Source: Lachnoclostridium sp. An118 (GTDB lineage: Bacteria > Bacillota > Clostridia > Lachnospirales > Lachnospiraceae). Taken from it: a DNA stretch of 64,000 nucleotides. Position 1 is the stretch's first letter. Every line of letters starts with the position of its first letter. Below, piece by piece: positions 1 to 64,000 of this stretch. The notes beneath the pieces were generated by a model. It searched no databases and was not told where the DNA came from. It saw nothing but the letters and a program-made list of their open reading frames with translations. The stretch lies in assembly GCF_002160985.1 (NCBI RefSeq), contig NZ_NFLQ01000014.1, forward strand, positions 1 through 64,000, read 5' to 3'. Made by a program: the position numbers and the translations under genes.

Positions 1-66
1 CTTTTCTGCTTGAAAAAGCGCAGACCTCCCCTTTCCTGTCTGTTTAGCGTTTTGAACTTTCTAAAT

Positions 67-1695
67 TTATGCGCTCTTCTTTAACGCAAACAGATGTGTC
101 CCGGTTTTTCCGTTTTGGATTTTTTGATGCAGTTTCCTGACATTATGCGCAATCGCCAACAGAATACTTTGTGCTTCTACATTCGCTTTTCCACGGTATC
201 GGAATCTTCGGAAGCCTGTATCCTCTTTCAGATCACCAAAGCTTCCCTCGGACTGGATACTCCGGTTCACCCGCAGCAGAATCCCCTCTTCACTGGTAAT
301 CCTCTTCAGGTCTTCCTCCCGGTACTGATTGAACTTCCGGGAAACATACAAATTTTTCGTCCTGTCTTCGAACGGAACCTTACTGTGGTTCCCTTTGATA
401 CATTCTTTTTTGTAGGGACATCCGCTGCAGTCTTCACAACTGTAAATGGTCGTTTTTCTCTCATATCCTGTCTTTGTTTTTTCTTTCTTTATCTTACTGA
501 CTTTCAGTCTTTTCCCCTTGTGGCAGGTGTAGGTGTCCGACTGCGGATCATATTTCATATTTTCTACCCTGCCGATGTCGTTTTGATAAGAACGCTTTTT
601 CCCGATCTCATAATTCGCCGGCTTGATAAATGCCTCTTTCTTTTCTTTCTCCAGATAAGCGTAATTCTCTTCACTTTCATATCCTGCATCCGCCGTAACT
701 CTCTGGTATTTAAAATCATCTACGTATTCTTCCAGATCCTTAAAAAATGGGATCAGTGTTGTAGTATCTGTAGGCTGCGGTCCTACGGTAAGCCAGGTGA
801 TATATTCTGAATCAACACCATGCTGGATATTATATCCGGCTTTAAGCTGACCGTTCCCCATTGCGTCTTCTTTCATCCTCATAAAAGTTGCATCATGGTC
901 TGTCTTAGAATAACTGTTCCTGTCTCCACACACATAAAGTTTCTGTGTATACTCTTTGAGCTTCTCCAGATATTGCTCCAGTGTTTCAATACTTTTCTGC
1001 AATGGGGATTTCCTTTTCCCTGTCCCATGTACAAACTCGATCCCCTCGTCCGCTTTCAGCCTGTACAGCTTTTTCCGGAGCTTTTTCAGGTGTTTTACGG
1101 TGACTTTATTCTGATAAACAATCTTTAGGCCATACATTTCCTCGCAGGATTCTACAAAGGCTGCAAGCTTCTTTAGAAGTTTTTCCAGGTTTTTTGTTGT
1201 CGCCTTTTTCCAGACAAAAGTGTATTTATTCGCATAAGCCTCGATCTTTGTTCCGTCAATAAAGATGTCTTCTCCTGAAATTTCCCCAATACTGTAAAGG
1301 AACTTCGTGACGGCGGCCAGGATCTTTTTCGAACACAATGCGAAATGCAGGGTATGGAAACGGGCAAAAGTTGCATGGTCAGGCACGGGAGCGCCTTCCA
1401 ACAGGAACATAAAGTTGATATCCCTGCGGCAGGCCTCCTCCATATCACGGGAAGAAAAGGCCCCGTTCATATAAGCATAAAGCACAATCTTAAGGATGGT
1501 GCGCGGCGACGGATTTTCGGGTATCCTCTGATACGTCGAATATAAGTCAGATAAATCCATCTCCTCCACAAACTGACTCAGCAGCCGCACAGAATCATCT
1601 GCCGGGATCATGCAGTCAATATTTAACGGAAGTTTTAATTGATAACCGTTTTGATTCAGGGTATAATCTTTTTGTAAAATATTTAATTTTTCCAT
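67..1695 (-). CDS. IS1182 family transposase
   Basis: A 542-residue DDE transposase that would cut and join the ends of its own insertion sequence. The N-terminal ~110 residues look like the InsH/DUF772 domain. Candidate catalytic acids sit in FIDGTKIEAY (~145), VTADAGYESEEN (~340) and QSEGSFGDLKED (~490). A Cys-rich knot (CEDCSGCPYKKEC, ~420) lies before the last acid, as is common in this family. Length is normal and the frame is intact, so it may be functional. Its leader contains a strong hairpin (1716-1737), which in many IS elements limits translation of read-through transcripts. Confidence 0.9.
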   Translation of the reverse strand: MEKLNILQKDYTLNQNGYQLKLPLNIDCMIPADDSVRLLSQFVEEMDLSDLYSTYQRIPENPSPRTILKIVLYAYMNGAFSSRDMEEACRRDINFMFLLEGAPVPDHATFARFHTLHFALCSKKILAAVTKFLYSIGEISGEDIFIDGTKIEAYANKYTFVWKKATTKNLEKLLKKLAAFVESCEEMYGLKIVYQNKVTVKHLKKLRKKLYRLKADEGIEFVHGTGKRKSPLQKSIETLEQYLEKLKEYTQKLYVCGDRNSYSKTDHDATFMRMKEDAMGNGQLKAGYNIQHGVDSEYITWLTVGPQPTDTTTLIPFFKDLEEYVDDFKYQRVTADAGYESEENYAYLEKEKKEAFIKPANYEIGKKRSYQNDIGRVENMKYDPQSDTYTCHKGKRLKVSKIKKEKTKTGYERKTTIYSCEDCSGCPYKKECIKGNHSKVPFEDRTKNLYVSRKFNQYREEDLKRITSEEGILLRVNRSIQSEGSFGDLKEDTGFRRFRYRGKANVEAQSILLAIAHNVRKLHQKIQNGKTGTHLFALKKSA

Positions 1696-1715
1696 AACTA
1701 TATTTTACACCTTTT

Positions 1716-1737
1716 GCCGGGCTTTGTTTAGCCCGGC
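1716..1737. promoter_or_regulatory. Hairpin in the transposase leader
   Basis: GCCGGGCT and AGCCCGGC form a perfect 8-bp stem with a 6-base loop 21 bases upstream of the transposase start codon (minus strand). Such hairpins often lower transposase expression; that role is inferred. Confidence 0.6.
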
Positions 1738-1763
1738 ATTTGGTTTATTTTGGAAAAGAAAAG

Positions 1764-1795
1764 AGGCCATCGCACTAATCACTTAGTGCGACAGC
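1764..1795 (-). terminator. Terminator-like hairpin or IS end palindrome
   Basis: CGCACTAA/TTAGTGCG with extra GGCC/GCCC pairing forms a long stem. On the minus strand it is followed by TTTTCTTTT, so it can end transcription of the XRE gene. It may also be the subterminal palindrome of the IS. Both readings are possible. Confidence 0.55.
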
Positions 1796-1821
1796 CCCCT
1801 TTTTCGCTGGTAAAATGAATT

Positions 1822-2040
1822 TTATAATGACTGGTCTGTATCACTTGGAATATACCTGCATATCTCCTGAATATCACAATTCAGAATACGGCAGAGATCA
1901 TTCAGCGTTGTAGTATTCAACGGTTTGTTCTTACGCAGCTTATCTATCGTAGAACTGGAGATATGGTGTTTGTTGATCAATGTATATGTTGACTCGTTTG
2001 ATTTCTTTAATGTTTCCCAGAAAGGACTGTAATCAATCAT
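1822..2040 (-). CDS. Small XRE/Cro-type DNA-binding regulator
   Basis: A 72-residue protein with a helix-turn-helix fold: SSTIDKLRKNKPLNTTTLNDLCRIL has the spacing of the Cro/CI recognition region, followed by a short CDIQEICRYIP tail. It is made almost entirely of the DNA-binding domain. A perfect ribosome site (AGGAGGT) lies 7 bases before the ATG. It is divergent from the gene at 2121, with GACTA-type repeats between them, so autorepression and control of the neighbour are likely (inferred). Probably the control gene of the element. Confidence 0.8.
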   Translation of the reverse strand: MIDYSPFWETLKKSNESTYTLINKHHISSSTIDKLRKNKPLNTTTLNDLCRILNCDIQEICRYIPSDTDQSL

Positions 2041-2084
2041 GGCATACCTCCTATGGTTAAAGGATAGTATGTGGTTGTTTTATT

Positions 2085-2107
2085 GACTATAGTCGCTAAA
2101 AAGACTA
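2085..2107. promoter_or_regulatory. Putative operator between divergent genes
   Basis: A perfect 10-bp palindrome GACTATAGTC (2085-2094) is followed 8 bases later by a third half-site GACTA (2103-2107). It sits between the XRE gene and the gene at 2121, the place expected for an XRE operator. Confidence 0.5.
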
Positions 2108-2120
2108 CAATATTAGAGAA

Positions 2121-2369
2121 ATGAAATGGACAAAAGAACAACAGGAAAGATTTGAAAAATTTATATTGGGCGATGATATGGATTTTTACGAGGAATACAC
2201 GATCCATTTGACAGATGAGGAACAGGAAAAATTTTTCGCGGAGAATCCAGAGTTTATGTCTGAATACCCTATCAGCCGTAACATGATACATCTGTTAAGG
2301 GATCCCATGTACAGAGGTTTGATGAGAAAGATCAAGAAATATGAAACGGGCGAAAGAGAAAAATATTGA
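2121..2369 (+). CDS. Small acidic protein of unknown function
   Basis: An 82-residue, highly charged protein (many Glu, Lys and aromatic residues), predicted soluble with no signal or membrane segment. I do not recognise a family. Its support is the intact frame, the position directly across the putative operator from the XRE regulator, and natural-looking composition. The ribosome site is weak (AGAG, 5 bases upstream), so translation may be low. In comparable elements this position often holds an antirepressor or excisionase-like gene, but nothing in the sequence proves that here. Confidence 0.5.
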   Translation: MKWTKEQQERFEKFILGDDMDFYEEYTIHLTDEEQEKFFAENPEFMSEYPISRNMIHLLRDPMYRGLMRKIKKYETGEREKY

Positions 2370-2526
2370 TTGCATCCTTTATTTTGTACCATCGCGATGA
2401 GACTTTTTTGAGGTTCAAAGGAGACAGGCGATAGAAACATTGCCTCAATGAACTCAGGGCCCAGTTGGATGATCTGATCAGCCGTTTGGATATTGCAGGG
2501 ATTTCAATCACAAGCCGGATATATGC

Positions 2527-2635
2527 AGGTATGGGAAGGTAGAGTTCCCAGCAAGAGTACTGCCGCGTGAAATGCAAATGGCAGAGTTTCTGTTTTGGTA
2601 TTACCGGGGTGGATCTTGCTCTGCTGAAAATTTAA
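2527..2635. repeat. Structured repeat, copy A
   Basis: Starts with a hairpin (TGGGAA...TTCCCA, 2532-2550). A longer stem follows: AGCAAGA (2550-2556) pairs with TCTTGCT (2614-2620), with AATGCAAA pairing inside to TTTGGTATT. It ends GGGGTGGATCTTGCTC, identical to copy B. Sequence differs from copy B in many places while the pairing is largely kept. Confidence 0.6.
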
Positions 2636-2831
2636 CCTGATATGAAATGCAAATGTCTTTTAAAATAATCCATAATTGCAAGACGGGAACAATGCGGAAC
2701 TGGCTGTACATTGAGTCGGGATAAGCCTTCTGTCTGAATGTATCTGCTGCGACCGACTGCAGTCGGGAGCCAAAATGTTTTCCGTGTTTGAATGATCGCG
2801 GTATCTGATAACATAAAGAAAACACCGAGGG

Positions 2832-2935
2832 CATGGGAAGCGGAATTCCCATCAAGAGCAAGACCACGGAGAATGCAAAAGACAGAAATGCTGCTTTTGT
2901 ATTACGGGGTGGATCTTGCTCTTTGAAAATTATTT
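2832..2935. repeat. Structured repeat, copy B
   Basis: ATGGGAA (2833-2839) pairs with TTCCCAT (2846-2852). AAGAGCAAGACCAC (2854-2867) pairs with GTGGATCTTGCTCTT (2909-2923) with a single bulge. AATGCAAAAG (2872-2881) pairs inside with CTTTTGTATT (2894-2903). The result is a long, well-paired fold of about 90 nt, diverged from copy A but with the same plan. Confidence 0.65.
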
Positions 2936-2972
2936 GTTCCATGATAGAATTTATGTATGTTTAAGGTGTTGT

Positions 2973-3000
2973 TTGATTATAGACAGTCAGACGGTATACT
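2973..3000 (+). promoter_or_regulatory. Sigma-A-type promoter of the restriction operon
   Basis: TTGATT (2973-2978), 16-base spacer, TATACT (2995-3000), 25 bases before the start codon of the type IIG gene. Confidence 0.5.
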
Positions 3001-3025
3001 AATTTTATAATTCGAGGGTTCTATT

Positions 3026-5833
3026 ATGACAGACGCTGAAAGAAGAGAGGCTGCCCGCCAGTTTTATAATAAATGGGCAGGAAGAGGAAGAGAAGACGAG
3101 GATGACAGATCCTATTGGCTGGATATATTGGAACGTATTCTTGGGGTAGAGAATGCAACAGATCATATTGATTTTCAGAAGAAAGTTGTTGTGGATGGAA
3201 ACACAAAACGGATTGATGCTTACATTCCGGAGACTGGCGTTCTGATCGAGCAGAAAACATTGGGAATTCCTTTGGATAAAAAAATCAATCAGTCCGGAGG
3301 TATTATGCTCACGCCTTATGAGCAGGCAAAGCGATATAATGATAATCTGCCGTATGATGAGCGGGCGCGATGGATTGTTACGTCCAATTTCTCAGAAATC
3401 TGGATTTATGACATGAATGCAAAAGTGCCAGAGCCGGTAAAACTGCAGCTTGATAACCTGCAGGCGCAGTATGCTAGTCTGGATTTTTTGATAAAGAAAG
3501 AAGTTCAAAAAGTTAATCTTGAGATGGAGATTTCGCTGCAGGCTGGTGAGATTGTAGGAAGGTTATATGATGCGTTTCTTCGGCAATATAAAGAACCAGA
3601 CAATTCGGAAACTCTGAAAAGCCTAAATAAGCTATGTGTCCGGATCGTATTCTGCTTGTATGCCGAGGATGCCGGGATTTTTGGACGCCGCAACATGTTC
3701 CATGATTATATGCGGCAGTTTTCTGCAAATACAGCACGTAAAGGATTGAGAGAGCTTTTTCAGGTGCTTGACCAGAAGCAGGAAGAGCGGGATGAGTATC
3801 TTGCAGATGATGATCCGTTACTTGCATCGTTTCCATACGTTAATGGCGGTTTGTTTTCGGATGAAAACATTGAGATACCACCATTGACGGATGAAATTCT
3901 TCGTTTGATTTTAGAGAATGCCAGTGATGATTTTGACTGGTCGAAAATATCGCCGACAATCTTCGGTGCGGTGTTTGAAAGTACACTGAATCCAGAGACA
4001 CGTCGTTCTGGTGGCATGCACTATACAAGTATAGAAAATATCCATAAGGTTATCGATCCTCTGTTTTTGGATGATCTCAGGAAAGAACTGGATGAGATCA
4101 CGTCGATCGATGTGATCCGGACAAAGCGACTGAAATTGGAAACATACCAGAATAAAATTGCTTCACTCTCTTTCCTTGATCCGGCCTGTGGGAGCGGAAA
4201 CTTCCTGACGGAAACCTATCTCAGCCTCCGGAGACTGGAAAACCGTGTGATCCGTATGCTGTACGATATGGAGAAAGGACAGGTGTCCGGGCAGATATCT
4301 TTTGCTGATGAGACAATGAATAATCCGATCAAAGTATCCATCTCTCAGTTCTATGGAATAGAGATCAATGATTTTGCCGTCACTGTCGCAAAAACAGCTC
4401 TGTGGATTGCGGAAAGTCAGATGATGAAAGAGACGGAAGATGTGGTACATATGAATCTGGATTTCCTTCCATTGAAGACTAATGCGCATATTGTTGAGGG
4501 GAATGCGTTAAGGATTGATTGGAATAGCGTGATTTCGGCAGAGAGATTATCCTATATCATGGGAAATCCGCCGTTTGTAGGGGCAAGGCTTATGTCTGCG
4601 GTGCAGAAAGAAGACGTATTTGCTATTTTTAATAGTGTGAAAAATAACGGAAATCTTGATTACGTGTCATGTTGGTATCAAAAAGCAACTGATATGATGA
4701 AGGGAACATCAATTAGAACAGCGCTTGTTTCAACAAATAGCATTACACAAGGAGAACAGGTATCTATTCTTTGGAAAAATCTTATGGGAAATGGCGTACA
4801 TATTGATTTTGCATATAGAACTTTTCTGTGGGATAGTGAAGCAAGTTTGAAAGCACATGTTCATTGCGTTATTGTTGGTTTTAGTGTTGCACCTAATGAT
4901 AAAGGGAAGCGGTTGTATGATAAAGGAAAAGTTAAAATTGTTGATAATATAAATGGTTATCTTGTTGAGGCTGAAAATATATTTATCGGTAGTCGCACAA
5001 AACCACTTTGCGATATTCCAGAGATTGGTATAGGGAATAAGCCTATTGATGGGGGGTATTATTTGTTTACTGAAGATGAAATGGTAGAATTTGTAAAAAA
5101 AGAACCAAAAGCCAAACAATATTTCAAAAAATGGCTCGGTTCAAAAGAATTTATCAATGGATATTTTAGGTATTGCTTATGGCTTGGAGAATGTTCTCCA
5201 AAAGAATTGCGTTCTATGCCAGAATGTTTAAAAAGGGTAGAAGCGGTAAAACGATTTAGATTGGAAAGTACAAGTGCAGGTACAAGAAAGCTTGCTGCTA
5301 ATCCAACACATTTTCATGTTGAGAATATGCCAAGAACAAATTATATTCTTATCCCAGAGGTGTCTTCTGAACGACGCCGCTATGTACCAATGGGATTTAT
5401 GACTCCAGAAGTACTTTGTAGTAATCTTGTGAAAATTGTACCGGATGCGACACTATATCATTTTGGAATTTTGACATCTAATGTTCATATGGCCTGGATG
5501 AGAGCGGTATGTGGAAGGCTAAAAAGTGACTATCGATATTCCAAAGATGTGGTTTATAATAATTTTCCATGGCCTTCACCTACGGAAGAACAGAGAAAGA
5601 AAATTGAGCAGACAGCACGGCAGATTTTAGATGCGCGGAAATTATATCCGGATGATTCTCTTGCGGATCTATATGATCCTCTGACTATGCCGCCTGAATT
5701 GCGGAAAGCGCATGCGGAGAATGATAAGGCTGTTATGAATGCTTATGGATTCTCTGTCCGCAATATGTCAGAAGAGGATTGTGTTGCGGAACTGATGAAA
5801 CTTTATCAGATGCTTACAAAGAAAAATACTTAA
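3026..5833 (+). CDS. Type IIG (MmeI-like) restriction-modification enzyme
   Basis: A 935-residue single-chain enzyme expected to methylate adenine and cut DNA at the same site. D64 and E75-Q-K77 fit the PD-(D/E)XK nuclease pattern (D-x10-EQK) at the N-terminus, as in MmeI. The methyltransferase follows, with the AdoMet motif DPACGSGNF (~385) and the catalytic motif NPPF (~514). The rest is the target-recognition region and a C-terminal helical part. Length matches MmeI (about 919). Bases ~4,680-5,540, covering recognition, are visibly AT-richer than the flanks, as if exchanged. An Mrr-like gene begins right after the stop codon. A methylase lacking cleavage is the alternative, but D/EQK argues against it. 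Confidence 0.85.
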   Translation: MTDAERREAARQFYNKWAGRGREDEDDRSYWLDILERILGVENATDHIDFQKKVVVDGNTKRIDAYIPETGVLIEQKTLGIPLDKKINQSGGIMLTPYEQAKRYNDNLPYDERARWIVTSNFSEIWIYDMNAKVPEPVKLQLDNLQAQYASLDFLIKKEVQKVNLEMEISLQAGEIVGRLYDAFLRQYKEPDNSETLKSLNKLCVRIVFCLYAEDAGIFGRRNMFHDYMRQFSANTARKGLRELFQVLDQKQEERDEYLADDDPLLASFPYVNGGLFSDENIEIPPLTDEILRLILENASDDFDWSKISPTIFGAVFESTLNPETRRSGGMHYTSIENIHKVIDPLFLDDLRKELDEITSIDVIRTKRLKLETYQNKIASLSFLDPACGSGNFLTETYLSLRRLENRVIRMLYDMEKGQVSGQISFADETMNNPIKVSISQFYGIEINDFAVTVAKTALWIAESQMMKETEDVVHMNLDFLPLKTNAHIVEGNALRIDWNSVISAERLSYIMGNPPFVGARLMSAVQKEDVFAIFNSVKNNGNLDYVSCWYQKATDMMKGTSIRTALVSTNSITQGEQVSILWKNLMGNGVHIDFAYRTFLWDSEASLKAHVHCVIVGFSVAPNDKGKRLYDKGKVKIVDNINGYLVEAENIFIGSRTKPLCDIPEIGIGNKPIDGGYYLFTEDEMVEFVKKEPKAKQYFKKWLGSKEFINGYFRYCLWLGECSPKELRSMPECLKRVEAVKRFRLESTSAGTRKLAANPTHFHVENMPRTNYILIPEVSSERRRYVPMGFMTPEVLCSNLVKIVPDATLYHFGILTSNVHMAWMRAVCGRLKSDYRYSKDVVYNNFPWPSPTEEQRKKIEQTARQILDARKLYPDDSLADLYDPLTMPPELRKAHAENDKAVMNAYGFSVRNMSEEDCVAELMKLYQMLTKKNT

Positions 5834-6775
5834 ATGGCGAAAAGAGGTGTCGAAAAGGTGTATTTTGATAAGTTAAATTCTGAGGAACAGGTAACTTATC
5901 TGATCAAACCTATTATTGAAGTTCTCCAGGAAGCGGGCGGACAGCTGGAACGATCAGAAATCAGAGATCGGATTGGAGAAAAAGACGAGAGGATTGCGGA
6001 GTTTGAACAGAAACTGTACACGTCTGGCAAAACCGGAAATCAATATAAAAAGTTTGATTTTAAGTTTAATTTTGCTATCAAAGAATTAAGTTATGTTGGG
6101 ATCATCTCTTATATCAAGTACAATCCTAAAATTACACTTACGCAAAAAGGAGCAGGCATTGTTCTTGACTCTTTTGATGCGGCAATAGAGGTGCATGATA
6201 AAGCCAAGGAGTATTGGGCGGAACAGTCTGCTAAAAACAAAAATAAAAATCCAGTGCCTGAAGGTCAAACTGTGGAAGACGGTGAAGAGGAAACTTCGAC
6301 AGAGGATGGGATTGTAGATGACTTCAAAGTGAGACTGCAAAGTGCGATTGCTAGTATGTCACCGGCTAAATTTGAACAGTTTTCCAGAGCGCTGCTCACA
6401 AAAATGGGAGTTCAGTTTACCAACAAAGGTATTCAGATATCTAATGACGGTGGTATTGACGGATATGGATATCATGTGGATGAAGAGGATTTCAGAACCA
6501 CCAGGGTGGTGATTCAATGCAAGAGATATAATACAAATCCGGTAAGCGAACCGGAAATCAATCAATTTCTCGGAGCAATGAACAAGTTTCAAGCAGACTA
6601 CGGTGTTTTTATTACAAACAGCAGATTTACCAATAAAGCACGGGAAGCTGCAAGAGAAGGCACACCGATTACTCTGATTGACGGAAACGATCTGATCAGA
6701 TTAGTGATTAAGTATGAACTTTTTATTACCCCTGTTACCACATACGTTTTGGATGATTTCTATTTGGATGAATAA
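5834..6775 (+). CDS. mrr: Mrr-like restriction endonuclease
   Basis: A 313-residue protein with two parts. The N-terminal ~110 residues match the Mrr_N winged-helix domain (SEIRDRIG, then KEIS-like helices ending ITLTQKG). The C-terminal catalytic domain (~175-300) has GGIDGYGY (Asp ~209) and VVIQCKRY (Q ~228, K ~230), the D...QxK signature of Mrr nucleases, which usually cut modified DNA. The start codon directly abuts the previous stop, so the two restriction genes are translationally linked. An Mrr enzyme beside a methylase could attack differently methylated invaders. The last ten codons recur downstream at 8429-8458. Confidence 0.88.
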   Translation: MAKRGVEKVYFDKLNSEEQVTYLIKPIIEVLQEAGGQLERSEIRDRIGEKDERIAEFEQKLYTSGKTGNQYKKFDFKFNFAIKELSYVGIISYIKYNPKITLTQKGAGIVLDSFDAAIEVHDKAKEYWAEQSAKNKNKNPVPEGQTVEDGEEETSTEDGIVDDFKVRLQSAIASMSPAKFEQFSRALLTKMGVQFTNKGIQISNDGGIDGYGYHVDEEDFRTTRVVIQCKRYNTNPVSEPEINQFLGAMNKFQADYGVFITNSRFTNKAREAAREGTPITLIDGNDLIRLVIKYELFITPVTTYVLDDFYLDE

Positions 6776-6822
6776 AAAATATTCTTTATAAAAAAGTTCT
6801 GACTAAGACGGGAGGCAGTGTC

Positions 6823-7014
6823 ATGAGTAAAGGAAAGATAATTTACTGGTTTATTGGACTTGCGACTGTAACGACCATAGGTTTTTTAGTGATTCCGTCA
6901 CTGATGAAGAAATATAGTAACAAGCTCTATAAATTTTCGCTTAAGAAGGACAAAATTGATTTTGAGAACATGGGACCCGAAGTTCTGAAGAAAGAAAAAA
7001 TTAAGGGGGAATAA
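6823..7014 (+). CDS. Single-pass membrane peptide upstream of the GTPase
   Basis: A 63-residue protein with one hydrophobic segment (IIYWFIGLATVTTIGFLVIP, about 5-24) and a lysine-rich cytoplasmic-looking tail, so likely N-out/C-in. A GGGAGG ribosome site precedes the ATG. It ends 4 bases before the GTPase gene starts, which indicates co-translation and a functional pair. I do not recognise a family. Confidence 0.65.
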   Translation: MSKGKIIYWFIGLATVTTIGFLVIPSLMKKYSNKLYKFSLKKDKIDFENMGPEVLKKEKIKGE

Positions 7015-7018
7015 GCAA

Positions 7019-8152
7019 ATGACTATTGATACAGATAAGGTAGCACAGGAGGCCATAGACGCAATAGCTGAGAAGATTAAGAATTTGAATTCTTTAAATA
7101 TTATAGTGGCTGGTAAGACAGGAGTGGGTAAAAGTACGCTTATCAATGCTGTGTTTCGTGACAAACTTGCTGAGACTGGTATGGGAAAACCAGTGACAGA
7201 TCATATGCGTAAAATAAGCAAGAAAGGAATTCCTCTTGCTATATACGACACAAGAGGATTTGAACTCGGAAAAGAAGTACAGCAGCAAGTCAAACAGGAA
7301 GTTATGGAAACTATTAGTAATGGACTTGCGACTAAGGACATTAATAAGGCGATTCACTGTATTTGGTATTGTATTAATACTGCATCAAATCGTGTGGAAC
7401 CAGAAGAGATCGAGTGGTTAAAGGAACTTTCAAAAGAGAATCAGATAACACAGGTTCCAATAATTGTTGTATTGACACAGTCTTTTTCCAAAAAGAATGC
7501 GGACGCAATGAGGAAGATGATTCTTAACGAAAATTTAGACGTAGTTCAGGTTGTTCCCGTATTAGCAGAGGATTACGAGATTGACGAAGAGTATGTCGCA
7601 AAATCTTATGGACTAGATGTCTTGATTCATGTAATGGGGGAAGCATTGCCGGATGAGCTGATGGATACTCTGCAAAATGTTCAGATAGCGAGTCTGGCTG
7701 AGAAAAAGAAAAGAGCGCAAGCTGCGATAGCTACGGCGACACTGGCGGCTGCGGGAGAAGGTGCAGCACCGATTCCGTTTTCGGATTGCGCATTGCTTAT
7801 CCCGACTCAGCTTGGCATGATTGCATCAATTACGGTTATATTTGGTTTCGACATCAATAAAAGCATTCTTACCGCGTTCCTTTCATCAACATTAGGATCA
7901 GGAGGTGCGACGCTATTAGGAAAAACTGTAGTATCCAATTTGGTTAAATTTATTCCTGGGATTGGAACTGCTGCAGGTGGTGCTATTTCTGCGGCAACAG
8001 CAGGTATACTTACAGCAGCACTTGGAGAAGCATACATAGGAATTATGACGATGGTGTTTAATGGTGAAATGGAAATTGATGATCTTGACACTAAAAGAGG
8101 AAAAGATCAGATGGCAGCCCTATTTAAACATGAATTGAAAAAGAAGAGATAA
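7019..8152 (+). CDS. Membrane-associated GTPase (Era-like, DUF697-like C-terminus)
   Basis: A 377-residue P-loop GTPase. G1 is GKTGVGKST (~32-40), a conserved Thr lies in the switch (PVTDHMRK), G3 is DTRGF (~77-81). The usual NKxD is replaced by TQSF (~152), as in several immunity-related and YfjP-like GTPases. From ~225 the protein has Ala/Gly-rich hydrophobic helices (YfjP/DUF697-like) able to insert into or sit on the membrane. It forms a tight pair with the membrane peptide at 6823 inside a defence cluster. A role in phage defence is a hypothesis from context; the GTPase fold itself is secure. Confidence 0.8.
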   Translation: MTIDTDKVAQEAIDAIAEKIKNLNSLNIIVAGKTGVGKSTLINAVFRDKLAETGMGKPVTDHMRKISKKGIPLAIYDTRGFELGKEVQQQVKQEVMETISNGLATKDINKAIHCIWYCINTASNRVEPEEIEWLKELSKENQITQVPIIVVLTQSFSKKNADAMRKMILNENLDVVQVVPVLAEDYEIDEEYVAKSYGLDVLIHVMGEALPDELMDTLQNVQIASLAEKKKRAQAAIATATLAAAGEGAAPIPFSDCALLIPTQLGMIASITVIFGFDINKSILTAFLSSTLGSGGATLLGKTVVSNLVKFIPGIGTAAGGAISAATAGILTAALGEAYIGIMTMVFNGEMEIDDLDTKRGKDQMAALFKHELKKKR

Positions 8153-8428
8153 GAAAACATTGAAATTGCTGCAAGAGGTTTGAGTGATATAATTCGACAA
8201 GGCCCTTCTCGCTTCAGTCCATAACGATAAAATATCTTTTGCCCATCGGAATTAAATCCGGCGGGCGGGACTAGCTTTATGTTTTGGTTGTACCTCAATT
8301 TTCGTTCTGGTCTTTATAGAAATTTTGATTTTCAAAGGAAATTGCCCTTTGGCTCGGAGATTCCAATAGGGACGAATAGCATCTTTGTTGGCAAGGGAAT
8401 ACCGAAAGAAAATGCATTATTACATGTG

Positions 8429-8458
8429 TTTTTGATGATTTCTATTTAGATGAATAAT
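8429..8458 (+). pseudogene. Duplicate of the Mrr gene 3' end
   Basis: Codons reading VFDDFYLDE-stop match the Mrr gene end VLDDFYLDE-stop (6746-6775) at 28 of 30 bases. Upstream the similarity is lost. This is a remnant of a second Mrr-type gene or a duplication scar around the GTPase pair. Confidence 0.75.
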
Positions 8459-8471
8459 TAAATTATTATAT

Positions 8472-8509
8472 AGTCATTAGGAATACAAACCTGATGACTG
8501 TATTTTTTT
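8472..8509 (+). terminator. Rho-independent terminator of the defence genes
   Basis: AGTCATTAGG (8472-8481) pairs with CCTGATGACT (8490-8499, one G-T pair), followed by a run of seven T. Confidence 0.8.
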
Positions 8510-8739
8510 GTGCAAATTTACTTGGTCTACATTGTATAACTTCCCCTCTCCTGTGTGAGTGGTGAAGGGAAAATAATTGGGTGTTGAGTGGTAGATCTTT
8601 TGCGAAACATATAAAATTTTGATAGAAAATATATTTTTTGCAATTCCACGCTGTAAAATCGCTCGATTTCCTTTCTATAGATGAAGGGGTGATCACTTCC
8701 CTTCAAAGACTGTTGCAGAGCGAAAGGAAGGGATAGGAA

Positions 8740-9372
8740 ATGAATGTGTATGAAGCAGTCAAAAGCACAGTGACCACCAGGCAGGCGGCGGAATATTACG
8801 GGATCAAAGTGACAGGCAGGGGCATGGCACGCTGTCCGTTCCATCATGACCGGCATCCCAGCATGAAGCTGGATCAGAGATTTCATTGTTTCGGGTGTCA
8901 GGCAGATGGAGATGTGATTGATTTCGTGGCGGGATATTTTAGCCTGTCTGTCCGTAAAGCGGCCCTGAAACTGGCAGATGATTTTGGAATCCGGTATGAG
9001 AAGCAGCGGCCGCCGAATCGTGGGAAACGAAAAAAGAAGGTAAAAGCAGCGTCATTGGAACAGAACTATAAAAAACTGGAAAGACAGTGCTTTTCCATAC
9101 TTGGGCAGTATCGGGAACATCTTTTGTTTTGGAAAAAACAGTATGCACCGGAAGAACCGGATACGGACTGGGATCCCAGGTTTTGTGAAGCACTGGATCG
9201 GATTCCCAGAGTGGAGTATCTGAAGGATATTCTGTTGTGCGCTCCTCTGGAAGAACGGGTGGAACTTCTGCTGTCCGCCGGAAAGGAGATCCTCGGGTAT
9301 GCAGGAAAACTTCAAGAGCCTGAAACCGGAACAGCTGGAAGCCCTGAAACAGTTGCTGGGCGAGTCAGATAA
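8740..9372 (+). CDS. CHC2 zinc-finger DNA primase fragment protein
   Basis: A 210-residue protein whose first ~90 residues are a CHC2 zinc finger: CPFH (32-35) and CFGC (51-54), flanked by the usual GRGMA and ADGDVIDF context. This domain in DnaG-type primases binds template DNA. No TOPRIM domain follows; the remainder is charged and basic. Its end overlaps the helicase gene by 74 bases in another frame, indicating coupled translation. Together they resemble the split primase/helicase of small phages and satellites. The ATG has GGGATAGGAA upstream. Confidence 0.85.
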   Translation: MNVYEAVKSTVTTRQAAEYYGIKVTGRGMARCPFHHDRHPSMKLDQRFHCFGCQADGDVIDFVAGYFSLSVRKAALKLADDFGIRYEKQRPPNRGKRKKKVKAASLEQNYKKLERQCFSILGQYREHLLFWKKQYAPEEPDTDWDPRFCEALDRIPRVEYLKDILLCAPLEERVELLLSAGKEILGYAGKLQEPETGTAGSPETVAGRVR

Positions 9373-10666
9373 TGTACAGCTTCCTGATGTTTCGGACTGG
9401 TTTGACGGGAAGCAGATTGATGAGATCGCCTTCGGTGAGTATCTGCTGCGGAAGAAAGAACGGAAATGCATCCACGGTAAACTTTATGATCTGGACGGAG
9501 AAATCAGTGATGAGGTGATCCGCAAAGAGATCCTGGATGAGATCCGGCCCTATCAGAAAACCAATGTGGCAAAGATGGTGGATCGGATCCTGGGTACATT
9601 GAAGCTGATGTGCCAGTGTGAAATGCCTCCGTTAAAAGAAGACCGGGTTCATTTTTCCAATGGAACGTATTATCTGGACGGAACTTTTACAGAAGAAAAA
9701 GAATGGACGATGAACCGCCTTCAGGTACGATATGATCCGGACGTGCCAAAACCGGAGAAGTGGCTGGAATTTCTGAATGATCTGCTGGAGAAAGAGGATA
9801 TTCCGGTTCTGCAGGAATTCATGGGTTATACGATGATCCCCAGCAACCGGGCCCAGAAGATGCTCCTGATCATCGGAAAAGGCGGCGAGGGGAAAAGCCG
9901 GATCGGACGGGTACTGCGCGCGATCCTGGGCGATAACATGAACACCGGAAGTATCCAGAAGCTGGAGAATGACCGGTTCAACCGCGCCGATCAGGAAGGG
10001 AAACTTCTGTTCATGGACGATGATATGCGGATGGAAGCATTGCCATCCACCAACAATATCAAGAGCATTGTCACGATGGAAGATAAGATCGATCTGGAAC
10101 GGAAGGGAAAACAGAGCGTACAAGGCTATCTGTTCTCTCGGATCATCGGTTTTGGCAACGGATCATTGAAATCTCTCCATGATCAGTCCTATGGGTTCTA
10201 TCGCAGACAGATCCTTCTGACGACAAAAGACCGGCCTGTCGACCGGAAGGATGACCGGTATCTGGGGGATAAGCTGATCCGGGAGACAGAAGGGATCGTA
10301 CTGTGGTGTCTGGAAGGACTGCACAGACTGGTCCGGAACGGATTTGAATTCAGCATCAGCGACCGGGCAAGGAAGAACCTGGAAGATCTGATGGAGAATG
10401 AGAACAATATCATTTCATTCCTGAATTCTGCCGGATACGTGAGAAGGGAAGACGGAACCTATGCCAGTTCCAGGCGGCTTTACGCTGCCTACCGGAAATG
10501 GTGCGAGGACAATCTGGAAAGGCCCAGGGCAGAGAATACTTTCAAGAAGTATCTGAATGAGAATGCAGAAACACTGGGGCTGACCTATGATAAGAATCTT
10601 CCCGGCAGAAATGGGAAGACCGTTCGAGGCTTCCGCGGGATCCATGTGGAAGTCCGTACAGAGTAA
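9299..10666 (+). CDS. Phage/plasmid primase-helicase, D5/P4 type
   Basis: A 455-residue superfamily 3-type helicase. The D5_N-like region (~140-190) leads into Walker A GKGGEGKS (~193-200), Walker B FMDDDMR (~238-244) and a sensor region ending FGNGS. The C-terminal ~90 residues resemble the winged helix of these replication proteins (TFKKYLNENAE). It would unwind an origin and drive replication of the excised element. The start lies inside the primase gene. The likely origin is just downstream, where AAACTGCCT repeats and an AT-rich tract occur. Confidence 0.85.
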   Translation: MQENFKSLKPEQLEALKQLLGESDNVQLPDVSDWFDGKQIDEIAFGEYLLRKKERKCIHGKLYDLDGEISDEVIRKEILDEIRPYQKTNVAKMVDRILGTLKLMCQCEMPPLKEDRVHFSNGTYYLDGTFTEEKEWTMNRLQVRYDPDVPKPEKWLEFLNDLLEKEDIPVLQEFMGYTMIPSNRAQKMLLIIGKGGEGKSRIGRVLRAILGDNMNTGSIQKLENDRFNRADQEGKLLFMDDDMRMEALPSTNNIKSIVTMEDKIDLERKGKQSVQGYLFSRIIGFGNGSLKSLHDQSYGFYRRQILLTTKDRPVDRKDDRYLGDKLIRETEGIVLWCLEGLHRLVRNGFEFSISDRARKNLEDLMENENNIISFLNSAGYVRREDGTYASSRRLYAAYRKWCEDNLERPRAENTFKKYLNENAETLGLTYDKNLPGRNGKTVRGFRGIHVEVRTE

Positions 10667-10709
10667 CAGAAAATGATCCAGGCACTTCAGGCGGCCCAGG
10701 CGGGTAAAA

Positions 10710-10883
10710 ATGACTTCTTTTTTTATTTTATAGTTTATTTCTGTTTGAGAAGTGAAATAAACTGCCTAAACTGCCTAAGTCCTGAAAAATATAGAAAAAC
10801 CGTAACTTTCAAACTGCCTGAAGGCTGCCTTGAAACTGCCTGACAGCATACAGGCCCTGTCCTTGTTTGGAGGGAAACTGCGT
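10710..10883. repeat. Iteron-like AAACTGCCT repeats with an AT-rich tract
   Basis: AAACTGCCT occurs exactly at 10759-10767, 10768-10776 (back to back), 10811-10819 and 10833-10841, and with one change at 10875-10883, all on the plus strand. An AT-rich tract (10710-10745) precedes them. Position between helicase and integrase fits a replication origin or integrase/excisionase binding sites. Which one cannot be decided from sequence. Confidence 0.65.
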
Positions 10884-12110
10884 AAAGGAGGTGACCGGCA
10901 AATAGAGAGAAAAGAACTGAATGATGTATTGCAGTACGCTCTTGAAAACGGTATGATTGATGTGAAATACGTTCAAGAGCAGATTGCTTTGAATAAACGA
11001 AAGGAATTGATAGAAAAACATCCATATAGTATATGGAAAGGCAAAGAGGGACTCTGGCATACCTATTTGCCGGATGCTGAGAAAAAACGGATACACAAGA
11101 GGAGCAGTACGCGTCAGGGAATAGAAGATATTGTTGCGGATTACTGGAAGGCACAGATGGAAAACCCGACGGTGAAGGATGTTTACGAACAGTGGATTAC
11201 AGGGAAACTTTCCAGAGAAGAAATATCTGTTGCCACCAAAAACAGATATGACAGAAAATTTTCAGAATGTATGGAAGTGTTCGGCAGGCGTAAAATAAAA
11301 TCCGTGTCAGAATATGAAATTGAAGATTTCATTCTGAACATTATCCATGAAAAGAATCTGACTGCAAAAGGGTACAGTAATCTCAGGACACTTATTTATG
11401 GGATCTTTAAGCTGGCAAAAAAGAAAAAGTACATTGATTTCAGTATCACAGAAGTGATCTCTGATATGGAAATCTCAAGAAAAGCATTCCGAAGAAATCA
11501 GCAGCCGGATGAGGCACTGGTGTTTTCCGAGGAAGAAACTGACCAGATCATTCAGTACATTATTTCTTCGCAGCTGGATCTTATTAATCTCGGACTCCTT
11601 CTGGCGTTTAAGACGGGTGTCAGACCTGGTGAGCTGGCCGCACTGAAGAAGGAAGATCTCTTGGATAGAAGTGTTGATGTACACAGAACAGAGATCCATT
11701 ATCAAAATGAGGATGGCGAAAATGTGTATGAGGTACGGGATTTTCCAAAGACAGAAGCCGGCATAAGAACCGTACTGATCCCGAAACAGGCGTTATGGAT
11801 TGTAAAAGAGATTAAGAGGCAAAATCCGTTTGGCGAATATGTGTTTATGAAGAACGGGAAGCGGATCCGGACTTACAGTTTTACGTGGCGGTTGAAGTCC
11901 ATCTGCCAGAAACTGGATATTCCGATCAGGTCGCTGAACAAAATCCGGAAAACATACGGGACGATCCTGCTGGACAGCGGTGCGGAAGAATCTTTTATTA
12001 TTTCTCAGATGGGGCATACGGATATTAAGACTACAAAGAATTATTACTACAAGGATCGGAAGAGCATGAGACAGAAGATCGAAGCGATCGATCAGGTGGC
12101 GGGTCTCTGA
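10830..12110 (+). CDS. Tyrosine recombinase (integrase)
   Basis: A phage-type integrase, up to 426 residues, for integrating and excising the element. It has an arm-binding N-terminus, a SAM-like core-binding domain (~105-200) and a catalytic domain with Arg in GVRPGEL (~265), Lys in PKTEAGIRT, the second Arg in NKIRKT, His in GHTDIKTT and Tyr in KNYYY. The position normally His in HxxR reads Asn. The start is doubtful: the frame opens at TTG 10830 with no ribosome site, while a perfect AAAGGAGGTG (10884-10893) points to an in-frame ATA at 10902. The attachment site lies ~100 bases past the stop. Confidence 0.92.
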   Translation: MKLPDSIQALSLFGGKLRKGGDRQIERKELNDVLQYALENGMIDVKYVQEQIALNKRKELIEKHPYSIWKGKEGLWHTYLPDAEKKRIHKRSSTRQGIEDIVADYWKAQMENPTVKDVYEQWITGKLSREEISVATKNRYDRKFSECMEVFGRRKIKSVSEYEIEDFILNIIHEKNLTAKGYSNLRTLIYGIFKLAKKKKYIDFSITEVISDMEISRKAFRRNQQPDEALVFSEEETDQIIQYIISSQLDLINLGLLLAFKTGVRPGELAALKKEDLLDRSVDVHRTEIHYQNEDGENVYEVRDFPKTEAGIRTVLIPKQALWIVKEIKRQNPFGEYVFMKNGKRIRTYSFTWRLKSICQKLDIPIRSLNKIRKTYGTILLDSGAEESFIISQMGHTDIKTTKNYYYKDRKSMRQKIEAIDQVAGL

Positions 12111-12116
12111 TGTCAG

Positions 12117-12147
12117 GTGTATCAAAAGTGTATCAAAGTGTATCAAA
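12117..12147 (+). repeat. Three direct GTGTATCAAA repeats
   Basis: Exact copies at 12117-12126, 12128-12137 and 12138-12147, spaced 11 and 10 bases, one helical turn. They start 7 bases after the integrase stop and lie between it and the tRNA-like sequence, where integrase arm sites are expected. Confidence 0.6.
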
Positions 12148-12180
12148 TGCAATGTGCCGCAAACGCAGTAACCACAAGGG

Positions 12181-12222
12181 ATTGCGGGCTTTTAGGCCGG
12201 GGTTCGATTCCCCTCGGAGTCA
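12181..12222 (+). other. 3' fragment of a tRNA-like gene, likely attR
   Basis: A T-arm (GGGGTTCGATTCCCC) followed by an acceptor strand CGGAGTCA ends at 12222. No complementary TGACTCCG 5' strand, D-arm or anticodon arm is found within 90 bases upstream, so this is not a whole tRNA. A tRNA 3' end next to an integrase gene is the classic junction left by site-specific integration. The tRNA identity cannot be read from this piece. Confidence 0.65.
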
Positions 12223-12228
12223 CTGAAG

Positions 12229-12270
12229 GATCTTCGAAGTGCAGTCATGCAGTCTCGAAGATCTTTTTTT
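12229..12270 (+). terminator. Terminator behind the tRNA-like fragment
   Basis: GATCTTCGA (12229-12237) pairs with TCGAAGATC (12255-12263), followed by seven T. It probably belongs to the chromosomal RNA gene into which the element inserted. Confidence 0.85.
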
Positions 12271-12346
12271 GTTGTAAGGGGCATTCGCCCCCTGCGGAAA
12301 ACGCTCCGCCTCAGAGGCGGGCAGGACAAAAGAAGAAAGGAAGAAA

Positions 12347-12745
12347 ATGAAGAAGTTTATCGAGGAATTCAAGACATTTGCCCTCCGGGGAAATATGATG
12401 GATATGGCCATTGGTGTCATTATCGGCGGTGCCTTTTCCGGGATCGTCACATCGCTCACGGACAATTTTATCAACCCCATCCTGAATGTGGTTACAGGGG
12501 GACGGCTGTACAGCCTGCAGGATGTGGCAGGATTTGCCTCTGCCTTTCTGTCCTCTCTGGTCAATTTCTTTATCATGGCGTTTGTGCTGTTCTGCCTGCT
12601 GAAGGGAGTCAATAAGCTGATGAGCCTTGGGAAAAAGCCGGAGGCGGAGACGGCGCCGACAACAAAGAAATGCCCCTACTGCATGAGCGAGATCGATATT
12701 GCGGCAACCCGCTGCCCGCACTGCACTTCTCAGCTTGCGGAATAA
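12347..12745 (+). CDS. mscL: Large-conductance mechanosensitive channel with C-terminal zinc ribbon
   Basis: Residues 1-95 are MscL: the N-terminal amphipathic helix, first transmembrane helix (MAIGVIIGGAFSGIVTSL), a short loop and the second helix (~65-87). The channel opens under osmotic down-shock to release solutes. In place of the usual charged C-terminal helix there is a linker and a zinc ribbon with C109-x2-C112 and C123-x2-C126. Total length is 132 residues. The gene stands alone and ends in a strong hairpin. The zinc ribbon may cap or stabilise the cytoplasmic bundle; its purpose is unknown. Confidence 0.95.
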   Translation: MKKFIEEFKTFALRGNMMDMAIGVIIGGAFSGIVTSLTDNFINPILNVVTGGRLYSLQDVAGFASAFLSSLVNFFIMAFVLFCLLKGVNKLMSLGKKPEAETAPTTKKCPYCMSEIDIAATRCPHCTSQLAE

Positions 12746-12751
12746 TACGGC

Positions 12752-12790
12752 GAGAGGCCCGCAGACACTGTGAATGTCTGCGGGCCTCTC
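12752..12790. terminator. Convergent-gene hairpin
   Basis: GAGAGGCCCGCAGACA and TGTCTGCGGGCCTCTC form a perfect 16-bp stem between convergent genes mscL and the aminotransferase. No T-run follows on either strand, so it is probably a bidirectional but atypical terminator. Confidence 0.65.
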
Positions 12791-12827
12791 AATGTATATC
12801 ATGAAATGAGTAAAGAGTGGAGCATAT

Positions 12828-14111
12828 TTATACGGACTCGGCAATCTCCTTTGTGATCCTCAGGAATTTGTCGATGTCCTCTGTGCCGTGGCAGTGAAGC
12901 GGTGATACGCGGATCGCTCCGGGAATCCCCAGCGTATCCACGATCCTCTTGGAGTACATGCTGCTTCTCACGCGCTCAAATACGGTGACGCCGCGCTTCA
13001 TGTACTCGACCACGCAGTCGGGGTAGTCGATCCCCTTGATGCCCATGGCAACGATCAGGTCTTTGTATGTAAGGTCTTCCATGTCCACGTAAACCTCCAC
13101 GTTCGGGATGTGGCGAAGACCCGGGGTCCCCGGGGTTCCCTCCAGCATACGGTACAGAAGAGCACGCTCCTGCATATGGATGCGGGTCATGCCCTCCACA
13201 AAGAGCTCGCGCTTGTCCTGGCTGTGGATGAAATGCTCGCCGATGGAGCATACATAGTCGATGACAGCCATCATGGCGGCAAAGTTGCCGGGGGTAGGTG
13301 TTCCCAGCGCCCACACGTTGGCGTCCTTGAAGGTCAGCTTGTGGTGCATCATGGTAGCTACCCGGTCAGATACGTAGGCAAATCCGCAGCCTCTCACGCC
13401 GAAGAATTTATAGGGCGCGATGTTGGCGGCGTCCACGCCCCAGTCCTCCACGTCGATGACAGCGTGGGGCGCGTGCTGCACAGTATCCGTGATCACATAG
13501 CACTCCGGGTTGACTTCCTTTACCCTGCGAACGATCTCCTTGATGTCCATGATGTTTCCGGAAATATTGGAGGCGGCCATGATGCTGACAAGACAGGTGT
13601 CCTTGTCTACATATTTCATCACTTCGTCCGCGTCAATTCCGCCGGTGGTCCTGTTGGCCGGAACCTCCCGGAACTCTCTTCCTGTCTTTGTGCAGGCGTA
13701 CTCGACAGCATCGTGTGCTGACGGGTGCTCCAGGCAGGATGTAACAGCATTTGTTCCCCATTTTACATTGCTTAAGATGACATCCACGATCTGGAACATA
13801 GTCTGGGAAGCGGACAGCTCTGTCACGAGAGCGCCGCTCTTCGCGCCGAAGATAACCTCCAGTATTTCCTTTGTTCCCTCGGATACATAGTGAGCCAGCT
13901 TCAGCCCTCTGGCATAGTTCCTCTCCGGGCAGTCCGGAAACTGCTCTGCAGCCATCTTGGCCTCAACGGCTGCTTTCAGGCGAAGTGATCCGCCGGAGTT
14001 CTCAAAGAAAAGACGGGGTCCGTAGAGCGGATCCGCATCAGCGTAACAGAACTGAGCTTTCAGGTGTTTCTGATAGTCTTCCGGGAATAAAATTCCATGT
14101 TCTGCGTTCAT
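12828..14111 (-). CDS. Class V PLP-dependent aminotransferase (cysteine desulfurase-like fold)
   Basis: A 427-residue fold-type I enzyme. The PLP lysine is K235 in NIAPYKFFGVRG; the cofactor Asp and His are in TDTVQHAPH (~208-216). The SufS/NifS active-site cysteine loop is not evident, so an aminotransferase, lyase or epimerase activity is more likely than desulfuration. It is divergent from a LysR gene with overlapping promoters and faces the pxp/acc operon, so it probably acts in the same pathway, for example on the amino acid released by ring opening. The substrate is not known. Ribosome site AAAGGAGG is good. Confidence 0.85.
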   Translation of the reverse strand: MNAEHGILFPEDYQKHLKAQFCYADADPLYGPRLFFENSGGSLRLKAAVEAKMAAEQFPDCPERNYARGLKLAHYVSEGTKEILEVIFGAKSGALVTELSASQTMFQIVDVILSNVKWGTNAVTSCLEHPSAHDAVEYACTKTGREFREVPANRTTGGIDADEVMKYVDKDTCLVSIMAASNISGNIMDIKEIVRRVKEVNPECYVITDTVQHAPHAVIDVEDWGVDAANIAPYKFFGVRGCGFAYVSDRVATMMHHKLTFKDANVWALGTPTPGNFAAMMAVIDYVCSIGEHFIHSQDKRELFVEGMTRIHMQERALLYRMLEGTPGTPGLRHIPNVEVYVDMEDLTYKDLIVAMGIKGIDYPDCVVEYMKRGVTVFERVRSSMYSKRIVDTLGIPGAIRVSPLHCHGTEDIDKFLRITKEIAESV

Positions 14112-14161
14112 AGTTTTTCCTCCTTTTCATCAGGATTAAGTCCCCTTTGTTTGTTGCCTTT

Positions 14162-14190
14162 ATCATATCATGCACAAAAAAAATTGTGAA
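14162..14190 (-). promoter_or_regulatory. Promoter of the aminotransferase gene
   Basis: On the minus strand TTCACA (14190-14185), 17-base spacer, TATGAT (14167-14162). Its -35 box overlaps that of the LysR promoter on the other strand. Confidence 0.6.
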
Positions 14191-14212
14191 ATGAATATTT
14201 TTGTTGTATAAT
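14184..14212 (+). promoter_or_regulatory. Promoter of the LysR gene
   Basis: TTGTGA (14184-14189), 17-base spacer, perfect TATAAT (14207-14212). Head-to-head with the aminotransferase promoter. Confidence 0.7.
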
Positions 14213-14256
14213 ATTGAAAAAATTTATATTTGCCGGCGCAAAAGGAGGGGAAGAAC

Positions 14257-15168
14257 ATGAACTTGGCGGAGATTGAGACGTTCCTGATGATCGTAAAGAC
14301 AAAAAACATTACAAAGACAGCGGAAAATCTGTTCCTGTCCCAGCCCACCGTGAGCCACAGGCTGAAATCCCTGGAGGATGAGCTGGATGTAAAGCTCATC
14401 ACAAGAAAGAAGGGGTACAAGCAGATTGAGCTGACCACCCAGGGGGAGGAGTTTATCCCCATTGCGGAGCGGTGGGTCTCTATCTGGCAGGAGATGCAGC
14501 TTCTGAAGCATACCCAGGACAGGCTGTACCTGACAGTGGGGTGTACGGATACCATGAACAGCGCCATTTTCTTTGACCTGTACAGGCAGATCTTAAAAGA
14601 GAAGGACCATGTGATAAACCTTCATATTAAAACGCACTACTCCTATGAGCTCTATGGACTCCTGGAGAACCATGAGATCGACATCGGCTTTGTGTACCAC
14701 CATCTCCACTTTAAAAATATCGTGACAGAGCCCATCATGAGGGAGAAGATGTACATCCTGCAGTCCGCGCGGATGGCGTCCCAGCAAAACGCTATCCACA
14801 CGGATGACCTGGATCCCCAGAAAGAAATCTTCGTGAGCTGGGAGGCCAACTATCAGATCTGGCATGACCAGACCATCAGCAAGGGAGAGTGGCCCAGGAT
14901 CCAGGTGGACACCTTTGAACTCCTCTTCCACCTGCTGTCGGACGAGACACTGTGGGCCATCGTGCCCGTCTCCGTGGCGGAGCGGATCGCCAGCCTGCGG
15001 CCGGTTCATATCAGCGAGATTGCCAACAGCAGCCCGCCCCCGGAGAGGATCACCTACAAGATCAAGCACAAGTATCCGAACGAGGCCACTCTGAAGGCGG
15101 TGAACGCCTTTGAGAAGAAGATCAGCGCCTATCTGCGGACAAAGGACTGGGGCTTTGTGGGCAAATAG
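14257..15168 (+). CDS. LysR family transcriptional regulator
   Basis: A 303-residue LysR-type regulator. Residues 1-60 form the winged helix-turn-helix (ITKTAENLFLSQPTVSHRLK); the rest is the two-lobed effector-binding domain. The ATG at 14257 is preferred because AAAGGAGGGG lies just upstream; an earlier TTG at 14230 has no such site. It lies between the aminotransferase and the pxp/acc operon, and LysR proteins usually control the divergent gene and nearby operon. An AT-rich palindrome at 15204-15218 in front of pxpB is a candidate target. The effector is probably the operon substrate or its product. Confidence 0.92.
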   Translation: MNLAEIETFLMIVKTKNITKTAENLFLSQPTVSHRLKSLEDELDVKLITRKKGYKQIELTTQGEEFIPIAERWVSIWQEMQLLKHTQDRLYLTVGCTDTMNSAIFFDLYRQILKEKDHVINLHIKTHYSYELYGLLENHEIDIGFVYHHLHFKNIVTEPIMREKMYILQSARMASQQNAIHTDDLDPQKEIFVSWEANYQIWHDQTISKGEWPRIQVDTFELLFHLLSDETLWAIVPVSVAERIASLRPVHISEIANSSPPPERITYKIKHKYPNEATLKAVNAFEKKISAYLRTKDWGFVGK

Positions 15169-15203
15169 AGGGAGAAATATAGAAAAAATTAATATATACC
15201 ACA

Positions 15204-15244
15204 AAAATAATTTATTTTATGAAAGAAAACCCTTGTGCTATACT
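15204..15244 (+). promoter_or_regulatory. Candidate LysR-controlled promoter of the pxp/acc operon
   Basis: A perfect palindrome AAAATAA-T-TTATTTT (15204-15218) overlaps a poor -35 region (TTTATG, 15216-15221); TATACT (15239-15244) is the -10 box. A weak -35 covered by a palindrome fits activator-dependent control. Confidence 0.5.
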
Positions 15245-15340
15245 GTAAATAATTAATAAAGAAACGTGTAAATTGAACGAGAAATTGAGACAATTTACCG
15301 AAAGAAAGCAAAACGTAAACAAACGAAAGGAGCGGAGGAG

Positions 15341-16075
15341 ATGGAGGCTAAATTTCTGACAGGTGGCGATGAGTCGGTCTATGTACAGCTCGGCGATGAG
15401 ATCAGCCTGGAGGTCAACCAGAAGGTGAAGGATCTGATGCACAAGCTGGAGGCGGATCCGGTTGACGGAATTGCGGAGATGGTTCCTACATACGCTACAC
15501 TGATGATCCACTATAAGCCTGAGAAGATCTTGTATGCCCAGCTGGTGGGGGAAATCAAAAAACGCATGGTGGAGACAGGGGAAAAGAAGGAAGAGGTATC
15601 CCAGATTGTAAAGGTGCTCCCCATCTGTTATGACAGGGAGTTTGCCCTGGATCTGGACGAGTGTGCGGCCTTTGAGAAGGTTTCTGTGGAGGAGTTTATC
15701 CGCATGCATTCGGAACATGAATACTATGCGTATATGCTGGGTGTTGCTCCGGGACATGCCTATATGGCAAGGTTCGAGGAGCCCTTCCATTTTAAGAGGA
15801 GGACTGAACCGAGAGTGAGGATTAATGGCCGTTCTATCGTGGCAGCCGAGAACCAGTCCAACCTGATCCCCTTTGATCAGCCATGCGGATGGAACGTGGT
15901 GGCTGGCACCCCCTTAAATATTTGCGATTATTCCAAGAAGGAGCCTTTCCTGGTCAATGCGGGGGACTGGGTGAAATACCAGCCTGTCAGCAGGAAGGAG
16001 TATGATCAGATCCGTGCGGATGTGGAGAGAGGAACCTATAAGCTGGAAACATATGTAAAAAAGGCGGTGAAATAG
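15341..16075 (+). CDS. pxpB: 5-oxoprolinase subunit B / KipI-type carboxyltransferase subunit
   Basis: A 244-residue KipI/AHS1-family protein. The C-terminal half has the typical pattern GVAPGHAYMARFEE, PRVRINGRSIVAAENQSNL and GWNVVAGTP. PxpB and PxpC together form one catalytic unit; in urea carboxylase the same two domains are the carboxyltransferase that moves CO2 from biotin to urea. First gene of the operon, with a strong GGAGCGGAGGAG ribosome site, 3 bases from pxpC. With accB and accC present, a biotin-using carboxyltransferase role is as likely as the biotin-free 5-oxoprolinase. Confidence 0.9.
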   Translation: MEAKFLTGGDESVYVQLGDEISLEVNQKVKDLMHKLEADPVDGIAEMVPTYATLMIHYKPEKILYAQLVGEIKKRMVETGEKKEEVSQIVKVLPICYDREFALDLDECAAFEKVSVEEFIRMHSEHEYYAYMLGVAPGHAYMARFEEPFHFKRRTEPRVRINGRSIVAAENQSNLIPFDQPCGWNVVAGTPLNICDYSKKEPFLVNAGDWVKYQPVSRKEYDQIRADVERGTYKLETYVKKAVK

Positions 16076-16078
16076 AAG

Positions 16079-17032
16079 ATGGGAATCGTTGTTGAAAATC
16101 CAGGAATACAGACGACTGTACAGGACGAGGGGCGTTTCGGATATCAGCAGTACGGCGTGTCGCCGGCAGGGCCCATGGATACAAAGTCCTTTTTCCTTGC
16201 CAATATTCTGGCGGGAAATAAGAGAGGGGAGAGCGCCCTTGAGGTGACCTTTATGGGACCCACGCTGAAGTTTGAGAAAGACAATATCATTGCGGTGACA
16301 GGAGCAGACGTGTCCCCCACAGTGAACGGTGAGCCGATCCCCATGTACCAGGCAGTGCTTGTCCATGCGGGAGACACCCTTTCCTTTGGCGTGGCAAACG
16401 GCGGCAGCAGGGCTTATATAGCCTTTTGCGGAGGGCTGGATGTCCCGGCTGTTATGGGGAGCAAGTCTACGCTCATGAGGAACAAGCTGGGCGGAGTTGA
16501 AGGACGCAAGCTGGAGAAAGGCGATCATATCGGTTTTGTGAACCCGAAGACCAGTTTGCCGAAGATGGAGCTGCGGAAGCTGGAGCCGGAAAAGTTCCCC
16601 CAGAAGGATATTACGGTCAGGGTGGTGACTGGCCCCCAGGACACCGCCTTTACGGAAGAGGAAGTGAGGAAATTTTTCTGGTACAGCGCCACCATTACCA
16701 ATGAATCTGACAGAATGGGGATCCGTCTGGAGCGGGAGGAGCCCCTGCACCATATCAAGGACGGAAATATACTGACCGATGGCGTGGCATTCGGGTCTAT
16801 CCAGGTGCCTACCAACGGACAGGTCATCATCATGATGGCGGATCGGCAGACAACAGGAGGATACACGAAGATCGGAACCGTCATTTCCGTGGATCTGCCC
16901 AAGCTGGCTCAGGCCCAGCCCGGGTTTAGAGTGCACTTTGTGAGAGTGGGCATCCAGCTGGCACAGGAGCTGTACCTGCGCCAGTTAAAAGAGCTGAAGA
17001 ACCTGGAGAGATATCTGGGACAGAGAAGCTGA
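16079..17032 (+). CDS. pxpC: 5-oxoprolinase subunit C / KipA-type carboxyltransferase subunit
   Basis: A 317-residue KipA/AHS2-family protein, partner of the preceding KipI-type subunit. It opens with VENPGIQTTVQDEGR and GYQQYGVSPAGPMD, and has SDRMGIRLE (~205) and GQVIIMMADRQTTGGYTKIG (~245-265), all hallmarks of this family. It corresponds to the second half of the carboxyltransferase region of urea carboxylase. Length is normal for the family. Annotation as 'biotin-dependent carboxyltransferase' would be equally fitting. Confidence 0.92.
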   Translation: MGIVVENPGIQTTVQDEGRFGYQQYGVSPAGPMDTKSFFLANILAGNKRGESALEVTFMGPTLKFEKDNIIAVTGADVSPTVNGEPIPMYQAVLVHAGDTLSFGVANGGSRAYIAFCGGLDVPAVMGSKSTLMRNKLGGVEGRKLEKGDHIGFVNPKTSLPKMELRKLEPEKFPQKDITVRVVTGPQDTAFTEEEVRKFFWYSATITNESDRMGIRLEREEPLHHIKDGNILTDGVAFGSIQVPTNGQVIIMMADRQTTGGYTKIGTVISVDLPKLAQAQPGFRVHFVRVGIQLAQELYLRQLKELKNLERYLGQRS

Positions 17033-17081
17033 CGGACACTGCCGCCGCATAGCGGCAGACATAAAGAAGGGAAAGAAGAAA

Positions 17082-17522
17082 ATGAAGCTTGAGAAGATCA
17101 CGGCCCTGCTCCACGAGGTGGACAGGACAGGCGTGACAGAATTTGAGGTACAGGACGGGGACTTCCGCCTCTCCATCCGGAAGACGGCGGCGGCCGCGGA
17201 TGGGGAGAACACATGCCAGACGGCCTCCGGGGCTGTGAGCCCGCAGGAGGCGCCCCGGGAGCAGGAGGCGGTGTCCATCCAGGAAGGGACCATTATCCGC
17301 TCGCCTCTTGTAGGCATCTTCCACGCCTCCGACAGCCAGAGCACGGAGCCCCTTGTGACAGTGGGCAGCAGAGTCGAGCAGGGACAGGTAATGGGAGCGA
17401 TCGAGGCAATGAAGATGATGAACGACGTGGTGGCAGGATGCGACGGAACTGTGTCCGAGGTGCTTGTGAAGGACGGAGACCTGGTAGAGTACGCACAGCC
17501 TCTCTTCGTCATTGAAGGATAG
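17082..17522 (+). CDS. accB: Biotin carboxyl carrier protein
   Basis: A 146-residue BCCP. Residues ~1-35 match the AccB N-terminal region, an acidic linker follows (~40-68), and the biotinyl domain (~70-146) carries the attachment motif EAMKMMND with K111. It shuttles carboxybiotin between a biotin carboxylase and a carboxyltransferase. Its partners here are AccC directly downstream and PxpB/PxpC directly upstream; no acetyl-CoA carboxyltransferase subunits (AccA/AccD) are nearby. That points to a dedicated carboxylase rather than fatty-acid synthesis. Confidence 0.93.
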   Translation: MKLEKITALLHEVDRTGVTEFEVQDGDFRLSIRKTAAAADGENTCQTASGAVSPQEAPREQEAVSIQEGTIIRSPLVGIFHASDSQSTEPLVTVGSRVEQGQVMGAIEAMKMMNDVVAGCDGTVSEVLVKDGDLVEYAQPLFVIEG

Positions 17523-17536
17523 GGAGCAGGGAAAAG

Positions 17537-18880
17537 ATGTTTCGAAAAATACTGATTGCAAACAGGGGCGAGATCGCCGTGCGCGTCATCCGGGCCTGCC
17601 GGGAGATGGGCATCCGCACTGTGGCGGTGTACTCCGAGGCGGACGAGGACGCCATGCACGTGAGGCTGGCGGACGAGGCGGTCTGCATCGGGCCGGCGGC
17701 GCCCTCGGCCAGCTACCTGGATATGGACCGGCTTATCAGCACGGCCCTGGCCACAAAGGCGGAGGCCATCCATCCGGGATTTGGCTTTCTCTCGGAGAAC
17801 GCGGCTTTTGCGGACAAATGCGCCAAGTTTGGCATCGCGTTTATCGGACCCTCCGGTGAACTGATCGACAAGATGGGAAATAAATCCGAGGCCAAGCACA
17901 CCATGAAGGAGGCGGGTATCCCGGTGGTGCCGGGTACCGACAGCCCGGTGTACGAGGCGGGGGAGGCCCTGGAGGCTGCCGAGATCATCGGCTTTCCGGT
18001 CATGATCAAAGCCTCCGCGGGGGGCGGCGGCAAGGGTATGCGCCTTGCCTGGAACAGCCAGGAATTCCCGGCCCTCTTCCATGCGGCAAAGCAGGAGGCG
18101 GTGAACGCTTTCGGGGACGGCAGCATGTACCTGGAGCGGTACGTACAGTCTCCCCGCCACATTGAAGTCCAGATCATGGCCGACAAATTCGGCAATGTGG
18201 TCCACCTGGGCGAGAGGGACTGCTCGGTCCAGAGAAGGCACCAGAAGATGATAGAGGAGTCGCCCTGCGCCTTCATCTCCCCGGAGACGAGGGAGCGGAT
18301 ATGCGCCACAGCAGTGCAGGCGGCGAAGGCTGTGGGCTATGAGAACGCGGGGACCATCGAGTTCCTTCTGGATCAGTCCGGCGAGTTCTTCTTTATGGAG
18401 ATGAACACAAGGATCCAGGTGGAGCACCCGGTCAGCGAGCTGGTATCCGGCGTGGACCTGATAAGGGAGCAGATTCATGTGGCTGCAGGACTTCCGCTGA
18501 GCGTCAAGCAGGAGGATATCCTGTTCCGGGGACATGCCCTGGAGTGCAGGATCAACGCGGAGGATCCTATACATAATTTCATGCCCTGCCCGGGGACAGT
18601 GGAGAAGCTCTACCTGCCGGGAGGCAACGGGGTGCGGATGGACACGGCCATTTACCCCGGCTACACGATCCCGCCCTACTATGACTCCATGATCGTCAAG
18701 ATCATTGCCTACGACAGGGACAGGATGAGCGCCATCCGGAAGATGATCAGCGTTCTGGGAGAGTTCAGGATCAGGGGCGTGACCACCAACCTGGATTTCC
18801 TCTACGATGTGCTCAATCATCCGGATTTCCAGAGCGGTATGTTCAGTACAGACTTCATAGAGAGACACTATGAGCTGTAG
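17537..18880 (+). CDS. accC: Biotin carboxylase
   Basis: A 447-residue ATP-grasp enzyme that carboxylates biotin on the carrier protein using ATP and bicarbonate. It has the N-terminal pre-ATP-grasp domain (ILIANRGEIAVRVI), the glycine-rich ATP loop GGGGKGMR (~162-169), EMNTRIQVEHPV (metal and catalytic residues, ~288) and the C-terminal domain beginning GHALECRINAEDP. Full length for AccC. It is part of the pxp operon, 14 bases after accB. With AccB, PxpB and PxpC it reproduces, as separate chains, all the domains of urea carboxylase. Confidence 0.95.
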   Translation: MFRKILIANRGEIAVRVIRACREMGIRTVAVYSEADEDAMHVRLADEAVCIGPAAPSASYLDMDRLISTALATKAEAIHPGFGFLSENAAFADKCAKFGIAFIGPSGELIDKMGNKSEAKHTMKEAGIPVVPGTDSPVYEAGEALEAAEIIGFPVMIKASAGGGGKGMRLAWNSQEFPALFHAAKQEAVNAFGDGSMYLERYVQSPRHIEVQIMADKFGNVVHLGERDCSVQRRHQKMIEESPCAFISPETRERICATAVQAAKAVGYENAGTIEFLLDQSGEFFFMEMNTRIQVEHPVSELVSGVDLIREQIHVAAGLPLSVKQEDILFRGHALECRINAEDPIHNFMPCPGTVEKLYLPGGNGVRMDTAIYPGYTIPPYYDSMIVKIIAYDRDRMSAIRKMISVLGEFRIRGVTTNLDFLYDVLNHPDFQSGMFSTDFIERHYEL

Positions 18881-18949
18881 GATATAGAGTCACTATCAAC
18901 AAGAGGCCGGACATCGGGCCGGCAAAGTTTCAAGACAAGAAAGGAAGAA

Positions 18950-19915
18950 ATGAGTATGAAGATCGTAGTATTAGACGGCTACACATTAAATCCGGGAGAC
19001 ATCTCCTGGGAGGGGATGGAGGCATTTGGCGACCTGACAGTCTATGATAGGACAAAGGCCGAGGACGTGGCAGAGCGCATCGGCGACGCGGAGGTTGTCT
19101 ACACAAACAAGACTCCCATCACAAAAGAGACGCTGGACGCCTGCCCTAATGTGAAATTTATCGGCGTGCTGGCTACCGGCTACAACATCGTGGACACGGC
19201 GGCTGCAAAGGAAAAGGGTATTCCGGTATCCAATATCCCTACATACGGGACAGCGGCTGTATCCCAGTTCGCCATCGGACTTCTCCTGGAGCTGTGCCAC
19301 CACATCGGAGAGCACTCTGACGCGGTAAAGGCCGGCGAGTGGACAAGCAATCCGGACTGGTGCTTCTGGAAATATCCCCTTGTGGAGCTGGACGGCAAGA
19401 CAATGGGTATCATCGGATTTGGCCGCATCGGACAGGACACAGGAAAGATCGCCCAGGCTCTCGGCATGAAGGTGCTGGCATACGACTCCTTCCCGAAAAA
19501 AGAGCTGGAGAGCGAGACCTGCCACTACGCGGATCTGGACACAGTGCTTGGGGAGTCCGATGTGATCGCCCTTCACTGCCCGCTCTTCCCGGACACAGAG
19601 GGCATTATCAATAAAGACACTATCGCAAAGATGAAGGACGGCGTTATGATCATCAACAACTCCAGAGGGCCGCTCATTGTAGAGCAGGATCTGCGGGACG
19701 CCCTTGACAGCGGAAAGGTGGCAGGAGCTGCCGTGGACGTTGTATCCACAGAGCCCATCCAGATGGACAACCCGCTGATCGGAGCGAAGAACGTGATCAT
19801 CACCCCCCACATTTCCTGGGCTCCCAAGGAGTCAAGACAGAGGCTGATGGACATCGCGGTTGACAACCTGAAGTGCTACGTGGACGGCAAACCGCAGAAT
19901 GTCGTAAATGCATAA
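18950..19915 (+). CDS. D-2-hydroxyacid dehydrogenase
   Basis: A 321-residue NAD-dependent dehydrogenase of the D-isomer family, closest in look to glycerate dehydrogenases. The nucleotide site is GFGRIG (~157-162) and catalytic residues are Arg in NNSRGP (~239), Glu in STEP (~267) and His in TPHISW (~286). It would interconvert a 2-keto acid and a D-2-hydroxy acid. Sitting between accC and pxpA, it probably disposes of the keto acid made from the operon substrate, perhaps after the divergent aminotransferase acts. The substrate cannot be read from sequence. Confidence 0.9.
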   Translation: MSMKIVVLDGYTLNPGDISWEGMEAFGDLTVYDRTKAEDVAERIGDAEVVYTNKTPITKETLDACPNVKFIGVLATGYNIVDTAAAKEKGIPVSNIPTYGTAAVSQFAIGLLLELCHHIGEHSDAVKAGEWTSNPDWCFWKYPLVELDGKTMGIIGFGRIGQDTGKIAQALGMKVLAYDSFPKKELESETCHYADLDTVLGESDVIALHCPLFPDTEGIINKDTIAKMKDGVMIINNSRGPLIVEQDLRDALDSGKVAGAAVDVVSTEPIQMDNPLIGAKNVIITPHISWAPKESRQRLMDIAVDNLKCYVDGKPQNVVNA

Positions 19916-19972
19916 ATAATTTCAAGACGGATGCAAACACAGCAAAACAAAAAAGAAAGGATGGAAAAAACT

Positions 19973-20728
19973 ATGTATCAGGTGGATTTGAACAGCGACA
20001 TGGGTGAGAGCTTCGGCGCTTATAAGCTGGGCGGCGATGAGGAGATCATCAAGTACGTGACAACAGCAAACGTGGCCTGCGGATGGCATGCAGGAGATCC
20101 CATGGTAATGGACAAGACAGTCCGCATGGCAAAGGAGCAGGGCGTTATGGTAGGCGCTCATCCGGGCTATCCGGATCTGATGGGCTTTGGACGCCGGAAA
20201 ATGGTCCTGGCTCCCGCTGAGATCAAGAACTACGTGAAATATCAGATCGGAGCTCTCTCCGCCTTCACACGGAGCTACGGAATGAAGCTGCAGCATGTGG
20301 CTCCCCACGGCTCCATGGGAAATCAGTGCCAGTATGACGAGGAAGTATCCACAGCGATCGTGGACGCCATCTGCGAGGTGGACAAGGACCTTATCGTCTA
20401 CTACTGCGCAGGCGCTGTCTTAGGACAGATCGCTGAGAGCAGAGGACTTCGCACAGCCTCCGAGATCTTCGCTGACAGAGCCTATATGGACGATCTCTCC
20501 CTCGTCCCGAGAAAGATGGAGGGCTCCATGATCACAGACGAGAACATTGCCATTGACAGATGCGTGCGCATGATCAAGGAAGGAAAGGTTACATCGATCA
20601 ACGGAAAGGATCTGGACATCAAGGGCGACACGCTGTGCGTACACGGCGACGGGCCGAAGGCTCTGGCGTTCGTTCAGAAGATCCGTGAAAGATTTGCACA
20701 AGAGGGGATTGAGATCAAACATCTGTAA
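19973..20728 (+). CDS. pxpA: 5-oxoprolinase subunit A (LamB/YcsF family)
   Basis: A 251-residue LamB/YcsF protein with the family opening DLNSDMGESFG, the ACGWHAGDP motif (~36-44), GAHPGYPD (~60) and HVAPHGSMGN (~106). PxpA is the subunit that works with PxpBC to hydrolyse 5-oxoproline to glutamate with ATP. The ATG at 19973 gives the usual family N-terminus; frames opening at 19931 or 19961 would add unrelated residues. It lies after the dehydrogenase and before the transporter, completing a PxpABC set interrupted by biotin enzymes. Confidence 0.92.
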   Translation: MYQVDLNSDMGESFGAYKLGGDEEIIKYVTTANVACGWHAGDPMVMDKTVRMAKEQGVMVGAHPGYPDLMGFGRRKMVLAPAEIKNYVKYQIGALSAFTRSYGMKLQHVAPHGSMGNQCQYDEEVSTAIVDAICEVDKDLIVYYCAGAVLGQIAESRGLRTASEIFADRAYMDDLSLVPRKMEGSMITDENIAIDRCVRMIKEGKVTSINGKDLDIKGDTLCVHGDGPKALAFVQKIRERFAQEGIEIKHL

Positions 20729-20757
20729 AAGACGTATCGTAAAGGAGTGAAGAACAA

Positions 20758-22110
20758 ATGAGCAATACACAGAAAAAGGAAAAAATGTCCGTTGTCAAGA
20801 AGATGATCATCGCCCTGGTCGGCGGACTTGTAGTCGGACTGATCTTCATGTTTATCCGCAGCTCCCTGCTGGACTCCGGAAATGAAGGCACATGGGACAT
20901 TATCAACAAGATCCTGTTCCAGGATATCACAGCAGCTGACGGAACCGCGGCGCTTGGTCTTTTCTACATCATCGGACAGCTCTTTATGAGGGGTCTGCAG
21001 GCAGCCATCGTACCGCTGGTGCTCTGCTCCCTGAGCCTTGCCATGTGCAGTATCTCCAGCTCCTCCAAGCTGGGAAGGATCGCAGGGCGCACAGTCCTTG
21101 GCTTTGTCTGCTTCTACATCGTGGGCGCCTTCTTTGCAGGCCTTGTGGCTTACGCTATGAAGACAGCCGGACTTTTCAATGTAGACCTGCCTGCTGAGGC
21201 GGTCACAGACGCGGCCACCATCGACCAGTTCAACCCGCTGGCCACCATCGTGACAGCCGTACCGTCCAACATCATCGAGTCCATGAGCAGCAACAACAGC
21301 ATCCTGGCAGTTGTGGTAGTGTCCATCGTCATCGGCCTTTGCATGAACGTGCTGGGAGAGAAGACAGATCCCCTGAAGCATGTGCTGGAGGCGGGAAGCG
21401 AGGTCATCAACTTCTACCTGACCTTCCTCATCAACAAGGTGGGCCCTGTGGCTATCTTCTGTCTGGTATCCCGTACCTTCGCCATCTACGGCGCTGAGTA
21501 CCTGGCGCCGGCGGCGGCCTACATCGTGGGCGCTATGATCACCCTGTTCATTCTGGTTGTGACCATCTACCCCATCGGTATCTGGCTGACAACAAGGCTG
21601 AACCCCTTCAAGTTCTTAAAGAAGATCGCCAAGGTAGGTGTGTTCGGATTTTCCACAAACTCCTCCGCGGCGACTCTGCCTCTGAACACAAAGACAAACC
21701 TGGAGGAGCTGGGCTGCAGCAACGAGATCACAAGCTTTGTCCTGCCGACAGGTATGACCATCAACATGAACGGTACGACAGTCATGCACATGTTTGCCGT
21801 GACTTTCATCGCGACCAGCGCCGGCATCGACGTGACGCCTGCCAACCTGATCGTTGTGGCATTCCTCTCCATCTGCGCGGCTATGGGCTGCCCGGCTATC
21901 CCGATCGCAGGCACGACCCTGATCGTGACTATCCTCTCCGGTATGGGCTGGACATCCGATCTGTGCATGATCGCCTACGCGCTTGTCGTAGCTATCAACC
22001 GTCCTGTTGAGATGGCTCTCCTGCCTCTGAACGTTATCGGCGACGCGGCTACAAACGTCATCGTAAACGCCAAGGAAAAAGAGATCAACCTGGACGTATA
22101 TAACAGCTAA
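20758..22110 (+). CDS. Dicarboxylate/amino acid:cation symporter, atypical binding site
   Basis: A 450-residue DAACS (GltP-like) membrane transporter with about eight helices, the Ser-rich hairpin STNSSAATLP (~298-308) and the second hairpin PIAGTTLIVTILSGMG. Key residues differ from glutamate carriers: the NMDGT motif reads NMNGT (337-341), and TM8 reads NRPVEMALLPLNVIGD (414-429) where glutamate carriers have D..D..RT..N...D. The Arg that holds the side-chain carboxylate is Leu (L421), and the Asp that binds the amino group is Glu (E418). The cargo is therefore probably not glutamate or aspartate; a lactam or neutral amino acid fits the operon. Confidence 0.88.
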   Translation: MSNTQKKEKMSVVKKMIIALVGGLVVGLIFMFIRSSLLDSGNEGTWDIINKILFQDITAADGTAALGLFYIIGQLFMRGLQAAIVPLVLCSLSLAMCSISSSSKLGRIAGRTVLGFVCFYIVGAFFAGLVAYAMKTAGLFNVDLPAEAVTDAATIDQFNPLATIVTAVPSNIIESMSSNNSILAVVVVSIVIGLCMNVLGEKTDPLKHVLEAGSEVINFYLTFLINKVGPVAIFCLVSRTFAIYGAEYLAPAAAYIVGAMITLFILVVTIYPIGIWLTTRLNPFKFLKKIAKVGVFGFSTNSSAATLPLNTKTNLEELGCSNEITSFVLPTGMTINMNGTTVMHMFAVTFIATSAGIDVTPANLIVVAFLSICAAMGCPAIPIAGTTLIVTILSGMGWTSDLCMIAYALVVAINRPVEMALLPLNVIGDAATNVIVNAKEKEINLDVYNS

Positions 22111-22159
22111 AGCAACTGTATAAGTATAATCTTATTATGAGAATATAACAGGATTGCGG

Positions 22160-22206
22160 CAAGCTGGTTCTTTCCTATGGGTATAGGAAGGAACCAGCTT
22201 GTTTTT
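22160..22206 (+). terminator. Terminator of the pxp/acc operon
   Basis: CAAGCTGGTTC (22160-22170) pairs with GAACCAGCTTG (22191-22201), with further CTTCCTAT pairing inside, followed by TTTTT. Confidence 0.9.
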
Positions 22207-22270
22207 GTCTCTGTCTTCATTTTATATTGTCTATAGATGATCCGGATATAAAAAAGTAAGGAGAGATGTA

Positions 22271-22768
22271 ATGATGGAAAATGGGAAACAATTATTTAAG
22301 AGGAATACAATTTTTTTCTTGAACGATAAAGAAGAGTATTCGTATGAAGAAATCCTGGAGTTTATAGGAGAGAGCCTGACTGCTCTGGGCTATGCAAAAG
22401 AAAGCTTTGCCAAGGCGCTGAAAGACAGAGAACGGGTATTTCCGACAGGCCTGCAGATGCAGCCTTATGGAATTGCTATTCCCCATGCGGATCAGGGGCA
22501 TGTGTATAAACCCTGTGTAGGGGTGGTGCGGCTGAAAGGGGGGGCCGTATTTAGGGATATGGTAGAGCCGGACAGAGAAGTGAGAGCAAAGATTATATTT
22601 TGCATTGCTATAGCAGGCGAGGAAAAGCAGACGGATGTATTGCAGGATATTATGAGGATAGCCAGTGATGAGTCCCTTATGAGCTGTATAGTGGATGCAG
22701 ACAGCGAAGAGGAAATCTATGAATTGCTTACTGAGGGAGGGAAAGGTACAAAAAGATCAGATACATAA
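22271..22768 (+). CDS. gatA: PTS EIIA component, fructose/galactitol type
   Basis: A 165-residue EIIA of the Fru/Mtl/Ntr superfamily. The phosphorylated histidine is H72 in GIAIPHADQ, preceded by FPTGLQ as in GatA. It takes phosphate from HPr and passes it to EIIB. It is the first gene of the operon and precedes the PRD regulator gene. The low-GC look of this region compared with the pxp operon suggests separate acquisition. Confidence 0.9.
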   Translation: MMENGKQLFKRNTIFFLNDKEEYSYEEILEFIGESLTALGYAKESFAKALKDRERVFPTGLQMQPYGIAIPHADQGHVYKPCVGVVRLKGGAVFRDMVEPDREVRAKIIFCIAIAGEEKQTDVLQDIMRIASDESLMSCIVDADSEEEIYELLTEGGKGTKRSDT

Positions 22769-22799
22769 TGCAGACATAAGGAAGGAGGACGAGAACGGG

Positions 22800-24767
22800 A
22801 TGTACCTGATTGAACGACAGAAAAAGATACTGACACTTCTCCTGACATCAAAGGAATGGATTACAGGAGCGGAAATTGCAAGAAGGCTTGGTATAACAGA
22901 CCGGACAGTGAGGAAGGACATAAGGGATATTAATGAAGAGTTAAAGAAATATCCCAATTGTTATATAGAGTCTATCAGAGGAACGGGGTATCTCCTGAGA
23001 ACGGCAGACAGGGATGAGCTTTTTAATCGTATGGAAGGGGGCAGTAGCAGCGAGACGCCCAGAGCAAGGATTGCACATCTTGCACTGGAAATCCTTGAAT
23101 CGGAAGATCCGATTTCACTGGAGGATTTGGAGGATGAATTTTTCATTAGCCGCACGACACTGGAGGCAGCTATCCGCCAGATTAATGATACATCCACGGC
23201 AAAAGGTGTGGGAGCAGTTATACGACATAGAAAAAATGCAGTTCAGGCTGAATGTACAGAGAGGGAAAAGCGGGAACTGATGCGCTCTTTTCTCTTTATT
23301 ACAAAAGAAGATATGGGCCGCAAAATGCAGGATGAATATGGATTTCTGAACGCAGGCGATATACGCAGGATCATGGGAAAGGTGAGAGGGGTGCTTGTGA
23401 AGCATAAACTGAAAGTCACGGACCGGGATATGACAGAGATTGTTTTGTGGCTTTATATACAGAAGCAGCGCCTTTTGTCCGGAGAAGTGCTGCGGGAACA
23501 AGAAGGAGCGGGAAGAGAAGAAAAGACTATTCCGGAGACCATACGCATTTTGTCTGAGGAAATGACAAAGAGTATGCAGGAGGGTACAGAACTTTTGTAT
23601 CCAAAAGAGGAGATTGTGGAATTTGCGGAGTATCTGGGGAATATCCGCCTGATGAAAGAGGAGCGCTTTACGAAGAAAGAGATTATGAACATGGTGGAAC
23701 CGTGTTATATCGTTATCGTGGAGGAGCTCCTTAATGATATCAAAAGTCGTTTTATGATCGATTTTACCCAGGACGAGGCCCTCTTTGCGGATCTTGTCAT
23801 GCATATTCGTTTTTCAATCAGAACCAGTGGCGGTACAGTTAGTCAGGAGGCCTCTCTTCTGGATACAATCAAGGACAGGTATCCATTTGTCTTTGAGCTG
23901 TCTACTTACATTTTCGGAAGGATATGGGACGTCCTGGGGATAGAGATGGATGAAGTGCAGCTCGGCTATGTGGCGGCACATTTGGGAGCTGCTTTAGAAC
24001 GGCTGGAGAATACAGATACGGGAAGCGATTTTAAGATTGCTGTATGCAGCAATATGAGTATGGGGATCGTGAGGCTTTTGATGGCAAAGCTACATTCGGT
24101 TTACAGGGGGCAGATCAGCATTGCAGGTCCCTATCCGCTTTATGAAATGGAAGATATGATGAAGGGGCAGCCGGGGCTGATCCTTACTACAAATTTATAC
24201 GGGGTGTTCGATGAGCTCCCCGTACCTGTCATTCCCATTTCTCCTATGCTGGAGTCGGCGGATATACAGGCCATTAATGAAAAGATAAAATCACTAAAAC
24301 AAAAGACAGTTGTGCTGAGTCTGGAACAGGGGATCGAACAGTATTTTGAGAGAGAACTGTTTTTTCCAGGGATGGAGATGGAGTCTCGGGAGGAAGTGCT
24401 GGAGTTTTTATCGTCAAAGATTGTTGAGAAAGGGTATGCTCCTACAAATCTGCTGGAAGATATTATGGAGAGGGAGCGAATCGCTCCCACCACATTTTCA
24501 AATTATATGGCTATGCCCCATCCGATCCATATGTGTGCATACAAGACGGTGATTGCTGTGGCTACTCTGAAAAAAGGAGTAGTATGGGGGAAGCAGAAGC
24601 AGGTCGTAAGACTGGTCTTTCTTCTTATCGTGCGCAGCAAAGATATGAAATATATCAGTGGTTTTTTTGACATTACAGCAAAGCTTGTGACGCGGAAAAA
24701 GAAGGTGCAGACGCTTCTGGAGACGGAAGATTTTGAAAAATTTATAGGTGAGCTTGTTCCTATGTGA
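22800..24767 (+). CDS. PRD-containing transcription regulator (BglG/MtlR type)
   Basis: A 655-residue PTS-controlled regulator. An N-terminal HTH_11 (AEIARRLGITDRTVRKDI, ~22-40) is followed by a second helical (Mga-like) domain and two PTS regulation domains (~190-410). Then come a GatB-like EIIB domain (~415-500) and a C-terminal EIIA domain (~510-650) with PHPIH as a probable phosphohistidine site. DNA-binding activator rather than RNA antiterminator, because of the HTH start. Start at 22800 is chosen for its AAGGAGG site. Phosphorylation by the local EIIA/EIIB and HPr would set its activity. Confidence 0.92.
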   Translation: MYLIERQKKILTLLLTSKEWITGAEIARRLGITDRTVRKDIRDINEELKKYPNCYIESIRGTGYLLRTADRDELFNRMEGGSSSETPRARIAHLALEILESEDPISLEDLEDEFFISRTTLEAAIRQINDTSTAKGVGAVIRHRKNAVQAECTEREKRELMRSFLFITKEDMGRKMQDEYGFLNAGDIRRIMGKVRGVLVKHKLKVTDRDMTEIVLWLYIQKQRLLSGEVLREQEGAGREEKTIPETIRILSEEMTKSMQEGTELLYPKEEIVEFAEYLGNIRLMKEERFTKKEIMNMVEPCYIVIVEELLNDIKSRFMIDFTQDEALFADLVMHIRFSIRTSGGTVSQEASLLDTIKDRYPFVFELSTYIFGRIWDVLGIEMDEVQLGYVAAHLGAALERLENTDTGSDFKIAVCSNMSMGIVRLLMAKLHSVYRGQISIAGPYPLYEMEDMMKGQPGLILTTNLYGVFDELPVPVIPISPMLESADIQAINEKIKSLKQKTVVLSLEQGIEQYFERELFFPGMEMESREEVLEFLSSKIVEKGYAPTNLLEDIMERERIAPTTFSNYMAMPHPIHMCAYKTVIAVATLKKGVVWGKQKQVVRLVFLLIVRSKDMKYISGFFDITAKLVTRKKKVQTLLETEDFEKFIGELVPM

Positions 24768-24775
24768 TGCGGAAG

Positions 24776-24812
24776 TTGACAGTTTTTAATCTGAAAATAT
24801 AGCGTGTATAAT
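24776..24812 (+). promoter_or_regulatory. Possible internal promoter of the PTS genes
   Basis: TTGACA (24776-24781) and TATAAT (24807-24812) occur between the regulator gene and the aldolase gene but are 25 bases apart, too far for one promoter. TTGACA with TATAGC 16 bases downstream is an alternative. This may be the regulator-activated promoter. Confidence 0.4.
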
Positions 24813-24859
24813 CGAATTATAGAAAAACAAGAACAAAAAAACGATAGGAGGAAACAACA

Positions 24860-25501
24860 ATGAAGTATCAGGAGACAAGAGAAAAAGTTTTAGAAATTGC
24901 GGTAAAATGTCTGGAAAAAGGATTGATTCATGGAACGGCAGGGAATGTGTCCATGAGAGTACCGGGCGAGGATGTGGCGATCATTACACCGACAAGAATA
25001 CCATACGATCAGTTGAAGCCAGAGCAACTTCCGGCGGTAAGCTTGACAGGTGAGCTGCTGGATGGAGAGTTTAAGCCCTCCTCAGAAACTCCGATGCATA
25101 CAGCTGTGTACAGAGCCAGGAAAAATCTGAATGGCATTGTCCATACACACTCTATGTATGCAACTGTATTTTCTATCCTGGAACAGGAGATTCCGCCGAT
25201 GATGCCGCCGTCAACTCCTTACGCTCCAGTGCCTGTAGCACCCTTTCATCTTCCGGGGTCCGAAGAGCTGGCGCAGGCTGCAGTAGAGGCTCTGGGAGAG
25301 GAAAAGATGGTATGTACTCTGCAGAACCATGGACTACTGGCTGCCTGCCCAACGCTGGACAGAGCTTTCTCGGCTGCGGAATACATAGAGGAGTGCGCAC
25401 AGCTTGCTTACCTTACACTGATGGCAGGTAAGATGACGCCGATTCCGGCCAAGGATGTTGAGACACTGAAAGACAGAATGCTTAAGGGCATTGCAGTATA
25501 A
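24860..25501 (+). CDS. Class II aldolase, L-fuculose-phosphate aldolase type
   Basis: A 213-residue zinc aldolase/epimerase-family protein. E76 (SSETPMH) and the zinc histidines H95, H97 (VHTHSMY) and H157 (LQNHGLL) are in the positions found in FucA. It would split a ketose-1-phosphate into dihydroxyacetone phosphate and an aldehyde. It precedes the EIIB and EIIC genes with AGGAGG at the right distance. Ribulose-phosphate epimerase-type members share the fold but carry different residues near the C-terminus; aldolase is preferred because a second aldolase and an aldehyde-type reductase share the operon. Confidence 0.87.
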   Translation: MKYQETREKVLEIAVKCLEKGLIHGTAGNVSMRVPGEDVAIITPTRIPYDQLKPEQLPAVSLTGELLDGEFKPSSETPMHTAVYRARKNLNGIVHTHSMYATVFSILEQEIPPMMPPSTPYAPVPVAPFHLPGSEELAQAAVEALGEEKMVCTLQNHGLLAACPTLDRAFSAAEYIEECAQLAYLTLMAGKMTPIPAKDVETLKDRMLKGIAV

Positions 25502-25519
25502 GGAAAGGGGGAGAAGAAT

Positions 25520-25834
25520 ATGGCAGAAATGTATCGTGTGTTGGCAGTCTGTGGAGCGGGACTGGCTACTTCTACCCATGTTGCAAAGACCCTACAGAAC
25601 GGACTGGAGCAAAGAGGAATTGAGACGCAGATACGCACCTGCAGCGTTGCAGAGTCAAATGGTGTTATGTTTCAGTATAAACCTCACGTGATTCTAGCTA
25701 CTGTGTCTGTAAATTCTATACAGCCTCCGGAAGGGACACCTGTTTATTCTGGAGTACCACTGCTGACAGGTGTCGGTTCGGCCAAGGTGCTGGATGAAAT
25801 AGCAGCCTATCTGACCGAACTGGATAAGAAGTAG
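25520..25834 (+). CDS. gatB: PTS EIIB component, galactitol type
   Basis: A 104-residue EIIB with the phosphocysteine C11 in VCGAGLATST at the end of the first strand, as in GatB/SgcB proteins. It receives phosphate from EIIA and gives it to the sugar entering through EIIC. Encoded 14 bases before gatC. Confidence 0.92.
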   Translation: MAEMYRVLAVCGAGLATSTHVAKTLQNGLEQRGIETQIRTCSVAESNGVMFQYKPHVILATVSVNSIQPPEGTPVYSGVPLLTGVGSAKVLDEIAAYLTELDKK

Positions 25835-25848
25835 AGGAGGACAAAGAT

Positions 25849-27117
25849 ATGACGATTGTATTGGATGTCCTTAACAAGGTAGTGGATCTTGGAGCTTTTG
25901 TAATGATGCCGGTCATTCTCTTTGTCATGGGAATGATATTCCGGATGAAACCGAGCGATGCACTGAGAGCAGGTATCACCGTAGGAATTGGATTTAAAGG
26001 TATATCCCTTGCCGCCGGGCTGATTACTGAAACGATGACGCCTCTGATTACCCAACTTCAGGAGCAGTGGGGACTTTCGTTAGACGCTGTGGATCTTGGT
26101 GTGCCTGTCGTATCTACGATGTCGTTTAGCGATGGCAGGTTCGTTCTTATGATGTTTGGAGGCGTGCTTTTAGTTAATGCAGTGATGCTTCTTTTGAATT
26201 TGACGAAGACGCTTAATGTAGATATATGGAACTTCTGGCATTATCTTTTCATAGGGAGTCTGGCGACGATCATATCAGGAAATATCCTGATTGGACTGTT
26301 GGTTGGTGTTGTGTATTCAGCTATCAACCTTTTGCTCGCAGACCGTAATCAGGAGCTGATCTGTGAGGTGTGCGGGGAGCAGTACAGAGGTCTTTCCTTC
26401 TGTACTATGGCTTTCCCGGTTCTGCTCCCAATCGGCAGGGCAATAGACTGGGTTATTGACAAGATACCGGGTGTGAGGAAGATAGATTTCAATTTAAAGA
26501 AAGTTCCCAAGAAAGCGGCATTTTTTACAGAGCCGATCATGATAGGCTTTATAATCGGAGCAATCCTGGCGCTTCTTGCAAGCTATAGCTGGGACCAGTG
26601 CCTGAATGTAGGAATGACGATGGCAGCGGCCATGTTCCTTCTTCCAAGGATGATTTCTATCCTGATGGAGGGGCTGTCTCCTATCGCAACTGCTACAAGA
26701 GAATTTATGGCTACCCGCTTCCCCAACAGGGAGTTCCGCATTGGCATGGATTTTGCCCTGCTTGTAGGTGATACAGATATGATTACACTGGGAATGATAT
26801 TTGTGCCTATTTCGCTGCTGCTTGCAGTAATACTGCCGGGAAACAGGGTCCTTCCTCTGGTGGGACTGACCAACTTGTCCTATATGATGATGGCTCCGGT
26901 TATTGCATCTAAAAGAAATATGTTCCGGGGACTGCTCATAGGCATTGTGATGGTCGTACTTGTGTTCTACATGGCATCCGCCATGTGTCCGCTCATTACA
27001 GAACTCGGAATACAGACAGGACTGGTGGAAGCGGGAGGCAACTATACGTTGTTTAATACAGGTGAGCATGTAGGATTTGTGCTGCTTCAGATACTGAAAA
27101 TCTTCTTCCCGTCTTAA
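25849..27117 (+). CDS. gatC: PTS EIIC component, galactitol type
   Basis: A 422-residue integral membrane permease of the GatC family with about ten or more hydrophobic segments and the early motif IGFKGISLAAGLI. It binds and moves the sugar or polyol while EIIB phosphorylates it. GatC homologues are known for galactitol, arabitol and other pentitols or ketoses, so the family alone does not fix the substrate. No polyol-phosphate dehydrogenase (GatD) is in this operon, which argues against plain galactitol use. Confidence 0.92.
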   Translation: MTIVLDVLNKVVDLGAFVMMPVILFVMGMIFRMKPSDALRAGITVGIGFKGISLAAGLITETMTPLITQLQEQWGLSLDAVDLGVPVVSTMSFSDGRFVLMMFGGVLLVNAVMLLLNLTKTLNVDIWNFWHYLFIGSLATIISGNILIGLLVGVVYSAINLLLADRNQELICEVCGEQYRGLSFCTMAFPVLLPIGRAIDWVIDKIPGVRKIDFNLKKVPKKAAFFTEPIMIGFIIGAILALLASYSWDQCLNVGMTMAAAMFLLPRMISILMEGLSPIATATREFMATRFPNREFRIGMDFALLVGDTDMITLGMIFVPISLLLAVILPGNRVLPLVGLTNLSYMMMAPVIASKRNMFRGLLIGIVMVVLVFYMASAMCPLITELGIQTGLVEAGGNYTLFNTGEHVGFVLLQILKIFFPS

Positions 27118-27144
27118 AAAGACGAGGGTAGTAGGAGGAAAAAC

Positions 27145-28008
27145 ATGGTAACAGGAAGAGAAGAGATAGAAAAGTTATTTGCGGAAGCCGACAAAAAACA
27201 AATTGCGATCCCTCATTTTAATCATTCGGATTTTTGGGACATGTCTTTTATTACAGAGGCGGCTGAGGAGGAGAATTCACCAGTCATTATTGCGTGTCTG
27301 CCCAAGGTTATACAGGCAATTGGCATAGAGAAGCTGGGAGCAGTGGCCAGGATCACGATGGAACAAAGCCGTGTGCCGGTAATCTATCATCTCGATCACT
27401 GTCACAGCGTTGAGATGTGCATGGAAGCGGTGGATAATGGGTACAACTCTGTAATGATTGACGGAGCGGATCTTCCTCTGGAGGAAAATATTGAGACTGT
27501 CAGGAAAGTGGTGGATTATGCACATAAGAGAAATGTCCACGTGGAAGCAGAGATAGGAAAAATCAAAAGTGCTGGGGAGGAGGGCTACACTCCAAAAGGA
27601 GAGCTGGCGGCCCTGGAGGATGCCCGGCGTCTGGCGGAGGAGACAAAAGTGGATGCCCTGGCAGTGTCTATAGGAAGTGAGCATGGCTTTTACAGCCATG
27701 CTCCCCGGCTGGATTATGAACTGCTGGAGAAATTACACAAGGCGTTGCAGCTCCCGTTGGTCCTTCACGGGGGATCAGGTATCCCAAGAGAAGATGTCAG
27801 AAGAGCCATTGCCGGCGGTATCCGGAAAGTAAATGTAGGTACACAGATTAGATATACCTATATGAAATCAGTGGAGAAAGCTATCAGGATGATGGGGGCC
27901 GAGACACACACTGCGGATATTATGTCAGAGGCTAAAAAGGAAGTGAAAAAAGTGCTGAGAGAATGCATTGTCACCTGCCGCGGTGAAGAAGGGGCTGGCT
28001 GGAGATAA
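27145..28008 (+). CDS. Class II ketose-bisphosphate aldolase (GatY/KbaY-like)
   Basis: A 287-residue zinc aldolase. D84 and H85 in YHLDHCHS, a second zinc His in GSEHGFY (~180) and a third in VLHGGSGI (~210) form the active site; GGIRKVNVGT binds phosphate. It is shorter and different from the housekeeping-type copy at 31258, which is about 45% alike by eye. Tagatose-1,6-bisphosphate or fructose-bisphosphate cleavage is expected. The operon has no phosphofructokinase-type kinase, so the bisphosphate must come from elsewhere or the enzyme acts on a monophosphate. Confidence 0.88.
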   Translation: MVTGREEIEKLFAEADKKQIAIPHFNHSDFWDMSFITEAAEEENSPVIIACLPKVIQAIGIEKLGAVARITMEQSRVPVIYHLDHCHSVEMCMEAVDNGYNSVMIDGADLPLEENIETVRKVVDYAHKRNVHVEAEIGKIKSAGEEGYTPKGELAALEDARRLAEETKVDALAVSIGSEHGFYSHAPRLDYELLEKLHKALQLPLVLHGGSGIPREDVRRAIAGGIRKVNVGTQIRYTYMKSVEKAIRMMGAETHTADIMSEAKKEVKKVLRECIVTCRGEEGAGWR

Positions 28009-28025
28009 AATAAGGAGAGATGAGG

Positions 28026-28286
28026 ATGTACGCTAAAGAAGTGACAATTAACAATCCCACAGGCCTGCATGCACGGCCTGCCACACAGCTTGTAAGAGAA
28101 GCGGAGAAATATCAGTCTGAGATCAGGATTATAAAAGAGAATATGGTGATCAATCCTAAGAGCATTTTTAATGTACTGGCAGCGGGACTTTCCCAGGGAA
28201 TCGCCATCACAGTAGAGGCGGAAGGGACGGATGAAAGGGAGGCTGTGGACAGCCTGTGCAGATTTATTGAAGATCTAAAGGAGTGA
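28026..28286 (+). CDS. HPr-family phosphocarrier protein
   Basis: An 86-residue HPr with the phosphohistidine in GLHARPA (~H15) and a Ser-46-equivalent in NPKSIFNVLA. It passes phosphate from Enzyme I to EIIA. The ATG at 28026 is chosen because AAGGAGAG lies 7 bases before it. The sequence around the serine (PKSIFNVLAAGL) differs from catabolite-controlling HPr (usually SIMGVMSL), so this may be an operon-specific carrier rather than the general one. Confidence 0.92.
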   Translation: MYAKEVTINNPTGLHARPATQLVREAEKYQSEIRIIKENMVINPKSIFNVLAAGLSQGIAITVEAEGTDEREAVDSLCRFIEDLKE

Positions 28287-28291
28287 GGCGT

Positions 28292-30019
28292 ATGATTGGC
28301 AGAGGAATTGCAGCGTCCAGGGGAAAAGCCTTGGCAAGGGCAATGGCTGCAGAGACGCAGCAGCAGATAGACTTGGAGAAAAAGAGTAAAGAAAATCTGC
28401 TACATTCTGTGGAAAGAGTGAAAGAGGCTATAGACTCTATCGCTGAAGAGATGAAGGATGAGGAAACACGCCTTGAAGGCGAAGAGGAAGCAATGCGTCT
28501 TGAGATTGTTCAGATGCAGCATACTATGCTGTCAGACGCTGTTTTTCATGACAGTATCAGAAAAGAACTGGAAGAGGGATATGCACCTGAGAGTGCTGTG
28601 GCCAGATGTATCGAGGCCCAGTGCCGTATGCTGGAAGCTATTGGAGATGCATATCTTGCAGCGCGCACGGACGATTTCCGGGATGTGGGAAACAGGATCA
28701 TCTGCAGGCTTCTCGGAAAAAGGTATCCGGATCTTGGGAAACTGGAGGAGGATGTGATATTGACAGGAGAAAATATCTCACCCTCCGTGCTGGCTGGAGC
28801 GAAAAAGGGAAAAGTAAAAGGACTTCTGCTTGCAAAGGGATCCCGAACAGCCCATGTGTGCATACTTGCCGCCAATATGGGAATTCCTGCGGTTGTAGGA
28901 TGCATCGGTGCAGAGAAGATCAAGGATGGGGATATGGTCTTTGTGGACGGGACAGCAGGGAAAGCTGCCTGGGAAATGGATGAGGCCGCCCGGGCTGATG
29001 CATTGGCTGAGACAGTGAGCTATCAGGAAAAACAGAAAATTTTGGAGAAATATACAGAGAAAAAAGGTCAGACAAAGGACAAGGTTTCTGTGCAGATTAT
29101 GGCGAATATCATGGATGCCCAGGCGGCAGAGCAGGCAAAACAGATGGGGGCGGAAGGAGTCGGGCTTTTTCGCACTGAATTTCTCTATATGGGAAGAAAA
29201 GATTTACCGGGAGAGGAAGAACAGTTTCAGGCATACAAAAAAGCGGCAGAGATGCTGCAAGGACAGCCTCTTGTGATACGCACTATGGATATAGGAGGAG
29301 ATAAGCAGTCTGAGGCTTTGGAAATTCCGGCAGAGGAAAATCCTTTTCTGGGATATCGTGCGATTCGCATCTGTCTTGAACGAAAGGAACTTTTTTTTAC
29401 CCAGCTTAAGGCTGTTTTGCGGGCATCTGCATATGGGAATGTGCGGGTGATGTTTCCTATGATCAGCAGTATGGCTGAACTTGAAGAAGCCCTTGCCTGT
29501 CTGCAAAAGGCAAAAGACGAGCTTGATCAGCAAAGGATAGCATATGATAAAGATATACAGACAGGCATGATGGTGGAGGTGCCCTCTACAGCAATCCTGG
29601 CTTCCCGGTTCATCAAAAAGGTGGATTTTTTCAGCATAGGGAGCAATGATCTGACACAGTATGCACTTGCAGTGGACCGACAGAACGAAAAGGTTTGCGG
29701 GCTGTATGATTACTTTGATCCCGGTGTGCTCCACTTGATATACACTGTGATTCGGGCATGTGAACAAGAGAATAAGGAATGCTGTCTCTGCGGGGAGATG
29801 GCATCAGATCCGCTCGCAGTTCCGGTTCTTCTGGGTATGGGACTGAAAAAATTCAGTGTAAACCCATCGGCGGTTCCTTTGGTAAAGTATCTTCTCTCAA
29901 AATGTGAGTATAAAAAGATCAAACATGATGTACAGTGTATGCTTGAGATGGACGACAGACGCCAGATCAAGGAGGAGGCGATGGCTCTTTTGGATGAAGA
30001 GTACAGGTCATGGCTTTAG
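28292..30019 (+). CDS. ptsI: PTS Enzyme I
   Basis: A 575-residue phosphoenolpyruvate-protein phosphotransferase. The phosphohistidine lies in GSRTAHVCILA (usually GGRTSHTAIMA), and the C-terminal TIM barrel has LFRTEFLYM, FPMISS and the catalytic Cys in CLCGEMASDP. It starts phosphate flow by taking it from PEP. ATG 28292 follows AAGGAGTG; a GTG at 28283 is less likely. Having Enzyme I and HPr inside a sugar operon is unusual, since one general pair normally serves all PTS permeases. Confidence 0.93.
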   Translation: MIGRGIAASRGKALARAMAAETQQQIDLEKKSKENLLHSVERVKEAIDSIAEEMKDEETRLEGEEEAMRLEIVQMQHTMLSDAVFHDSIRKELEEGYAPESAVARCIEAQCRMLEAIGDAYLAARTDDFRDVGNRIICRLLGKRYPDLGKLEEDVILTGENISPSVLAGAKKGKVKGLLLAKGSRTAHVCILAANMGIPAVVGCIGAEKIKDGDMVFVDGTAGKAAWEMDEAARADALAETVSYQEKQKILEKYTEKKGQTKDKVSVQIMANIMDAQAAEQAKQMGAEGVGLFRTEFLYMGRKDLPGEEEQFQAYKKAAEMLQGQPLVIRTMDIGGDKQSEALEIPAEENPFLGYRAIRICLERKELFFTQLKAVLRASAYGNVRVMFPMISSMAELEEALACLQKAKDELDQQRIAYDKDIQTGMMVEVPSTAILASRFIKKVDFFSIGSNDLTQYALAVDRQNEKVCGLYDYFDPGVLHLIYTVIRACEQENKECCLCGEMASDPLAVPVLLGMGLKKFSVNPSAVPLVKYLLSKCEYKKIKHDVQCMLEMDDRRQIKEEAMALLDEEYRSWL

Positions 30020-30033
30020 GAGGAGAAAAAGAG

Positions 30034-31002
30034 ATGGAAATGATCAGACTGGGAAGAAGTGAAATAGAGATTAGCCGTCTGGGTATGGGTACCTGGGCGA
30101 TCGGCGGTGGACCGGCCTGGGGCGACAGAGATGAAGAACAGTGTATTGAGACGATTGTACAGGCCCCGGAAAAGGGGATCAATTTAATAGACACCGCGCC
30201 GGCGTATAATTTTGGCAACAGTGAGAGGATTCTGGGAAAGGCTCTGCAAAGAATGGACCGCTCTAAAGTGCGGATCATTACAAAGTGCGGGATTGTGTGG
30301 GACAGAAAAGGAAGCCTATTTAATAAAGTGGGAGATGTCCAGCTTTACAAAAATCTTTCCGCGGACTCGCTCCGAAGAGAGGTGGAGGATAGTCTTAAGA
30401 GGCTTGGAACAGATTACATAGATGTGTATATGACCCATTGGCAGTCAGTAGAGCCGTATTTTACCCCCATACAAGAGACCATGGGGGAACTTATGAAAAT
30501 GAAAGAGGAAGGCTTGATAAGAGCTGTGGGAGCAGCCAATGTGACTGTGGATCATATACGGCAGTATCTGTCCTTTGGTGAACTGGATGTTGTGCAGGGA
30601 AAGTACAGTATCCTGGACAGACAGGCCGAGGAGGAGCTTATCCCGTTCTGCTGCGAGAACGGCATTACCTTTCAGGCATATTCTCCTTTGGAACAGGGAC
30701 TTTTAAGCGGCAGATATAAGAAGGACTATGTGCCTAAAGCATCCCAGTCCGGTAAAAAATGGTTCCAGAAGGAAAATATGGGAAGAGTTATTGATATGTT
30801 GGAAACGTGGGAGCCGCTATGTGAAAAGTACAAATGTACGAAGGCGGATTTGGCGCTTGCATGGCTCATGGGTCAGGGAGATTACATTAATGTGCTGACC
30901 GGTTGTTCCAAGGTGGAGCAGCTTGAAGAAAATGCCAGGGCATTGTCTGTCAAGCTGGAAAAAAATGACATTGACTGGTTGAGAAAGGTCTCAGAGATTT
31001 AA
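30034..31002 (+). CDS. Aldo/keto reductase
   Basis: A 322-residue NADPH-type aldo/keto reductase with the catalytic set D53, Y58 (DTAPAYNFGNSE), Lys ~84 and His ~127 (YMTHWQ). It is the last gene of the PTS operon and overlaps nothing; the ATG at 30034 follows AGGAGG inside the last codons of ptsI. It may reduce the aldehyde released by the aldolases (for example lactaldehyde or glyceraldehyde) or act on the sugar before cleavage. No terminator is obvious behind it. Confidence 0.9.
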   Translation: MEMIRLGRSEIEISRLGMGTWAIGGGPAWGDRDEEQCIETIVQAPEKGINLIDTAPAYNFGNSERILGKALQRMDRSKVRIITKCGIVWDRKGSLFNKVGDVQLYKNLSADSLRREVEDSLKRLGTDYIDVYMTHWQSVEPYFTPIQETMGELMKMKEEGLIRAVGAANVTVDHIRQYLSFGELDVVQGKYSILDRQAEEELIPFCCENGITFQAYSPLEQGLLSGRYKKDYVPKASQSGKKWFQKENMGRVIDMLETWEPLCEKYKCTKADLALAWLMGQGDYINVLTGCSKVEQLEENARALSVKLEKNDIDWLRKVSEI

Positions 31003-31035
31003 AAAAGATTGATGTTTTATATGATTGAACTATAA
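31000..31035 (+). repeat. Diverged copy of the fba promoter region
   Basis: The segment from the AKR stop codon to 31035 reads like 31145-31180 (AAAAAAGATTG, then TTTTAT.TGATTGA.CTATAA). It contains TTGATG-16-TATAAG where the downstream copy has TTGTCA-17-TATAAT. Confidence 0.55.
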
Positions 31036-31153
31036 GCTTGTTTTTGATTTTATGATGATATGTGGTGCTTTCTTCTGCCCTTTTGGAGGAGGCGGCTATC
31101 ACGGGAGTGGATCAGGGAGGAGCGCAGGCAAAAGTGCAGAGCTGTAAAAAAGA

Positions 31154-31182
31154 TTGTCATTTTTATGTGATTGAGCTATAAT
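31154..31182 (+). promoter_or_regulatory. Promoter of fba
   Basis: TTGTCA (31154-31159), 17-base spacer, perfect TATAAT (31177-31182), 76 bases before the fba start. A hairpin (ACTGCC...GGCAGT, ~31199-31230) lies in the leader. Confidence 0.75.
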
Positions 31183-31257
31183 AAAAAAAGCGAAGCCTGT
31201 ACTGCCTTTATGGGAGTACTCCCGGCAGTGCAAAATAAGGAAGTGGAGGAGACTATC

Positions 31258-32121
31258 ATGTTAGTATCAGCAAAAGAAATGCTTGAAAAAGCAGTAGAAG
31301 GCCACTATGCGGTAGGCCAGTTCAACATCAACAATCTGGAGTGGACAAAATCCATCCTTCTGACAGCAGAGGAGCTGAAATCTCCTGTGATCCTGGGTGT
31401 ATCCGAGGGCGCGGGAAAATATATGACAGGTTTCAAGACAGTTGCTGCCATGGTGAAGGCTATGATCGAGGAGCTGAACATCACAGTTCCGGTTGCGCTT
31501 CATCTGGACCACGGAACATATGAGGGATGCTATAAATGTATCGAGGCAGGATTTTCATCCATCATGTTTGACGGTTCACACTATCCCATCGAGGAGAACG
31601 TGGCTAAGACAAAAGAGCTTGTTGCCGTATGTGCGGAGAAAGGACTGTCCCTGGAGGCAGAGGTAGGATCCATCGGCGGCGAGGAAGACGGCGTTGTGGG
31701 CATGGGCGAGTGCGCAGATCCCCAGGAGTGCAAGATGATCGCTGACCTGGGCGTTACCATGCTGGCAGCAGGTATCGGAAACATCCACGGAAAATATCCT
31801 GCAAACTGGCAGGGACTCAGCTTTGAGACTCTGGATGCCATCCAGAAGCTGACGGGCAAGATGCCCCTCGTTCTTCACGGCGGCACAGGCATCCCGGAGG
31901 ATATGATCAAGAAAGCGATCGACCTTGGCGTGGCAAAGATCAATGTAAACACAGAGTGCCAGCTTTCCTTTGCTGACGCTACACGCAAGTACATTGAGGC
32001 AGGAAAAGACCTGGAGGGCAAAGGATTTGATCCGCGCAAGCTCCTGAAACCGGGCGCAGAGGCGATCATGGCAACTGTAAAAGAGAAGATGGAGTTATTC
32101 GGTTCCGTAGGCAAAGCCTAA
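31258..32121 (+). CDS. fba: Class II fructose-1,6-bisphosphate aldolase
   Basis: A 287-residue zinc aldolase of glycolysis and gluconeogenesis. Active-site D84 and H85 (LHLDHGTY), GNIHGKYP and VLHGGTGIP are present, with GVAKINVNTE for phosphate binding. The ATG at 31258 has GGAGGA upstream; a longer frame from 31171 would add residues without family support. It has its own promoter and terminator, so it is a single-gene unit, and its codon use is like the core genome. This is the likely housekeeping copy. Confidence 0.93.
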   Translation: MLVSAKEMLEKAVEGHYAVGQFNINNLEWTKSILLTAEELKSPVILGVSEGAGKYMTGFKTVAAMVKAMIEELNITVPVALHLDHGTYEGCYKCIEAGFSSIMFDGSHYPIEENVAKTKELVAVCAEKGLSLEAEVGSIGGEEDGVVGMGECADPQECKMIADLGVTMLAAGIGNIHGKYPANWQGLSFETLDAIQKLTGKMPLVLHGGTGIPEDMIKKAIDLGVAKINVNTECQLSFADATRKYIEAGKDLEGKGFDPRKLLKPGAEAIMATVKEKMELFGSVGKA

Positions 32122-32150
32122 GAAGAGCCGGCCATATAGCGAGAAGAGCA

Positions 32151-32188
32151 AAGGTGTTCCGGCCCGGTGAGGGCCGGAGTGCCTTTTT
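32151..32188 (+). terminator. Terminator of fba
   Basis: CCGGCCC (32159-32165) pairs with GGGCCGG (32171-32177) and AAGG/CCTT close the outer stem; CTTTTTC follows. Confidence 0.85.
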
Positions 32189-32225
32189 CTGGTCATACAG
32201 GGATAGAAAGGATACTATATAGAAT

Positions 32226-34337
32226 ATGAGCGAATTGATTAATATTGCGGAGATCTTTGGAGAAAATGTATTTGACGACGCCACCATGCAGGAGCGCCTG
32301 CCGAAGAAGGTCTATAAAGATCTGAAGAAGATGATCGAGGAGGGCAAGGAGCTTGACCTTGCCACCGCGGACGTCATTGCCCACGAAATGAAGGAGTGGG
32401 CCATTGAGAAGGGGGCTACCCACTACACTCACTGGTTCCAGCCTCTGACGGGGACCACGGCGGAGAAGCACGACTCCTTTATCTCTGCCCCCATGGAGAG
32501 CGGAAAGGTCCTGCTGAGTTTTTCCGGCAAGGAACTCATCAAGGGAGAGCCGGACGCCTCCTCCTTCCCCTCCGGCGGACTGAGAGCTACCTTTGAGGCC
32601 AGAGGATACACGGCCTGGGACTGCACCTCTCCCGCTTTTGTGAGAAAGGATGCGGCGGGAGCCACACTGTGCATCCCCACAGCCTTCTGCTCCTACACGG
32701 GTGAAGCCCTGGACCAGAAGACCCCCCTGCTGCGCTCCATGGAGGCCATAGGAGAGCAGTCCCTGCGCCTGATACGGCTGTTTGGGAATTCCACGGCCAG
32801 GAAGGTGACTCCCTCCGTTGGGGCAGAGCAGGAGTATTTCCTGGTGGATGCGAAGAAGTTCCATGAGAGGAAGGACCTGATCTATACAGGCCGCACTCTC
32901 TTTGGGGCCATGCCGCCCAAGGGGCAGGAGCTGGACGACCACTATTTCGGAACCATCCGGCAGCGGATCGCTTCTTTTATGAAGGATGTCAACGAGGAGC
33001 TCTGGAAGATGGGCGTGACGGCAAAGACCCAGCACAATGAGGTGGCGCCTGCCCAGCACGAGCTGGCTCCCATCTACGCAAAGGCAAATGTGGCGGTAGA
33101 CCACAACCAGATCGTCATGCAGACTCTCAAGAGGATTGCGTCGGAGCACGGCATGAAGTGCCTCCTCCATGAGAAACCCTTTGCGGGGGTCAACGGGTCA
33201 GGAAAGCACAACAACTGGTCGCTTACCACAGATGATGGAAAGAACCTGCTCGATCCGGGCAAGACACCCCATGAAAACATCCAGTTCCTCCTTGTCCTCA
33301 CCTGTATCCTGAAGGCGGTGGACGAGCATGCGGCCCTGCTGCGGGAGTCTGCGGCGGACCCGGGAAATGACCACAGACTGGGAGCCAACGAAGCTCCGCC
33401 GGCTATCATTTCCGTCTTCCTGGGAGAGCAGCTGGAGGATGTGCTGGAGCAGCTGATCACTACCGGCGAGGCCACCCACAGCCTGAACACCGGAAAGCTG
33501 CAGACCGGCGTGCGGACGCTGCCGGACCTGGCAAAGGACACATCTGACAGGAACAGGACATCGCCCTTTGCCTTCACGGGCAATAAATTTGAGTTCCGCA
33601 TGGTGGGCTCCAGGGATTCTGTGGCAGCCTCCAACATCGTTCTCAATACCATCGTGGCGGATGCCTTCGCCCAGGCGTGCGATGTGCTGGAGAAGGCGGA
33701 GGACTTTGAGAAAGCGGTCCACGACCTGATCAAGCAGTACGCTACCGAGCACTACCGCATCGTGTTCAACGGAAACGGCTATGCGGATGAGTGGATACAG
33801 GAGGCGGAAAGAAGAGGGCTTCCCAACATCCGGTCTATGGTGGACGCCATCCCGGCTCTGGTGACAGAGAAGACGATCTCCCTCTTTGAGAGGTACCATG
33901 TGTTTACACGGGCAGAGCTTGAGTCCCGCGCGGAGATCAAGTATGAGAACTATGCGAAGGCTATCAACATAGAGGCGAGGACTATGATAGACATGGCCAG
34001 CAAGCAGATCATCCCGGCTATCATCAGGTACACAAAGACACTGGCGGACACAGTGAACTCCGTGCGCGAGGCGGGTGCGGACTTCTCTGTCCAGTCCCAG
34101 CTTCTGGCAGAAATCTCGGCTCTCCTCGGGGAGACGAAGAAGGCGCTGGATATCCTGGCAAAGGAGACGGAGACGGCGGCAGCTATGGAAGAGGGAGAGG
34201 TACAGGCAAGATTCTACCACGATACGGTGTTCCCGGCCATGGAGGCGCTCCGCGCGCCGGTGGACCAGCTGGAGATGATCGTGGACAAGGAGGCATGGCC
34301 CATGCCATCCTACGGGGATCTTATGTTTGAAGTGTAA
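32226..34337 (+). CDS. glnN: Glutamine synthetase type III
   Basis: A 703-residue GSIII, the large form common in Clostridia and Bacteroidetes, which joins ammonia to glutamate with ATP. Characteristic pieces are HWFQPLTG (~72), [17 protein letters not shown] (~98-114), [10 protein letters not shown] (~200), [14 protein letters not shown] (~269) and SGKHNNWSL (~325). The C-terminal GSIII domain (~600-700) is helical. It has its own transcription unit bounded by hairpins. Start ATG 32226 has a modest ribosome site (GAAAGGA). Confidence 0.96.
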
Positions 34338-34381
34338 GAGTCATACCGTGACTTAATAAAGTTATAATAAAATGTTCATAC

Positions 34382-34435
34382 CCCTGCACTTGGAATAGCC
34401 AGACAGATATGCTATCCTAGGTGCAGGGTATTTTA
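34382..34435 (+). terminator. Terminator of glnN
   Basis: CCCTGCAC (34382-34389) pairs with GTGCAGGG (34421-34428), with additional inner pairing, followed by TATTTTA. Confidence 0.75.
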
Positions 34436-34488
34436 TATCCCGGCAGGATACCGGTGTATCCGCAAGAAAAGGGCAGGAGGACAGGTGC

Positions 34489-34932
34489 ATGACAAGACAG
34501 GAATTTCTGGCAAGGCTCAGGGATGCGCTGGAGAGTGAGCTGGACCGAAGGACCGTGCAGGAGAATGTGGATTATTACAGCTCCTATATTATAGAAGAGA
34601 CAGCGAAAGGGAGACCGGAGAGCGACGTGATCGCGGAGCTGGGAGACCCATGGGTCATTGCCCGCTCTGTCATCGGTATGTCCGCGGACAGCCTGGGAGC
34701 GGAGGACGCCTATGACGCGGCTGGGGGCAGAGGGCATGACGGCGGAAGGCAGGGCGGAGCCTCCCCGCTGAGTGCGTGGTGGAAGAAGATCCTTCTCGTC
34801 CTGGGCGTTGTCGGTGTGTTCCTCATTGTGATCGCGGTGATAGGAGGGATTTTCTCCCTGCTGATGCCCATCCTCGTGCCGGTGCTGGTGGTCGCCTTTA
34901 TCCTGAGGCTGATCGGCGGAACGAGACGGTGA
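34489..34932 (+). CDS. HAAS/DUF1700-like membrane protein
   Basis: A 147-residue protein. The N-terminal ~65 residues have the HAAS-type pattern (EFLARLRDALE, then YYSSYIIEETAKGRPESDVIAELGDPWVIA). After a Gly-rich linker come two hydrophobic helices (~105-140) with almost no external loop. Such proteins often pair with PadR regulators or act as membrane-linked sensors, but no PadR gene is adjacent here. It follows glnN and ends before a terminator. Function unknown. Confidence 0.7.
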   Translation: MTRQEFLARLRDALESELDRRTVQENVDYYSSYIIEETAKGRPESDVIAELGDPWVIARSVIGMSADSLGAEDAYDAAGGRGHDGGRQGGASPLSAWWKKILLVLGVVGVFLIVIAVIGGIFSLLMPILVPVLVVAFILRLIGGTRR

Positions 34933-34993
34933 GGCGGAGCCCGGAGCCGGGCGGAGATATAAAGGAGATATAACAAAGAAACGGACAAAGGTA

Positions 34994-35023
34994 AAAGACC
35001 GATGGGGGAGCCATCGGTCTTTT
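34994..35023 (+). terminator. Rho-independent terminator
   Basis: AAAGACCGATGG (34994-35005) and CCATCGGTCTTT (35011-35022) form a perfect 12-bp stem ending in TTTT. Confidence 0.88.
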
Positions 35024-35082
35024 GAGGGGAGTATAAATAATTAATAAGGGGTTGTAGAAAGTATTCTTTCTACATGCATTAG

Positions 35083-35088
35083 TATAAT
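35083..35088 (+). promoter_or_regulatory. -10 box severed from its gene by an IS
   Basis: A TATAAT box lies next to a palindrome GTAGAAAG-TATT-CTTTCTAC (about 35054-35073) and directly at the start of the 71-bp duplicated target (35086-35156). Before the IS1634-type insertion it would have stood ~120 bases upstream of the Asn-rich gene now at 37381. Confidence 0.5.
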
Positions 35089-35156
35089 ATACTGAGCTGG
35101 AAAAAGCAAGAAAAAAATTAAAAAAAACTTAATATATAAATGCGCACATAGAAAGC
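35086..35156 (+). repeat. 71-bp direct repeat, left copy (target duplication)
   Basis: Identical over 71 bases to 37260-37330. It flanks the IS1634-family element. This family is known for long, variable target duplications, so the repeat is best read as the duplicated target. Confidence 0.92.
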
Positions 35157-35363
35157 GGAAGTTTGACAGTTCAATAAATCGAAAAACACTTGCAGGCCCC
35201 ATAAAGCCTGTATTTTTTTGTCAAATTTTATGCGAATTATTGTAGCTATTTATAGCTATCGGAAGTTTGACAGTTCAATAAATCGAAAAACACTTGCAGG
35301 CCCCATAAAGCCTGTATTTTTTTGTCAAATTTTATGCGAATTATTGTAGCTATTTATAGCTAT
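35156..35363 (+). repeat. 104-bp tandem duplication of the IS left end
   Basis: Bases 35156-35259 are repeated without change at 35260-35363. Each unit has the IS end, CAGGC...GCCTG with a seven-T run (35193-35219 and 35297-35323) and an AT-rich GTAGCTATTTATAGCTAT tail. The doubled terminators would insulate the transposase from outside transcription. Confidence 0.95.
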
Positions 35364-35395
35364 ATATAGTATAATAGAGGGAGGAGGTACTTGCC

Positions 35396-37171
35396 ATGAA
35401 ACTCACTGTCAGCAAATCCAAAAATTCCGCATCCTTTTATGTACAGAAAACTATCCGGAAACCCGATGGGAAAGTTACTACGGTCACCATTGAAAAGCTG
35501 GGGAACCTGACCGAGGTTACTGCCAAAGCCTGCGGAAAAGATCCTTATGTATGGGCCCAGGAATACGTCAACGAATTAAACCGTAAGGAGTACGATGAAA
35601 ATAAGGAAATCCTTGTCAGCTATTCTCCCTCTAAACTTCTTAAGAAGGGGGAGCAGAAGCTTTTTAACTGCGGCTATCTTTTCCTGCAGAAGATTTATTA
35701 TCAGTTGGGACTGGATAAGATCTGCCGGGATATTTCTGGCCGTCATCTGTTTGAATATGACCTGAATGATATCCTGTCAAAGCTGATCTATACCAGAATC
35801 CTCTTTCCATCTTCCAAACTGTCTTCCAACAAACAGGCGAAGAAACTAATTGAGCAGCCCTCCTTTGAACTTCATGATATTTACCGTTCGCTTTCTGTCC
35901 TTGCTAAAGAAAACGACTTTATCCAGGCACAACTCTATAAAAACAGTCAGAGAGTCATTGAACGGCGGAAAGACATCCTCTATTATGACTGCACGAATTA
36001 CTTCTTCGAACTGGAAGAAGCAGATGAACTGCGCCGATATGGGAAATCCAAACAGCACCAGCCCCTCCCCATCGTAGGCATGGGATTATTCATGGACCAT
36101 GATGGCATTCCCTTAGCCTTTGACATCTATCCTGGGAACAAAAATGAACAGCCCACTTTGAAACCTCTGGAGAAAAAAGTGATACGGGATTACGGAATGG
36201 AACAGATCATTGTCTGTACAGATGCGGGTCTTTCTTCAAAGACAAACAGAAAGTTTAACGACAGGACCATTGATGGTGTGCAGATCCGCAGCTTTATCAC
36301 CACCCAGTCTGTAAAACAGCTTCCGGAATACCTCAAGGAGTTTGCGCTGAATCCGGAAGGATGGCATCTGCCAGGCTATTCTGAAACTTTCTGCCTGGAT
36401 GAAATTGATGAAGAGACAGACTATCACAAGGTCTTTTATAAAGACCGTTGGATCAAAGAAGATCTTTCCCAAAGAAAAATAAAAAATGGGGCAAAGCCTT
36501 TGGAACAGCATCTGATCGTCTCTTTTTCTCCAAAGTATAAAAACTATCAAAGAAAGATACGGAAAGGCCAGATCGATCGGGCACAGAAGCTGATCGACAG
36601 CGGGAACTATAAGCAGCGGCCGAAAAACCAGAATGACCCTCACAGATTTATTGTGAGGGAAAAAGCGACAAAGGATGGTGAAATCTGTTCGGAAGAACTG
36701 GTTTACCTGGATACAGATGTTATCCTGGAAGAAGAACGCTATGATGGTTTCTATGCCGTATCTACCAATCTGAGCGACATGAGTGTAGATGAGATCGTAA
36801 AGATCAATAAGAAGCGCTGGGAGATTGAAGAATGTTTCCGGATCATGAAAACAGACTTTAAGGCACGGCCAGTATATTTGCAGACTGAGGATCATATCAA
36901 ATCCCATTTCCTTACATGCTTTATTGCTCTTATGATCTACAGGATCCTTGAAAAAAAACTGAAGGAAACTTTTACCTGCGAAGAGATCATAGATACCCTG
37001 AGGAATATGTGGATGGCTCGCCCTGGAGAAAAGCTTGGATATACGCCGGTTTATACAAGGACTGACCTGACAGACGCACTCCATGAAACAGCAGGATTCC
37101 GTACAGACTATCAGATCATATCAGACATAAATATGCGAAAAATAATCCGTGAAACTAAGAAGAAAAAGTAA
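35396..37171 (+). CDS. IS1634 family transposase
   Basis: A 591-residue DDE transposase of the IS4-related IS1634 group. The N-terminus has the usual YVQKTIRKPDGK and VTIEKLGN pattern. The catalytic acids are likely in YYDCTNYFFE (~198), VCTDAGLSSKTNRKF (~275) and the YREK-like KKRWEIEECFRIMKTD (~478). Ribosome site GGGAGGAGG is strong. The frame is intact and the flanking repeats are identical, so insertion was probably recent. Confidence 0.95.
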   Translation: MKLTVSKSKNSASFYVQKTIRKPDGKVTTVTIEKLGNLTEVTAKACGKDPYVWAQEYVNELNRKEYDENKEILVSYSPSKLLKKGEQKLFNCGYLFLQKIYYQLGLDKICRDISGRHLFEYDLNDILSKLIYTRILFPSSKLSSNKQAKKLIEQPSFELHDIYRSLSVLAKENDFIQAQLYKNSQRVIERRKDILYYDCTNYFFELEEADELRRYGKSKQHQPLPIVGMGLFMDHDGIPLAFDIYPGNKNEQPTLKPLEKKVIRDYGMEQIIVCTDAGLSSKTNRKFNDRTIDGVQIRSFITTQSVKQLPEYLKEFALNPEGWHLPGYSETFCLDEIDEETDYHKVFYKDRWIKEDLSQRKIKNGAKPLEQHLIVSFSPKYKNYQRKIRKGQIDRAQKLIDSGNYKQRPKNQNDPHRFIVREKATKDGEICSEELVYLDTDVILEEERYDGFYAVSTNLSDMSVDEIVKINKKRWEIEECFRIMKTDFKARPVYLQTEDHIKSHFLTCFIALMIYRILEKKLKETFTCEEIIDTLRNMWMARPGEKLGYTPVYTRTDLTDALHETAGFRTDYQIISDINMRKIIRETKKKK

Positions 37172-37201
37172 TAATATATAGCTACATTTTAGGTTATAAA
37201 A

Positions 37202-37242
37202 AAGTCCGTAGAAAGCTTGATTTAAAGGCTATCTACGGACTT
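37202..37242 (+). terminator. Terminator at the IS right end
   Basis: AAGTCCGTAGA (37202-37212) and TCTACGGACTT (37232-37242) form a perfect 11-bp stem just behind the transposase gene; the T-run is short. Confidence 0.65.
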
Positions 37243-37259
37243 ATACTGTCAAAGATGGG

Positions 37260-37330
37260 AATATACTGAGCTGGAAAAAGCAAGAAAAAAATTAAAAAAA
37301 ACTTAATATATAAATGCGCACATAGAAAGC
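37260..37330 (+). repeat. 71-bp direct repeat, right copy
   Basis: Identical to 35086-35156. Its upstream neighbour is now IS DNA (GGG in place of TAT), so the -10 box present on the left is destroyed here. Confidence 0.92.
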
Positions 37331-37380
37331 CTGTTTTCGGACACACTAACAGTGTATCAAATGAACAGGAGGAATTAAAT

Positions 37381-37596
37381 ATGGCAAAGAATTGCAATAA
37401 TTCAAACAACATGGGAAATTCTGAAAACGCATATGAGTCCAAAAAGAGCGGGTACAGCAAGAACGCTTCCAGAAATGCCTATGACAAGAATGCGTCCACA
37501 AAAAACACAGCTGGAAAAAATGCATCCGGCAAAAACGCATCCAGGAATCAGACGACAGACAGCTACAATTACAGCGACACAACAGACAAGTACTAG
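37381..37596 (+). CDS. Asn/Ser/Lys-rich small protein
   Basis: A 71-residue low-complexity protein. Asn, Ser, Lys, Thr and Ala make up most of it, with repeated KNAS and AYDKNA-type units and an aromatic end (DSYNYSDTTDKY). No signal peptide or membrane segment. A strong AGGAGGAA ribosome site makes it a real gene. Asn-rich small proteins occur in spore-formers, where some are spore-associated, but I cannot assign one here. Its original promoter appears to lie left of the IS, so expression may now be lost or driven by the IS. Confidence 0.7.
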   Translation: MAKNCNNSNNMGNSENAYESKKSGYSKNASRNAYDKNASTKNTAGKNASGKNASRNQTTDSYNYSDTTDKY

Positions 37597-37699
37597 GCGG
37601 CTTTTGACAGGCGCGAAGGCGGGGGTTCCGGGCGGGATCCCCGCTTTTCCATTGACAAATCTCCTTTTTGACCATAAGATGTTAGTTAAAGATAAGCGG

Positions 37700-38866
37700 A
37701 TGGAGAGGATCATGGAGAGGATAGAACTGATCGCGCCCTGCCATTTCGGCCTGGAGGCGGTGCTGAAAAGAGAGATACTGGACCTGGGATACGAGATATC
37801 CGGGACAGAGGATGGAAGAGTGACATTTTATGCAGATGCGGCCGGCATCTGCCGGGCCAACATTTTCCTGCGGACAGCGGAGAGAGTGCTCCTCAAGGCG
37901 GGGGAATTCAGGGCGGAGACATTTGACGAGCTGTTTGAGAGGACCAGGGAGATCCCCTGGGAGCAGTACATACCCTCTGACGGAAGGTTCTGGGTGGCCA
38001 AGGCCGCGTCTGTGAAGAGCCGGCTGTTCAGCCCCTCGGACATACAGTCCATCATGAAGAAGGCCATGGTCCGCAGGCTCCAGGAGCACTACCGCACGGA
38101 CTGGTTTAAGGAGGACGGGGCTGCCTATCCCCTGCGGGTATTCCTGAAAAAGGATGTGGTCACGGTGGGGATCGATACCTCCGGGGTATCTCTCCACAAG
38201 AGGGGATACCGGGAGGTGTCGGGAAAGGCTCCCATCACGGAGACGCTGGCGGCGGCGCTGATCATGCTGACGCCCTGGCGCGGGGACCGCATCCTGGTGG
38301 ACCCCTTCTGCGGCAGCGGAACCTTTCCTATAGAGGCGGCCATGATGGCGGCGGACATCGCGCCGGGCATGAACCGCTCCTTCACGGCGGAGGAGTGGAC
38401 GAACCTGATCCCGAGGAAGGCATGGTATGAGGCTGTGGACGAGGCTTCCTCCCGCATCCGGAGTGGCGTGGTGACGGATATACAGGGCTACGACATTGAC
38501 GGCTCTGTCATAAAGGTAGCCAGGCGGAATGCCCGGGAGGCGGGGGTGGACCATCTGATCCATTTCCAGGAGAGGGATGTGAGGAGTCTGAGTCATCCGA
38601 AGAAATACGGCTTCATCATCACAAACCCGCCCTACGGGGAGAGGCTGGAGGACAAGAGGGACCTTCCGGAGCTGTATCGGGCTTTTGGCGAGAGCTTCCG
38701 GAGGCTGGACAGCTGGTCTGCCTATATGATCACAAGCTATGAGGACGCAGAGCGGTACTTCGGCAGGAAGGCCCAGAAGAACCGGAAGATATACAACGGG
38801 ATGCTGAAGACTTATTTCTATCAGTTCCCGGGGCCGAAGCCGCCAAGGAAAAATCCGGAGAGATGA
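37700..38866 (+). CDS. THUMP-domain class I SAM-dependent RNA methyltransferase (RlmL/YpsC type)
   Basis: A protein of about 388 residues that methylates a guanine in 23S rRNA or a related RNA. Residues ~1-160 carry the ferredoxin-like and THUMP domains (ELIAPCHFGLEAVLKREI, FCI-type core), and ~165-385 the Rossmann methyltransferase with VDPFCGSGTFPIEAA (AdoMet) and TNPPYGERL (catalytic). ATG choices are 37679, 37700 and 37712; none has a perfect ribosome site and 37700 is a compromise. It begins a run with rdgB and a phosphoesterase. Confidence 0.9.
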   Translation: MERIMERIELIAPCHFGLEAVLKREILDLGYEISGTEDGRVTFYADAAGICRANIFLRTAERVLLKAGEFRAETFDELFERTREIPWEQYIPSDGRFWVAKAASVKSRLFSPSDIQSIMKKAMVRRLQEHYRTDWFKEDGAAYPLRVFLKKDVVTVGIDTSGVSLHKRGYREVSGKAPITETLAAALIMLTPWRGDRILVDPFCGSGTFPIEAAMMAADIAPGMNRSFTAEEWTNLIPRKAWYEAVDEASSRIRSGVVTDIQGYDIDGSVIKVARRNAREAGVDHLIHFQERDVRSLSHPKKYGFIITNPPYGERLEDKRDLPELYRAFGESFRRLDSWSAYMITSYEDAERYFGRKAQKNRKIYNGMLKTYFYQFPGPKPPRKNPER

Positions 38867-38897
38867 GAGGAATATAAAAAAGAGGAGCGCACAAGCG

Positions 38898-39536
38898 ATG
38901 AGAAAGATCATATTTGCCACAGGAAACGAGAATAAAATGGTGGAGATCCGCCAGATCCTTTCGGATCTGGGCATGGAAATCCTTTCCCAGAAGGAGGCGG
39001 GGATCCAGGCGGACCCGGAGGAGGACGGCACTACCTTTGAGGAAAATGCACTCATCAAGGCCCGGGCAGTGCGCAGGATCGCCGCAAAGATGGAGGAGAA
39101 CCGGGACGCGGTCATCCTGGCTGATGATTCCGGGCTGGAGATAGACTATCTGAACAAGGAGCCGGGCATCTACTCTGCCAGGTATATGGGAACGGACACG
39201 TCCTACGATATCAAGAACAACGCTCTCCTGGAGCGGCTGGAGGGAGTGCCTGACGAGGAGCGGACCGCAAGGTTTGTCTGCGCCATCGCGGCCGAGTTCC
39301 CGGACGGTACGGAGGAAGTGGTGCGGGGGACCATGGAGGGCCGCATCGGCTATGAGATCATCGGGGAAAACGGCTTTGGCTATGACCCCATCTTCTTCCT
39401 GCCCGAGTATGGCTGCACCAGCGCCCAGCTTCCGCCGGAGGAAAAAAACGCGCTCAGTCACAGGGGCGAAGGACTCAGGAAAATGAGGAGGATCATGGAG
39501 GAGAGGCTGTCAAATGAGGATACTTATCGTAAGTGA
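38898..39536 (+). CDS. rdgB: XTP/dITP diphosphatase (RdgB/HAM1)
   Basis: A 212-residue nucleotide-pool cleaning enzyme that hydrolyses XTP, ITP and dITP. It has the opening FATGNENKMVEI, the Glu pair in EEDGTTFEENALIKARA (~40-56), LADDSGLEID (~74-83) and GFGYDPIFFLPEYG (~155), all typical. Its last 23 bases overlap the start of the phosphoesterase gene, a pairing seen in many Clostridia. Confidence 0.95.
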   Translation: MRKIIFATGNENKMVEIRQILSDLGMEILSQKEAGIQADPEEDGTTFEENALIKARAVRRIAAKMEENRDAVILADDSGLEIDYLNKEPGIYSARYMGTDTSYDIKNNALLERLEGVPDEERTARFVCAIAAEFPDGTEEVVRGTMEGRIGYEIIGENGFGYDPIFFLPEYGCTSAQLPPEEKNALSHRGEGLRKMRRIMEERLSNEDTYRK

Positions 39537-39996
39537 TACGCACAAGGCCCACGGGAATCTGGAGAGGGTCCTTGAGAAGGAGGGCCCTGTGGACATGATG
39601 ATCCATCTGGGCGATGTGGAGGGAAAAGCGGACTACATCGAGGCTCTGGCGGGCTGCCCGGTACATATGGTGAGCGGAAACAATGACTTCTTCTCCCACC
39701 TGCCCTGGGAGGAGGAATTCTTTATCGGGGACCACCATGTCTTTATCACCCACGGGCACGGCTATTTCGTGGGCATGAACGAGGACAGGCTGAAGGCCGA
39801 GGCCAGGGGACGGGGAGCGGACATTGTCATGTACGGCCACACCCACATGCCCGCGCTCACCGTAGAGCCGGATCTTATGACCCTGAACCCGGGGAGCATC
39901 TCCTACCCGAGGCAGAAGGGAAGAAGGCCCAGCTATATCATGATGGAGGTGGACCGGGAGGGGAGAGTGTCCTGCGAGATACGCTACCTCGGATAG
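39514..39996 (+). CDS. YfcE/MJ0936-type metallophosphoesterase
   Basis: A 160-residue calcineurin-like phosphodiesterase. Metal ligands are in SDTHKAHGN (7-15), HLGDVEGK (~32), SGNNDFF (~54), THGHGYF (~85) and YGHTHMP (~108). The physiological substrate is not known for this family. It overlaps rdgB, so the two are co-expressed. A second member of the same family is encoded at 54129. Confidence 0.93.
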   Translation: MRILIVSDTHKAHGNLERVLEKEGPVDMMIHLGDVEGKADYIEALAGCPVHMVSGNNDFFSHLPWEEEFFIGDHHVFITHGHGYFVGMNEDRLKAEARGRGADIVMYGHTHMPALTVEPDLMTLNPGSISYPRQKGRRPSYIMMEVDREGRVSCEIRYLG

Positions 39997-40031
39997 AAGC
40001 CATGTCGGTTTGAAAATAATAAAAAAAGTTG

Positions 40032-40060
40032 TTGACATTGGCAGATGGTTCAGATATAAT
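40032..40060 (+). promoter_or_regulatory. Consensus promoter of the tRNA cluster
   Basis: Perfect TTGACA (40032-40037), 17-base spacer, perfect TATAAT (40055-40060), 40 bases before the first tRNA, as expected for a strong stable-RNA promoter. Confidence 0.93.
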
Positions 40061-40100
40061 TATTCTCGTGCCACGTGAGTGCGCATGTACGAATAGACCT

Positions 40101-40175
<75 letters not shown>

Positions 40176-40183
40176 TCATGTAT

Positions 40184-40254
40184 GCGGGTGTAGTTCAATG
40201 GTAGAACACCAGCCTTCCAAGCTGGATACGTGGGTTCGATTCCCATCACCCGCT
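40184..40254 (+). tRNA. tRNA-Gly(TCC)
   Basis: Acceptor GCGGGTG/CACCCGC, anticodon stem CCAGC/GCTGG with loop CTTCCAA (TCC), T-arm GTGGGTTCGATTCCCAT, discriminator T. CCA is not encoded. Confidence 0.96.
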
Positions 40255-40296
40255 TTCTTGAGGCGATCATATGGACATGCCTCAGGATTTACCTTT

Positions 40297-40370
40297 GAGT
40301 CTGTAGCTCAGCTGGATAGAGCAACGGCCTTCTAAGCCGTAGGTCGAGGGTTCGAATCCCCCCAGGCTCG
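40297..40370 (+). tRNA. tRNA-Arg(TCT)
   Basis: Acceptor GAGTCTG/CAGGCTC (one G-T pair), anticodon stem ACGGC/GCCGT with loop CTTCTAA (TCT), discriminator G. CCA is not encoded. Confidence 0.95.
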
Positions 40371-40466
40371 TTGGCACGTTCACAGAAAAGACAATGTGTC
40401 ATTATTGTGGCGGGTCAGTCCATAATGCCTTGATAAGAGGCCTGGTGTATGGAAAAAATAGAAAAT

Positions 40467-40541
40467 GGTGGGTATAGCGCAGTTGGTTAGCGCGCCAGAT
40501 TGTGGCTCTGGAGGCCCAGGGTTCGAATCCCTGTATCCACC
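40467..40541 (+). tRNA. tRNA-His(GTG)
   Basis: Acceptor GTGGGTA/TATCCAC with an encoded extra 5' G (40467) opposite discriminator C, the identity mark of tRNA-His; anticodon loop TTGTGGC (GTG). CCA is not encoded. Confidence 0.96.
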
Positions 40542-40559
40542 TTTACCCGAAAGGGCTAT

Positions 40560-40631
40560 TGGGCTATCGCCAAGCGGTAAGGCACAGGACTTTGACTCCT
40601 GCATTCGTTGGTTCGAATCCAACTAGCCCAG
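40560..40631 (+). tRNA. tRNA-Gln(TTG)
   Basis: Acceptor TGGGCTA/TAGCCCA, anticodon stem CAGGA/TCCTG with loop CTTTGAC (TTG), discriminator G. CCA is not encoded. Confidence 0.96.
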
Positions 40632-40641
40632 TTTTATGTGC

Positions 40642-40714
40642 GGGCGTGTAGCTCAGGTGGTAGAGCACTTGACTTTTAATCAAGTTGTCCGGGGTTCGAA
40701 TCCCCGCACGCTCA
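40642..40714 (+). tRNA. tRNA-Lys(TTT)
   Basis: Acceptor GGGCGTG/CACGCTC (one G-T pair), anticodon stem CTTGA/TCAAG with loop CTTTTAA (TTT), T-arm CGGGGTTCGAATCCCCG, discriminator A. CCA is not encoded. A terminator follows. Confidence 0.96.
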
Positions 40715-40719
40715 CTGAC

Positions 40720-40745
40720 ACGCAGCCGGATGGCTGCGTTTTTTT
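40720..40745 (+). terminator. Terminator between tRNA-Lys and tRNA-Leu
   Basis: ACGCAGCC (40720-40727) pairs with GGCTGCGT (40732-40739), followed by seven T. It would limit tRNA-Leu expression to read-through unless that gene has its own promoter. Confidence 0.88.
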
Positions 40746-40754
40746 ATTCATCCT

Positions 40755-40834
40755 GCGGATGTGGCGGAACTGGCAGACGCGCCAGACTTAGGATCTGGTA
40801 CTTCGGTGTGCAGGTTCGATTCCTGTCATCCGCA
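40755..40834 (+). tRNA. tRNA-Leu(TAG)
   Basis: Acceptor GCGGATG/CATCCGC, anticodon stem CCAGA/TCTGG with loop CTTAGGA (TAG), long variable arm, T-arm GCAGGTTCGATTCCTGT, discriminator A. CCA is not encoded. Confidence 0.96.
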
Positions 40835-40897
40835 TTTATTTTTTGAGCGGTCGGACGCTGCGGAACGCGGTGCCCGGCCGTTCTTCTGTTCTGGTGC

Positions 40898-40926
40898 TTG
40901 ACAGCCGGGAAAATTAATGATATAAG
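40898..40926 (+). promoter_or_regulatory. Promoter of the potassium/phosphate transport genes
   Basis: Perfect TTGACA (40898-40903), 17-base spacer, TATAAG (40921-40926). Confidence 0.75.
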
Positions 40927-40986
40927 AAGTATTGTTTGCTACTGTAAAATGAATGTAAAATTTCTTGTGAGAGAGGGCTGTAAAAG

Positions 40987-41424
40987 ATGCACCGCAAACT
41001 CAGAACAGTCATGTTGATCATAGCGATGGCCATAGTATGTGTGGCTGCGCCTTCCAGCCTTTTTCTAAGAGGAGAGGCTTCAGATGTACCGCCCGCCGGC
41101 ACACACGCCGGTATCTGCCATATAGACAGCTCCTGCGGGATGAGCCTGTATGACGTGTGTATGGACGACAGCGCCCGCCATAAGACAGGGGGGACCCTGG
41201 TGAGCGCGGCGGCAGGGCGTACAAAGCATGGCGCTGGCAGAGGGCAGTGGCTGACGTGGCTGTGCTGTCCTGCTCTGGCAGCTTTGTTCCTGTGCGCCCG
41301 CATGAGGAAAAAGGCGGTGCTCCTGAAGCCGGACCCATATCTTCCTGCACGGTTTCTGTGCGATCTATTTATCCTGTATCAGAAAGATGGAAAAAAGAGA
41401 GAAGCTGTTTTGCTGACAATGTGA
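40987..41424 (+). CDS. Secreted or membrane-anchored protein of unknown function
   Basis: A 145-residue protein. A signal-like N-terminus (MHRKLRTVMLIIAMAIVCVA) is followed by a short outside segment containing CHIDSSCGMSLYDVC, a hydrophobic stretch (~88-102) and a basic tail. No known family recognised. It sits between a good promoter and trkH, 28 bases before it, so it is probably co-transcribed with the potassium genes. The ribosome site (GAGAGGG) is acceptable. Real expression is not certain; composition in the middle is unusual. Confidence 0.45.
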   Translation: MHRKLRTVMLIIAMAIVCVAAPSSLFLRGEASDVPPAGTHAGICHIDSSCGMSLYDVCMDDSARHKTGGTLVSAAAGRTKHGAGRGQWLTWLCCPALAALFLCARMRKKAVLLKPDPYLPARFLCDLFILYQKDGKKREAVLLTM

Positions 41425-41452
41425 CATCACTTGCAGAAAACAGGAGTAAAAA

Positions 41453-42766
41453 ATGAAAAGCAGAATAACACTTATCGGATTTTTTAAGAGACAGCCTGCC
41501 GGGCGGCTGATAGCGATAGGCTTTGCCTCAGTGATCCTTCTGGGGGCCGTGCTTTTGTGTCTGCCTGTATCCGTGAAGGACGGAGCGCATGTGTCCTTCA
41601 TCGACGCGCTGTTTACATCCACAAGCGCTGTCTGTGTGACGGGGCTGATCGCCATCGACACGGCGGACCATTTTACGGCCTTCGGGCAGGGACTGGTGGC
41701 TCTGCTGATACAGGTCGGCGGCCTGGGAGTGACCTCGGTGGGCGTGGGACTGATGCTGGCGGCAGGAAAGCGGGTGAGTATCAAGACAAGGCTTCTCGTG
41801 AAGGAAGCCCTGAACGTGGACAGTTACAAGGGGATGGTGCGCCTCATACGGTCTGTCCTCCTGATGACGCTTCTCTTTGAGACGGCCGGGGCCATCTTAA
41901 GCTATCCTGTGTTCAGCCGGGACCATGAGCCGCTCCACGCGGCAGGCATCAGTATCTTCCATTCCATCGCGGCCTTCAACAACTCGGGATTTGACATCCT
42001 GGGAGGCCTTCGGAACCTGACCATTTACCAGGACAGCGTCCTTCTGAACCTGACCACGGCCGGGCTGATCATATTCGGCGGCCTGGGCTTTCTGGTCATT
42101 CTGGACATTGCAAAGAAAAGGTGCTTTAAAAAGCTGTCCTTCCACTCCAAGGTGGTCATCTCCACCAGCATTGTGCTGATCATCGCGGGCACGCTGCTTT
42201 TAAAGGCCACGGAGGATATTTCCTGGCTGGGAGCGTTTTTCCAGAGCGTGTCGGCCAGGACGGCGGGATTTTCCACCTATGCCATCGGAGATTTCACGAA
42301 CGCCGGGCTTTTCGTCCTGTGCGTGCTCATGTTCATCGGCGCTTCGCCGGGATCCACCGGAGGCGGTATCAAGACCAGCACCTTCTTTGTGCTGTTCCAG
42401 GCGGCCAGGAGCGCATGTGTGAAGAAAAATGTCTGCGCGTTCCGGAGAAGTATTTCCCGGCAGAATATTTCAAAAGCCAGCATGATCACTGTGCTGTCCA
42501 TGATGGTGGTGTGCGTGGCCACCTTCCTTCTGTGTGTGCTGGAGCCGGACCGCACGTTTATCCAGGTGTTCTTTGAGGTGGTGTCCGCTTTTGGAACGGT
42601 AGGACTTTCCACGGGTATCACGCCTGGCTTAAGTGTGGCGGCCAAGATCGTCATTATCTTTGTCATGTTTATCGGAAGGCTGGGAGCGTTTACGCTCCTC
42701 ACTATCTGGATCAGCCATCCGGAACCGAAGATACGCTACTCAGAGGAGAATATTGCCATCGGCTGA
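41453..42766 (+). CDS. trkH: TrkH/KtrB potassium uptake channel subunit
   Basis: A 437-residue membrane protein with four repeated M1-P-M2 units. Selectivity-filter-type segments are SAVCVTGL (~60), AFNNSGFD (~172), SARTAGFS (~265) and SAFGTVGL (~380), each with the key Gly. It forms the ion path for K+ (often with Na+) under control of the cytoplasmic ring encoded next. Length suggests KtrB rather than the longer TrkH of Proteobacteria. Confidence 0.95.
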   Translation: MKSRITLIGFFKRQPAGRLIAIGFASVILLGAVLLCLPVSVKDGAHVSFIDALFTSTSAVCVTGLIAIDTADHFTAFGQGLVALLIQVGGLGVTSVGVGLMLAAGKRVSIKTRLLVKEALNVDSYKGMVRLIRSVLLMTLLFETAGAILSYPVFSRDHEPLHAAGISIFHSIAAFNNSGFDILGGLRNLTIYQDSVLLNLTTAGLIIFGGLGFLVILDIAKKRCFKKLSFHSKVVISTSIVLIIAGTLLLKATEDISWLGAFFQSVSARTAGFSTYAIGDFTNAGLFVLCVLMFIGASPGSTGGGIKTSTFFVLFQAARSACVKKNVCAFRRSISRQNISKASMITVLSMMVVCVATFLLCVLEPDRTFIQVFFEVVSAFGTVGLSTGITPGLSVAAKIVIIFVMFIGRLGAFTLLTIWISHPEPKIRYSEENIAIG

Positions 42767-42782
42767 TAGAGGAGAAAAAATC

Positions 42783-43445
42783 ATGAGGAAAAAATCGAAA
42801 TTAACATACGGAGTCATTGGTCTGGGACGCTTCGGCATGGCACTTGCCGTGACGCTGGCAGAGTCCGACAATGACGTCATCGTCATGGACCGGGAGGAGA
42901 GCTCCATACGGGAAATGCGAAATTATACAGACTATGCCTTTGTGACAAATGACCTGAGCATGGAGGCGCTGAGGGAGGCGGGTATCCACAACTGCGACGT
43001 GGTCATCGTCTGCATTGGCGAGAAGGTGGATGTCAGCGTCCTGACTACCATGAGCGTGATAGAGATGGGAGTTCCCAGGGTCATCGCCAAGGCGCTGTCG
43101 CCGGAGCAGGGCGCTGTGCTGAAAAAGCTGGGCGCCGAGGTGGTCTACCCGGAGCGGGATATGGCACTGCGTCTGGGACGCCGGCTTCTGTCCGGGAATT
43201 TCCTGGACTATATCCCCCTGGACCACAGCGTGCAGATCACACAGATCCGCATCCCGGAGAGGATGGTGGGAAAAACCGTGGAGCAGATCCAGCTCCGGCG
43301 GAAATACGGCCTGAACATCATTGCCATAGAGAGCGGCAGCGAGACTACCATAGAGGTGCAGCCTGATTACCAGCTTAAGGACGGCGACATCATCGTAGTC
43401 ATCGGAAAGGCTGATAATATCAATACATTTGAGGAAAGCCTGTAA
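42783..43445 (+). CDS. trkA: TrkA/KtrA nucleotide-binding regulator of potassium uptake
   Basis: A 220-residue RCK protein. The RCK_N Rossmann domain (GVIGLGRFGMALA, ~10-22) binds nucleotide and forms an octameric ring under the membrane partner; RCK_C (~140-220) follows and ends DGDIIVVIGK. It is encoded 16 bases after trkH. Single RCK unit, hence KtrA-like rather than the duplicated TrkA. Confidence 0.95.
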   Translation: MRKKSKLTYGVIGLGRFGMALAVTLAESDNDVIVMDREESSIREMRNYTDYAFVTNDLSMEALREAGIHNCDVVIVCIGEKVDVSVLTTMSVIEMGVPRVIAKALSPEQGAVLKKLGAEVVYPERDMALRLGRRLLSGNFLDYIPLDHSVQITQIRIPERMVGKTVEQIQLRRKYGLNIIAIESGSETTIEVQPDYQLKDGDIIVVIGKADNINTFEESL

Positions 43446-43470
43446 ACAGCAGGCGGGAGGGAAAAGGTTT

Positions 43471-44523
43471 ATGGATGTTTCGTTAAGTTATTTCCTGGAT
43501 GCCATGTCCGGCAGCCCGGTCCTTGTCATTACGCTGCTCCTGACGCTGGGCGTGATCTTCGTCAACGGATGGACGGACGCGCCCAACGCCATCGCCACCT
43601 GCGTGACGACGAGATGTCTGCCGGCCCGCACGGCTATCATGATGAGTGCGGCCTTCAATTTTCTGGGTGTGTTTGTCATGACCCAGATCAACAGCTCCGT
43701 GGCATCCACCATAAGCAACATGGTGGACTTCGGCAGCAATACCCAGGAGGCTCTGGTGGCCCTGTGCGCGGCCCTCATCTCCATCGTGGTGTACAGTGTG
43801 GCCGCTTCGGTCTTTGGCATTCCGACCAGTGAGAGCCACAGTCTCATTGCGGGCATATCCGGCGCCGCCATCGCCATCCAGGGCGGCGTGGGCGGCATCA
43901 ACGGGGCGGAGTGGGTCAAGGTCATCTACGGCCTTGTGCTGAGCCTGGCTCTCGGATTTATCACCGGCTGGGTCATCTGCCGGGCCATCACGGTCCTTTG
44001 TCAGAACATGGAGAGGCGCAGGGCGGACCGGTTCTTCGGGGGAGCCCAGATCGTGGGCGCCGCCGCCATGAGCTTCATGCACGGGGCTCAGGACGGCCAG
44101 AAATTTATCGGCGTGCTGTTCCTTGGCATCGCCTTCTGCAACGGCCAGAATTCGGTCAGCGGCATGGAGATCCCGGTGTGGCTCATGCTCCTGTGCAGTA
44201 TCGTCATGGGGCTTGGGACGAGCGTGGGAGGAGAGAAGATCATCAAGTCCGTGGGCATGGACATGGTGAAGCTGGAGCGCTACCAGGGCTTTTCTGCCGA
44301 CCTGGCAGGGGCCTTCTGTCTGCTCCTCTCCAGCGTGTTCGGCATCCCTGTATCCACCACCCACACAAAGACCAGCGCCATCATGGGCGTGGGTGCGGTG
44401 AAGCGGCTGTCCGCCATTAATTTTAATGTGGTGAAGGACATGATGCTCACCTGGATCTTCACATTCCCGGGGTGCGGCATTATCAGCTTTGTGATGGCCA
44501 AGATATTCATGGCTGCCTTTTAG
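43471..44523 (+). CDS. pit: PiT-family inorganic phosphate transporter
   Basis: A 350-residue low-affinity phosphate permease. The two signature repeats are NGWTDAPNAIATCVTTR (near the N-terminus) and the C-terminal GIPVSTTHTKTSAIMGVG, with a matching GIPTSESHSLIAGISGA in the middle, as in the inverted-repeat fold. About ten membrane helices. ATG 43471 follows GGGAGGGAAAAGG. The DUF47 partner gene comes directly after. Confidence 0.95.
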   Translation: MDVSLSYFLDAMSGSPVLVITLLLTLGVIFVNGWTDAPNAIATCVTTRCLPARTAIMMSAAFNFLGVFVMTQINSSVASTISNMVDFGSNTQEALVALCAALISIVVYSVAASVFGIPTSESHSLIAGISGAAIAIQGGVGGINGAEWVKVIYGLVLSLALGFITGWVICRAITVLCQNMERRRADRFFGGAQIVGAAAMSFMHGAQDGQKFIGVLFLGIAFCNGQNSVSGMEIPVWLMLLCSIVMGLGTSVGGEKIIKSVGMDMVKLERYQGFSADLAGAFCLLLSSVFGIPVSTTHTKTSAIMGVGAVKRLSAINFNVVKDMMLTWIFTFPGCGIISFVMAKIFMAAF

Positions 44524-44554
44524 GTAAAATACAGGAGAAAAGGAGAAAAGAACA

Positions 44555-45178
44555 ATGTCAAAAAAACAGGACGCGTTTTATTATGATAATTTTGCCGCGT
44601 GTGCGGAGCTTGCAAGAAAAGCGACCCATTTTCTGAAGGAGAAGCTGACGGCCTTTGACCCGGCGAAAATGGAGGAGAATATGGAGGAGATCCACCGGAT
44701 CGAGCACGAGGCGGATGAAAAGAAGCATCAGCTCACAGACCGGCTGGCCAAGGCCTTCATCACCCCCATTGAGAGGGAGGATATCATATCCTTAAGCTAC
44801 AATATCGATGAGCTGACTGACAAGGCGGAGGAGGTCTTCATCCGCATCTACATGAACAATGTGCAGACCATCCGTCCGGACGCCCTCAGGATGCTGGACA
44901 TCGTCATCGCCTGCACGGAGGAGGTGTGCGCCCTTGTGAAGGAGTTCCCGGATTTCCGCCGCTCCAAAAAGCTGAATGAGAGTATCATCCGCATCAACTC
45001 CCTGGAGGAGCAGGCGGACAGGATCTATTTTGCCAGCATGAGGGCGCTCCATACGGAGGGAGGAGATGTGCTGGAGATCCTGGCCTGGAGAGAGATCTAC
45101 ACCTACCTGGAGAAGTGCGCGGACGCCTGCGAGCACGTGGCGGACGTGGTGGAAGAGGTTGTGATGAAAAATTCCTAG
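44555..45178 (+). CDS. DUF47/PhoU-like partner of the phosphate transporter
   Basis: A 207-residue all-helical protein of the DUF47 (PhoU_div) family with conserved HEADEKKHQL (~50) and IEREDIISLSYNIDELTDKAEEV (~70-92) helices that bind metal clusters. These proteins are almost always encoded beside Pit and are thought to control its activity. 31 bases after pit, with AGGAGAAAAGG. Confidence 0.93.
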   Translation: MSKKQDAFYYDNFAACAELARKATHFLKEKLTAFDPAKMEENMEEIHRIEHEADEKKHQLTDRLAKAFITPIEREDIISLSYNIDELTDKAEEVFIRIYMNNVQTIRPDALRMLDIVIACTEEVCALVKEFPDFRRSKKLNESIIRINSLEEQADRIYFASMRALHTEGGDVLEILAWREIYTYLEKCADACEHVADVVEEVVMKNS

Positions 45179-45202
45179 ACCGGTTTTTTCTGAAAATATT
45201 TC

Positions 45203-45237
45203 TTGCATGTTTACAAAAAATGTGATATAAGTAAACA
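45203..45237 (+). promoter_or_regulatory. Promoter and operator-like repeat of the polyamine operon
   Basis: TTGCAT (45203-45208), 17-base spacer, TATAAG (45226-45231). An inverted repeat TGTTTAC (45208-45214) / GTAAACA (45231-45237) brackets the -10 box, as expected for a repressor site. Confidence 0.6.
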
Positions 45238-45650
45238 CGTATGGAAAACAGATATGGCTTCCATGCAAATATTTTTTCGGCAGCAGAGAGACAGGCTGCC
45301 TTATTGATTGAGTTAGAAGCTCAAATTTTATAAGTTGGTTACTTTATAACCAGTGTGCAAAAAGGCATACAAAACTTGTGAAACGGTCAATAAGAGTAGT
45401 AAAAGTAAAAATATTTGCTATATAGACTCTAAAAGGTCCCATATCTGTCCATAACATGACACCAGGAAACGCGAAAGGATTTTTCTGCGGGTGTGTCTGT
45501 ATGTATATTTGTGATAGAGTGATGAAACGCAAGTGGAAGGTGCCCTTCTGCCTGCGTTTTTTTGTTCTGCCGGAAAGTCCCTGGGACGCCCGGGCAGGAT
45601 AAGAGTCCTCCGGCGGGACCGCAGGCGCTGCAGGAAGGAGTGAGTGAAGC
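45238..45650 (+). promoter_or_regulatory. Long leader of the polyamine operon with a terminator hairpin
   Basis: About 410 bases between promoter and speA without a gene. A rho-independent terminator lies at 45525-45563. A transcript starting at 45203-45231 would stop there unless the hairpin is prevented, which suggests attenuation. I see no match to a known riboswitch. The final 90 bases are GC-rich and can fold near the speA ribosome site (AGGAAGGAG). Confidence 0.5.
45525..45563 (+). terminator. Terminator in the speA leader
   Basis: AAACGCA (45525-45531) pairs with TGCGTTT (45553-45559), GAAGG/CCTTC pairs inside, and seven T follow. Confidence 0.8.
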
Positions 45651-47117
45651 ATGAAAAAATATGTACAGGAGGATGCCCCCATCTACGAGGCGCTGGAGCA
45701 GTTCCGGAGGATGCGGATCGTGCCCTTTGACGTGCCGGGGCACAAGAGGGGAAGAGGGAACCCGGAGCTCTCAGAGCTTCTGGGGGACAGGTGCGTCAAT
45801 ATCGATGTAAACTCCATGAAGCCGCTGGACAATCTGTGCCATCCGGTCTCTGTGATCAAGGCGGCGGAGGAGCTGGCGGCGGAGGCCTTCGGGGCGGCCC
45901 ACGCCTTTCTCATGGTGGGCGGCACCACATCGGCGGTCCAGAGCATGGCCCTGGCCTGCTGTAAAAAGGGGGATAAGATCATCATGCCGAGGAATGTCCA
46001 CAGGAGCATTATCAATGCCCTTGTCCTGTGCGGCGCAAGGCCGGTGTATGTGAACCCGGATGTGGACCGGCATCTGGGGATCTCCCTTGGCATGAAAGTG
46101 GAGCAGGTGGAGCAGGCCATCCGCGACAACCCGGACGCGGTGGCCGTGTTTGTGAACAACCCCACATACTACGGCATCTGCTCCGATCTTCGGACCATTG
46201 TGGAGGCGGCCCACAGCCACGGCATGAAGGTGCTGGTGGACGAGGCCCACGGCACCCACTTTTACTTCGGGGAAAACTTCCCTGTGACAGCCATGGCCGC
46301 AGGGGCGGATATGGCGTCGGTGAGCATGCACAAGTCCGGCGGGAGCCTGACCCAGAGCTCCCTCCTCCTGGTGGGGAAGGACATGCACCCCGGCTACGTG
46401 CGGCAGATCATCAATCTGACCCAGACGACCAGCGCCTCCTACCTGCTGCTTTCCAGCCTGGACATCTCCAGGAGAAATCTGGCCCTGCGGGGGAGGGAGG
46501 CCTTCGCGAAGGTAGCGGAGCTGGCAGAGTACGCGCGGGAGGAGATCAACCGGATCGGCGGCTACTACGCTTTTGGCGATGAGCTGGTGAACCGGGACAG
46601 CGTCTATGCCTTCGACCCCACAAAGCTGTCTGTCCACACCCTGGACATTGGCCTGGCCGGCATTGAGGTGTACGACATCCTGCGGGATGAGTACGACATC
46701 CAGATCGAGTTCGGGGATTTGGGAAACATGCTGGCTTACCTGTCCATCGGCGACAGGAAGCAGGAGGTGGAGCGCCTGGTCAGCGCCCTGGCGGACATCA
46801 AGCGGCGTTACCAGAAGGACAAGACAGGTATGCTCTCCCAGGAGTACATACCGCCCCGGGTGGTGATGACGCCCCAGGAGTCCTTCTACGCGCCCAAGGA
46901 ACAGCTCCCCATCCAGGAGGCGGAGGGGCGGATCTGCAGTGAGTTCGTCATGTGCTATCCGCCGGGGATCCCCATCCTGGCGCCGGGGGAGGAGATCACG
47001 GACGAGATCATCGAGTACATCCTCTACGCCAAGGAGAAAGGCTGCTCCATGACCGGGCCGGAGGATGAGAAGATCGAGAAGCTCAATGTTGTCACAGAGA
47101 AGAAGGGAGGCGTGTAG
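45651..47117 (+). CDS. speA: Orn/Lys/Arg decarboxylase family, arginine decarboxylase
   Basis: A 488-residue fold-type I PLP enzyme of the Bacillus SpeA/YaaO type. The Schiff-base lysine is K228 in SMHKSGGSLTQSS, and VDEAHGTHF (~195) holds the PLP aspartate. The C-terminal domain includes CYPPGIPILAPGE. It would make agmatine from arginine. That product fits because agmatinase is encoded in the same operon; lysine or ornithine decarboxylation is the alternative from family alone. Confidence 0.9.
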   Translation: MKKYVQEDAPIYEALEQFRRMRIVPFDVPGHKRGRGNPELSELLGDRCVNIDVNSMKPLDNLCHPVSVIKAAEELAAEAFGAAHAFLMVGGTTSAVQSMALACCKKGDKIIMPRNVHRSIINALVLCGARPVYVNPDVDRHLGISLGMKVEQVEQAIRDNPDAVAVFVNNPTYYGICSDLRTIVEAAHSHGMKVLVDEAHGTHFYFGENFPVTAMAAGADMASVSMHKSGGSLTQSSLLLVGKDMHPGYVRQIINLTQTTSASYLLLSSLDISRRNLALRGREAFAKVAELAEYAREEINRIGGYYAFGDELVNRDSVYAFDPTKLSVHTLDIGLAGIEVYDILRDEYDIQIEFGDLGNMLAYLSIGDRKQEVERLVSALADIKRRYQKDKTGMLSQEYIPPRVVMTPQESFYAPKEQLPIQEAEGRICSEFVMCYPPGIPILAPGEEITDEIIEYILYAKEKGCSMTGPEDEKIEKLNVVTEKKGGV

Positions 47118-47120
47118 ACC

Positions 47121-47972
47121 ATGGAAATGTGGTTTTCAGATGAACACACAGAGGACGTGAAGCTGTCCATCCGGATCAAGGAACAGCTTTTCAGCGCCCA
47201 GAGCGAGTTCCAGCGGATCGATGTGCTGGACTCCCGGGAGTTCGGCCGGATCCTTGTGGCGGACGGGGATCTGATGCTGACGGAGAAGGATGAATTCATT
47301 TACCACGAGATGATCACCCACGTGCCCATGGCGGTGCATCCCCATGTGGAGGACGTGCTTGTCATCGGCGGAGGCGACGGCGGTGTGGTACGGGAGCTGA
47401 TCAAGTACGAGGAGATCCGCCACATCGATGTGGTGGAGATGGATCCGCTCCTTGTGGAGGTCTGCCGGAAATATATCCCGGAGATCGCCTGCAGTCTCAA
47501 CGATGAGAGGGTGGAGATCTTTCACGAGGACGGCCTGCGGTTCATCCGCTCCCAGACAGACCGGTACGACCTCATCATCATCGACTCCCCCAACCCCTTC
47601 GGACCCGGGGAGGGACTGTTCACAAAAGAGTTTTACGGGAACTGCTACAATGCCCTCCGGGAGGACGGCATCATGGTCAACCAGAATGAGAGTCCTTTTT
47701 ACACGGAGGAGGCTTTCCAGTGCCAGCGGATGCACAAGCGGATCGTGGAGACCTTTCCCATCTGCCGGGTGTACCAGGCCCACCTGCCCTCCTACCCGTC
47801 GGGGCACTGGCTCTTTGGATTTGCGTCAAAAAAGTACCATCCCCTGGAGGATTTAAACGCCGTGGCCTGGAAGCTGAAAGGCATCCGCACAAGATACTAT
47901 GAACCGAGACTGCACGCAGGGGTGTTCGCCCTGCCGGTCTATGTGGAGGAGCTGCTGGAAGATGTTGAATAA
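47121..47972 (+). CDS. speE: Spermidine synthase
   Basis: A 283-residue aminopropyltransferase with VLVIGGGDGGVVRELIKY (~78-95, nucleoside site), VVEMDPLLVEVC (~102) and IIDSPNPFGPGEGL (~152). It transfers aminopropyl from decarboxylated AdoMet to putrescine. AdoMet decarboxylase (speD) is not encoded in this window, so the donor must be made elsewhere. Three bases separate it from speA; it overlaps speB by 11 bases. Confidence 0.94.
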   Translation: MEMWFSDEHTEDVKLSIRIKEQLFSAQSEFQRIDVLDSREFGRILVADGDLMLTEKDEFIYHEMITHVPMAVHPHVEDVLVIGGGDGGVVRELIKYEEIRHIDVVEMDPLLVEVCRKYIPEIACSLNDERVEIFHEDGLRFIRSQTDRYDLIIIDSPNPFGPGEGLFTKEFYGNCYNALREDGIMVNQNESPFYTEEAFQCQRMHKRIVETFPICRVYQAHLPSYPSGHWLFGFASKKYHPLEDLNAVAWKLKGIRTRYYEPRLHAGVFALPVYVEELLEDVE

Positions 47973-48822
47973 AAATATTGTAGATTATATGGGATGTGAC
48001 TGTACATATGAGGAGGCGGACATTGTCCTTTACGGGGCGCCCTTTGACTCCACCACCTCCTTCCGGCCGGGGACCCGCTTTGCCGGAGGCGCCATCCGGG
48101 CGGACTCCTACGGGCTGGAGACTTACAGCCCTTACCAGGACAGAAGCCTGGAGGAGTGCCGGGTCTTTGACATGGGAGATCTGGAGCTGGCCATCGGAAG
48201 TTCGGAGAAGGTGCTGGATCAGATCGAGGAGACGGCCGGGGAGATCTTCCGGGACGGGAAGCTGCCCTTCCTCATCGGGGGAGAGCACCTGGTGACCCTG
48301 GGAAGTGTCCGGGCGGCGGCCCGGAAATATCCGGATCTTCACATCCTGCACTTTGACGCCCACACGGACCTGCGGGAGGATTACCTGGGGGTGGAGCTGT
48401 CCCACGCCTGCGTCCTTCGGCGGTGCTGGGAGCTGCTGGGGGATGGCCGCATCCACCAGTTCGGCATCCGCTCCGGGGAGAGGGCGGAGTTTGCCTGGGC
48501 CCGGGAGGGACACACGGATCTTCATCCTTTCACCCTGGAGGGGCTGGGGGAGACGCTGGAGAAACTGAAGGGCGTCCCGGTGTACTTCACAGTAGATCTG
48601 GATGTGATGGACCCTTCCGTCTTTCCCGGGACGGGAACGCCGGAGCCGGGAGGCGTAAGTTATATGGAGCTGCAGAGAGCCGTGACGGAAGTGTGCCGGA
48701 AGGCAGAGGTCATCGGGTGTGACGTGACAGAGCTGAGCCCGCCTTTTGACCCCACAGGGGCTTCCACGGCCGCGGCATGCAAGATCATAAGGGAGATGCT
48801 CATCGCCCTTGGAACAAAATAG
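47962..48822 (+). CDS. speB: Agmatinase
   Basis: A 286-residue ureohydrolase that turns agmatine into putrescine and urea. Manganese ligands are in GGEHLVTLG (~106), HFDAHTDLRED (~130) and TVDLDVMDPSV (~210). The ATG at 47962 is chosen because GGAGGAG lies 10 bases before it, inside the end of speE. A frame starting earlier would add an improbable Cys-rich extension. Confidence 0.93.
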   Translation: MLNKNIVDYMGCDCTYEEADIVLYGAPFDSTTSFRPGTRFAGGAIRADSYGLETYSPYQDRSLEECRVFDMGDLELAIGSSEKVLDQIEETAGEIFRDGKLPFLIGGEHLVTLGSVRAAARKYPDLHILHFDAHTDLREDYLGVELSHACVLRRCWELLGDGRIHQFGIRSGERAEFAWAREGHTDLHPFTLEGLGETLEKLKGVPVYFTVDLDVMDPSVFPGTGTPEPGGVSYMELQRAVTEVCRKAEVIGCDVTELSPPFDPTGASTAAACKIIREMLIALGTK

Positions 48823-48852
48823 AAAAGAGAGAAGAAAAGGAGGATATTAGAA

Positions 48853-50055
48853 ATGGGAAAAGTACTGATCATCGGATGCGGAGGAGTGGCCAGCGTGGCT
48901 ATCCAGAAATGCTGCCAGAACAGCGAGGTGTTTTCAGAGATCTGCATCGCCAGCCGCACCGTGTCCAAGTGTGACGCGCTGAAGGAGAAGCTGGAGGGCA
49001 CTACAAAGACAAAGATCACCACCGCCCAGGTGGATGCGGACAATGTGGAGGAGCTGAAGGCTCTCATCAAAAAAGTGGAGCCGGAGGTGGTGCTGAACCT
49101 GGCTCTTCCCTACCAGGATCTTCATATCATGGACGCCTGCCTGGCCTGCGGCGTACACTATGTGGACACGGCCAACTACGAGCCCGAGGACACGGCAAAA
49201 TTTGAGTACAAATGGCAGTGGGCCTACCGGGACGCCTACGAGAAGGCAGGCCTTACAGCTCTTCTTGGAAGCGGTTTCGATCCGGGAGTGACCAGTGTGT
49301 TCTCCGCCTACGCGCTGAAGCACTATTTTGACGAGATCAACTATATCGACATCCTGGACTGCAATGCGGGAGACCACGGCTATCCCTTTGCCACCAACTT
49401 CAACCCGGAGATCAACATCCGGGAGGTGTCCGCCAAAGGCTCCTACTGGGAGGACGGACACTGGGTGGAGACAGAGCCCATGGAGATCAAGCGGGTCTAC
49501 AACTTCCCGGAGATCGGCCCGAAGGATATGTATCTTCTCCACCACGAGGAGATCGAGTCGCTGGCTCTCAATATCCCTGGCATCAAGAGGATCCGCTTCT
49601 TTATGACATTCGGGGAGAGCTATCTCACCCACCTGCGGTGCCTGGAAAATGTGGGAATGACCTCCATTGAACCCATTATGTTTGAGGGGAAAGAGATCGT
49701 GCCCCTGCAGTTCTTAAAGGCCGTGCTGCCGGATCCCTCCTCCCTGGGACCGCGGACAAAGGGAAAGACAAACATCGGCTGCATCTTTGTGGGAAAGAAA
49801 GACGGAAAAGAGAAGAAGATCTACATTTACAATACCTGTGATCACCAGGAGTGCTACAAAGAAGTGGGCTCCCAGGCAGTGGCTTACACCACAGGCGTGC
49901 CGGCCATGATCGGCGCTATGATGATCTTAAACGGCACATGGAAGAAGCCGGGCGTGTATAATATGGAAGAGTTTGACCCGGATCCGTTCATGGAAGCGCT
50001 GAACAAGTGGGGACTTCCCTGGAAGGTCAGCGAGGACCCGGAGCTGGTGGACTAG
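48853..50055 (+). CDS. Carboxynorspermidine/carboxyspermidine synthase (saccharopine dehydrogenase family)
   Basis: A 400-residue NADPH-dependent enzyme that condenses putrescine or diaminopropane with aspartate semialdehyde. Residues 4-16 (VLIIGCGGVASVA) form the Rossmann start, and LGSGFDPGVTSVFSAYA (~140) is typical of this family rather than of true saccharopine dehydrogenases. Its neighbour nspC encodes the decarboxylase of the product, confirming the role. With SpeA and SpeB upstream the amine is probably putrescine, hence carboxyspermidine. Confidence 0.93.
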   Translation: MGKVLIIGCGGVASVAIQKCCQNSEVFSEICIASRTVSKCDALKEKLEGTTKTKITTAQVDADNVEELKALIKKVEPEVVLNLALPYQDLHIMDACLACGVHYVDTANYEPEDTAKFEYKWQWAYRDAYEKAGLTALLGSGFDPGVTSVFSAYALKHYFDEINYIDILDCNAGDHGYPFATNFNPEINIREVSAKGSYWEDGHWVETEPMEIKRVYNFPEIGPKDMYLLHHEEIESLALNIPGIKRIRFFMTFGESYLTHLRCLENVGMTSIEPIMFEGKEIVPLQFLKAVLPDPSSLGPRTKGKTNIGCIFVGKKDGKEKKIYIYNTCDHQECYKEVGSQAVAYTTGVPAMIGAMMILNGTWKKPGVYNMEEFDPDPFMEALNKWGLPWKVSEDPELVD

Positions 50056-50064
50056 GAGAGAAAG

Positions 50065-51210
50065 ATGAGACAAAGCAAGATACATACGCCCTGCTACATC
50101 GTGCAGGAGCGGGCGCTCAAGGAAAATCTGGAGCAGCTTGCCGGCCTGGCCCGGGAGACGGGATGCCGGATCCTGCTGGCTCAGAAGGCCTTCTCCATGT
50201 TCCGGGTCTACCCCCTCATAGGAAACTATCTGGCAGGGACCACAGCCAGCGGCCTCTACGAGGCCAGGCTGGGGGCGGAGTGCATGGGGAAGGAGAACCA
50301 CATCTTCTCCCCCGCCTACCGGGAGGAGGAGATGGGCGAAATCCTCTCCCTTTGCGGACACGTAGTCCTCAACTCCCCCCAGCAGATACGGAGATACAAG
50401 AGGCAGATCCTGGCGGCGGGGAGGAGCCCGGGACTTCGTGTCAATCCGGAGTGCTCCACCCAGGAGGGCCACGCCATCTACGACCCCTGCGCCCCCGGTT
50501 CCCGGCTGGGGACTACCCTCTCCCAGCTTGAGAGGGCCCTTGCGGAGACGCCGGACCTTCTGGAGGGGATAGAGGGGCTGCATTTCCACACTCTGTGCGA
50601 GCAGGACGCAGACGCCCTGGCGGTGACGCTGGAAGCGGTGGTGGAAAAGTTCGGCGTGTACATGGCGAAGATGAAGTGGGTGAACCTGGGCGGAGGACAT
50701 CATATCACCCGCCCGGGGTACCACATGGAGACGCTGAAGCAGTGCATCCGCCGGGTGCAGAAGCTCTGCGGAGGGACAGTCTATCTGGAGCCCGGGGAGG
50801 CGGTGGCGCTGCAGGCCGGGACGCTTCGGACCAGTGTGCTGGAGATCACGGAAAACGGCGTGCAGACAGCCATCCTGGACGCCTCCGCCGCCTGCCACAT
50901 GCCGGACGTGCTGGAGATGCCCTACCGCCCGCCCCTTTCCGGGGCAGGCCTTCCCGGGGAGAAAGCCTTCACATACCGTCTGGCAGGCCCCACCTGTCTG
51001 GCAGGGGATGTGATCGGAGACTACTCCTTTGACCGGCCCCTGGAGACCGGGGACGTGCTGGAGTTCCAGGACATGGCCATCTACTCCATGGTAAAAAACA
51101 ATACATTCAACGGCATGGCCCTTCCGGACATTGTCCTTGAGAGGGAGGACGGAAGCATGGAACTGGTGCGCCGGTTCGGCTATGAAGATTTTAAAGGCAG
51201 GCTTTCGTAA
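50065..51210 (+). CDS. nspC: Carboxynorspermidine decarboxylase
   Basis: A 381-residue fold-type III PLP decarboxylase that converts carboxyspermidine to spermidine. The PLP lysine is K41 in LLAQKAFSM; LHFHTLCEQ (~172) and NLGGGHHIT (~211) bind cofactor phosphate, and the active-site Cys region is SAACHMPDVLEMPY (~275). Last gene of the polyamine operon, with a terminator 20 bases inside its end region. Confidence 0.94.
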   Translation: MRQSKIHTPCYIVQERALKENLEQLAGLARETGCRILLAQKAFSMFRVYPLIGNYLAGTTASGLYEARLGAECMGKENHIFSPAYREEEMGEILSLCGHVVLNSPQQIRRYKRQILAAGRSPGLRVNPECSTQEGHAIYDPCAPGSRLGTTLSQLERALAETPDLLEGIEGLHFHTLCEQDADALAVTLEAVVEKFGVYMAKMKWVNLGGGHHITRPGYHMETLKQCIRRVQKLCGGTVYLEPGEAVALQAGTLRTSVLEITENGVQTAILDASAACHMPDVLEMPYRPPLSGAGLPGEKAFTYRLAGPTCLAGDVIGDYSFDRPLETGDVLEFQDMAIYSMVKNNTFNGMALPDIVLEREDGSMELVRRFGYEDFKGRLS

Positions 51211-51222
51211 GCCTGCCTTTTC
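51193..51222 (+). terminator. Terminator of the polyamine operon
   Basis: AAAGGCAGGC (51193-51202) and GCCTGCCTTT (51211-51220) form a perfect 10-bp stem; it overlaps the nspC stop region and ends in TTTT. Confidence 0.85.
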
Positions 51223-51240
51223 CGTGGCCGTGCGGGAAGC

Positions 51241-51528
51241 TCAGAATTCCCGCACGCCAAACTGATCCCTGTACTGCTTCAGCGTCATGCCGGTGTGCTT
51301 CTTGAAGGTCTTTCCCAGATGGCTCTGGGAAGAAAAGCCCAGGTAGGCGGCGATCTCACTGTAGGAGTAGGGGGAGTAGGAGAGCAGGTTTTTTGTCAGC
51401 CCGACCTTTTCGCGCAGGATAAAATCCGTGATGGTGAGACCCTCGTGCTGCCGGAATATCTCGGACAGATAATTTGCGTTCAGGTACAGCTCGTCGGCAA
51501 TGTCCTGGATGCGGATTTTTTCACTTTA
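51241..51528 (-). pseudogene. AraC-family regulator, 3' part only
   Basis: About 95 codons encode a complete AraC DNA-binding domain: IRIQDIADELYLNANYLSEIF, then SYSEIAAYLGFSSQSHLGKTFKKHTG and the end YRDQFGV. Upstream (minus-strand 5') the frame runs into a stop at the edge of the IS91-family element, and the N-terminal sensor part is not found on the far side of it. The insertion therefore removed or deleted the 5' half. Probably once a regulator of a neighbouring gene. Confidence 0.85.
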
Positions 51529-51629
51529 TAGGAAATTCCGATTTTTCCAGAAAGTAAAAGAAACACGCGTTCACCAAACTTGAGCTTGGTAAACACGTGC
51601 GTGGGAATGACAATAAGACGATGGTCAGG

Positions 51630-51815
51630 TTAGAAGATATAAAAACCTTCTTCACCAAACAAATCGTCAAAAGGATCGTCTTCATTTAGAAAATAATCCA
51701 TATCCAGAAGGTCATCCTCGCTCATATGGCGAATGTCCTCGGATGTCATTCCTTCCGGTGGATTTTCTATGTATTTTTTGCGCAGTTCCTCGATATCTGG
51801 TTTCATGGTAAACAT
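51630..51815 (-). CDS. Small acidic protein carried by the IS91 element
   Basis: A 61-residue, strongly acidic protein (DIEELRKKYIENPPEGM..., many Asp/Glu) with AGGAGG before the ATG. It lies 31 bases after the transposase stop on the same strand, within the element. No family recognised. It might be an accessory factor or antitoxin-like peptide; nothing else supports either. Confidence 0.65.
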   Translation of the reverse strand: MFTMKPDIEELRKKYIENPPEGMTSEDIRHMSEDDLLDMDYFLNEDDPFDDLFGEEGFYIF

Positions 51816-51846
51816 CCTCCTTTGAGAGGATTATATCATAACAGTA

Positions 51847-53013
51847 CTATGCAGAGGAACGCATTCCACGAGATTTGGACATGGCTATCTCGTACATTTC
51901 TTCGAGGGATACGCGCTTATGGTTGTAATAGAGTTCCAGGAACTCCATTTTGTGATTACATTCAGGACAATACAGAGGATCATAACCGAAAGAAAGGAAA
52001 ATAGAGGTCCTCCATTGAGTGAAGCTGCGGTATATCTTGTGTTTTTCTCTGGAAATGACGCGGTGCAGTTTTGAATCAATCTTACGGTGTCTTGCATACA
52101 GACCGCCATAGCGGATCATTTTAAAATGTTTTTCCGGAATGTGACGGATGAGACGTTTGATGAAATCTATGGCAGGTAAAGTCTCTTCCACATACTGCTC
52201 ATCTTCGTGGCGGTTATAGTGGAAAGTAACGGTATCTCCATCATACCGATCGATCCTGGATGTGGCTATGACGGGCCTGCCAAGATAACGGCCAATGTAT
52301 TTAGCAACTACTTTCGGATCGCAAAGATTGGGTTTTGCATAGACATAGAAGCCTTGTTTGTGTTGAGTGTAACATTGCGCTTTTACTTTTTTAAAAGAAG
52401 GTCCAATCCTGTCTTCCAGTTCATTGAGAAGGGCAGTGCGGAATGCATTACGGAGATAGTTGAAGTTAAAGTGTTTCACATGACGCCAGAAGCCGTCATC
52501 ACTGTAACCACCTTCGGAAAGGATGCAGTGGATGTGAGGATTCCATTTGAGATCTCTGCCAAAAGTGTGGAGAACCATGATATAGCCGGGAGTGAAGTTC
52601 TTGGCATGGTTCAGATTGAAAAACATACGGGATATGACACTGGAGACGGAATGAAAGAGACAGTTGAGGAGGGAACGGTCCTGAAGGAAGAAGTTGCGGA
52701 GGTTTTCATCAATGGTAAAAACGCAATGGCGGTGTTGAACGCTGACGAGCTTAAAAGACATACTGGTGGTGCGTTCCATAGCATATTTGTTTCCGCAGGA
52801 AGGGCAAAAGCGGCTGTGACAACGAAAAGCAACAAACTTGAAATTACCACAGTGGGGGCAGGAGTACATGGCGCCGCCAAATGAGGGATCACCGTAGTTG
52901 AGCATCTTATCAATATTTTCCATCTCAGTTTTTCTGGGATGAAGAGTATATTTAATTTCTTCATAATGGTCTGCAAAGATTCTTTGTAAGATATTCATAA
53001 GTCCATTATGCAA
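51847..53013 (-). CDS. IS91 family transposase
   Basis: A 388-residue Y1 HUH transposase. The N-terminal zinc finger has C52-x2-C55 and C65...C70-x2-C73. The HUH metal site is H160-I-H162 in WNPHIHCIL, and the nicking Tyr is in KYIGRYLGRP (~239). A C-terminal zinc knuckle CPECNHKM is present. It nicks one strand and moves by rolling circle, which can carry or delete neighbouring DNA. Full length, apparently intact. Confidence 0.94.
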   Translation of the reverse strand: MHNGLMNILQRIFADHYEEIKYTLHPRKTEMENIDKMLNYGDPSFGGAMYSCPHCGNFKFVAFRCHSRFCPSCGNKYAMERTTSMSFKLVSVQHRHCVFTIDENLRNFFLQDRSLLNCLFHSVSSVISRMFFNLNHAKNFTPGYIMVLHTFGRDLKWNPHIHCILSEGGYSDDGFWRHVKHFNFNYLRNAFRTALLNELEDRIGPSFKKVKAQCYTQHKQGFYVYAKPNLCDPKVVAKYIGRYLGRPVIATSRIDRYDGDTVTFHYNRHEDEQYVEETLPAIDFIKRLIRHIPEKHFKMIRYGGLYARHRKIDSKLHRVISREKHKIYRSFTQWRTSIFLSFGYDPLYCPECNHKMEFLELYYNHKRVSLEEMYEIAMSKSRGMRSSA

Positions 53014-53045
53014 GAAAAAGTAACAAAAGGGAACCCCTAACCCCT

Positions 53046-53338
53046 CATGATTGGGGGGCAGGGGGAGCTGAATAGGCGAAGCCTATTTTTCATGAGAAAA
53101 TTTTATGTCACATATTCTTGCGGCGGCGGGGGAAGTATGCTATTCTGTTTGCAGGCATTATTTTTCTCATATTCTCATGCGGTGTCTGCCGTGTCAAAGA
53201 AGAACGCCGGTTACTCTCCGGCATTTCTGTCAGAAATCTTAATGCTTATTTTTCACGATCAAAATAAGCAGAGAGGTTCTGGATGGAAAGAGGAAACGCC
53301 TTACATGGGCCTCCTGCGAAAACAAAGGAGGAGGGCCT
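53046..53338. other. Intergenic region right of the IS91 element
   Basis: No gene. It holds the right-end hairpin of the IS, a GCCGG/CCGGC stem (~53212) and a perfect 10-bp inverted repeat TGCTTATTTT (53243-53252) / AAAATAAGCA (53261-53270). The start region of the Rpn-like gene follows with AAAGGAGG. Confidence 0.45.
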
Positions 53339-54132
53339 GTGGAGCAGAAGACAAACGAAAAAGCCAGCGAAAAGCTGCAATGGCATCCGGCATTTGCCGC
53401 TGCCCTGCGTATCGAGCTGGAAGAGGAACTCAGCCGTCTGGATATAAGGGAAGAGTTTCAGCTGACTAAGAAGCCTTTACAGATGGATATGCCTGCGTTT
53501 ATCAGTCTGACACAGACAGGGTGATGGAGATCCATCCTCAGGATCTGACACTGACCTTTGTGTGCAGCCGTTTTCCAAGGAAATTTCTGCGGCATCTGGA
53601 AGAGGTTCGGGAAATCAAGGCAAGAAGGATAGAGGAGGGGATCTACTATCTGGAGGGGGATCCCGTTCCCATGCAGCTTCTGATTCCGCCCCGATTGTCA
53701 CCGGAGAATAACTACTGGATGCAGCATTTAAGAGGAAATCTGAAAAGGGGAAACGAGATTGAGGAACTGATGAAACGCTATGAAGAACACAGTCATTCCA
53801 GGTGGTATCAGGCTGCTATGGACCTCATCATCAGGGCCAACTGGGAGAACGTAAAGGAGGAGAAAAATATGTGCGAAGCGCTGAGAGAGTTGTTTGCAGA
53901 TGAACTCCGGGAGTCGGAAGAAAAAGGACTTGCAGCCGGGGCGGAGAAAAAACTGATTTCACAGGTCTGTGCGAAGTTAAAAAGAAAGATCTGTGTAGAG
54001 GAGATTGCAGGTGCACTGGAAGAGAAAATAGAAGTGATTCACACAATCTGCGAAGTTGCCGCGGACTATGCCCCGGATTATGACGTAGAGAAAATATATG
54101 ACAAGCTGAAAGAAGGAGAAAACAGGAAATGA
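53339..54132 (+). pseudogene. Rpn-like/PD-(D/E)XK transposase-family nuclease, broken
   Basis: Two frames make up one damaged gene of a family very common in Lachnospiraceae. The first (GTG 53339, strong AAAGGAGG) gives the family N-terminus ASEKLQWHPAF and stops at 53524. The second (from 53521) gives the C-terminal part: DLTLTFVCSRFPRKFLRHL, helical middle, ANWENVKEEKNMCEALREL and a coiled tail. The central nuclease segment that normally lies between (KPLEID...VEYKSP-type) is missing, and the halves are in different frames. So an internal deletion plus frameshift. The second frame could still be translated; it overlaps the next gene by 4 bases. Confidence 0.75.
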
Positions 54133-54674
54133 AGATACTGATCGCATCAGACATACACGGGAGCGCTTATTACTGCCGGAGCCTCCTGGAGAGATACAGA
54201 GAGGAGAAGCCGGATAAGCTGCTGCTTCTGGGAGATATCCTCTATCACGGTCCAAGGAACGACCTGCCCCGCGAGTACGCGCCGAAAGAGGTGCTGGCCA
54301 TGCTCAATGATATAAAGGAGGAGATCCTGTGCGTTCGGGGCAACTGCGACACGGAAGTGGATCAGATGGTGCTGGAATTTCCGATCCTGGCGGACTACTG
54401 CATTTTGTATACCGGGAATAGGATGATCTTTGCAACACATGGGCATCAGCACAATACGACCCATCCCCCTATGCTGAAAGAGGGAGACATCCTCCTGCAC
54501 GGCCACACCCATGTGCCGGTGCTGGAGGAGTTTGACGGAAAATACTATATCAATCCCGGCTCTGTGTCCATTCCCAAGGAGAACAGCGCCCACAGCTATA
54601 TGATGCTGGAGGACGGCGTGTTCACCTGGAAAGATGTAGAGACAGGAAAGGCATACAGGGAGGCAGCGCTGTAG
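54129..54674 (+). CDS. yfcE: YfcE-type phosphodiesterase
   Basis: A 181-residue calcineurin-like phosphodiesterase with metal-binding pieces SDIHGSAYY (7-15), LLGDILYHGPRND (~35, a YfcE hallmark), VRGNCDTEVD (~72), THGHQHN (~102) and LHGHTHVP (~124). E. coli YfcE hydrolyses phosphodiesters; its natural substrate is unknown. The ATGA overlap with the broken Rpn-like gene shows coupling, so the decay upstream may affect its translation. Confidence 0.93.
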   Translation: MKILIASDIHGSAYYCRSLLERYREEKPDKLLLLGDILYHGPRNDLPREYAPKEVLAMLNDIKEEILCVRGNCDTEVDQMVLEFPILADYCILYTGNRMIFATHGHQHNTTHPPMLKEGDILLHGHTHVPVLEEFDGKYYINPGSVSIPKENSAHSYMMLEDGVFTWKDVETGKAYREAAL

Positions 54675-54707
54675 GGCGCTGCCCCTTCTGCGTCTGCGAA
54701 GCATTTT

Positions 54708-55337
54708 TCATACCGACACCGCCCCGGCTTTCCCGTACCGCAGAGGCTCCGACACATATTTTCGGAAGAAGGCAATGACAGGTCCCATGAAAAAGGCTGT
54801 CACCAGAGTGCCGATCCCCACGGTGGCATGCAGGGAAAAACCAATGACAACACAGATGATGTCTGTGGCAATGCGCAGGTACTGGAACGGAAACCGGGTG
54901 CGGTCATCCAGGTACAGAGCGATGACATCGTAGGTGGATACACCCAGGTCCGCCGTGAAATACAGGGCGGCGGCCAGGCTGATGAGCAGGATGCCTGCCA
55001 GCAGAAAGACGCATTTTAGCGCCAGGCCGGGATGGGGGAAGAGAGTGTCCCAGACCCAGCCGGAAAATTCTGCCACGTAGCCCAGGAGGAAGAGATTGAT
55101 AAAGGTCCCAAGCCCGATCTTCCCTCTGTCCAGAAAGAACATGCCCGCCAGCAGGACCAGGTTCAGCATCATATAGAATGTGCCAAAGCCCAGGGGAGCC
55201 AGGTTCCACAGGCCGTGGGCGAAGACCTGGAAGGGGTCCATGCCGAAGTCAGAAAAATTGAACATGCCTACAGCAATGCCGTTCAGGCTGATGCCGCAGA
55301 CAGTCATCAGGATACGTCTTGTTTTTTCGTTGTCCAT
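54708..55337 (-). CDS. YczE/YyaS-like membrane protein
   Basis: A 209-residue integral membrane protein with five to six hydrophobic helices and the family pattern SLNGIAVGMFNFSDFGMDPFQVF near the start and ADLGVSTYDVIALYL in the second half, which suggests an internal repeat. ATG 55337 follows AAAGGAGCG; a longer frame to 55433 is not supported. Bacillus YczE is linked to surfactin-type synthetase activity, but the biochemical role of this family is unclear. Single gene on the minus strand, divergent from the AraC gene. Confidence 0.82.
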   Translation of the reverse strand: MDNEKTRRILMTVCGISLNGIAVGMFNFSDFGMDPFQVFAHGLWNLAPLGFGTFYMMLNLVLLAGMFFLDRGKIGLGTFINLFLLGYVAEFSGWVWDTLFPHPGLALKCVFLLAGILLISLAAALYFTADLGVSTYDVIALYLDDRTRFPFQYLRIATDIICVVIGFSLHATVGIGTLVTAFFMGPVIAFFRKYVSEPLRYGKAGAVSV

Positions 55338-55529
55338 CGCATGTTCGCTCCTTTGTGATACAGTGGAATATGCCGGAGATCCTTTTGGGAGGCATCTGCA
55401 ATTGTATTGCCCCACTTGACATACCGGATACATACTATATAATTATAGTGCCGGAATGCTCCGGTGTCTGTCAGATTCAGACCAATTCATGTAATATTTG
55501 TACCAGATGTGATAAAGGAGGGAGCCTGC

Positions 55530-56516
55530 GTGAGTCACCTGCGCAGCCAGGAGCGTATCCTGGTGGATCAGACCATGTATGAATTACAGAAGCACGGGAC
55601 AAAGGATTTCCCTTTTCAGGTATATTTCAATGATTTCCCGCACTACCGGGAGCATCTTGAGGACTGGCACTGCCATGACGAGATGGAGTTCATGGTGGCG
55701 CTTAAAGGGGCGTTTGAGTGCGGGCTGAATGAGCGGCGGTACAGGATCGGGGAGGGAGAAGGCGTATTTGTGAATTCGGGCGTGCTCCACAGATACCGGG
55801 TACTCGGGAATTACGAGGACAGCGAGAGTATATCCATTGTCTTCCTGCCCCAGTTTCTCTCCGGTGGAACGGAGAACCTTATCTTTCATAAATTTGTGGA
55901 GCCGGTCATGGAGGATGCCGGGCTGCGGGGAGAGCCGCTGCGCCGGGGAAGCCCGTGGCAGGAGCAGCTTCTCGTCTGCCTGCGGAGGATCTACTGCATG
56001 AGCAGAGAGGACGGGTGGCTCACAGAGATGCGCCTGCGCAACCAGCTCTCCCAGGCCTGGGAGCTGTTTATCAGAAGCCGGGAAGAGCAGAGGGAGGCAG
56101 AGGACGGAGGGCCCCGCGAGATGGCCTATGAGGAGAGGGCCAGGAAAATCCTGCAGTTTATCCAGGACCATTACCAGGAGGATATCTCCGTGGAGGATGT
56201 GGCGCGGCAGGTGCACATCAGCCGGACCGAGTGCTTCCGGTGCTTTCAGAGGATCACGGGACAGAGCCCCAAGAGCTATCTGAACAGCTACCGCATCAGG
56301 CAGGCCACGCATCAGCTGGAGACGACGGACGACAGTATCACAGATATCTGTTTTTCCTGCGGGTTCAATCATATGAGCTATTTTGTAAAAAGGTTCCGGG
56401 AGAGCACCGGCGTCTCGCCGGGAAAATACAGGAACATGGCGCGGGAGGCAGAAAAAGCGGATAGATCATACACCAATATGCAGCAAAAGCGGAAAGGAGA
56501 TCAGGAAGATGCTTGA
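55530..56516 (+). CDS. AraC family transcriptional regulator with cupin domain
   Basis: A 328-residue regulator. The N-terminal cupin (EDWHCHDEMEFMVALKGAFE, ~50; FVNSGVLHRYR, ~85) may bind a sugar or small ligand. The C-terminal domain has two helix-turn-helices (VEDVARQVHISRTECFRCFQ and ITDICFSCGFNHMSYFVKRF). The GTG at 55530 is chosen for the AAAGGAGG 8 bases upstream. Its last 8 bases overlap sufC, so regulator and Fe-S genes share one transcript, which is unusual. Confidence 0.9.
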   Translation: MSHLRSQERILVDQTMYELQKHGTKDFPFQVYFNDFPHYREHLEDWHCHDEMEFMVALKGAFECGLNERRYRIGEGEGVFVNSGVLHRYRVLGNYEDSESISIVFLPQFLSGGTENLIFHKFVEPVMEDAGLRGEPLRRGSPWQEQLLVCLRRIYCMSREDGWLTEMRLRNQLSQAWELFIRSREEQREAEDGGPREMAYEERARKILQFIQDHYQEDISVEDVARQVHISRTECFRCFQRITGQSPKSYLNSYRIRQATHQLETTDDSITDICFSCGFNHMSYFVKRFRESTGVSPGKYRNMAREAEKADRSYTNMQQKRKGDQEDA

Positions 56517-57234
56517 AGTAAAGAACCTGACTTTTAAAGTGAACGAAAACGGTGTGGAGAGGAGCATCGTGAAGGATATCAGCTTCACCGTGGAGAACGG
56601 GGAAATGCTGGTCATCACAGGCCCCAACGGGGGCGGAAAATCAACCCTTGCCAAGGTGCTGATGGGGATCGAGAAGGCCGACGCGGGGCAGATCATCCTG
56701 GACGGGGAGGATATTTCAGACTACGACATTGACCACAGAGCCAAGGCGGGGATTGGATTTGCGTTCCAGCAGCCCCCGAGGTTCAAGGGGATGACGGTGG
56801 ACCGTCTGCTGTCTTTGGCTGCAGGTGAGCAGCTCCCGGAGCAGGTGGCCTGCCGGATGCTGAGCGCTGTCGGACTGTGCGCCAGGGAATATTTAAAGAG
56901 AGAGATTGACGGGACCCTCTCAGGCGGAGAGATGAAGCGCCTTGAGATCGCCACAGTGCTGGCCAAGAGCCACAAGCTCTGCATCTTTGACGAGCCCGAG
57001 GCGGGCATTGACCTGTGGAGCTTTTCCATGCTCATACAGCAGTTTGAAAAGATACATGAGAAGAAGGACCAGATGCTGATGCTGATCTCCCACCAGGAGA
57101 GGATCATCCGCATGGCGGACAGGATCATGGTCATCGACGATGGAAGGATAAAAAATATCGGCCCAAGGGAGGAAGTGCTCCCCACGCTCCTCAAGGAGGA
57201 GCCGTCCTGCACATGTATGGACCAGCAGGCATAA
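56509..57234 (+). CDS. sufC: Fe-S assembly ATPase SufC
   Basis: A 241-residue ABC-type ATPase with Walker A GPNGGGKST (~38-46), signature LSGGEMKR (~136-143) and Walker B LCIFDEPEAGIDL (~160). It powers scaffold opening during iron-sulfur cluster assembly. Instead of a full suf operon it is paired only with one SufB/D-type gene, the minimal two-gene form known from many anaerobes and archaea. Confidence 0.92.
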   Translation: MLEVKNLTFKVNENGVERSIVKDISFTVENGEMLVITGPNGGGKSTLAKVLMGIEKADAGQIILDGEDISDYDIDHRAKAGIGFAFQQPPRFKGMTVDRLLSLAAGEQLPEQVACRMLSAVGLCAREYLKREIDGTLSGGEMKRLEIATVLAKSHKLCIFDEPEAGIDLWSFSMLIQQFEKIHEKKDQMLMLISHQERIIRMADRIMVIDDGRIKNIGPREEVLPTLLKEEPSCTCMDQQA

Positions 57235-57272
57235 GAAGAGGCGGAAAGCGAAAAGAGAGGAGAAGATGACAG

Positions 57273-58205
57273 ATGCCAGCATTATTAGATAAGATAACAG
57301 AACAGGTGCTGCGGCAGATAGACAGCGGCTCCGGATTTAAACAGGAGGGCGCGTTCAATCTCCGGCAGAACGGAGTCTCCCTGTGCCACGGCAGCACGGA
57401 GCACATCAAGATAAAGAAAAAGGAAGACAAGCCCGGTATAGATGTGTATATAGACGGGGATACAAAGGGCGAGCAGGTGCATATCCCGGTGGTGGTGAGC
57501 ACCTCCGGTATGGTGGATATCGTGTACAATGACTTCTACATCGCCGACGGAGCGGACGTCACCATTGTGGCCGGCTGCGGCATCCACAACAGCGGCTGCA
57601 ACGAGAGCCGCCATGACGGCATCCACGCCTTCCACGTGGGGAAGGGGGCCAATGTCCGCTACGAGGAAAAGCATTACGGCGAGGGCGAGGGGACCGGAGC
57701 AAGGGTCCTGAACCCGGTGACAAAGATTTATATGGAGGAAGATTCCATGTTCACCCTGGACACTGCCCAGATCAAGGGCGTGGACTCCACCGTACGGGAG
57801 ACGGAGGTGACCATGGGGGCGAACGCCAGGCTCTATGTGGTGGAGAAGCTGATGACCCACGACAGACAGAAGGCGGAGTCCAATATGGCCGTTTACATGA
57901 AGGGGGAGGGAAGCTCCGCCCAGATCATTTCCAGGTCTGTGGCCAAGGGAAGCTCTACTCAGGTCTTCCACCCCAGGGCTGTGGGAGAGGCCAAATGCCA
58001 CGCCCATATCCAGTGTGATTCCATCATCATGGATGAGGCCCAGGTGCGGTCCATCCCTGAGATAGACGCCCGCCATCTGGACGCGGCCATCATCCACGAG
58101 GCGGCTATCGGAAGGATCAACAACGAGCAGCTCATCAAGCTGCGCACCTTCGGAATGACCGAGGAGGAGGCAGAGGGCGTGATCGTGGAAGCATTTTTGA
58201 ACTAG
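57273..58205 (+). CDS. sufB: SufB/SufD-family Fe-S scaffold protein
   Basis: A 310-residue SufBD protein, shorter than canonical SufB (~470) as in the minimal SufCB systems. The beta-helix core includes NSGCNESRHDGIHAFHVGKG (~108-127) and the C-terminal helices end AIGRINNEQLIKLRTFGMTEEEA, where SufC binds. Candidate cluster ligands include the two Cys near ~104 and ~112 and Glu/His in the core. No cysteine desulfurase gene is adjacent, so sulfur may come from sulfide or another SufS/IscS. Confidence 0.9.
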   Translation: MPALLDKITEQVLRQIDSGSGFKQEGAFNLRQNGVSLCHGSTEHIKIKKKEDKPGIDVYIDGDTKGEQVHIPVVVSTSGMVDIVYNDFYIADGADVTIVAGCGIHNSGCNESRHDGIHAFHVGKGANVRYEEKHYGEGEGTGARVLNPVTKIYMEEDSMFTLDTAQIKGVDSTVRETEVTMGANARLYVVEKLMTHDRQKAESNMAVYMKGEGSSAQIISRSVAKGSSTQVFHPRAVGEAKCHAHIQCDSIIMDEAQVRSIPEIDARHLDAAIIHEAAIGRINNEQLIKLRTFGMTEEEAEGVIVEAFLN

Positions 58206-58219
58206 AGAAGGGACAAGCT

Positions 58220-59638
58220 ATGAAAAAGTATGACGTCATTATCATCGGAGCAGGCCCGTCCGGGATTTTCTGTGCCTGCCGCCTGAAAGAACTGCATCCG
58301 GACATGAAGATACTCATGATCGAGAAGGGGCGGTCCATAGAGGACCGCTCCTGCCCCAAGCGGGTGACAAAGGAGTGCGTGGGGTGCCGGCCCTGCTCCA
58401 TCACCACCGGATTTGCCGGGGCGGGAGCCTTCTCTGACGGGAAGCTTTCCCTCTCCCCGGATGTGGGAGGCACTCTGCCGGAGATACTGGGGTACGACAG
58501 GACGCAGGAGCTGATCCGCAGGGCGGATGAGATATACCTGAAATTCGGTGCGGACAAAAAGGTCTACGGCATCGATGACCCGGATGCCATCGACACCATC
58601 CGGGCAAAGGCCATCCGTGCCAACCTGAAGCTCATCGAGTGCCCCATCCGCCATCTGGGGACGGAAGAAGGCTACAAGATCTACGCAAGGCTCCAGCAGC
58701 ATCTGCTGGACGTGGGTGTGGAGATCTTGTTCCGCACCATGGTCCGCGACATCCTGGCGGAGGACGGACGGGCTGTCGGCGTTGTGACGGAGGACGGGCA
58801 GGAATACCGGGCCGGGGCCATTGCAGCCGGGGTGGGAAGAGAGGGCTCTGAGTGGTTCGCAAAGCTGTGCGAAAAGCATCAGATCCGGACACGGAGCGGC
58901 ACGGTGGACGTGGGCGTCCGGGTAGAGGTCCGGGACGAGGTCATGAAGGAGCTGAACGAGAAGCTCTACGAGGCCAAGCTTGTCTACTATACTCCCACGT
59001 TTGACGACAAGGTGCGGGTGTTCTGCACCAACCCCTCAGGGGAGGTGGCCACAGAGTACTACGACGGGGGGCTTGCCGTTGTGAACGGACACGCTTACAA
59101 ATCTCAGGATATGAAGACGCGGAACACCAATTTTGCTCTTCTTGTGTCCAAGAATTTTACCGAGCCCTTCAAGTCTCCCATTGAATATGGAAAACACATT
59201 GCCCGGCTTGGGAATATGCTGAGCGGGGGAAAAATCCTCGTGCAGAGGTACGGGGACCTGAAGAGGGGGCGCCGGACAACAGAGGAGCGTCTGGTGCGCA
59301 GCAACGTGGTGCCCACACTGAAGGATGCGGTCCCGGGAGACCTTTCGCTCGTGCTGCCCCACCGGATCATGACAGCTATCCAGGAGATGATACAGGCGCT
59401 GGACAGGGTGACGCCCGGCATTGCCAGCGATGAGACGCTGCTCTACGGGGTGGAGGTGAAGTTTTACTCCAACAAGGTGGTGACAGACAGGCAGTTCCAC
59501 ACCTCTCTATCCGGGCTCTACGCCATGGGAGACGGAGCTTCCATCACAAGAGGGCTGATGCAGGCCTCGGCCAACGGCCTGTGCGTGGCGGAATGCATTG
59601 CGGACGAGAGGGAAGAGGGCTGTGTATCCGCGGATTAG
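58220..59638 (+). CDS. FAD-dependent dehydrogenase of unknown substrate
   Basis: A 472-residue flavoprotein. GAGPSGIFCACRL (~9-21) is the ADP-binding fold, and FAGAGAFSDGKLSLSP and YAMGDGASITRGLMQASANG near the end are typical of the 'NAD-utilizing / FAD-dependent dehydrogenase' group found in Firmicutes. A CxxxxxxxCVGCRPC cluster (~46-60) may bind metal or an Fe-S centre. It follows sufB by 14 bases, so it belongs to the same operon and might be a client or partner of the Fe-S system. Reaction unknown. Confidence 0.82.
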   Translation: MKKYDVIIIGAGPSGIFCACRLKELHPDMKILMIEKGRSIEDRSCPKRVTKECVGCRPCSITTGFAGAGAFSDGKLSLSPDVGGTLPEILGYDRTQELIRRADEIYLKFGADKKVYGIDDPDAIDTIRAKAIRANLKLIECPIRHLGTEEGYKIYARLQQHLLDVGVEILFRTMVRDILAEDGRAVGVVTEDGQEYRAGAIAAGVGREGSEWFAKLCEKHQIRTRSGTVDVGVRVEVRDEVMKELNEKLYEAKLVYYTPTFDDKVRVFCTNPSGEVATEYYDGGLAVVNGHAYKSQDMKTRNTNFALLVSKNFTEPFKSPIEYGKHIARLGNMLSGGKILVQRYGDLKRGRRTTEERLVRSNVVPTLKDAVPGDLSLVLPHRIMTAIQEMIQALDRVTPGIASDETLLYGVEVKFYSNKVVTDRQFHTSLSGLYAMGDGASITRGLMQASANGLCVAECIADEREEGCVSAD

Positions 59639-59667
59639 GCGGTATCATATAAGTTCATAAATGCCAG

Positions 59668-59699
59668 CGCCCGGCTCTTGTATTTTTACAGGCCGGGCG
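59668..59699 (+). terminator. Hairpin after the AraC-suf operon
   Basis: CGCCCGGC (59668-59675) pairs with GCCGGGCG (59692-59699) around an AT-rich loop; only a short T-run follows, so termination may be weak. Confidence 0.5.
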
Positions 59700-59808
59700 T
59701 TATACTGTAACTAATTTTCCGGCAGCGGCCGGGACAAAAAAGACAGGGAGGAAAGCAGGCAAACTAATGCGGGGAGAAAAGACTGGAAAAGAAAACAGGC
59801 GGGGAAGC

Positions 59809-60651
59809 ATGGACGGACAGACAGCGGGACAGCTGGCGGAGCAGACGGCCTGGCTGCTGTCAGAGCTGAAGAGGAAAAGGCCTCTCGTCCACTGCATCAC
59901 CAACTATGTGACAGCCAATGACTGTGCCAATATCCTCCTTGCCATTGGGGCATCCCCCATCATGGCGGACGACCCGGAGGAGACAGAGGAGATCGCGGCG
60001 GCGGCCTCCGCCCTTGTCCTCAACATGGGCACCCCCTCCAGGCGGAAGCTGGAGGGCATGGTCCGTGCCGGAAAGAAGGCCAATGAAAAAGGGATCCCCG
60101 TGATCCTGGACCCGGTGGGGGCGGGGGCCTCCCGGCTCAGACAGGAGATGACAGAGCGGCTCATCCGGGAGGTCAGGGTGGATATCCTGCGGGGCAATGT
60201 GTCGGAGATTTCCTTTGCGGCGGGCCTCGCCTCCTGTGAAAAGGGCGTGGATGTGTCCGAGGCAGACCGGGGGATTGACCGGACAGAGGCGGCCCTGGCT
60301 GCGGCCAGGCGGCTTGGCTGTACCGTGGCGGTGACCGGCGAGGCGGACGTGGTGACAGATGGAAAGCATATGGCGAGGATACGGGGCGGCAGCGCCATGA
60401 TGGCCCGGGTGACCGGGACGGGCTGCATGACCAGCGCCCTGGCCGGGGCCTTTGCAGGAGCCGCAGGGGACAGCGGAGAGGTCTTCTCCGCTGCCGTGGC
60501 CGCCCTGGCGGCCATGGGGATCGCCGGGGAGACGGCCTTTGAGAAGGCGGGGCACCTGGGGTGCGGAAGCTTCCACATGGCCCTCCTTGACGCTGTGGGA
60601 GGACTGAGTGAAAAAAGTATAAGGGAGAGAGCAGACATTGAAGAAAGATAA
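59809..60651 (+). CDS. thiM: Hydroxyethylthiazole kinase
   Basis: A 280-residue ribokinase-fold enzyme that phosphorylates the thiazole half of thiamine for salvage. Family motifs are [26 protein letters not shown] (~30-55), [11 protein letters not shown] (~105), RGNVSEI (~130) and [15 protein letters not shown] (~203), the last with the catalytic Cys/Asp-type site. ATG 59809 gives the usual N-terminus; an upstream ATG at 59767 would add 14 basic residues. The gene starts the run thiM-thiE-HAD-thiD. Confidence 0.94.
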
Positions 60652-61267
60652 GATTGATTACACGTTATATCTGTGCACGGACCGGGGACTCATGAGCACG
60701 GACACCCTGGAGGAGGCGGTGGAGCAGGCAGTCAGGGGAGGCTGCACGGTAGTGCAGCTCCGTGAGAAGGACTGCACATCCCTGGAGTTTTATGAGACAG
60801 CGCAGAGGGTCAGGCAGATAACGGACAGGTATCAGGTTCCCCTCATCATCAACGACCGGGTGGACATTGCCCTGGCTGTGGATGCGGACGGCGTCCATGT
60901 GGGACAGGACGACCTGCCGGCAAAGGAGGTCAGGAGGATACTGGGCCCGGACAAGGTGGTGGGCGTTTCCGCCGGCTGTGTGGAGGAGGCCGTGAAGGCG
61001 GCGGCAGACGGGGCGGACTATCTTGGCGTGGGGGCCATGTACGCCACCAGCACCAAGGAGGACGCGGATGTCACCTCCCGGGAGGAGCTCCTTAAGATAC
61101 GGGAGAGTGTTGACCTTCCTATTGTGGTCATCGGCGGCATCAACCAGCAGACCTATCAGAACTTTAAAGGCATCGGCATCGACGGCCTGGCCGTGGTGTC
61201 CGCTGTGATCGCGGCGAAGGACATAGAGGCGGCAGCCCGGGAGCTGTCGGAAGGTTTCCGCAGCTGA
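60638..61267 (+). CDS. thiE: Thiamine-phosphate synthase
   Basis: A 209-residue TIM-barrel enzyme that joins HMP-pyrophosphate and thiazole phosphate. It has VVQLREKDC (~36), [24 protein letters not shown] (~72-95), [11 protein letters not shown] (~107) and [11 protein letters not shown] (~128). It begins with TTG at 60638, supported by AGGGAGAG 9 bases upstream and by the family N-terminus, and overlaps thiM by 14 bases. Confidence 0.94.
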
Positions 61268-61296
61268 AAAGAGAAGGACAGGAGAGGAACCGGAAG

Positions 61297-61965
61297 ATGA
61301 TAAAATACAACGGGAAAATGTGGGAGGGCGCAGTGTTTGACCTGGACGGGACCATCCTGGACTCCATGTGGATCTGGGAGAGCGTGGACGGCAGGTTCCT
61401 GACCCGGCACGGGCTTCCCATTGAGGAGAGTTATCTGAAAGCGCTGACCAATATGAATTTCCCCCAGGCAGCTGCCTACACAAAGAAGCGGTATGCCATG
61501 GAGGAGAGCGAGGCGGCCATCATGGAGGAGTGGTTTGCCCTGGCAAGAGGAATGTACGAGCGGGAGATCGGGCTTAAGCCTCACGCTGCGGAGTACCTGG
61601 AATATCTCCACAGAGTGGGAGTGAAGATTGCCGCGGCCACATCCTCGGAGCCGGTCCTCTTTGAGGCGGCCTTGAAAAATAACGGCATTTACGATTATTT
61701 TCATGCCTTTGCCCTGTCCTCGGAGACGCCCCACGGCAAAGACACGCCGGAGGTGTACTGCCTGGCGGCAGAGCGGCTGGGAACGAAGCCGGGCAGCAGC
61801 ATCGTATTTGAGGATATCCTGAAGGGGATACAGAATGCCAGAGAGGCGGGATTTTACACCGTGGCCGTGGAGGATAAGTCTGCTGCGGAGGAGATGGAGC
61901 TGATCCGGGCAGAGGCGGATGTGTACATTACAGACTACAGGCAGATGAAGGAGATAGAGAAATGA
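61297..61965 (+). CDS. HAD-family phosphatase in the thiamine cluster
   Basis: A 222-residue HAD hydrolase of the beta-phosphoglucomutase-like subgroup. D15 and D17 in VFDLDGTILDSM are the nucleophile and acid, TSSEP (~115) is motif II and IVFEDILKGIQNA (~165) supplies the metal site. It sits between thiE and thiD and overlaps thiD by 4 bases, so a role in the same pathway is likely, for example removing phosphate from a thiamine precursor or thiamine phosphate. Sequence alone does not name the substrate. Confidence 0.88.
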   Translation: MIKYNGKMWEGAVFDLDGTILDSMWIWESVDGRFLTRHGLPIEESYLKALTNMNFPQAAAYTKKRYAMEESEAAIMEEWFALARGMYEREIGLKPHAAEYLEYLHRVGVKIAAATSSEPVLFEAALKNNGIYDYFHAFALSSETPHGKDTPEVYCLAAERLGTKPGSSIVFEDILKGIQNAREAGFYTVAVEDKSAAEEMELIRAEADVYITDYRQMKEIEK

Positions 61966-62762
61966 AGAGGAAATGTGTACTCACCATAGCCGGGAGTGAC
62001 TGCAGCGGCGGCGCGGGCATCCAGGCGGACATGAAGACAATGCAGGCAAACGGGGTGTACGCCATGAGCGCGGTGACGGCCCTGACAGCCCAGAATACCA
62101 CCGGCGTGTACGGGATCATGGAGTCCTCGCCGGAGTTCCTTGAGAGTCAGCTTCACTGCATTTTTACAGATATTTTCCCGGACGCGGTGAAGATCGGCAT
62201 GGTCTCCTCCGCCCCCCTCATCCGGGTGATCGGGGACAGCCTGACAAAGTGGAAGGCCTCGAATATCGTGGTGGATCCGGTGATGGTCTCCACGAGCGGC
62301 AGCCGGCTCCTCCGGGAGGATGCCCAGGCGGCCCTCATGGAGAGGCTCCTGCCCCTGGCGTCCGTGATCACCCCCAACATCCCGGAGGCGGAGGTGCTGA
62401 CAGGCAGGTCCATCACTGGCGAGGCACAGATGGAGGAGGCGGCCAGGAGGCTGGGAGAGATGTATCCCGGAGCGGTGCTGATCAAGGGAGGACATCAGGT
62501 CAGCGATGCCAACGACCTGCTGTATGACAGGGGACGGCTGGTCTGGCTGCGGGGAGAGCGCATCGACAACCCCAACACCCACGGGACCGGCTGTACTCTC
62601 TCCTCCGCCATCGCCAGCAACCTGGCGAAGGGCTTTCCCATGGAGGAGAGCATCCGCAGGGCAAAGGTCTATATCTCCGGAGCCCTGCGCGCCGGACTTG
62701 ACCTGGGCCGGGGAAGCGGCCCCATGGACCACGGCTACGCGATCCCGGAGACGGACTTTTAG
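61962..62762 (+). CDS. thiD: Hydroxymethylpyrimidine (phosphate) kinase
   Basis: A 266-residue ribokinase-fold enzyme that phosphorylates HMP and HMP-phosphate. It shows TIAGSDCSGGAGIQADMKT (~6-24), NGVYAMSAVTALTAQNT (~28-44), VVDPVMVSTSG (~104) and NTHGTGCTLSSAIASNLAKG (~205) with the anion-hole and catalytic Cys/Asp region. Last gene of the thiamine salvage set. ThiC and ThiG are not seen nearby, so the cluster points to salvage. Confidence 0.95.
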   Translation: MKRKCVLTIAGSDCSGGAGIQADMKTMQANGVYAMSAVTALTAQNTTGVYGIMESSPEFLESQLHCIFTDIFPDAVKIGMVSSAPLIRVIGDSLTKWKASNIVVDPVMVSTSGSRLLREDAQAALMERLLPLASVITPNIPEAEVLTGRSITGEAQMEEAARRLGEMYPGAVLIKGGHQVSDANDLLYDRGRLVWLRGERIDNPNTHGTGCTLSSAIASNLAKGFPMEESIRRAKVYISGALRAGLDLGRGSGPMDHGYAIPETDF

Positions 62763-62786
62763 CCGGGGCGGAAAGAGAAGGTGGAT

Positions 62787-63686
62787 ATGAAAAAGAAAAA
62801 AAGATGGAGAAAGCGCTGGAGAGTCATGGGGAGGGCGCTCCACATGGAGATACGGGAGCATAAGAGCTCCTTTATGGTCTATGTGGTCCTGAGGGCCCTC
62901 GTCATCATCATGATGGTCCTGCAGATCTTAAACCGCAATTTTGAGAATGTGTTCCTGTGCGCGCTGACCCTGGCACTGCTCATCGTGCCCAGCTTCATAC
63001 AGGTGAACCTGAAGATCGAGCTGCCCACCGGTCTGGAGATCATACTCCTGCTCTTTATATTTGCGGCGGAGATATTGGGGGAGATACAGGCCTACTACAT
63101 ACGCATCCCCCAGTGGGACACAGCTCTCCACACGGTGAACGGCTTCCTGATGGCGGCCATCGGCTTTTCCCTTGTGGACATACTGAACCGGAATAAGAGG
63201 TTTTCCATCCAGCTCTCACCGGTCTTTGTGTCCATAGTGGCCTTCTGCTTTTCCATGACCATCGGCGTGGTGTGGGAGTTCTTTGAGTTTGCTATGGACA
63301 AGCTCTTTCTGCTGGACATGCAGAAGGATACCGTGCTGCATACCATCAGTACGGTGATGCTGGATCCCACAGGCGGCAATCACACCGTCATCATCCGGGA
63401 TATCACGGATGCGGCGGTGAACGGGGAAAGCCTGGGCCTTGGCGGGTATCTGGATATCGGCCTCAACGACACCATGGAGGACCTGTTTGTCAATTTTGTC
63501 GGCGCTGTGGTCTTCTCTGTCATAGGCTACTTCTATGTGAAGAAAAGAGGGCAGGGGAAATTTGCCTCCCGCCTGATCCCAAGACCCAAGGAGGCGGAGC
63601 GTGATTTCCTGGAAAAAGCTATGGAGGAGGCGGAGAAAAAGCCGGAGGATGGTCCGGAAGCCGCCGCAGACACAGAAAAATCTTAA
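62787..63686 (+). CDS. Multi-pass membrane protein of unknown function
   Basis: A 299-residue protein with a very basic N-terminus, about six hydrophobic helices (~30-50, 55-70, 78-95, 112-130, 145-170, 240-258) and an acidic, charged C-terminal tail. The stretch WDTALHTVNGFLMAAIGFS followed later by GVVWEFFEFAMD resembles the DUF2238-like membrane family. It follows thiD by 24 bases and may be transcribed with it, but nothing ties it to thiamine. A GTG at 62781 is an alternative start. Confidence 0.7.
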   Translation: MKKKKRWRKRWRVMGRALHMEIREHKSSFMVYVVLRALVIIMMVLQILNRNFENVFLCALTLALLIVPSFIQVNLKIELPTGLEIILLLFIFAAEILGEIQAYYIRIPQWDTALHTVNGFLMAAIGFSLVDILNRNKRFSIQLSPVFVSIVAFCFSMTIGVVWEFFEFAMDKLFLLDMQKDTVLHTISTVMLDPTGGNHTVIIRDITDAAVNGESLGLGGYLDIGLNDTMEDLFVNFVGAVVFSVIGYFYVKKRGQGKFASRLIPRPKEAERDFLEKAMEEAEKKPEDGPEAAADTEKS

Positions 63687-63708
63687 AATTTACACAGGCT
63701 GAACAAAG

Positions 63709-63755
63709 AATCCTCACGTTTCCGACTGTATAATAAAAGTCGGAAAGTGAGGATT
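63709..63755. promoter_or_regulatory. Long inverted repeat with TATAAT in the loop
   Basis: AATCCTCACGTTTCCGACT (63709-63727) and the complementary arm 63738-63755 pair over 18 positions with one bulge. The 10-base loop GTATAATAAA contains a perfect -10 box. It may be a terminator for the upstream gene (TTTT follows) and/or an operator over the promoter of the lipoprotein gene. Confidence 0.65.
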
Positions 63756-63760
63756 TTAAT

Positions 63761-64000
63761 GTGCGGAAAAAAACAGTATTTGCAGGTTTGGCCCTGGCCC
63801 TGGCGGTAGGCTCTGCAGGATGCGGGGCGCAGGAGGAGCAGGGGCAGGAGAGCGACGGACAGGAAAGCGGGATGACAGAGGAGGAGGGACTCTATGTAGT
63901 CCTTGGGAATGACAGCGACGGGCTGGACTTTATGTATTACTACGACAACAGCGGCGTTCTCCGGGGCGAGGTCCCCATCATCGGTTACCGCAGCCACCGA
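63761..64000 (+). CDS. Lipoprotein, N-terminal part
   Basis: The frame is open to the window edge (80 codons). GTG start, then a short lipoprotein signal [21 protein letters not shown] whose lipobox ends SAGC, followed by an acidic Gln/Glu/Gly-rich linker (~22-50) and a folded-looking start ([22 protein letters not shown]). The protein would be lipid-anchored outside the membrane. Family not recognisable from this part; the gene continues beyond the window. Confidence 0.7.

Follow-up and report, generated by a model that had tools for sequence, protein, structure and literature searches.

A PxpABC-like operon with its own biotin carboxylase genes in Lachnospiraceae: a possible biotin-dependent route for opening a cyclic amide

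The prokaryotic 5-oxoprolinase PxpABC is a three-subunit enzyme, whose discovery paper is reportedly that of Niehaus et al. 2017. The locus described here raises the question why homologues of all three subunits are encoded in one operon together with a biotin carboxyl carrier (AccB) and a biotin carboxylase (AccC). According to the available text of PMC13274462, phosphorylation is the assumed means by which ordinary PxpABC activates 5-oxoproline. The operon is situated on contig C6 of the genome of a gut bacterium, Lachnoclostridium sp. An118; the whole stretch of 64,000 nucleotides analysed is called the window.

The operon is composed of seven genes, all on the plus strand and separated by gaps of 3-69 bases. 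The pxpB-like gene (15341..16075; CT_C_D, E 4e-52) codes for carboxyltransferase subdomains C/D and the nearly canonical pxpC-like gene (16079..17032; CT_A_B, 6e-96) for subdomains A/B. They are followed by accB (17082..17522; TIGR00531 BCCP, 119.8 bits, cut-off 115.2) and accC (17537..18880; TIGR00514, 672.8, cut-off 626.5). The remaining genes encode a D-2-hydroxyacid dehydrogenase (18950..19915; 2-Hacid_dh domains, nearest solved structure 5tx7), a PxpA-like hydrolase (19973..20728 from its likelier start, open frame from 19931; LamB_YcsF, 8e-98) and a DAACS-family (SDF) symporter (20758..22110; PF00375). Domain searches and coordinates confirm the tightly packed, collinear set that an earlier note on this DNA had described. 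That note also had a LysR gene and an aminotransferase gene as divergent. The LysR-type regulator (14257..15168; HTH_1 and LysR_substrate) is, however, encoded on the plus strand, collinear with the operon, and only a class-V PLP enzyme (12828..14111; Aminotran_5, 1e-28) is encoded divergently on the minus strand. Since the latter falls below all NCBIfam cut-offs and is remotely cysteine-desulfurase-like, the label of aminotransferase is unsupported. For neither the dehydrogenase nor the PLP enzyme do the nearest solved structures name a substrate.

Claveliimonas, Mordavella and Eubacterium sp. ER2 share this gene order. PxpB and PxpA of the kind found in the window form a Lachnospiraceae clade (referred to as window-type); the symporter gene is present in most loci of this clade, the LysR gene in most sister loci, and the PLP-enzyme gene keeps its position in most core relatives. 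The 172-base gap between the LysR gene and pxpB may hold the promoter, and a scan of this gap gave no match resembling a sigma-70 promoter. An intrinsic-terminator-like hairpin (22158..22203, plus strand; a 20-pair stem followed by a T-run) closes the operon; its stem is by far the longest among the terminator-like sites of the region, whose number is near chance (8 versus 6.9 expected). Where computable, dN/dS of the seven genes against relatives is 0.03-0.15, which indicates that the genes are maintained; many of the dS values lie close to 1 or exceed it.

One explanation of accB and accC is that they form an additional, inducible source of acetyl-CoA carboxylase (ACC) subunits, standing next to a biotin-independent PxpABC that opens its lactam by direct phosphorylation. 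Indeed, AccC of the operon shares 60.9% identity with the genome's ACC AccC, and the operon's AccB resembles BCCP. Similar readings exist in the literature. In Staphylococcus aureus, a six-gene operon bound by CcpE includes pxpA, pxpB, pxpC, accB and accC, and the CcpE sites fit a LysR-type motif; the authors interpret accB and accC as fatty-acid genes (available text of PMC11315280; the likeness to our operon is one of gene content as described there). For L. pentosus, the available text of PMC12427679 names pxpBC and, apart from these, counts an additional BCCP/BC pair as a copy of ACC. In the genome studied here, there are two biotin carboxylases, on contigs C6 and C23. As the C23 copy belongs to an accB-fabZ-accC-accDA cluster, accBC of C6 looks dedicated, and the case in which the earlier note would have abandoned its reading, namely that PxpABC alone opens 5-oxoproline at full rate and AccB and AccC serve only ACC because no other copies exist, does not apply. 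The module, separate from ACC, has an intact biotinylation site (EAMKMMN) in AccB and an intact biotin carboxylase site in AccC, where each of the 14 residues compared matches E. coli AccC. No AccDA-like gene was found in any of 17 pxp loci scanned, which also speaks against a supply of ACC. A carboxyltransferase encoded on contig C1 was considered as partner of the C6 AccBC and rejected, as it has its own carrier, with an OAD_beta and a PYC_OADA protein alongside.

Adjacency of PxpBC and AccBC is found in haloarchaea, Rhizobiaceae, Bradyrhizobium, Pseudomonas, Photorhabdus, Lactiplantibacillus, two further families (f39 and f69) and Lachnospiraceae. Photorhabdus carries the linkage as PxpBC and BC-BCCP fusions. 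In a Lactiplantibacillus plasmid cluster (L158; its cut copy L150 was dropped), pxpBC is adjoined by BCCP, BC and pxpA as here, but the motif is the canonical QTGIYP and the partners are an NRAMP transporter and a hydro-lyase. A total of 120 places were fetched; fragments and at least three apparently intact places (G055, G393, G310) were left out. Twenty plasmid loci were selected by hand, with a view to variety, out of two sets of 743 and 498 matching records, and 13 canonical Lachnospiraceae loci were chosen partly for a nearby AccC, so that counts of either are not rates. In the AccC tree, which has two ACC rows only and in which not all deep branches are starred, window-type AccC forms one starred clade, separate from a starred clade of canonical Lachnospiraceae, and three proteobacterial pxp-linked AccC cluster with E. 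coli AccC (also starred). This suggests that accBC may have been recruited to pxp more than once. L017 is excluded from the trees; the AccC sequences of L018 and L197 are identical, and the two loci probably come from one species. Among the loci standing as lacking acc in another tree, which gave long-branch warnings, are L179, a 3-kb contig on which acc cannot be assessed, and the canonical copy of L190, whose AccC lies just beyond the fetched end (G592:C59:40899).

The tight conservation of the gene set anticipated earlier is borne out for gene order in relatives, but not for accBC: of 17 window-type loci that could be assessed (L179 dropped), 9 lack it, so that it is facultative rather than indispensable in cis. 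A universal, hidden need of PxpABC for biotin carboxylase is rejected as well: none was found in 57 of 124 PxpC-bearing genomes, or in 28 of 83 at a completeness of at least 97%, which means that elsewhere the PxpBC fold does without biotin. Within the family, biotin carboxylase is present in all 15 genomes with window-type PxpB versus 29 of 39 in which every PxpB is of another kind (Fisher p=0.046; here as in our other Fisher tests, kinship among loci and genomes is ignored).

Individual genomes bear more directly on the supply of ACC. The pxp-linked AccC is the sole biotin carboxylase found in G521 (98% complete) and G582 (93%). Their sole other carboxyltransferase gene is decarboxylase-like, lying in G521 beside a carrier gene and an OAD_beta-like gene. 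G636 (82% complete), with a window-type operon, shows the same pattern; the three assemblies consist of 60-90 contigs. Matches to PF03255 (AccA) in all three are formally over the Pfam cut-off. Those in G521 and G582 are weak (1.7e-10 and 9.6e-7) and fall on the decarboxylase-like protein; we read them as this protein because the coordinates coincide and the C1 equivalent gives the same weak match. On the other side stands G585, in which the pxp-linked AccC is the only AccC and true AccA is present, so that such an AccC can, and there must, serve ACC too. On balance we hold a mere supply of ACC subunits to be unlikely here. Coupling of AccBC to PxpBC is likely, given the separate ACC on C23, the linkage across lineages including archaea, and the lack of an ACC-type transferase in G521 and G582.

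If the two are coupled, the substrate might still be the usual one, with ATP spent on carboxylation of biotin instead of direct phosphorylation of 5-oxoproline. Such a biotin-assisted 5-oxoprolinase would suit the acc-linked canonical PxpABC, which keeps 5-oxoprolinase motifs, and Photorhabdus, whose acc-linked set adjoins genes for pyroglutamyl peptidase, DUF969 and DUF979. It would also suit the fact that PxpA of C6 is the only one found in its genome, where a canonical PxpBC on contig C2 is devoid of PxpA. The proteins of the window argue against it. Compared with PxpABC of PMC13274462, as far as its available text goes, the three subunits are likewise present and collinear and PxpC is nearly canonical (3 of 65 conserved columns differ), but there are AccB and AccC of its own, dehydrogenase and DAACS partners, and scores under the NCBIfam 5-oxoprolinase equivalog cut-offs for both PxpB (124.0 bits versus 145.55) and PxpC (236.9 versus 500). 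In PxpB, QTGxYP..SPGGW is replaced by QSNLIPFDQPCGW, with QSNLI where QTGxY is expected, and GFxPGFxYLGG is missing too. In PxpA, VKPHGALYN is replaced by VAPHGSMGN with loss of the near-invariant K and Y; this lysine is kept in 101 of 103 acc-unlinked PxpA. The motifs rewritten in the window-type clade are otherwise near-invariant. In the first set of loci, QTGxY was changed in 14 of 18 acc-linked PxpB versus 16 of 121 acc-unlinked ones (present in 105), with the ambiguous L164 set aside and L133 counted as acc-unlinked although it has a carrier gene. The idea that acc linkage tracks loss of QTGxY was nevertheless rejected, since the motif is retained in 13 more acc-linked loci of Lachnospiraceae; with so many canonical acc-linked PxpB, linkage itself forces no visible change of the active site.

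Neighbouring genes point in the same direction as the motifs. Glycerate kinase genes occur near 6 of 18 window-type loci and RraA aldolase genes near 4 of 18, versus 0 of 126 canonical loci for both (12 of the 126 being shorter than 10 kb). This comparison was framed after some loci had been seen, and its queries came from the loci that prompted it; once self-hits and the loci that gave the queries are removed, the counts are 4 of 16 for glycerate kinase (p=1e-4) and 1 of 15 for RraA (p=0.11). This outcome slightly lowers our confidence in a substrate other than 5-oxoproline, and by even less that in the lactam hydrolase proposed below. At the window operon itself, neither gene is found within 8.5 kb. 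From the changed motifs and these neighbours, the substrate is rather probably something other than 5-oxoproline, which is the unlikely member among the substrates named earlier (5-oxoproline or another lactam, amide or cyclic urea), and a biotin-assisted 5-oxoprolinase appears improbable for this operon.

The earlier note had further proposed a split urea-carboxylase-like machine. AccC, AccB, PxpB and PxpC do each match their own part of the urea-carboxylase model TIGR02712, at 34 to 524 bits against a cut-off of 1303.85, which no single chain passes. Urea carboxylase of urea amidolyase (KlUA, PDB 3va7 and 5i8i; available text of PMC5770610) has the same four functional domains; here each is a protein of its own, encoded in the order pxpB-pxpC-accB-accC and accompanied by a LamB_YcsF hydrolase. 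The column of its general base Lys1605, located by counting along the printed alignment, is Arg in window PxpB, within an aligned Lys-Arg-Arg stretch, as it is Arg in canonical PxpB and 133 of 143 rows; lysine is found in 3 urea carboxylases and 7 PxpB. Thus the four-part likeness holds, but PxpBC of the window is not strictly a split urea carboxylase. A split urea- or guanidine-type enzyme, making N-carboxylated urea or amidine with PxpA replacing allophanate hydrolase, is very improbable despite the catalytic lysine of haloarchaeal and rhizobial acc-linked PxpB, for no allophanate-hydrolase-like match was found among nine proteins scanned at the locus and a product of amino-acid type suits the dehydrogenase, DAACS protein and PLP enzyme encoded alongside.

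We therefore return to coupled AccBC and PxpBC. With the chances for and against roughly balanced, the operon may serve to import a small cyclic amide and break it down by means of a divergent PxpABC working with biotin-carboxylating AccBC. We infer its steps, including N-carboxylation, as follows. AccC would charge biotin of AccB using ATP and bicarbonate, and the PxpB/PxpC carboxyltransferase would move the carboxyl group onto the lactam, thus activating it. PxpA would hydrolyse the activated ring, and the resulting carbamate would lose CO2 to give the free amino acid. The PLP enzyme would convert this amino acid and the dehydrogenase would reduce the resulting 2-oxo acid, with import by the DAACS protein and regulation by LysR. 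AccBC would have been added to a PxpABC unit that is older. Sister operons lacking acc could borrow ACC subunits or work by the biotin-free route that has been proposed for ordinary PxpABC. The narrower proposal of a biotin-dependent lactam hydrolase, in which a lactam other than 5-oxoproline is carboxylated on N or O and opened by PxpA, is tentative and less likely than not. The lactam would be a hydroxylated or branched relative of 5-oxoproline or another lactam feeding the glyoxylate/glycerate pool, perhaps 4-hydroxylated or branched 5-oxoproline or a serine-type cyclic amide. Caprolactamase CapAB offers a likeness in its ATP- and bicarbonate-dependent opening of a lactam, but it belongs to another protein family, stated not to be similar to PxpABC, and has no biotin subunits (available text of PMC8453981). 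The literature searched, as far as its text was available, holds no proposal of a biotin-dependent PxpABC; a remark in the 2017 discovery paper is possible.

As PxpB and PxpC have a carboxyltransferase fold, operons bearing acc allow a direct test of CO2 transfer to a lactam. Such a test is cleaner in genomes that have no biotin carboxylase besides the one in the pxp operon. The fatty-acid reading of accB and accC in S. aureus (available text of PMC11315280) may be a mis-annotation. The motif-changed PxpABC clade of gut Lachnospiraceae hints at an as yet unrecognised lactam from the diet or the host. If the proposal is true, a biotin carboxylase of this class would be used as part of an activating hydrolase, repeatedly recruited onto an older, biotin-free enzyme.

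Seven genes, namely pxpB, pxpC, accB, accC, a D-2-hydroxyacid dehydrogenase gene, pxpA and the gene for a DAACS-family symporter, run collinearly from 15341 to 22110 with gaps of 3-69 bases, as the earlier note had claimed. A terminator-like hairpin with a 20-pair stem lies downstream (22158-22203). Of two neighbours read there as divergent, the presumed aminotransferase gene, coding for a class-V PLP enzyme, does lie on the opposite strand, whereas the upstream LysR gene shares the strand of the operon. The dN/dS of the seven genes is 0.03-0.15 wherever computable (dS is saturated in many comparisons), and the operon is therefore maintained. It is real and conserved, partly as first read. Past the terminator, genes for PTS EIIA, a PRD regulator, EIIB, EIIC-GAT, an aldolase-type protein and an enzyme-I-like protein (22271-30019) probably form a separate sugar system. 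A phage-type integrase gene (10830-12107) precedes the operon, and a DDE transposase gene (35396-37168) lies downstream of it.

PxpB and PxpA of the window belong to a Lachnospiraceae clade with changed motifs, here called window-type; canonical denotes 5-oxoprolinase-like PxpABC with the usual motifs. In the PxpB core, canonical GFxPGFxYLGG is replaced by GVAPGHAYMAR and QTGxYPxxSPGGW by QSNLIPFDQPCGW. PxpA carries VAPHGSMGN in place of VKPHGALYN, whose lysine is present in 101 of 103 PxpA from loci lacking AccB/AccC genes beside pxpBC. PxpC departs little from the canonical sequence, differing at 3 of 65 conserved columns, and close PxpC occur in 6 of the 11 genomes of the genus. Among 299 sampled genomes of the family, 13 others, including one from the genus of the window, code for a PxpB 49-91% identical to that of the window, and one further relative stands at 41%. 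Window-type sequences form one clade on the tree (starred support of 100, SH-aLRT only). Conservation of the gene set, a check proposed by the earlier note, extends to LysR-PxpB-PxpC-dehydrogenase-PxpA-DAACS in most window-type loci but not to AccB-AccC, which the genus group of the window and three genomes (G442, G636, G552) have after PxpC and before the dehydrogenase, and which is absent from nine loci (L183-L185, L187-L192); on this part of the tree the presence or absence of the acc genes requires three changes.

The window genome (3.47 Mb, 57 contigs) codes for two biotin carboxylases. The second belongs to an accB-fabZ-accC-accDA cluster on contig C23, its AccC being 60.9% identical to that of the operon; the objection that the genome might hold no other AccB/AccC copies therefore falls. 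AccB of the operon contains the biotin-site sequence EAMKMMN, and its AccC agrees in alignment with E. coli AccC at 14 of 14 residues checked. The divergent PxpA of the operon is the sole PxpA found in the genome. Contig C2 carries a canonical pxpB-pxpC pair together with genes for a class-IV aminotransferase and for two members of the D-glutamate-cyclase family (PF07286, PF14336; L003:6249-10482); pxpA was not found at this locus. In two relatives from the genus (L146, L147), pxpA follows a PF07286-type gene.

No biotin carboxylase was seen in 57 of 124 PxpC-bearing genomes (28 of the 83 that are at least 97% complete), so the PxpABC family as a whole does not need one. Window-type genomes all have the enzyme (15/15, weak matches in G698), compared with 29/39 of those in which every PxpB is of another type (uncorrected p=0.046), an observation compatible with supply in trans but no proof of it. 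The pxp-linked biotin carboxylase is the only one found in G521 (98% complete) and G582 (93%), and the single carboxyltransferase of these genomes is decarboxylase-like, with weak AccA-model matches (1.7e-10, 9.6e-7) mapping to that protein; G636 (82%, with a window-type operon) repeats this pattern (1.0e-9). A counter-example is G585 (L202, 99%), whose sole detected biotin carboxylase also lies in a pxp operon but which has a true AccA (1.5e-118); a single AccC may there supply both carboxyltransferases. Genomes G174, G248 and G380, of the unnamed families f39/f69, show only weak AccA-model matches and a second biotin carboxylase each. We consider coupling of AccBC to PxpBC in the window operon probable.

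In an even phylum sample of 398 genomes, PxpC was found in 124, and among 120 loci fetched from these, AccB-AccC adjoins separate pxpBC genes in three, two hold urea carboxylases and one (L133) has a carrier gene only. The pairing is commoner in Lachnospiraceae, where 39 genomes have PxpB of other than the window type only and at least 13 of these show it (L193, L194, L199-L202, L206-L212). Twenty hand-picked plasmid loci comprise nine with biotin carboxylase beside pxpBC (three haloarchaea, two Rhizobium, Shinella, Bradyrhizobium, Pseudomonas, Lactiplantibacillus), one urea carboxylase, one with carriers only, one cut copy and eight unlinked. At a Photorhabdus locus (L019:4969-11678), DUF969, DUF979, pyroglutamyl peptidase, PxpA, a PxpB-PxpC fusion and a BC-BCCP fusion follow in this order, a two-piece biotin-type PxpABC adjoining a 5-oxoproline-releasing enzyme. 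On the AccC tree, window-type AccC and canonical Lachnospiraceae pxp-linked AccC form separate clades, and three proteobacterial pxp-linked AccC cluster with E. coli AccC (each 100/99, starred; some deep branches are unstarred). On the PxpB+PxpC tree of 71 rows, the acc label needs 9 changes against a shuffled mean of 23.

Stand-alone urea-carboxyltransferase halves, of function then not known, were noted in work on biotin-carboxylase evolution (PMC3199775); a six-gene S. aureus operon combines pxp and acc genes, with accBC interpreted as fatty-acid genes (PMC11315280); and in L. pentosus an extra BCCP/BC pair was called an acetyl-CoA carboxylase copy, pxpB and pxpC being described separately (PMC12427679). 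None of the literature matches listed, a coverage outside which the 2017 PxpABC paper falls, proposes a biotin-dependent PxpABC.

The operon had been likened to a split urea carboxylase, and in its strict form this does not hold. The general base of urea carboxylase is Lys1605 (PMC5770610). In this column, reached by counting residues along the printed alignment, three urea carboxylases and seven PxpB (haloarchaeal, rhizobial, L133, L139) have Lys, whereas window and canonical PxpB have Arg; the window enzyme is therefore not a strict split urea carboxylase, and if carboxylation occurs, its base would differ. The preceding residue is Lys in window-type PxpB (KRR) and mostly Pro in canonical ones (103/107). 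Six of the seven lysine-bearing PxpB (L151, L152, L153, L161, L162, L133, L139) adjoin a biotin carboxylase or carrier gene, and these loci are thus better split-urea-carboxylase candidates than the window. Caprolactamase, from a different family, requires bicarbonate for ATP-driven lactam opening, with carboxyphosphate routes among the proposals (PMC8453981), and phosphorylation is assumed for ordinary PxpABC (PMC13274462).

Neighbours within 8.5 kb of PxpB were counted at 18 window-type, 20 other-motif and 126 canonical loci, some of which supplied the queries: RraA-family aldolase genes occur at 4, 4 and 0 loci, respectively, glycerate kinase genes at 6, 0 and 0, and class-I aminotransferases of the same sort at 4, 5 and 1. 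With queries from other loci only, glycerate kinase falls to 4 and the others are unchanged. Upon removal of query loci, RraA stands at 1/15 window-type (p=0.11) and 3/19 other-motif loci (p=0.002), glycerate kinase at 4/16 window-type (p=1e-4), and the aminotransferase at 1/15 window-type (p=0.20) and 5/20 other-motif (p=2e-4). The RraA and class-I aminotransferase genes of the window-type set come from L189-L192, its basal loci; a class-V PLP enzyme is found instead in the majority of core loci, among them the window. Neither RraA nor glycerate kinase genes were found within 8.5 kb of PxpB in the window itself. Four proteobacterial pxp loci with linked acc or carrier genes (L155, L163, L164, L167) all have a PLP aminotransferase, three of them RraA-type aldolases, and the last three a NAC-type regulator and an amino-acid ABC transporter; they likely represent a second class acting on something other than 5-oxoproline.

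Together with the dehydrogenase, the neighbours point to an amino acid as the product, which would lose its amino group by transamination and then undergo cleavage or reduction in the direction of pyruvate, glyoxylate or glycerate; 5-oxoproline would instead yield glutamate. We lean modestly toward a substrate other than 5-oxoproline for the window operon, slightly less than before because of the recount without self-matches and query loci. The full scheme, in which the operon would carry out biotin-driven opening of a lactam, we regard as evenly balanced.
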